20,371 bases of DNA from a virus. The translations under genes and the position numbers were made by a program. The DNA is taken from positions 1 to 20,371 of the IMG/VR virus record IMGVR_UViG_3300018424_000340. One strand, written 5' to 3'. Below, one piece after another: positions 1-20,371 of this stretch (positions within the stretch are counted from its first letter, which is position 1; every line of letters begins with the position of its first letter). The notes below the pieces were generated by a model, which ran no database searches, was not told where the DNA came from, and saw only the letters and a list, made by a program, of their open reading frames with translations.

Positions 1-3000
1 CCGCTTACTTCGGCATCTAGATAGTTTGCTGATTGTATATCAAGAGATCCGTCACTTTCAACAGGACGGAAAATTAAAACGTCTCCGTCGTTGACATAAA
101 TTCCTTCATCCGGAATAGGAATTGTAATTACGTTTGTGCTTCCATCACCAACAAACGATGTCATAATAGCATCATCGTTGGTTTGGTTTGACGTACCGTA
201 ATTTGGATCGTCTAATCTTGTTGTTTTTGTTTCACCTTTACGTCTAATATAGATATTGTAAATTTTTCCTGACTCAGGAACTTCAGGTAATACAAATTCA
301 TGGGTACTATCATCTGCGGCAATGTAAAAATCTTTACTGTTGCTTTCAGCAGTATCCCAACCTTCTGTAAACCACGGTAAAGCGTCCCATCCTGCGCCAA
401 CATCAAATGTAGCACCTTGAACAATTACACCGCCATAATCCATACCAGTAACTAACTGTGAATAATCTGTAGTAATTTCACTGCCATCATCTGGAATAGT
501 TTTATCAATACCAAGCATTCCGTCAGTTGGTTTATAGTATTTGTCAATTCTGTTTAAACTATCTAGTATTTCATCATTCTTTTCATACTTAATAGTAATG
601 ACTGAACCGTCTGGTGCGGCTGTTAACAGTGTTAATCTTCCTTTTAATACTGTTATGTCATTAATAACTTTAGTATAAAGTGTAATATTGTAATCACTAA
701 CAAACTGTTGTTGTGAATCAACAAAAACTGTGATAGCACTCTTGTCAAGTGTGCTAGGATATTTAAGATCAAACGTTGTTAGTCTACCAGTTCCTGTAAA
801 TGTTTCAGTTTCAATAAACTTTTCGTTAGAACTATATGATTTAAATGTTGGTGTTTTACTATATCTATCAAATTTAATTGTATTATGGAACAATCTTGCC
901 TTGCTGTTTCCTATTCTAGCAACAGCTTTAGCACTAAACTGTGTTTGCGTTCCAACACCGCCAACAATTTCAACAGTAGGAACACTAGTATAGCCACTTC
1001 CAAAGTCTGTTAAAACAATTTTAGTAACTTTTCTATTAGAAATATATGCTTTTGCTTTTGCGCCTGTTCCGCCGCCGCCTGAAATAATAACTTGAGGGAC
1101 ACTTGAATATGTGCTACCTTGATCTGTAAGTATAATATCTGTTACTTCAAATTTGTAATTGTTAAACCATTCGTTCCATGGTTTCAAATCAATTTGAGTA
1201 TCACCAAGTTTTACAGGGTTAATAGTATTAGTATCAATATTGTAATATGGAGGTAGATCAAAATCTGATACATTTGAATTTGTATCTTCTATATTTTGAT
1301 ATCTACTTGTAAAGTTTCTAATTTTAGTTCTGTACGGTTTTACTTCTTCAATATATGCTTGATATGCCGCTAGATTATCGCTACGGAAGTTAAGTTTTTG
1401 TTTTAAGTAACCAACATTATGAATAGCGTTCAAGAAACTTGTCTTAAATGCCCAGTCAACATATAATTGTTCACTGAATACATAATGTATATTAACAAAA
1501 AACAATTTATTCCAATAACCGTCTAACTCATCAATAAACACATTATACTTCATAGCGTTTAGAATGTTTCTAAACTCTTTAGCCGCACTAGTATCATATC
1601 TATTGCTGTCATATGTTTGTGTTTTGTCATAACCAACAGATTCAGTTTCGGTATTGTAAAACTTATTAATAATTCTAAGGGTTCCGTTTTCTCTACCAAC
1701 AAGATTAAATTTTCCTTTAATCTTTGGATCTTTATCAGTACGTTGAAGTACTGCCCAACCACCTGAACCAAAATCATCAAGTCTTAATAATTCGCCTTCA
1801 TCTAGTGTTACTTCATTTTCTGCGTATAAACCAGGCAATGTTTCTTTGATTCTACTATCTTCCGAAAAGCCTTCTGACCACCAATCAATAGTTTCCCAAT
1901 ATTTTGTAGTATCAAATTCTTGTGTAGCCACTCTTGAGAATTGTTGCTCTCTAACACTCCAAGCATAGATGCTCCAAAAGCCGTCTACAGTACTATCAGA
2001 TTGTACTAGCACACTATAAGGTCTAACAATAGCATTCGCTGTTAAATATTTCTTACCGTTATTAGTAACTGTTACACTTGTAATTCTACCAAAACTATCA
2101 ATTGTTGCTTCAGCTGTGGCTCCTTCACCTGTACCTGTAATGGTAATTAATGGAGCTCTTCTATATCCGAAGCCTGGATCATCAATTTCAATGGTATTAA
2201 CATGACCGTTGATAACATTTACTGAAAGTTTAGCATCTTTAATAGTTGATGTTGTTTGGAATCTTAATTCAGCTTCTGTATTAATTTTTACATCGTAAAG
2301 ATTTTTAACTTCACTAGGTTCTTTATCAATCATGTTTAAGAATTCATAATCGATTTCATCTGCTAGTGGTAATGTATATAATGCTTCGTTAATAAAATCT
2401 ATTGTTTGTTCAACTGCTTTATTTCTATTAACAAATATGGTTTGTCTCGGACGACTTGCTGTACCATATTTGTTTTTGTCTGATAAATTAGGATCAGGAA
2501 TTTGATTTCCAAGAATATCACTTCCTACAAGACTGTCAATCCACTTTCTTTCAAGATCATTATTTGGATCTTGTTTACTTTCTTCTGTAGCAAGAACATA
2601 TTCGTTATGAATTAGATTAACGTCTTGACTATTTTTATAGAACTGTATGTTAACACTAAATTCATCGTAATCTAATAAGCTCTTGAGGTTGCTTATTGTA
2701 AGTTTGTCGTTGTCTACAATGTAAGCAAAAGGAACACCAGCATTTTCTGGATTCGAAATATAATCAGAAACTTGACTTGCGGCTAGTGTTTTAGGACTAT
2801 TAATTTCAATATCTTGTTTATCCTTAACCCAGAAATAAAAACGTGTCTCTGAAATATTTCCGCTAATTGGATCAACCTTTTCTTTTATACTAAAAACACT
2901 ATCGTCTGGATGTAACGGAGTTCCTGTAATTGTTGGATCATCTGAATTTGTTAAACTAGCATATTGACTTGGTCTTAGTGTTGATTCGACCCATTGATAA

Positions 3001-6000
3001 ACATCAATTGAACTACCTTGTGCTGTACTATTCCAATTTCCGTTCCTAAATACTACATCAGATTGTTCATAAACAAGATATTTTACTTTTGATGTATCCC
3101 ACCAAATTTTTCCGACCTGCTTATCTGTCCAATGTTGTGATTCATCTTTGGTTGTTAATTCTTCATTATTAGATTCTGTATAAACAGCAGGATCAAATGG
3201 TGTTTTAAAATCAATATTTTGTTCTACAATACCAAGTATCTTTCCTTTATAAGAATCAACAACATCTATGTCAGCAATTTTTGTATAAGTTTCTTTTTCA
3301 TATGCCGCAAGATTTCTAATTTTAGAAACATCAACTTGATTAGTTTGATTTCTAATAACAGTCCATGGTTGAATACCTTCTTGTTTTTCGTACTTTTGTA
3401 TTCTACCAATAACTACTTCGCTGAATGCTGGATCTGCTGATAGATATTTTGGAGAACCTACGATAATAGTATTGTTACTTGTAGCAATTGAACGGCCAAA
3501 ATCTTCATTAAAACTTAAATCATCTTCAAAAATTTCACCGAGAACCCACTTACCACCGTATTCGTTAAACACAAATACCTTACCTGTTGTTCCTAATGGA
3601 TCAGCAAAGCCGGTTATTTCTCTATCAAACTTAGTTTGATCAGTATCAAATGTAGTTGTTTCAAATGTTTGAGCACCTTCTGCTGAAACTGCTAAAGTTT
3701 TGCCATCAGGAGAAACACTTATATTCGATCCAAATCTTTCATCAAAGTCATTTGTGTTTGATTGAATTTTTTGATTTAGTACAAATTTATTCTGACTCCA
3801 GTTGAATACAAAAACCGATCCTTGATCTCTTTCATTTTTGTCTTCGTTTGGAGCGCCAACAAATAATGTATTCCCGTCCGCTGATAATGTTACTTTGTAT
3901 CCAAACACATCACCAGGATTTAAACTTGAAACGTCATTCTTGTTAATTTGTTGAACAAATTCATAAACTTTGTTAGCATTTTTCTTGTATACAAATACTA
4001 CGCCTGTTCTTGGCATTCCTGTATTTTGTACAACAACCCATTTATTATCTACTTCAGGAGCATCATCAATGCTTGTTAAACTCGAATCACTATCAAGTTC
4101 ATAGTATTTGTTATTTCTTCTTACAACATCGCCCTGGACATAGGTTTCAGTTGCTCTCCATACACCTCTATAACTTTCAAAATTAGATGTATCAGCATAA
4201 GGAGCACTAGATACTAATACGTTTCCGTCATCTGTCATTGATATACTGGATCCGAACTTATCTCCAATATCAATATTTTCAACTTGCTCGTCAGCTGTTC
4301 CTTGTTCAAATGACGATCCGTCATCAACATAAGCATAAACATTAGGAACAATATCTCTGTTAACAGTATTTGTTTCGTCCCAGGAATCACTAATATCTGG
4401 AGTTGTTACTCCATCAGCTGTAAAGAATTCATTTGCTTTATAATAACCGCTACCATACCAAACAATACTTCCGCTAACATAACTTCTATTGATATCAAAT
4501 AATCCTACAAAAGAAGTATCTTGTAGCAATGTCCATTTATATCCGTTGTATGTGTAAAGATAAACTTTACCTCTGTCATCGCGGCTACCTGGAGCAGAAA
4601 CTGCCATGTAGTAACTTTCGTCAACAGCACCAATACTAGTTCCAAGTATTTTAATTTGGTCTCCGATAACGTATCCAGAGCCTGCTACACTAATTGTAGT
4701 GTTATATGCTCCATCTTTTCTTTCAACGTTAAAGATTGCGCCGGTTCCTGGATTTGATACATCTTCCGGACTAACGTCTAAGAATGTTCCTGATCCACTA
4801 GCAGGAGTTCCTGTAAATTCAATACCTATTGCCGCTGTTCCTGTATAAGAGAAGAATTGAATTTCACCTTCTCTTTTAGTTGGGAAAGGTCCTACTTGTC
4901 CGTCGTCAGTAACTTGATTTACTCTAATTGTAATATCATTTTCAGGTGATAAACCGCCTACTGTATTTCCAGGGATTACTATAACAGTTCCTGTAGTATA
5001 CGTAATTAAATTTCCGCTGTTGTCTTTTTCGTCCCAATCGACCCAGTTACCTGTTCCAAAATTAGGATCGTTAGTATCATCTATATATTTTACATTAAAT
5101 GGGAATCCAGAAACTCTTTCCCAAAACTCAGGTGATCTATCAGGAAATATAGTTTCGTAAGAACTATAAGCAGTTGCATCTGTGCCAGGTGTGACATTTG
5201 TTACTGTTTTTAATACATTCCAATATTGAGAACTATTAGCAGGAAACTTAACTACATCACCTTCATAATATGTTGATGTACTATTCCATACACCTTTATC
5301 AATATTTGTATCTTTGATACAAGCATAGAAGAAATTATTGAATCTTACAATACTTCTTTGCTTATATCCATTACCTGGTTGTACTTTTACTGCTCCGTCC
5401 TGTCTAAGTCTTACATTATAAACATCTTTGTTTTTAGTAACAGTAAACAATGCTGTTTCAGATACTGGAGTACTAACAATTCCTGTAATATTATTAAATG
5501 TATCAGCACCTAAAATTGAACCATTTTCGTCAACGGCTTTAACAACAATTACAATATCGTTATTAGATGTACCTGATGCTGGTTGCCCGCCTACTCTAGT
5601 TCCTTGAATGTATAATCTATCTCCAACAGTGTATCCTGATCCTCCAGTTCTTACACTAACATCATATGTTGGTATACCTGTTGATCTTGTAATATCAAAT
5701 GTAGCATTAATACCAGAACTACTAACATCAATGCCGCTAACATTTTCAAATAGAGCATCATTTAAACCACTTGTTCCGTCTGACTTAACAGAAATAATTC
5801 CACCAACAGCATCAATTTCATTTACAGTTAGTGTTACATCGCCGCTGGTTCCTTCAATACCTTCTAGTTTTCCTATTGAAACAGAAGCGCCAAAATTTTC
5901 ACCATGTGCTTGTCTTGGACTTACTAAACTATTTCGTAATATCCATTGGCCGTTTGAATACTCATAAATGTCAACACCACCTTGTCTAGAATATCCTTTA

Positions 6001-9000
6001 TTTGCTAAAAATAATTCTCCTCCAAGTGGGTTTGCTTGTGGTAATTCAACTGGTTTCCAATCTTCGCTTGAAAGATCAATACTACTTCCATCACCAAATA
6101 CTCTTACTTTTGCTTCATATAATTTTCCAGCATACAATACAGTATCACCTGGTTCGTAGTTAGCATCTGGATCAAATTTTTCTTGATAGTTGCTTGGAAT
6201 ATAACTTGCTTTTGGTGATCCAACAACTAACCAACGCCCATCTTTACTTGCTGTAAGTACTTCAGCATACGCACCTAAGTAAGCAGATTGTAATCCGCTT
6301 TTTGGCGTAAGAATTTGTAAAGGTATTAAACCTGATTCTCCGTCTGAATAAACAACTACAGCTGAGTCTCTAATGACGTCGCCAGTGGTGACCGGCGCAC
6401 CGGGGTTACCTACAATAGTTTGATTTAATTCAGGAACAAACGACACAGCACTACCAGTTCCGGTTGGGAAAGCAATACCGTATTCTGAAATTTGTGTTAC
6501 TTTATATTGTTTGTTTCTTTCTACTACTTCCCAATTTCCGTTATCTTCATTTTTATCAATAAAAACTTTAGAACCGACTGGTAGTTTAGCAAAACCTTTG
6601 TTTACTAGTTCTTCGTAAGATGCTACTCGTACACTTTCAAAATAACTTATAAAAGAAAATGAGCTTTCGTCAACTTCTGGTTCTTCTCTAAATCCTGTAA
6701 TAGCAATTATAATATCTGTAAGTGTTACGCCAGCAATTTGGAAAAATCCGTTTAGTCCCTGGACCCCAGTTATTCCAACAATTTGTCCTACTTTAAAGTC
6801 ATGTACTCTATTACATTTTAAAACCAATCTATCAACATCTGGTGCTTCAACATCATATATTGAAACGTTACTAATAACATATCTATAAACATTCCACGAT
6901 CCTGGCTCAAATGTTGTCCAGACGTTGTCACCATGTTTAAAATTATCAAACGGAACAGTATTATCTAAAAGTTCGGTTAATTCATTTCTTATAAACTGTA
7001 CATCACTTGAAAATATGTAACCTGCTGAATTAACAGGAACCTCAAACCTTTTGGTAGGGAATTTAAAACTTGTATTTGCTAATTGATAATCATTATCATT
7101 TAATAAAATATAGTTTTGAAAATCGACTACACTAAATTCGCTACCATTTAATAAAACTGGTTGCGGATTTAATTTAAAGTCACTTACTTTTAAATCAAAC
7201 TCAACTTCGTTAATTTGATCTGTGCCGCCAATTGAACCTAATCTAAATGCCCATTCTTCGTCTAGCACTATTTTATCATCGTCAATTTCGCTGACTTTAT
7301 CAAAAACTTTTTTAATTGCGTTATTGGAGCCTTTTTCTCTACTAAAGCCTTGATACAACTTAAATTGTGATACTGTATCTTCAGCAATTTCCTGTAGATA
7401 TTCTCTAGGTTGAAAACCTACTGTATGTCTTGCTAGTTCTTTTTGCTTTGAATCTATTCCTTCAATGCTGGTTTCGTAATAATCTTCAATTTGACTTATT
7501 CTATAATCAAAGTTTGGAACCAAACCTGACTCAGGAAGGTTATCTAATAGATCCCAATATGATCTATCAAATTTGTCTGTACCCTTTTGAAACTTTTTAC
7601 TTACATAATAAAATTCTTTAAATTGTACAATGTCACCAATTTTGTAATCTGTAAATTTTTTCCAAGAGCTAATGTTTACTCTATCAAATATAAATCCTGG
7701 AGAAGTATAGTTACCATCCCAATCGACGGTTCTAAATCCTTTACTCTTAATTCTTTCTTGTCTATAACCAGGTCCTTTATCAAAAAGAACATCATTAAAA
7801 ACAGTCTTGTCATCAAAAATAGTAACGTGTTCTTTTTGTATATAATTAATTTCAGCAAAATATATTCCTTGAGTATTATCCTGCGGAGAAATTAGTAATT
7901 CATTAATTCCTCTATATACATCAATATCAGTAGCATCTATTTTTGTGCCGTCAGCTTTTAAAATATTATAATCATAAAAACTATCAAGAATGTTGTCTGC
8001 TACAGAACCAATATTTTGGAATCGCAATAAAGTTGCTCCAGGACTTACTGAAAGTATACTTCCTACTGCCCAGTTATGTGTAGTCCAGAAAAGAAACTCT
8101 TTGACTGATGTTTCCCAATTTTGTACAACACCAAGTTCTTCATTATATTGATCAAAAACCATCCCTTGGGAATTAAGGAAAGCTCCATAACCTAATAAGA
8201 AATCAACAACTTCTTGTACATTTCCAAATACATGATCATAATTTAAAGTAAGAGTATCGACTTCATTGAACTTTGTTCTCTTGATTGCTCTTGCTCCGCC
8301 GGTAATTGGAACATTGTCTATTGCTGTCCAAAAATTAGCGTCAAATATTTCTCCAGACGTATGTGCTTGTATTGCTCTAAAAAATTGATTTTGATTTCTT
8401 ACTAACGTTCCTTTTGAATAAAAAGATTCAGCACTCCAATCAACAAAGCCTTCACTTACACCGCCGACATCTAATACAGGATCATTTTGCTGAGCAAAGA
8501 AACTAAAGTAATTAAAAATCGAATTTAATTGATCGTAACCGCTTACTTTATAGCCGCCAGCAACTCTTTCAATTAACACACCGCTGTATCTTGTTGTAAA
8601 CTGAGGAGAACTAGAATTAAAGAATATTTCATAGTTTTCTGTTGGAACAAAAATACCAGTTTGTGTACTTTGAGGATTTTTACTATCTAAAAGATATTGC
8701 TGTTGAGCTTTATCAACAAACCCTTTCATTCTTGTGCTTAATTGAATGTCTAAGTTTTCGTACAAATCAATTATATCTTGTTTTGTTTTAGCGTTTGATT
8801 TTAGATAGTTTACAACAAAGCAAACCAATCCATCTGATCTAGAAGTAGAATTTACAGCCCTGATAATATCATCATTTGTTAAAAAAGTATTTGTAGTTTT
8901 ACTAACAAGTTGTCCTACATTGTTTTTCTTAAAAATATTTCTATCTAGGTTTAAACTAATAGTTTCGAAAGGTCTCAACAAACATGCCGCAATTATTTGA

Positions 9001-12000
9001 GCATAAGGATAAACACTGCTACGTCTCCACGCATGTTCAACCGGAGATATATCTCCAAATGAAAAGTCTGCTGTATAATCAGTTGAATAATCAATAATAC
9101 TGTCTGATTCTAAAGGAGTTAATAAATTACCATCTTTATCAACAGGCAAAAATTCTAATAATCTCGGACGAATATATCTTTTATGGGTTCCTGCTCTTTC
9201 GCCATGTCTAATAATGCCGTCTCTAAGATCTTCCCACAATAATAAATTATTTGAAGTATATGGTGCTTGACCATACTCATCTTCCCACCAACTTGGTTTT
9301 TCTGTAAAACCTAACATCTCCCAAGGCGCGGTATGAGGAGTTTGGGTATCATAAAGATATTGATAAATGCCTCTCCAGTGTGCGGGCATTTTTTGTTCTC
9401 TTAAAATATCTAAATTTTGATTATATGTCCAAGTAAATTGATTTTCAGGATCATGATAAGCATTTTCATAGATATCAATATTTTTTACTAGAGGCCATCT
9501 CAAAAACTCTAGCTCTAAGATATCATCTACTTGCTTTTTAGTAAATGTTCCTGTGTTTTCGTATCCGCCAAATAAACTGTCAATATCTAAAATTTCAGGA
9601 TTATATTTTTGTTTAATATTATTATAAATTCTTTTTTCAAACTCTAGTACTAACTCATCTCTAAAATCATCATAAGCAACAGTTAAACTACCATCGTGTC
9701 CTCTGATTAATTTTTGAGGTTTAGCAAACGTATTGTCAACAAAAATTCTTGGAACCCAAGATTTTGTTAATCCTAAACTTGTTGGTGTTTCAGGAATAAA
9801 TGTAAATGACGTTGAATAAAATTCTTTAATTTCTAACAGTTCGCCTTCATTTAAATCTCTAGTAATTCTAACAAAACTAAACTCGCTGTCAAAAACATAA
9901 TCTACACCGTGTACTAATTGTACATTATCTATATAAAGGTATACTGCTTTAGTCGACGCTGTTTCTAAATCAAACTTTTCAGTTAGAGAAAATGTTTTAA
10001 TTCCAGTATCTTCGACAGTATACTTTGTCGTTTTATTTGCTCCGCTACCAATCATATCACTATTAGAATATGGATTAGTTTCAGGCTTTACTCCGCTAAT
10101 TTTAGAAATTATTGTATCTAAGAAAGAAACTACATTCTCTCCGTCAAATGGCAATGTTATTGATAATTTTAAGATATTACTTTTATAATTTTCATATTCT
10201 CTTGCTGCATATCTTAATGACTTAACAATATTAATATTTTTATCACACAATAACGGTAACGAAGTTGCCGCAACAGAAATATATTTTAAGAATCGCTGTC
10301 CTCTATGTTGATAACCTGCTAGATCTCTAAGATTGCTTTCACCTGGAAACTTCCCTGAAAACTCATCAGTGTAATCGACCATTGATCTTAAATGATCAGT
10401 TGCTTGTCCTAGTGTAAAAGAATTAAGTTCTTGATTTAAGGGATTTCTTTCTAGATTTTTAGGAAATTCATAAAATCCTAAATTAGGTTCATCATCCGAA
10501 AATACTTTAAGAGTTACAGTATCCCCTGCTGAAAAATCTATAGTATCAAAACTAAATGTTCTCTTGCCTTCGATTGTAGAAACTACAGTAAATGTGTCTC
10601 TAATAAATTCTCCATTTTTGTAAAAATATAATTTTGGATTATTCGATTTTGACCAATCAACATTTGAGAATGTAACTTCATTCGAATCTTGTTCGAGTGT
10701 AAACGCTTGTACTATTCCTTGATCAAATACAGGATCACTAGCAATGTACAAGTTATGAAAACTAAAATTATCTAAAGTTTGTGTTGTTTTAATATATCCA
10801 GAATTAATTTTTTTCGATTTGTTTTCAGCATTAACTTGATATGTAAACGAATCGTAGTCCCAATTAGATTGAAATTCAATATCACCACTGTTGTTTAAGT
10901 TTTGATAAGATATAGAAAAACCAAGTTCACTATCAACCGGGCCTGTTCCAACTTTATATGATACTAAACTACTACCTTCAAAAGATGAAGTTTCATATTT
11001 GTCGGTGTTTGAAAAACTTACTCCGTCATCATCAAATACATCAAACTTAGGTGATTGGTTTACTGAATTTTTAGTTTGGCTTTTGATCCAATTCTCGCCA
11101 TCATAGTGATACATTAATCCGGCATTATTTTTTCCAAATCTAATAATTACACCTTCGCCTGGGTTTGTTTCTGTGTCATCGGCTTCAACTAGTGCTATTT
11201 GTGTATTATCAGCAGTATTGTTTGCTTGTATGACAATTTTTTTAACAACAAAAATTTTATTTTTTACTAGCGGATCATTATCGGCAGTAAAAATAATTCT
11301 TGCTCCGTCAAAAACATCTACGTTATCGATATTATAACCTGCTGTTCCTTCAATAGATGAAAAAACATCGGTAGTAAAATCATCAATAAAATCAACACTT
11401 TCTTTAGCTAACGCACAATGATTAATAAGTTGTATATTTGAATTAAACTCAATAATAGGTCGTTTTGCTCTATTTGTTTCTGATGTTCTTGGTGCTACTT
11501 TGTTAATTTCAGCACTGTAATTAATAACATCTTTATGGAACCATTTATTATAACGACTCCATGGATTTTTATCTTGACTTGATCTATTAATTGTAATATA
11601 GTCTTTGTTTGAAGGGAAACTTACAGCATCATCAAAGGGTAATTCATCCCAGCCGCCATCGTCAAATAAAACATCAACATCGTCATTTTTTACAGGTGGT
11701 AGATCGAGTTCTTGAAAACTTACCAACTTAATTGATTCGCCTACGCCGTCAACTAACCAATCTCCTTCTGAATATTTTTCTGGAGTTACCTGTCCTGTAA
11801 AATTAACCTTTAAACCATTTGTAAATTTTATACCATTAGAGCTTGTGTAATTTACTTTTCCTATTACATCTGTTTCAACATTAATTTTAGTATTTTCATC
11901 TATAGATGAAATTCTAAACATACCAACTCTATCAATATTATTTGAACTTTGATAGTATAACACATCTGGACTATTATTAGGTACAGTAAATGTTACTGTG

Positions 12001-12701
12001 CCAACTTCAATACCGTTATTTGTAACGCCATCGTTATAATTTGCTATTGATCCTTGTGTTGGATTTCTTCTGATATAAAAAGGATCGCCAGGAGTATTAA
12101 CATTAAAAATATATGTCTGACCTCTATATAGAGTTAGACCAGGATTAGGTGTTAGTCCGTCGGGGAAAAATATAAATTCGTTTTCGCCTTGGCTTCTAAC
12201 CCTATACTCTGAAATAATATCTTGGCCTTGACCACTAACACTGACAGCATCAGGACCTTGCGGCAACCAATAGTATTCTCTATAGTTAATAAACTTGTCC
12301 CAATTAATAGGAGGATTCCAACTATAACTTCTTAGTCCTGTAGTTAGGTCGTCTCTTTCGTTATTGTTGTTAAAAAACTTTAATTGGTTTTTTACATCAA
12401 TATAATCGTAGAAACTATTAACAGATAAATTTTCTTTATCTCTAATAACTACACCAGGTTCTAATTGATAAGCATGCCTTAAAGATTCTTCTTTGTCGAT
12501 ATAGATGTCTTTACTGTTATAGGTTCTTCCGTAATTACGACCTATATAACCTGAAATTCTATCAAGTGTGCCAGGTTGTACTAAAGGATCTAGTGCGGCA
12601 CTTAAAAACTTTCTGTTTGTTGAAGATTTAAAAATCTCTGGCAGTAAGTTATAAGTTTCTCTAACAGGTAATTCACTCTGTTTGAATATTTTCTTATCCA
12701 T
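1..12701 (-). CDS. Giant baseplate/tail structural protein, at least 4233 residues, 3' end outside window
   Basis: The frame opens with ATG at 12701-12699, sharing one base with the gp6 stop (TAATG), with a weak GAG nine bases upstream, so translation is probably coupled to gp6. I followed the frame from the start to about residue 290, through many interior stretches and over the last 1200 bases, and found no stop. The C-terminus lies beyond the left edge. By position it replaces T4 gp7 (1032 residues) and perhaps later wedge genes. Seen from N to C: an N-terminal region with FYDYIDV and REYYWLP; a beta-sandwich-like region (188-256); a tryptophan-rich segment (about 1117-1157); two CBM5/12-like modules (1422-1462, 1680-1722); a seven-bladed FG-GAP propeller with insertions (about 2071-3104); a segment with VGKIWWDTSKVKY (near 3195); GxGY beta repeats (3500-3560, 3853-3926); and YYKPTDGMLG near 4054. 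No signal peptide, protease or enzyme motif was recognised. Virion structural role is likely; exact position in the virion is inference. Confidence -1.
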   Translation of the reverse strand, partial: MDKKIFKQSELPVRETYNLLPEIFKSSTNRKFLSAALDPLVQPGTLDRISGYIGRNYGRTYNSKDIYIDKEESLRHAYQLEPGVVIRDKENLSVNSFYDYIDVKNQLKFFNNNNERDDLTTGLRSYSWNPPINWDKFINYREYYWLPQGPDAVSVSGQGQDIISEYRVRSQGENEFIFFPDGLTPNPGLTLYRGQTYIFNVNTPGDPFYIRRNPTQGSIANYNDGVTNNGIEVGTVTFTVPNNSPDVLYYQSSNNIDRVGMFRISSIDENTKINVETDVIGKVNYTSSNGIKFTNGLKVNFTGQVTPEKYSEGDWLVDGVGESIKLVSFQELDLPPVKNDDVDVLFDDGGWDELPFDDAVSFPSNKDYITINRSSQDKNPWSRYNKWFHKDVINYSAEINKVAPRTSETNRAKRPIIEFNSNIQLINHCALAKESVDFIDDFTTDVFSSIEGTAGYNIDNVDVFDGARIIFTADNDPLVKNKIFVVKKIVIQANNTADNTQIALVEADDTETNPGEGVIIRFGKNNAGLMYHYDGENWIKSQTKNSVNQSPKFDVFDDDGVSFSNTDKYETSSFEGSSLVSYKVGTGPVDSELGFSISYQNLNNSGDIEFQSNWDYDSFTYQVNAENKSKKINSGYIKTTQTLDNFSFHNLYIASDPVFDQGIVQAFTLEQDSNEVTFSNVDWSKSNNPKLYFYKNGEFIRDTFTVVSTIEGKRTFSFDTIDFSAGDTVTLKVFSDDEPNLGFYEFPKNLERNPLNQELNSFTLGQATDHLRSMVDYTDEFSGKFPGESNLRDLAGYQHRGQRFLKYISVAATSLPLLCDKNINIVKSLRYAAREYENYKSNILKLSITLPFDGENVVSFLDTIISKISGVKPETNPYSNSDMIGSGANKTTKYTVEDTGIKTFSLTEKFDLETASTKAVYLYIDNVQLVHGVDYVFDSEFSFVRITRDLNEGELLEIKEFYSTSFTFIPETPTSLGLTKSWVPRIFVDNTFAKPQKLIRGHDGSLTVAYDDFRDELVLEFEKRIYNNIKQKYNPEILDIDSLFGGYENTGTFTKKQVDDILELEFLRWPLVKNIDIYENAYHDPENQFTWTYNQNLDILREQKMPAHWRGIYQYLYDTQTPHTAPWEMLGFTEKPSWWEDEYGQAPYTSNNLLLWEDLRDGIIRHGERAGTHKRYIRPRLLEFLPVDKDGNLLTPLESDSIIDYSTDYTADFSFGDISPVEHAWRRSSVYPYAQIIAACLLRPFETISLNLDRNIFKKNNVGQLVSKTTNTFLTNDDIIRAVNSTSRSDGLVCFVVNYLKSNAKTKQDIIDLYENLDIQLSTRMKGFVDKAQQQYLLDSKNPQSTQTGIFVPTENYEIFFNSSSPQFTTRYSGVLIERVAGGYKVSGYDQLNSIFNYFSFFAQQNDPVLDVGGVSEGFVDWSAESFYSKGTLVRNQNQFFRAIQAHTSGEIFDANFWTAIDNVPITGGARAIKRTKFNEVDTLTLNYDHVFGNVQEVVDFLLGYGAFLNSQGMVFDQYNEELGVVQNWETSVKEFLFWTTHNWAVGSILSVSPGATLLRFQNIGSVADNILDSFYDYNILKADGTKIDATDIDVYRGINELLISPQDNTQGIYFAEINYIQKEHVTIFDDKTVFNDVLFDKGPGYRQERIKSKGFRTVDWDGNYTSPGFIFDRVNISSWKKFTDYKIGDIVQFKEFYYVSKKFQKGTDKFDRSYWDLLDNLPESGLVPNFDYRISQIEDYYETSIEGIDSKQKELARHTVGFQPREYLQEIAEDTVSQFKLYQGFSREKGSNNAIKKVFDKVSEIDDDKIVLDEEWAFRLGSIGGTDQINEVEFDLKVSDFKLNPQPVLLNGSEFSVVDFQNYILLNDNDYQLANTSFKFPTKRFEVPVNSAGYIFSSDVQFIRNELTELLDNTVPFDNFKHGDNVWTTFEPGSWNVYRYVISNVSIYDVEAPDVDRLVLKCNRVHDFKVGQIVGITGVQGLNGFFQIAGVTLTDIIIAITGFREEPEVDESSFSFISYFESVRVASYEELVNKGFAKLPVGSKVFIDKNEDNGNWEVVERNKQYKVTQISEYGIAFPTGTGSAVSFVPELNQTIVGNPGAPVTTGDVIRDSAVVVYSDGESGLIPLQILTPKSGLQSAYLGAYAEVLTASKDGRWLVVGSPKASYIPSNYQEKFDPDANYEPGDTVLYAGKLYEAKVRVFGDGSSIDLSSEDWKPVELPQANPLGGELFLANKGYSRQGGVDIYEYSNGQWILRNSLVSPRQAHGENFGASVSIGKLEGIEGTSGDVTLTVNEIDAVGGIISVKSDGTSGLNDALFENVSGIDVSSSGINATFDITRSTGIPTYDVSVRTGGSGYTVGDRLYIQGTRVGGQPASGTSNNDIVIVVKAVDENGSILGADTFNNITGIVSTPVSETALFTVTKNKDVYNVRLRQDGAVKVQPGNGYKQRSIVRFNNFFYACIKDTNIDKGVWNSTSTYYEGDVVKFPANSSQYWNVLKTVTNVTPGTDATAYSSYETIFPDRSPEFWERVSGFPFNVKYIDDTNDPNFGTGNWVDWDEKDNSGNLITYTTGTVIVIPGNTVGGLSPENDITIRVNQVTDDGQVGPFPTKREGEIQFFSYTGTAAIGIEFTGTPASGSGTFLDVSPEDVSNPGTGAIFNVERKDGAYNTTISVAGSGYVIGDQIKILGTSIGAVDESYYMAVSAPGSRDDRGKVYLYTYNGYKWTLLQDTSFVGLFDINRSYVSGSIVWYGSGYYKANEFFTADGVTTPDISDSWDETNTVNRDIVPNVYAYVDDGSSFEQGTADEQVENIDIGDKFGSSISMTDDGNVLVSSAPYADTSNFESYRGVWRATETYVQGDVVRRNNKYYELDSDSSLTSIDDAPEVDNKWVVVQNTGMPRTGVVFVYKKNANKVYEFVQQINKNDVSSLNPGDVFGYKVTLSADGNTLFVGAPNEDKNERDQGSVFVFNWSQNKFVLNQKIQSNTNDFDERFGSNISVSPDGKTLAVSAEGAQTFETTTFDTDQTKFDREITGFADPLGTTGKVFVFNEYGGKWVLGEIFEDDLSFNEDFGRSIATSNNTIIVGSPKYLSADPAFSEVVIGRIQKYEKQEGIQPWTVIRNQTNQVDVSKIRNLAAYEKETYTKIADIDVVDSYKGKILGIVEQNIDFKTPFDPAVYTESNNEELTTKDESQHWTDKQVGKIWWDTSKVKYLVYEQSDVVFRNGNWNSTAQGSSIDVYQWVESTLRPSQYASLTNSDDPTITGTPLHPDDSVFSIKEKVDPISGNISETRFYFWVKDKQDIEINSPKTLAASQVSDYISNPENAGVPFAYIVDNDKLTISNLKSLLDYDEFSVNIQFYKNSQDVNLIHNEYVLATEESKQDPNNDLERKWIDSLVGSDILGNQIPDPNLSDKNKYGTASRPRQTIFVNRNKAVEQTIDFINEALYTLPLADEIDYEFLNMIDKEPSEVKNLYDVKINTEAELRFQTTSTIKDAKLSVNVINGHVNTIEIDDPGFGYRRAPLITITGTGEGATAEATIDSFGRITSVTVTNNGKKYLTANAIVRPYSVLVQSDSTVDGFWSIYAWSVREQQFSRVATQEFDTTKYWETIDWWSEGFSEDSRIKETLPGLYAENEVTLDEGELLRLDDFGSGGWAVLQRTDKDPKIKGKFNLVGRENGTLRIINKFYNTETESVGYDKTQTYDSNRYDTSAAKEFRNILNAMKYNVFIDELDGYWNKLFFVNIHYVFSEQLYVDWAFKTSFLNAIHNVGYLKQKLNFRSDNLAAYQAYIEEVKPYRTKIRNFTSRYQNIEDTNSNVSDFDLPPYYNIDTNTINPVKLGDTQIDLKPWNEWFNNYKFEVTDIILTDQGSTYSSVPQVIISGGGGTGAKAKAYISNRKVTKIVLTDFGSGYTSVPTVEIVGGVGTQTQFSAKAVARIGNSKARLFHNTIKFDRYSKTPTFKSYSSNEKFIETETFTGTGRLTTFDLKYPSTLDKSAITVFVDSQQQFVSDYNITLYTKVINDITVLKGRLTLLTAAPDGSVITIKYEKNDEILDSLNRIDKYYKPTDGMLGIDKTIPDDGSEITTDYSQLVTGMDYGGVIVQGATFDVGAGWDALPWFTEGWDTAESNSKDFYIAADDSTHEFVLPEVPESGKIYNIYIRRKGETKTTRLDDPNYGTSNQTNDDAIMTSFVGDGSTNVITIPIPDEGIYVNDGDVLIFRPVESDGSLDIQSANYLDAEVS
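924..1145 (-). repeat. GxGY-type beta repeats, second array
   Basis: Residues 3853-3926 read VTDIILTDQGSTYSSVPQV, then a glycine run with GTGAKAKAYI, then VTKIVLTDFGSGYTSVPTV and EIVGGVGTQT. Two near-identical units stand in tandem (TDIILTDQGSTYSSVPQV and TKIVLTDFGSGYTSVPTV), so internal duplication is clear. Confidence -1.
2022..2204 (-). repeat. GxGY-type beta repeats, first array
   Basis: Residues 3500-3560 contain VNTIEIDDPGFGYRRAPLIT, a GTGEGATAEATI linker, then GRITSVTVTNNGKKYLTANA. The pattern is I-x-I...GxGY...P-x-I-x-G, GxGA, G-x-I-T-x-V, which recurs in the array at 924-1145. Such repeats are known in tail fibre and structural proteins of marine phages; they suggest a beta-rich stalk. 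Confidence -1.
4026..4160 (-). repeat. CBM5/12-like module, copy 6, inserted in propeller blade 4
   Basis: Residues 2848-2892 read WRATETYVQGDVVRRNNKYY and close with NKWVVVQ. It falls between the VSSAPYAD strand and the GVVFVY strand of blade 4, the same loop used by copy 3 in blade 2. Confidence -1.
4374..4502 (-). repeat. CBM5/12-like module, copy 5, between propeller blades 3 and 4
   Basis: Residues 2734-2776 read FDINRSYVSGSIVWYGSGYY then KANEFF, and close with SDSWDE. G-S replaces the usual G-D and the opening Trp is Phe. The module lies in the linker joining blade 3 to blade 4. Confidence -1.
4626..4742 (-). repeat. GSGY/GD/GT beta module, copy 3
   Basis: Reads AIFNVERKDG, YNTTISVAG, then GSGYVIGDQIKILGTSIGA. 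It aligns closely with copy 1, for example GSGYTVGDRLYIQGT against GSGYVIGDQIKILGT. Directly after it the propeller sequence resumes with YMAVSAPG, so this module marks the end of the insertion in blade 3. Confidence -1.
5112..5288 (-). repeat. CBM5/12-like module, copy 4, inside the blade 3 insertion
   Basis: Residues 2472-2530 open with VWNSTSTYYEGDVVKF, then QYWNVLK, and close with PEFWERV. The spacing before the last Trp is longer than in the other copies. Confidence -1.
5340..5462 (-). repeat. GSGY/GD/GT beta module, copy 2 (degenerate)
   Basis: Reads ALFTVTKNKD, YNVRLRQDGAV, then PGNGYKQRSIVRF. It keeps the xFxV and YxVxxR strands and a GNGY turn, but has lost the GD and GT-GG positions seen in copies 1 and 3. 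Confidence -1.
5586..5705 (-). repeat. GSGY/GD/GT beta module, copy 1
   Basis: Reads ATFDITRSTG, then YDVSVRTG, GSGYTVGDRLYIQGTRVGG. The aromatic-Val strand, GSGY turn, GD and GT-GG turns recur in copies 2 and 3 at regular order, about 40 residues each. It lies within the insertion in blade 3 of the propeller. Similar GSGYxxGD repeats occur in phage tail proteins; a structural spacer or arm role is inference. Confidence -1.
6048..6176 (-). repeat. CBM5/12-like module, copy 3, inserted in propeller blade 2
   Basis: Residues 2176-2218 read DPDANYEPGDTVLYAGKLYE and close with SEDWKPV. The module sits between the VVGSPKAS strand and the GGVDIYEY strand of blade 2, so it would project from a loop of the propeller. 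Confidence -1.
7539..7664 (-). repeat. CBM5/12-like module, copy 2
   Basis: Residues 1680-1721 read WKKFTDYKIGDIVQF, then FYYVSKKF, closing with SYWDLLDN. This is one of the best matches to the W-Y-GD-V-Y-W signature in the window. It lies between copy 1 and the propeller. Confidence -1.
8316..8438 (-). repeat. CBM5/12-like module, copy 1
   Basis: Residues 1422-1462 read WSAESFYSKGTLVRNQNQFF followed at the end by FWTAID. This fits the CBM5/12 signature of an opening Trp or equivalent, YxxGDxV, a second aromatic strand and a closing Trp. Here G-T replaces G-D. It lies upstream of the propeller. Sugar binding is inference from the motif only. Confidence -1.
9228..9350 (-). other. Tryptophan-rich conserved segment of the giant protein
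   Basis: Around residues 1117-1157 the protein reads PHTAPWEMLGFTEKP, then SWWEDEYGQAPYTSNN, then LWEDL. The density of Trp, Pro and Tyr and its low-ambiguity motifs make this the best search probe for relatives. It resembles segments I know from large structural proteins of marine T4-like phages. No function is assigned. Confidence -1.
11934..12137 (-). other. Cupredoxin-like beta-sandwich segment of the giant protein (tentative)
   Basis: Residues 188-256 contain LTLYRGQTYIFNVNTPG, FYIRRNP, NNGIEVGTVTFTVP and DVLYYQSSNN. The order and the LYYQ strand resemble phage domains ending in LYYQCxxH, a cupredoxin-like arrangement. Here Cys is replaced by Ser and no His follows, so metal binding is not expected. 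The relation is from recalled motif shape only. Confidence -1.
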
Positions 12702-15700
12702 TAATTTTTACTCGTCTTAGTTATAACCTGTGAGTTGAGCAAATTAAGTTCAGTTGCTGTAATTGTGTCTACAATTTGAATATCATCAACTGTTGCTGCA
12801 CTTACTAGGATTTCATCTGGTCGAGATTGTATCTCACTTAAACTTCCGTATGCTTGATCTTCTTGTTTTGGAACCATTACAATGTTACTAATTTCTGGAG
12901 AATTAGCCTGGATAATATATGCTAGTAGTTCACTTGAATAAAACTTATCACCAAAGTCCCAATTTTCAATTGAAAAATAATTTGCTATTGTTACAACAAT
13001 TTTAACTTTTAAATCATTATCGTTAACTACCATATTTTTGTTCTTTACAACTTTAAATTTTGTTTGAAATTCTGTTGGCGCTTTTGTACCAAATAATGGA
13101 AAATATGTTACAGGATGATAAACAATTTCATCACTAATAGTTTTTAAATCACTTAGTTCTGATCCAAATTGAATTCTTAAACTTTCAGGTGTAGGTTCTT
13201 CAGGAGCAGATGCTGATGCTCCTATTAGGAATTTTCTATAGTTAATATCATAGTTTCTAATCAATAGATATACATCAATTATATTACTGGAACTTGGATC
13301 AATTCTTCTGCTACTACTAGCATTATGAATATACTGGAACTTAAGACCGCTACGTCCAACATAAGCAACATAGCTCGGCTCAAGAATAAATGTTCTGGTA
13401 ATTAAATCAACTCTTTTAACAAAATTTTCTGCTTGATCATAAAAATATATTAATTGATTATGTTCATAATCATTAACACTTGTATTAACTTCTTTGTCTT
13501 TGATTAATACAGTATTGGTATCATTATTAATAAATTCTAACTGTGTAAACCCAAAATTATCAGTTGATTTTTTAAAGAACAAATATTTGTCTGTTAGATC
13601 TGTTCCTACAATATCATCAAAACTATCAGGATTATCAATTACTCCATCATCGTCTGTGTCAAAAAATGTTATCTTAACACTTTCAGTACTTTGATATCCA
13701 TCTTCAAATCTAACACTATCAAAAATTTCAAATGAAACATCATTTTTTAGAGTTTTATCTTGATCAATAATAGCAGTAACATCGTCTGCTGTAAAATCAG
13801 GGTTTGTTGTTTTTAGTTCAACAATCTGAGTCGCTAGGTCAGCGGCCGAAATTTCTTTTCCTTCTGGAGTACTATTAATGTCTAAAACTTTAATTTGATC
13901 TTTAATTACTGTTCTTTTCTTACTGTCATAAATTTTTTCTGATCTATCAAAATAAAATCTATTTTGTTCTACACTACTAAAGATGTAATCAGTGCCACGC
14001 ACTCTTACTCTAAATTCATCACCGTCATATACAAATGCTAATAACCAACTAGCATCAGCGTTAGTATTTGTAGCATCGCCTGCTTGACCTAAACTAAAAT
14101 CACTTGCTAAATCAATATTAGTACTAGAAATAACTTTCCATGATCTAGTTTCAATATCATATCTTAGACCAAATGTTTGACTCGAAAAACTAAGATTTAG
14201 TATTTCTGTTTCTATATCTGTAGGTAAATTATTAACAAATTTAGGAACAACTTGTGATGGAATAGCCTCTGATGGAATAGGATCCGATAATGTAATTGGT
14301 CCTGTTCCATTAGATAGGTTTCCTTTGCCTGCGTTTGTGCCATCACCTACAACCCTAACTACTTTTGACCATAGATATTTTTTATGAGTTTTATCTGTAG
14401 GATCGTATGTTACAAGTTCACCGTCTTTAAATGCTTGTGTAGTTAACGGTGGTAAAAATTTAATTAAACTGCCTGCTTCTATAAAACGCAAGTTGCTTGA
14501 AGTGTATATGCCAACCTTAATCGGAAATTCATCAAATATGTTTCCAAAGTAACCTGTAGAAGCGTTAGCATCGGTAGTTGAACGTAACCACTTAACACTT
14601 ACATCACTAGTAAAGATTTTATCAAAATTTGTAATGTAAAAATTATATGTTTGTGAATCTTCAATAGCAGGTTCGATTGTATTTCTAATATAATTTAATA
14701 CAATATTTTTATTGGTAAATGTATAACTGAAATTTCTTTCAGTATCGGTTCTATAAATTAAACCATCATCGGCAAAAACATTAACCATGGAATATTTTCC
14801 ACTAGCATCAACAATATCAAAATTTCTACTAATACCACTAGATGTTCTGTTAATTGCTTTTACTTTTAAAATTTCTTGTGAACTACTTAACGGAGCAAGA
14901 TTATAATCTTCTCCAGTAACCATTCTATTTTGTGTATAATATTGAGCCGGTGCTTTTGTTCTAATTGATTCTACGTCTTCTGACGGAGCACTATTATCTA
15001 CTGTATACTGTAGATTCATTGTAAGTGTAAGTGTATGTGTTACACCTAACGCATTTTCGTATTGAATATCAATACCGACATTTCTCATATCTCTTGGAGA
15101 TATGCTATAACTAGAACCTATAGAGGTTCTAAAATAACATCTAAATGTTCCTTGTGGAAGATTTCCAAATGTTCCGTCCGAAAATAGCAAATCAACTGTA
15201 TCGTTTTCTTGTGTAATAACAGTATAGATATTTTTTTGATTTCCAGTTAGACTGTTATAAATGATATTGTTGCCTTCAACAGAATCAACCTTTGTCCATA
15301 GTGTTTGAGGATTATCATTCGAATCTAATTGATATAACCAAACATCACTATTGTTAATGCCTGGTGTTGTAATTGACACTTGTTCATTAACAGTTGGCTG
15401 TATTACTTGGAATTCAGCACTTTCGAGTGTTCCTTGTTTAAACATCATAAAGAAACCGGTATTAGCACTTGCGTTACCTCTGCCATCTTGTCTGTATATA
15501 AATCCTAATTTATTACCAGGTAGAGGAGTTTCTTCATATATGTAATCATAGTTTAAAATAGATGTACTTGGAATTTCATAACGCATAGATCTTCCTGCTG
15601 TTGTTTTTGAAAAATTAAACAGCGGAATAGCAGTATTTGTACTATTAAATCTATATTGATCTGTTTTTATTCCATCAATAACTTTAGAACCTTGATCTTT

Positions 15701-16213
15701 ACCAAACTCAGTATTGGTTATCATTGATGCGTTTAAAATCGCAATAAATTGTTCAAACCAATTGGGGTTTGTAGGATCATTCCATTGTATTGTTTGTCCA
15801 GCTAAATTAAGACCATTGCTATCAGTTAACTGTTCTGTTGTAGACACAGAAGTAATTTTCAGTAAACCGTTTGCTCCAACATTACGTTTAGCATTGTAAG
15901 AAAGCATACGAGCAATACGTAATACACTTTCTTTGCGACTTGCTAGTTCAATGAAATTTTCTCTACTGTTTAGATCAAGCCTAAACGATAAACTTTGTCC
16001 TAAGAAAGCAATTAAATCAATTAGAGCAACATACTCTGAGCTTTCTATAAAATCGTTAAAATCTTCTGGATAATTTTCACGCAGATAATCTACCATAACA
16101 CGACGTAGATTTTCAAAGTCGTAAGATTTAAAATCAGCATTACGGAACGTCTGATAGATACGTGTCCAGTCTTCCGCAAGTATTAAATTATTTTGTCTTG
16201 TTGTAGTTGTCAT
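12701..16213 (-). CDS. 6: Baseplate wedge protein gp6-like, enlarged
   Basis: Gp6 dimers build the inner ring of the T4 baseplate wedge, bridging gp25, gp53 and gp7. The N-terminus (residues about 15-115) has the gp6 signature YDFENLRRVMVDYLRENYPE, EYVALIDLIAFLGQSL and SRKESVLRIARML. Residues near 430 contain VTGEDYNLAPLSSSQEIL, a baseplate J/gp6 hallmark. The C-terminus contains SSSRRIDPSSSNIIDVYLL, IENWDFGDKFYSSELLAYI and DEILVSAATVDDIQIV, close to the T4 gp6 end. At 1170 residues it is much longer than T4 gp6 (660), with extra sequence in the middle, including a calcium-loop motif. The start ATG is preceded by AAGG twelve bases upstream and a TAAATA box. Its stop overlaps the next start as TAATG. 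Identification is firm. Confidence -1.
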   Translation of the reverse strand: MTTTTRQNNLILAEDWTRIYQTFRNADFKSYDFENLRRVMVDYLRENYPEDFNDFIESSEYVALIDLIAFLGQSLSFRLDLNSRENFIELASRKESVLRIARMLSYNAKRNVGANGLLKITSVSTTEQLTDSNGLNLAGQTIQWNDPTNPNWFEQFIAILNASMITNTEFGKDQGSKVIDGIKTDQYRFNSTNTAIPLFNFSKTTAGRSMRYEIPSTSILNYDYIYEETPLPGNKLGFIYRQDGRGNASANTGFFMMFKQGTLESAEFQVIQPTVNEQVSITTPGINNSDVWLYQLDSNDNPQTLWTKVDSVEGNNIIYNSLTGNQKNIYTVITQENDTVDLLFSDGTFGNLPQGTFRCYFRTSIGSSYSISPRDMRNVGIDIQYENALGVTHTLTLTMNLQYTVDNSAPSEDVESIRTKAPAQYYTQNRMVTGEDYNLAPLSSSQEILKVKAINRTSSGISRNFDIVDASGKYSMVNVFADDGLIYRTDTERNFSYTFTNKNIVLNYIRNTIEPAIEDSQTYNFYITNFDKIFTSDVSVKWLRSTTDANASTGYFGNIFDEFPIKVGIYTSSNLRFIEAGSLIKFLPPLTTQAFKDGELVTYDPTDKTHKKYLWSKVVRVVGDGTNAGKGNLSNGTGPITLSDPIPSEAIPSQVVPKFVNNLPTDIETEILNLSFSSQTFGLRYDIETRSWKVISSTNIDLASDFSLGQAGDATNTNADASWLLAFVYDGDEFRVRVRGTDYIFSSVEQNRFYFDRSEKIYDSKKRTVIKDQIKVLDINSTPEGKEISAADLATQIVELKTTNPDFTADDVTAIIDQDKTLKNDVSFEIFDSVRFEDGYQSTESVKITFFDTDDDGVIDNPDSFDDIVGTDLTDKYLFFKKSTDNFGFTQLEFINNDTNTVLIKDKEVNTSVNDYEHNQLIYFYDQAENFVKRVDLITRTFILEPSYVAYVGRSGLKFQYIHNASSSRRIDPSSSNIIDVYLLIRNYDINYRKFLIGASASAPEEPTPESLRIQFGSELSDLKTISDEIVYHPVTYFPLFGTKAPTEFQTKFKVVKNKNMVVNDNDLKVKIVVTIANYFSIENWDFGDKFYSSELLAYIIQANSPEISNIVMVPKQEDQAYGSLSEIQSRPDEILVSAATVDDIQIVDTITATELNLLNSQVITKTSKN
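13625..13660 (-). other. EF-hand/dockerin-type calcium-loop motif in gp6
   Basis: Residues 852-863 read DTDDDGVIDNPD. Asp occupies positions 1, 3, 5, 9 and 12, Gly position 6 and Ile position 8, the pattern of a Ca2+ loop. It lies in the part of gp6 that T4 lacks. Calcium binding is inference. Confidence -1.
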
Positions 16214-16269
16214 CTTTGTTTGTTACCTTATACACTATTTACCGTAGATAAAAAACTGCGCATTTTATT
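16214..16269 (-). promoter_or_regulatory. Gap before gp6 with T4-late-like promoter box and ribosome site
   Basis: This is the only intergenic gap over 10 bases. On the minus strand it holds GGTAAATA (16236-16243), matching six of eight bases of the T4 late box TATAAATA. By T4 spacing the transcript would begin near 16230, leaving a leader of about 17 bases whose 5' end carries AAGG (16226-16229), twelve bases before the gp6 ATG. A late promoter is plausible but the leader would be very short. No hairpin terminator is visible. Confidence -1.
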
Positions 16270-16713
16270 TTAACGTTCTTCTGTTCTCTTATCAAAACGT
16301 ATTTTCAACTGCTCAGTAGCGTTAAAATGTAAGTATTCTAGATCTACTTCTAGCATAATACCTTGATCTGTTGGATCAACAGATACGTTCCTTGCCTTAA
16401 CTCGAGGATCTCTGTTTATAATCTCTTCAACGTCTTTTATAATAAGATCAACATTTGTCTGGGTCATTGGTTCGAATATCATATCCCATATGATTGTACC
16501 AAATTCAGGAAGTTGTAGTTTTTCGCCTTTTCTAATATGAAAGTGATTTAGAATATCTTGTTTAACTAGATCTAAATCATACTGCTTAAAACTGTTTCCT
16601 TTATTTCTAGAATTAAATCCTTTATATCTAAACTGAGATCCTTCAGCTGATACAGATCCTGTACTTGCTTGTACAGTCTGTACTTTTTGTTGGTTGTATA
16701 TCTTTCTAGCCAT
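16270..16713 (-). CDS. 25: Baseplate wedge protein gp25-like (sheath initiator)
   Basis: Gp25 (132 residues in T4) is the wedge core protein that starts sheath assembly by donating a strand to the first sheath ring. This 147-residue protein carries the GPW/gp25 fold. DLVKQDILNHFHIRKGEKL and LPEFGTIIWDMIFEPMT match the family core, followed by EEIINRDPRVKARNVSV, where RDPR stands in for the conserved EPR turn, and VDLEYLHFNATEQLKIRF. The first 35 residues are polar and family-specific. The start is fixed by a strong GGAGG six bases upstream. It begins one base after the gp5 stop. Identification is firm. Confidence -1.
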   Translation of the reverse strand: MARKIYNQQKVQTVQASTGSVSAEGSQFRYKGFNSRNKGNSFKQYDLDLVKQDILNHFHIRKGEKLQLPEFGTIIWDMIFEPMTQTNVDLIIKDVEEIINRDPRVKARNVSVDPTDQGIMLEVDLEYLHFNATEQLKIRFDKRTEER

Positions 16714-16714
16714 A

Positions 16715-18385
16715 TTATTCCTCCGTTATGTCCCTGTCGGTTTTTGGTGGGGCTGCCGCTAAAGGATCCATGTGTTCGTGTTTATACCAAGGCTCGTGTT
16801 GTGGTATTCTCTTCATTATACTTTCCAATGGTTCATCACTTTGGTATTCTCTTTCAACACCGCCATCTGACCAAGGTAGAGTAATATCTACAACAGCATT
16901 TTGATGTAAACTTAATGGTTCTGCGATCGTTACACTATCGATAGAGCCTTGTTCTGCTATTTCAGCAGGATCACAATTCATCTCAATTTTATCAGCAGTT
17001 TCTCTATGGAAATTCGCACTGCTTATATTTGTACTATTGTCAGATCTAATTCTTGTATTATTCAACGAAAAGGCGTTGATATTTGTTGCTTTGAGTTTAA
17101 CATCATCACCCACAGTTTCTTCTAAGTTCTTAGCAACTGTTCTTCTCTCAGCACCTTTAATCACTGTGCTAACATCTTTCTCTATATTTGTAGTTTTAAA
17201 TCCGCCAACCAGCGTTGTTAAATTACCTGCGGCATCGACATGTATTCTTCCAACAGCATCAGGTGTAGCGCCTGCGCCATCTGGACTTTCTGTATTACGT
17301 CCTGTTGCTTTAATATTAATATTTCTTTCAGCTTCTAGATTAATGTCTCTACCGGCATGGAAATTAAAATCTTGTTGTGTATGAATACTAATGCTGTCTT
17401 GAGCAAAAATATCTATCTTGCCATCTGATGTTAATTCTATCCAAGCAGTACCTCTACTATTACCAATATAAATCAAATCTTCTGAATTATGTAAAAGGAT
17501 TTGGTGTCCTGTTCTAGTTCTTATTCTAAAACTTTCTCCGAAAGGAATCCTAGCATCACCAGTTTCTCCTTTAGTTGTGTCGGCATATTCAGGAGGTCCT
17601 AAATCTGCTTTGGTTTTTCTTACAAATCTTTCATCGCCATCATCCATAACAAACTGATGACCGCCAACCCTGCTAACAAATACAGGATCAGAAACATTTT
17701 GATTGGTTCCTTGGGGTTTTTTAAGTGCTCCATCTCGTTTGTCTAATGGTCCAGGAGTGCTTATTCCATACACATTAGGAATAGCAGTTCTGCGCATTGT
17801 ACTTCCATGGGTTCCTCTGGTAGGATCGCCAATAAGTCCGCTATCTAATAAAAATCCTGCTAAAGGATGTAGAGGTCTTTTTGCGTTTTCTAAATCTTGG
17901 GTTGATTCTTCTCTAAGCAATCTTGTATTAATTTCAGCTACAGGAAGCGATTTAGTATGCCCATACAGAGTTTGTTCTTCGGGCGATAAGTCAACATTTT
18001 CTGCGGCGGCAATACCGGGAACCATGTGATTAATTCCTGATTCAGGAATAACTCCCATCCAAAACCATTGCTGTGTGTCGTCAACTTGAATTACTATAAC
18101 TTTTGTTCCAATATCAGGAGGAACAAAACTCATACCATAAGACTTTTGTGTATCTTGGAATGCTTTGCCATTGCCGGTATTAACACCAGTGTAAGCAAAA
18201 CTTGTACTACCAAAGAAAGGAGGAGCATAATAAGCAGGAAAAGTCTGTGACGCTTCTCCTCTGGTTGCTGCATTTCTTCCTTCTAGTTGTACAAAAAGTG
18301 TACCCATGCCAGTTTTAATATCATGACCCACTACCCTCGCTACGCGAGCACCTGATGATTGTATCTTTGATAGTGTTGCTGTCAT
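16715..18385 (-). CDS. 5: Baseplate central spike gp5-like, without lysozyme domain
   Basis: Gp5 forms the trimeric needle under the baseplate hub that punctures the outer membrane. The 556-residue protein has an N-terminal OB-fold domain (about 12-125), seen as ARVARVVGHDIKTGMGTLFV and FVPPDIGTKVIVIQVDDTQQ followed by WFWMGVI. The C-terminal half has VgrG/gp5-type beta-helix repeats, such as GKIDIFAQDSISIHT, QQDFNFHAGRDINLEAE, NINIKATG and VSTVIKGAERRTVAKN. T4 gp5 (575 residues) has a T4-lysozyme domain between these parts. Here the middle (about 130-260) shows no lysozyme-like sequence and carries GLIGDPTRGTHGSTMRR and GGHQFVMDDGDE instead. The tail ends HEPWYKHEHMDPLAAAP. The start overlaps the upstream stop as ATGA, with AAGG nine bases before it. 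Identification is good; lysozyme absence is by eye. Confidence -1.
   Translation of the reverse strand: MTATLSKIQSSGARVARVVGHDIKTGMGTLFVQLEGRNAATRGEASQTFPAYYAPPFFGSTSFAYTGVNTGNGKAFQDTQKSYGMSFVPPDIGTKVIVIQVDDTQQWFWMGVIPESGINHMVPGIAAAENVDLSPEEQTLYGHTKSLPVAEINTRLLREESTQDLENAKRPLHPLAGFLLDSGLIGDPTRGTHGSTMRRTAIPNVYGISTPGPLDKRDGALKKPQGTNQNVSDPVFVSRVGGHQFVMDDGDERFVRKTKADLGPPEYADTTKGETGDARIPFGESFRIRTRTGHQILLHNSEDLIYIGNSRGTAWIELTSDGKIDIFAQDSISIHTQQDFNFHAGRDINLEAERNINIKATGRNTESPDGAGATPDAVGRIHVDAAGNLTTLVGGFKTTNIEKDVSTVIKGAERRTVAKNLEETVGDDVKLKATNINAFSLNNTRIRSDNSTNISSANFHRETADKIEMNCDPAEIAEQGSIDSVTIAEPLSLHQNAVVDITLPWSDGGVEREYQSDEPLESIMKRIPQHEPWYKHEHMDPLAAAPPKTDRDITEE
16720..16724 (-). promoter_or_regulatory. 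Strong ribosome-binding site of gp25 inside the gp5 coding end
   Basis: GGAGG on the minus strand sits six bases before the gp25 ATG and overlaps the last codons of gp5. It is the strongest Shine-Dalgarno match among the genes here. It supports coupled translation and the chosen start. Confidence -1.
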
Positions 18386-20371
18386 CTTATATTACCTTGT
18401 CCCATGTTTGCGTTTGGCTTGCCTGGTGGTTCTGGAGTTTTAGGAATAATATTATCACCATTCACCCTTCCTTCTGTTATATCAGCATAAAGTATAGGAT
18501 TAATATCCTGTGCTTGTGCTTGAGCTTGTTGATTTTCAACAGTTTGATCTGGATCTATAGAAAAGTCTTTTGCCATAGATAGTGTTTGCTTGAAAACACC
18601 TCCGGTAAACTCATTCTTAACAATGTAAACTCTATAGATTCCACTGTAAGGATGATCTTTAAATCCATTATCTTTTACTATAGATAAACTTGATCCATTA
18701 TAAGGATAATCTTCGATGGTTCTAAATCTTACAAAAACTCTTACATCTTCGCCTTTCCATCTCATTTCGTCAGAGCTAGGTTCAAGTTGATTTCCTAGTC
18801 CAGCCATCGGTAACCAATATGTGTCACCTAGAATTGTTAACTCCAACCTTAATTGTACCATTACATCGTATGAATTTCCATCTGTTCCGGTAACATGTTT
18901 GTTAATCCATCTAGCAACTTCAATTTCAGTTGTTGTTACTCCGGTACCACCTGCTATGCTAATATGTCCAGCAGGTTTGGTAACAACATTACCTATAGAT
19001 AATTCCTGCATTGCTGTAAGACTTCGTTGATTTACATCTTCATTTTCGGCTATTGTGTCATTGCTTCTAATTTTTTTCAATGACTCTTCAGCAGTTTTTG
19101 ACCATGCCTGCGGTTGTCCAGCAATGTAAAACATGTTATTAAAATTCATATCAAAATTAAGAACATCGTCATTTTGACCAGTGTACAAGTATGAATAAAC
19201 TTTGTTTATTGTTGCTTTAACTGCAGGAGTATCTTCAAGTACCACACCAGGTTGTTTTAAACGGTCTAATCTTGTCCAAAACGGTTTGATGGTGATATCA
19301 AATTTTAACGGAATCCTTCCATCAATGAGATCATGTTTGACATTTTCGCCATCAACTTGATGTCGTGTTTGTCCCACAATCATCCACCAAAGAGCATATC
19401 CGTCTTTATTAACCGTCTCAAAACTTTCTTTGGCAAATTCTGTATGACACATTAGGTCATTAAGAACTGTGTATACATCTGTTTTAGCATTAGTTGAAGA
19501 ATTGTAAACAAACGAGGTGGTTCCAGCCTGGTCATTAATTATTCTAGCATTAGTATCAGACGTTCCTATCGGAGATTTATCTACATTAGCGGTTGAATCA
19601 GGGAATCGATCACCATAATCAACAAGGCTTGATTTAAATGTTTTGTGTCTTTCATAGTCATCTAGAGAATCTAAAAATTTAATTTCTTTATAAAATTTGT
19701 CTAAAGGAGCGCCACGTTCTCTGGTTCGGGCGTCGAAAAGACCATCCTCATTCTGAACGTCAAGAACGAATTCATCAGGAATTTGTCTTAATTTTTCAGC
19801 AACTCTATTGGCTTCTCTATCGTTCAAGTATTTTTCAAAATTCTTAACAGTTTCACGAAGGTTTGCTCCCATAGGAAATACGCAGGTATTTTCAAGTTGT
19901 TTGATCGTATCGTCTGTTAAAACACTTGTACCAAAATCTAAATAGTGTACAATATAAGTACTTCCAGATTCGTTTGCTTTAAATTCAATATTCTGTAATC
20001 TAATAGGAAACACCCTACTAGCATCTTTAATTTCTTGTTGTATTCCATTTTTATAACCAAAAAAGTCAATCCGTATAACAAAAGGACAATGATCATTAAA
20101 ATGTTGAAATCCTGCGTTGATAGCACTAGCCAGTAAAGATTCAAGAAACAGTCCTAAACTGTATGGTTCATAAACTTCAAACGAGCCTCCAGCAACACCT
20201 TCGAATCCTGTGCCATTGCCTGGTTGCATTATTTTAAGAATAAAATTATCAACAAAATATTCAGGCACACCCGATGCTGTTACCACACGCTTGCCTATGT
20301 TATTTTTATTATTCAGGCTTGTTTCGGTATTTTGTGATGATCCTGTATAACCACTTTCGCCAAATACAATA
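18382..20371 (-). CDS. Putative baseplate hub protein (gp27 position), 5' end outside window
   Basis: At least 662 residues are in the window and the frame has no stop up to the right edge. A GTG at 20286 could serve as a start, but 28 more in-frame residues lie upstream (including VFGESGYTGSSQNTETSL), so the true start is probably outside. In T4 the gp27 hub (391 residues) joins gp5 to the tail tube; this gene directly precedes gp5 and overlaps it by ATGA. Seen motifs: FGYKNGIQQEI and FPIRLQNIEFKANESGSTY early, DVYTVLNDLMCHTEF and RIPLKFDITIKPFW in the middle, YLYTGQNDDVLNFDMNFNNM, then IYRVYIVKNEFTGGVFKQT near the C-terminus. The last resembles the closing strand pair of phage hub proteins. 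A QAQAQAQ run and a Pro-rich tail follow. Structural role is likely; hub identity is moderate inference. Confidence -1.
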   Translation of the reverse strand, partial: IVFGESGYTGSSQNTETSLNNKNNIGKRVVTASGVPEYFVDNFILKIMQPGNGTGFEGVAGGSFEVYEPYSLGLFLESLLASAINAGFQHFNDHCPFVIRIDFFGYKNGIQQEIKDASRVFPIRLQNIEFKANESGSTYIVHYLDFGTSVLTDDTIKQLENTCVFPMGANLRETVKNFEKYLNDREANRVAEKLRQIPDEFVLDVQNEDGLFDARTRERGAPLDKFYKEIKFLDSLDDYERHKTFKSSLVDYGDRFPDSTANVDKSPIGTSDTNARIINDQAGTTSFVYNSSTNAKTDVYTVLNDLMCHTEFAKESFETVNKDGYALWWMIVGQTRHQVDGENVKHDLIDGRIPLKFDITIKPFWTRLDRLKQPGVVLEDTPAVKATINKVYSYLYTGQNDDVLNFDMNFNNMFYIAGQPQAWSKTAEESLKKIRSNDTIAENEDVNQRSLTAMQELSIGNVVTKPAGHISIAGGTGVTTTEIEVARWINKHVTGTDGNSYDVMVQLRLELTILGDTYWLPMAGLGNQLEPSSDEMRWKGEDVRVFVRFRTIEDYPYNGSSLSIVKDNGFKDHPYSGIYRVYIVKNEFTGGVFKQTLSMAKDFSIDPDQTVENQQAQAQAQDINPILYADITEGRVNGDNIIPKTPEPPGKPNANMGQGNIR

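Follow-up and report, generated by a model that had tools for sequence, protein, structure and literature searches.

A seven-bladed, integrin-alpha-fold propeller predicted within a giant structural protein encoded beside T4-type baseplate genes

The window, by which we mean the whole 20,371-nucleotide stretch of viral DNA that was analysed (IMG/VR record IMGVR_UViG_3300018424_000340, positions 1 to 20,371), encodes on its minus strand a virion structural protein at the upstream end (18382-20370; phrog_11190, E 1.7e-21), a gp5-like baseplate hub/spike protein (16715-18385; phrog_13211, E 4.7e-32), a gp25-like baseplate wedge protein (16270-16713; PF04965, E 2.9e-10), a gp6-like baseplate wedge protein (12701-16213; phrog_10646, E 3.7e-285) and a giant virion structural protein of 4233 aa (3-12701), whose ORF is cut by the contig end and is matched by the phrog_10938 profile with E 4.5e-289. 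In a relative, L007, it has 4936 aa. The phrog_11190 frame is open to the contig end, with a GTG-started ORF beginning at 20286.

By gene order and phrog matches, the giant ORF lies directly behind gp6, the position of gene 7 in T4, and in PAC2 a gene annotated as T4-like gp10 lies two small genes beyond the giant. Gene position is the sole basis for placing the giant at the baseplate, the PHROGs class of phrog_10938 being 'head and packaging'; a second stretch of the window giant matches phrog_460 (head closure). From its position, we infer a peripheral component of the baseplate wedge, present in about six copies. The earlier note had called the giant a T4-like baseplate protein, which is supported for the T4-type baseplate gene block but at most partly for the protein itself: hhalign comparison of its core with T4 gp7 gave a probability of 0.2% (single-sequence template), with no detectable homology, and T4 gp7 contains the Pfam domains Gp7_helical, Gp7_5th and Gp7_6th, none of which was detected in the window ORF (E <= 1). 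NCBIfam yielded no match for the giant at E <= 0.1. Sequence matches in the PDB, both of the whole ORF (best E 0.065) and of a 12-row core profile (best E 0.039), were weak and were taken for chance or CBM.

At aa ~2072-3120 the phrog_10938 protein is interrupted by a predicted seven-bladed FG-GAP_2 propeller, which itself carries inserts and was delineated by Pfam, unit scans and a strand map. The location originally given, 3390-6485 on the minus strand (aa 2073-3104 of ORF 3-12701), proved accurate, the true extent being slightly wider at about 3342-6488. In the window ORF, PF14312 (FG-GAP_2) scores 57.9 bits (E 1.2e-15; cut-off 23), with two stretches passing alone, and it matches 36 of 40 homologous regions at E <= 0.01; PF01839, the other FG-GAP family that had been proposed, is absent from the window and occurs in only 2 of the 40. 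When single units were searched for in the genome, three were recovered, at 3804-3920 (blade 5), 3450-3530 (blade 7) and 4188-4265 (blade 4, below the cut-off), and blades 1-3 went unrecognised in single-unit scans of the window. These three are harder to see, as blade 1 lacks the FG letters and blades 2 and 3 are split, by a module of ~65 aa and by ~417 aa, respectively. A first unit profile, built from units of L007, L006 and L018, scored 23.9-40.6 bits on its own source rows (by construction), 23.1 and 7.4 bits on the held-out row L022 and 15.7 bits on the held-out row L032, with a maximum of 4.2 bits on 150 shuffled proteins. A second profile comprised 185 units of <=30 aa from 27 rows of the alignment designated A6, among which positives are by construction because these rows supplied the units; none of 174 shuffled proteins contained a unit above 8 bits with it, the highest reaching 2.8.

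An AlphaFold model of the window's own region, based on 7 rows, was poor (pLDDT 44.8, pTM 0.48), and the AlphaFold check proposed in the earlier note succeeded only with a homologue, L052, which is 37% identical and, modelled with 57 rows, gave seven blades at pLDDT 88.2 and pTM 0.89. Its 41 DSSP strands include 28 that were assigned to blades (7 x 4) by our own reading of the DSSP line; 27 of the 28 have a clean counterpart in the window, the exception being strand D of blade 3, and blade-strand occupancy across the 57 rows is 0.86-1.00. The count of seven FG-GAP units claimed from the outset agrees with these strands and with the seven units counted by hand in each of L022, L032 and L080. 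The model aligns over residues 27-613 with solved propellers. The best 50 Foldseek matches listed consist entirely of integrin alpha chains, with E values as low as 4.3e-13, and the best solved match is integrin alphaL (5e6u_A; VIA Z 31.6, rmsd 3.0, 359 aligned), with WD40 propellers a close second (Z 30.4). We consider the presence of a seven-bladed FG-GAP propeller of integrin-alpha fold in the window giant confirmed at the level of modelling.

Projected onto the window, the strand map places blade 1 at 6300-6464 (aa ~2080-2134), blade 2 at 5916-6290 (aa ~2138-2262), blade 3 at 4512-5912 (aa ~2264-2730, with the break falling after strand A and before strand B, and with strand D least certain), blade 4 at 3939-4271 (aa ~2811-2921), blade 5 at 3756-3923 (aa ~2927-2982), blade 6 at 3525-3749 (aa ~2985-3059) and blade 7 at 3342-3518 (aa ~3062-3120), with the unit scan also marking blades 4, 5 and 7. 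The B-C loops of blades 2 and 4 each hold a CBM5/12-like module (6003-6197, aa 2169-2233, PF02839 E 2.7e-4, 21.3 bits; and 4014-4181, aa 2841-2896, E 1.9e-4, 21.8 bits), both under the Pfam cut-off of 26.2. A further module between blades 3 and 4 (4305-4511, aa 2731-2799) appears CBM-like by eye and had no Pfam match when scanned alone. The A-B loop of blade 3 holds the ~417-aa insert (4623-5873, aa 2277-2693), with GSGY-type repeats, and comparison of close rows revealed a conserved TTFD...T loop at the B-C position of blade 6 (3594-3665, aa 3013-3036). Outside the propeller, the giant's core contains a stretch that Pfam matches to CBM5/12 (8322-8438, aa 1422-1460). Over the whole window ORF, PF02839 reaches 40.7 bits against the cut-off of 26.2, every single match being below it: of six candidate fragments scanned alone, the two just described in the propeller and two in the core (25.6 and 13.2 bits) were matched, and the other two, both inside the propeller, were not. 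Of 40 homologous propeller regions, 27 contain a CBM_5_12 match (E <= 0.01).

Loops of more than 25 aa occur at blade 2 B-C, blade 3 D-A and blade 4 B-C in all 27 close rows and at blade 6 B-C in 26 of the 27. The long loops kept by nearly all close relatives, many of which bear CBM5/12-type modules, share one face in the model (B-C / D-A), as assigned from integrin topology; in integrin, these positions form the ligand face. The window's largest insert lies on the opposite face, in a loop exceeding 25 aa in only 4 of the 27 close rows. Across 64 loci the whole propeller region spans 466-1743 aa, and insert length differs widely between lineages.

Relatives were drawn from two viral scans, whose ranking favoured the window in one case and RaK2 in the other (best 80 of at least 581 and best 80 of at least 575 relatives, respectively), so that row counts do not equal propeller frequency in the family; some contigs are common to both sets (for example L147/L088, L149/L090, L164/L051 and L203/L062). 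The first set held 66 loci with both flanks, of which L046 (X letters) and L114 (duplicate) were dropped to leave the 64 used for region lengths. Alignment A5 comprised 39 of the 64 plus L022, and A6 comprised 53 plus the window, L006, L008 and L022, the 11 loci outside A6 being L045, which duplicates the window, and ten whose inserts are long. A total of 145 rows, each with both flanks, were thinned of near-copies to 127, from which a quick core tree was built under LG+G4 with a short search and rooted at the midpoint. In it, one branch divides 90 propeller-bearing rows from 34 without, and 3 further rows with sub-threshold units fall on the propeller side. The 34 include all 8 cultured giants compared. 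In this sample of rows the propeller is the mark of one family branch, represented here by environmental sequences alone and by no cultured phage.

Those cultured giants, of phrog_10938 type and ~24-30% identical by tblastn, belong to RaK2, 121Q, GAP32, PAC2/PA5oct, SCTP-2, Atu_ph07, Phosso and Vibrio phage 2.275.O. Unlike the window giant, none has an FG-GAP unit above 3 bits with the first profile, nor any above 8 bits at the propeller site with the second, and the site is seen to be empty in RaK2, 121Q and GAP32. In 6 of these 8 propeller-less records the gene immediately ahead of the giant is annotated as baseplate wedge, which indicates that a similar wedge block exists without the propeller; in SCTP-2 and Vibrio phage 2.275.O the preceding gene carries another annotation. 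A LamG-like domain suspected by eye near the propeller site of SCTP-2 was not reported by Pfam. By tblastn, the window propeller had no match among 50,697 phage records at E 1e-5, nor the L022 propeller at 0.01. Of 15 family records searched, 9 contained the T4-type capsid protein Gp23 and none contained psbA-type genes, which were sought as a host hint.

The blades are under purifying selection, like the core: dN/dS was 0.086-0.142 for the blades and 0.089-0.154 for the N-core, slightly lower for the blades in all 4 comparisons, none of which showed positive selection on the propeller. These ratios are rough because synonymous sites are near saturation. Faster values were obtained for the module between blades 3 and 4 (0.085-0.331), for the segment just ahead of the propeller (0.155-0.224) and, in part, for the 417-aa insert (0.119-0.214). 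Receptor-binding tips are often fast-evolving.

The closest known architecture is the integrin alpha head, which likewise has seven FG-GAP-type blades and supplies the best solved matches of the L052 model, as the comparison proposed at the outset had anticipated. In some integrins an alphaI domain is set into an upper-face loop of the propeller, and the window propeller likewise has modules in upper-face loops. It differs in being an insert in a phage structural protein, in matching PF14312 rather than PF01839 and in lacking the integrin cation motif, DxDxDG: a search for D.[DN].[DN]G found none in the whole 4233-aa ORF. The integrin-like head of the earlier note is supported as to fold; the relation is one of fold likeness, not membership.

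Among phages, the earlier note knew of no description of such a protein, and none was listed in searches of an open-licence library; comparable propellers are nonetheless in print and FG-GAP proteins are already present in cultured phage records. PhiKZ gp131C (PDB 4GBF as cited in PMC4901313) is described there as a propeller of seven blades located at the periphery of the baseplate of a jumbo myophage, with a suggested but unconfirmed role in receptor binding or in breaking down the cell surface. It was absent among the best 50 matches listed of either PDB comparison, which excludes nothing. The receptor-binding protein Gp45 of Staphylococcus phage phi11, according to its published description, is a baseplate propeller linked to cell-wall glycan recognition that, unlike the window propeller, has five blades and is a separate trimeric protein. 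A further precedent is a 7,022-aa virion structural protein of Synechococcus cyanophage S-MbCM6 (YP_007001806.1; FG-GAP_2 E 1.8e-40), which has seven FG-GAP units by our own count, together with LamG and YHYH domains, and whose gene immediately follows one annotated as baseplate wedge subunit (T4-GC_106), taken here for gp6. A 421-aa propeller stretch of phage S-MbCM25, whose record names Synechococcus sp. WH7803, is 100% identical to that of S-MbCM6. The core of the S-MbCM6 protein had no match to the window giant by hhalign with a single-sequence template, so the propeller may have been acquired independently. Other FG-GAP phage proteins are, unlike that of the window, small and separate rather than inserts in the giant: S-TIM5 gp054 (407 aa, annotated as virion structural protein), a Vibrio phage nt-1 protein (402 aa), Atu_ph07 gp320 (393 aa, annotated 'hemagglutinin', matching the fold of the L052 model in BFVD) and Phosso 129/130, identified by Pfam except for nt-1 (annotation and tblastn).

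As to function, we favour, at roughly even chances, a peripheral-wedge giant with a projecting propeller whose upper face would engage a surface ligand, most probably a glycan. The propeller would project from the giant at the baseplate wedge, its upper face with the CBM5/12-like modules would bind the ligand, and the wedge itself might help to seat the phage on the cell, either ahead of sheath contraction or while it proceeds. The layout would be that of the integrin alpha head, a propeller platform with upper loops bearing a binding element, without integrin cation sites. Host contact by the propeller is plausible. Counting against it are the purifying selection on the blades, the position of the largest insert on the other face, the WD40 match, the 'head and packaging' class of phrog_10938, the sub-threshold scores of the individual CBM matches in the window and the poor model of the window's own region.

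Propellers often serve as docking platforms, and there is a substantial chance, somewhat short of even, that this one is an internal platform for a neighbouring wedge, pin or fibre protein, with the modules acting as spacers rather than ligand binders. Conservation of the blades to the same degree as the core, the three upper-face loops that are long in every close row, which fits a fixed protein interface, and a WD40 fold match typical of scaffold propellers all point this way; the CBM5/12-type modules in most homologous regions, the wide variation in insert length between lineages and the similar wedge block without a propeller in most of the cultured records argue against it. The occurrence of CBM5/12-type modules both inside the propeller and in the core would also suit a general glue for environmental particles or sugars (aggregates, mucilage, chitin-like matter) that is not a specific receptor binder, which we regard as improbable. 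That the units are chance or degenerate repeats forming no closed propeller, as the low scores of the window's own model and the blades missed by single-unit scans might suggest, is scarcely credible given the well-modelled homologue, the correspondence of its blade strands with the window, the strand occupancy across 57 rows and the absence of comparable units from shuffled proteins.

A wider extension of the favoured ligand-binding reading, which we offer tentatively and consider rather unlikely, is that a large, so far uncultured, T4-related and partly jumbo-sized branch is defined by one ancient insertion of an integrin-type propeller into a wedge protein, the upper face being a socket where lineages swap carbohydrate-binding modules, like integrin alphaI, so that host contact would be built into the wedge and not only into separate fibres. 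If the ligand-binding reading is true, the wedge of these phages would be equipped with an adhesive head of its own, and a single domain insertion would set a large uncultured lineage apart from its cultured relatives; the propeller would then serve as a sequence marker for that lineage and as a single expressible domain for attachment tests without phage culture. Even if it is a docking platform only, a giant baseplate-region protein can grow by whole-domain insertion into one short turn.

FG-GAP_2 units lie within residues ~2072 to ~3120 of the giant protein of the window (minus-strand ORF 3-12701, 4,233 residues), with a score of 57.9 bits (cut-off 23); PF01839 was not listed for this protein in a Pfam search at E ≤ 1. 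The AlphaFold model of the region, built from seven rows, was poor (pLDDT 44.8, pTM 0.48), with blocks above 70 mostly in the last three blades. L052, a compact homologue of 647 residues that is 37% identical to the window in the propeller alignment A6, was modelled with 57 rows, giving a pLDDT of 88.2 and a pTM of 0.89. By reading, 28 of its 41 strands were assigned to seven four-stranded blades, and all 28 were aligned to counterparts in the window, of which the D strand of blade 3 is doubtful; blade strand occupancy was 0.86-1.00 over the 57 rows. The seven-bladed FG-GAP propeller proposed in an earlier note is thus confirmed by the unit scores and the L052 model; structure prediction bore it out on the homologue and fell short on the window's own region. 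When the L052 model was searched against the PDB by Foldseek, each of the 50 matches listed was an integrin alpha chain (best E 4.3e-13), and VIA matched it to integrin alphaL with Z 31.6 (rmsd 3.0, 359 residues), so that the note was also right in calling the fold integrin-type. Because VIA scored WD40 proteins closely (Z up to 30.4), it is the predicted propeller fold that is well supported; what speaks for integrins over WD40 is the FG-GAP sequence together with the Foldseek order. The integrin cation motif, DxDxDG, was not found by a motif search of the 4,233-residue ORF.

The giant is the last of five consecutive minus-strand genes in this 20,371-base single viral record, and is open at the contig end (phrog_10938, E 4.5e-289; label 'virion structural protein', PHROGs category head and packaging). 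The first of the five encodes a virion structural protein (phrog_11190); then come a hub/spike protein like gp5 (phrog_13211, E 4.7e-32) and, ahead of the giant, two wedge proteins, one like gp25 (PF04965, E 2.9e-10) and the next like gp6 (phrog_10646, E 3.7e-285). In the relative L007, the giant has 4,936 residues and a propeller 100% identical to that of the window. Since gene 7 of T4 directly follows gene 6, the giant occupies the gp7 place. Comparison of its core with T4 gp7 detected no homology (hhalign, 12-row core profile against a single-sequence template, probability 0.2%), and the gp7 Pfam domains present in T4 gp7 were absent from the window giant at E ≤ 1. We therefore regard the giant as a putative baseplate-region protein by gene position, not gp7 by descent; annotation and gene position point to its presence in the virion. 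Residues ~160-295 (about 11817-12224, minus strand) form a domain of ~130 residues matching cyanophage proteins at 32-54% identity, several of which are labelled as tail fibre or as 'baseplate wedge tail fiber connector', and would be a module common to other carriers. A match to phrog_460 (head closure Hc2) at residues 3848-3937 falls on a GSGY-type repeat that recurs at residues ~2354, 2674 and 3510; the match probably reflects a mobile repeat module, not a head closure protein. In L009, another locus of the family, the gp6 reading frame is broken into two overlapping ORFs (L009:268-3782), probably by a sequencing frameshift.

The propeller site in the window reads NWEVVERNKQYKVT...(propeller)...PWTVIRNQ. 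At the empty site of environmental relatives, a short W.VY...W...R stretch, presumably a hairpin, is present in 5/5 rows printed (L135, L138, L141, L155 and L162); the pattern is not evident there in RaK2, GAP32 and 121Q. The flank-to-flank length is about 1,320 residues in Atu_ph07 and Phosso, 277 in SCTP-2, 109 in PAC2, 41 in Vibrio phage 2.275.O and about none in RaK2, 121Q and GAP32. The Atu_ph07 insert contains GSGY-type repeats; that of Phosso was measured by length. Because these two phages have about 1,320 residues of other sequence there, this turn of the giant seems to be open to insertions in general.

The core has at least 581 relatives in IMG/VR. Among the best 80 of these, ranked towards the window, both site flanks are present in 66, of which 65 have an FG-GAP unit above 8 bits (three or more units in 42). 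Among the best 80 of at least 575 ranked towards RaK2, 65 retained both flanks, with such a unit in 31 and three or more in 15. None was found at the site in the eight cultured giants or in 174 shuffled proteins. In a core tree of 127 rows, one branch (SH-aLRT 100) parts 90 propeller rows and three 'other' rows from 34 without a propeller, and all eight cultured giants fall on the propeller-free side. A single change accounts for the propeller and empty rows taken by themselves; with all rows, the propeller label requires four changes and the three states together nine. The clade exceptions L106, L192 and L199 hold sub-threshold units (best 6.0, 6.5 and 7.4 bits; best shuffle 2.8), plainly readable as FG-GAP in the latter two. 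Two records with a propeller-bearing giant measure 200,843 and 199,328 bases, and a 335,231-base contig binned with a MAG encodes a giant with FG-GAP units; from these sizes, some of these phages are probably jumbo-sized. Among 15 family records searched, which may be fragments, nine encode a T4-type Gp23 capsid protein and none a psbA-type gene. Six of ten MAG-labelled loci have a unit above 8 bits; their MAG names (Pelagibacter, Rickettsiales, Neomarinimicrobiota and others) could stem from binning and do not count as evidence for a host.

In integrin topology, the upper, ligand-binding face is built from B-C and D-A loops. Across 27 close rows (identity to L052 at least 35%), loops of over 25 residues were found in every row at blade 2 B-C, blade 3 D to blade 4 A and blade 4 B-C, in 26 at blade 6 B-C, in 22 at blade 4 D to blade 5 A and in one at blade 7 B-C. 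On the other face, blade 3 A-B and blade 3 C-D alone were long, in four rows each; the blade 3 A-B loop of the window has 418 residues. The window has more insert residues on its lower face than on its upper (481 vs 325) because of a single blade 3 A-B insert of about 417 residues. Of 40 propeller regions from homologues other than the window, 27 matched CBM_5_12 at E ≤ 0.01; the window's modules in the B-C loops of blade 2 (residues 2169-2233) and blade 4 (residues 2841-2896) gave E 2.7e-4 and 1.9e-4, both under the curated cut-off. Two more CBM-like-looking window fragments, scanned alone, gave one weak match to a cupin model and no match, respectively. A TTFD...T motif in the blade 6 B-C loop (window residues 3013-3036) reaches 90% conservation or more across the alignments despite its loop position; the L052 blade 6 loop is too short for it.

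Phage propellers have precedents: according to PMC4901313, PhiKZ gp131C is a seven-bladed propeller at the baseplate periphery and phi11 Gp45 a five-bladed propeller linked to cell-wall GlcNAc. FG-GAP proteins of cultured phages include S-TIM5 gp054, one of Vibrio phage nt-1 annotated 'FG-GAP repeat protein', Atu_ph07 gp320 and several in Phosso. The 7,022-residue protein of S-MbCM6 (L128:780-21848) has an FG-GAP_2 region (E 1.8e-40) besides one YHYH and two LamG regions. It is encoded immediately after a gene with the annotation baseplate wedge subunit, and its core has no detectable relation to the window giant (hhalign, single-sequence template). Two hypothetical proteins of Phosso (L125:4339-13827 and L125:13901-24979; 3,162 and 3,692 residues) contain most of its 42 FG-GAP_2 matches and are probably several tandem propellers. 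Atu_ph07 gp320 (L127:3019-4200, 393 residues), annotated 'hemagglutinin' and adjoining a gene annotated tail sheath, is a predicted FG-GAP propeller by Pfam units and fold match. BFVD matches of the L052 model include many giant-virus proteins, the Atu_ph07 'hemagglutinin' and uncultured Caudovirales proteins named FG-GAP or YHYH. Among the papers listed from an open-licence library, none had a title or opening of the abstract that dealt with a phage baseplate protein bearing an FG-GAP propeller. The main text of the RaK2 paper (PMC3622015) does not name ORF070, and that of the Atu_ph07 paper (PMC6102473) lacks the words hemagglutinin, FG-GAP and propeller; passages of the MIJ3 paper (PMC6892783) name four virion proteins identified by mass spectrometry and describe none of them as a giant of the baseplate.

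Against four relatives, with synonymous sites near saturation, dN/dS was 0.086-0.142 in the blades and 0.089-0.154 in the N-terminal core; it was faster in the module between blades 3 and 4 (0.085-0.331), in the stretch that precedes the propeller (0.155-0.224) and partly in the 417-residue insert (0.119-0.214). The low blade values, near those of the core, indicate a propeller that is maintained, not hypervariable. The propeller may be an internal docking platform, a reading we consider somewhat less likely than the next. We favour over it, at about an even chance, contact of the decorated upper face with a host-surface or other glycan; the note's reading of host contact is plausible. New here are the insertion, for which the empty site can be seen, the division of the family along one branch, and a conserved decoration of the propeller that is mostly one-sided.
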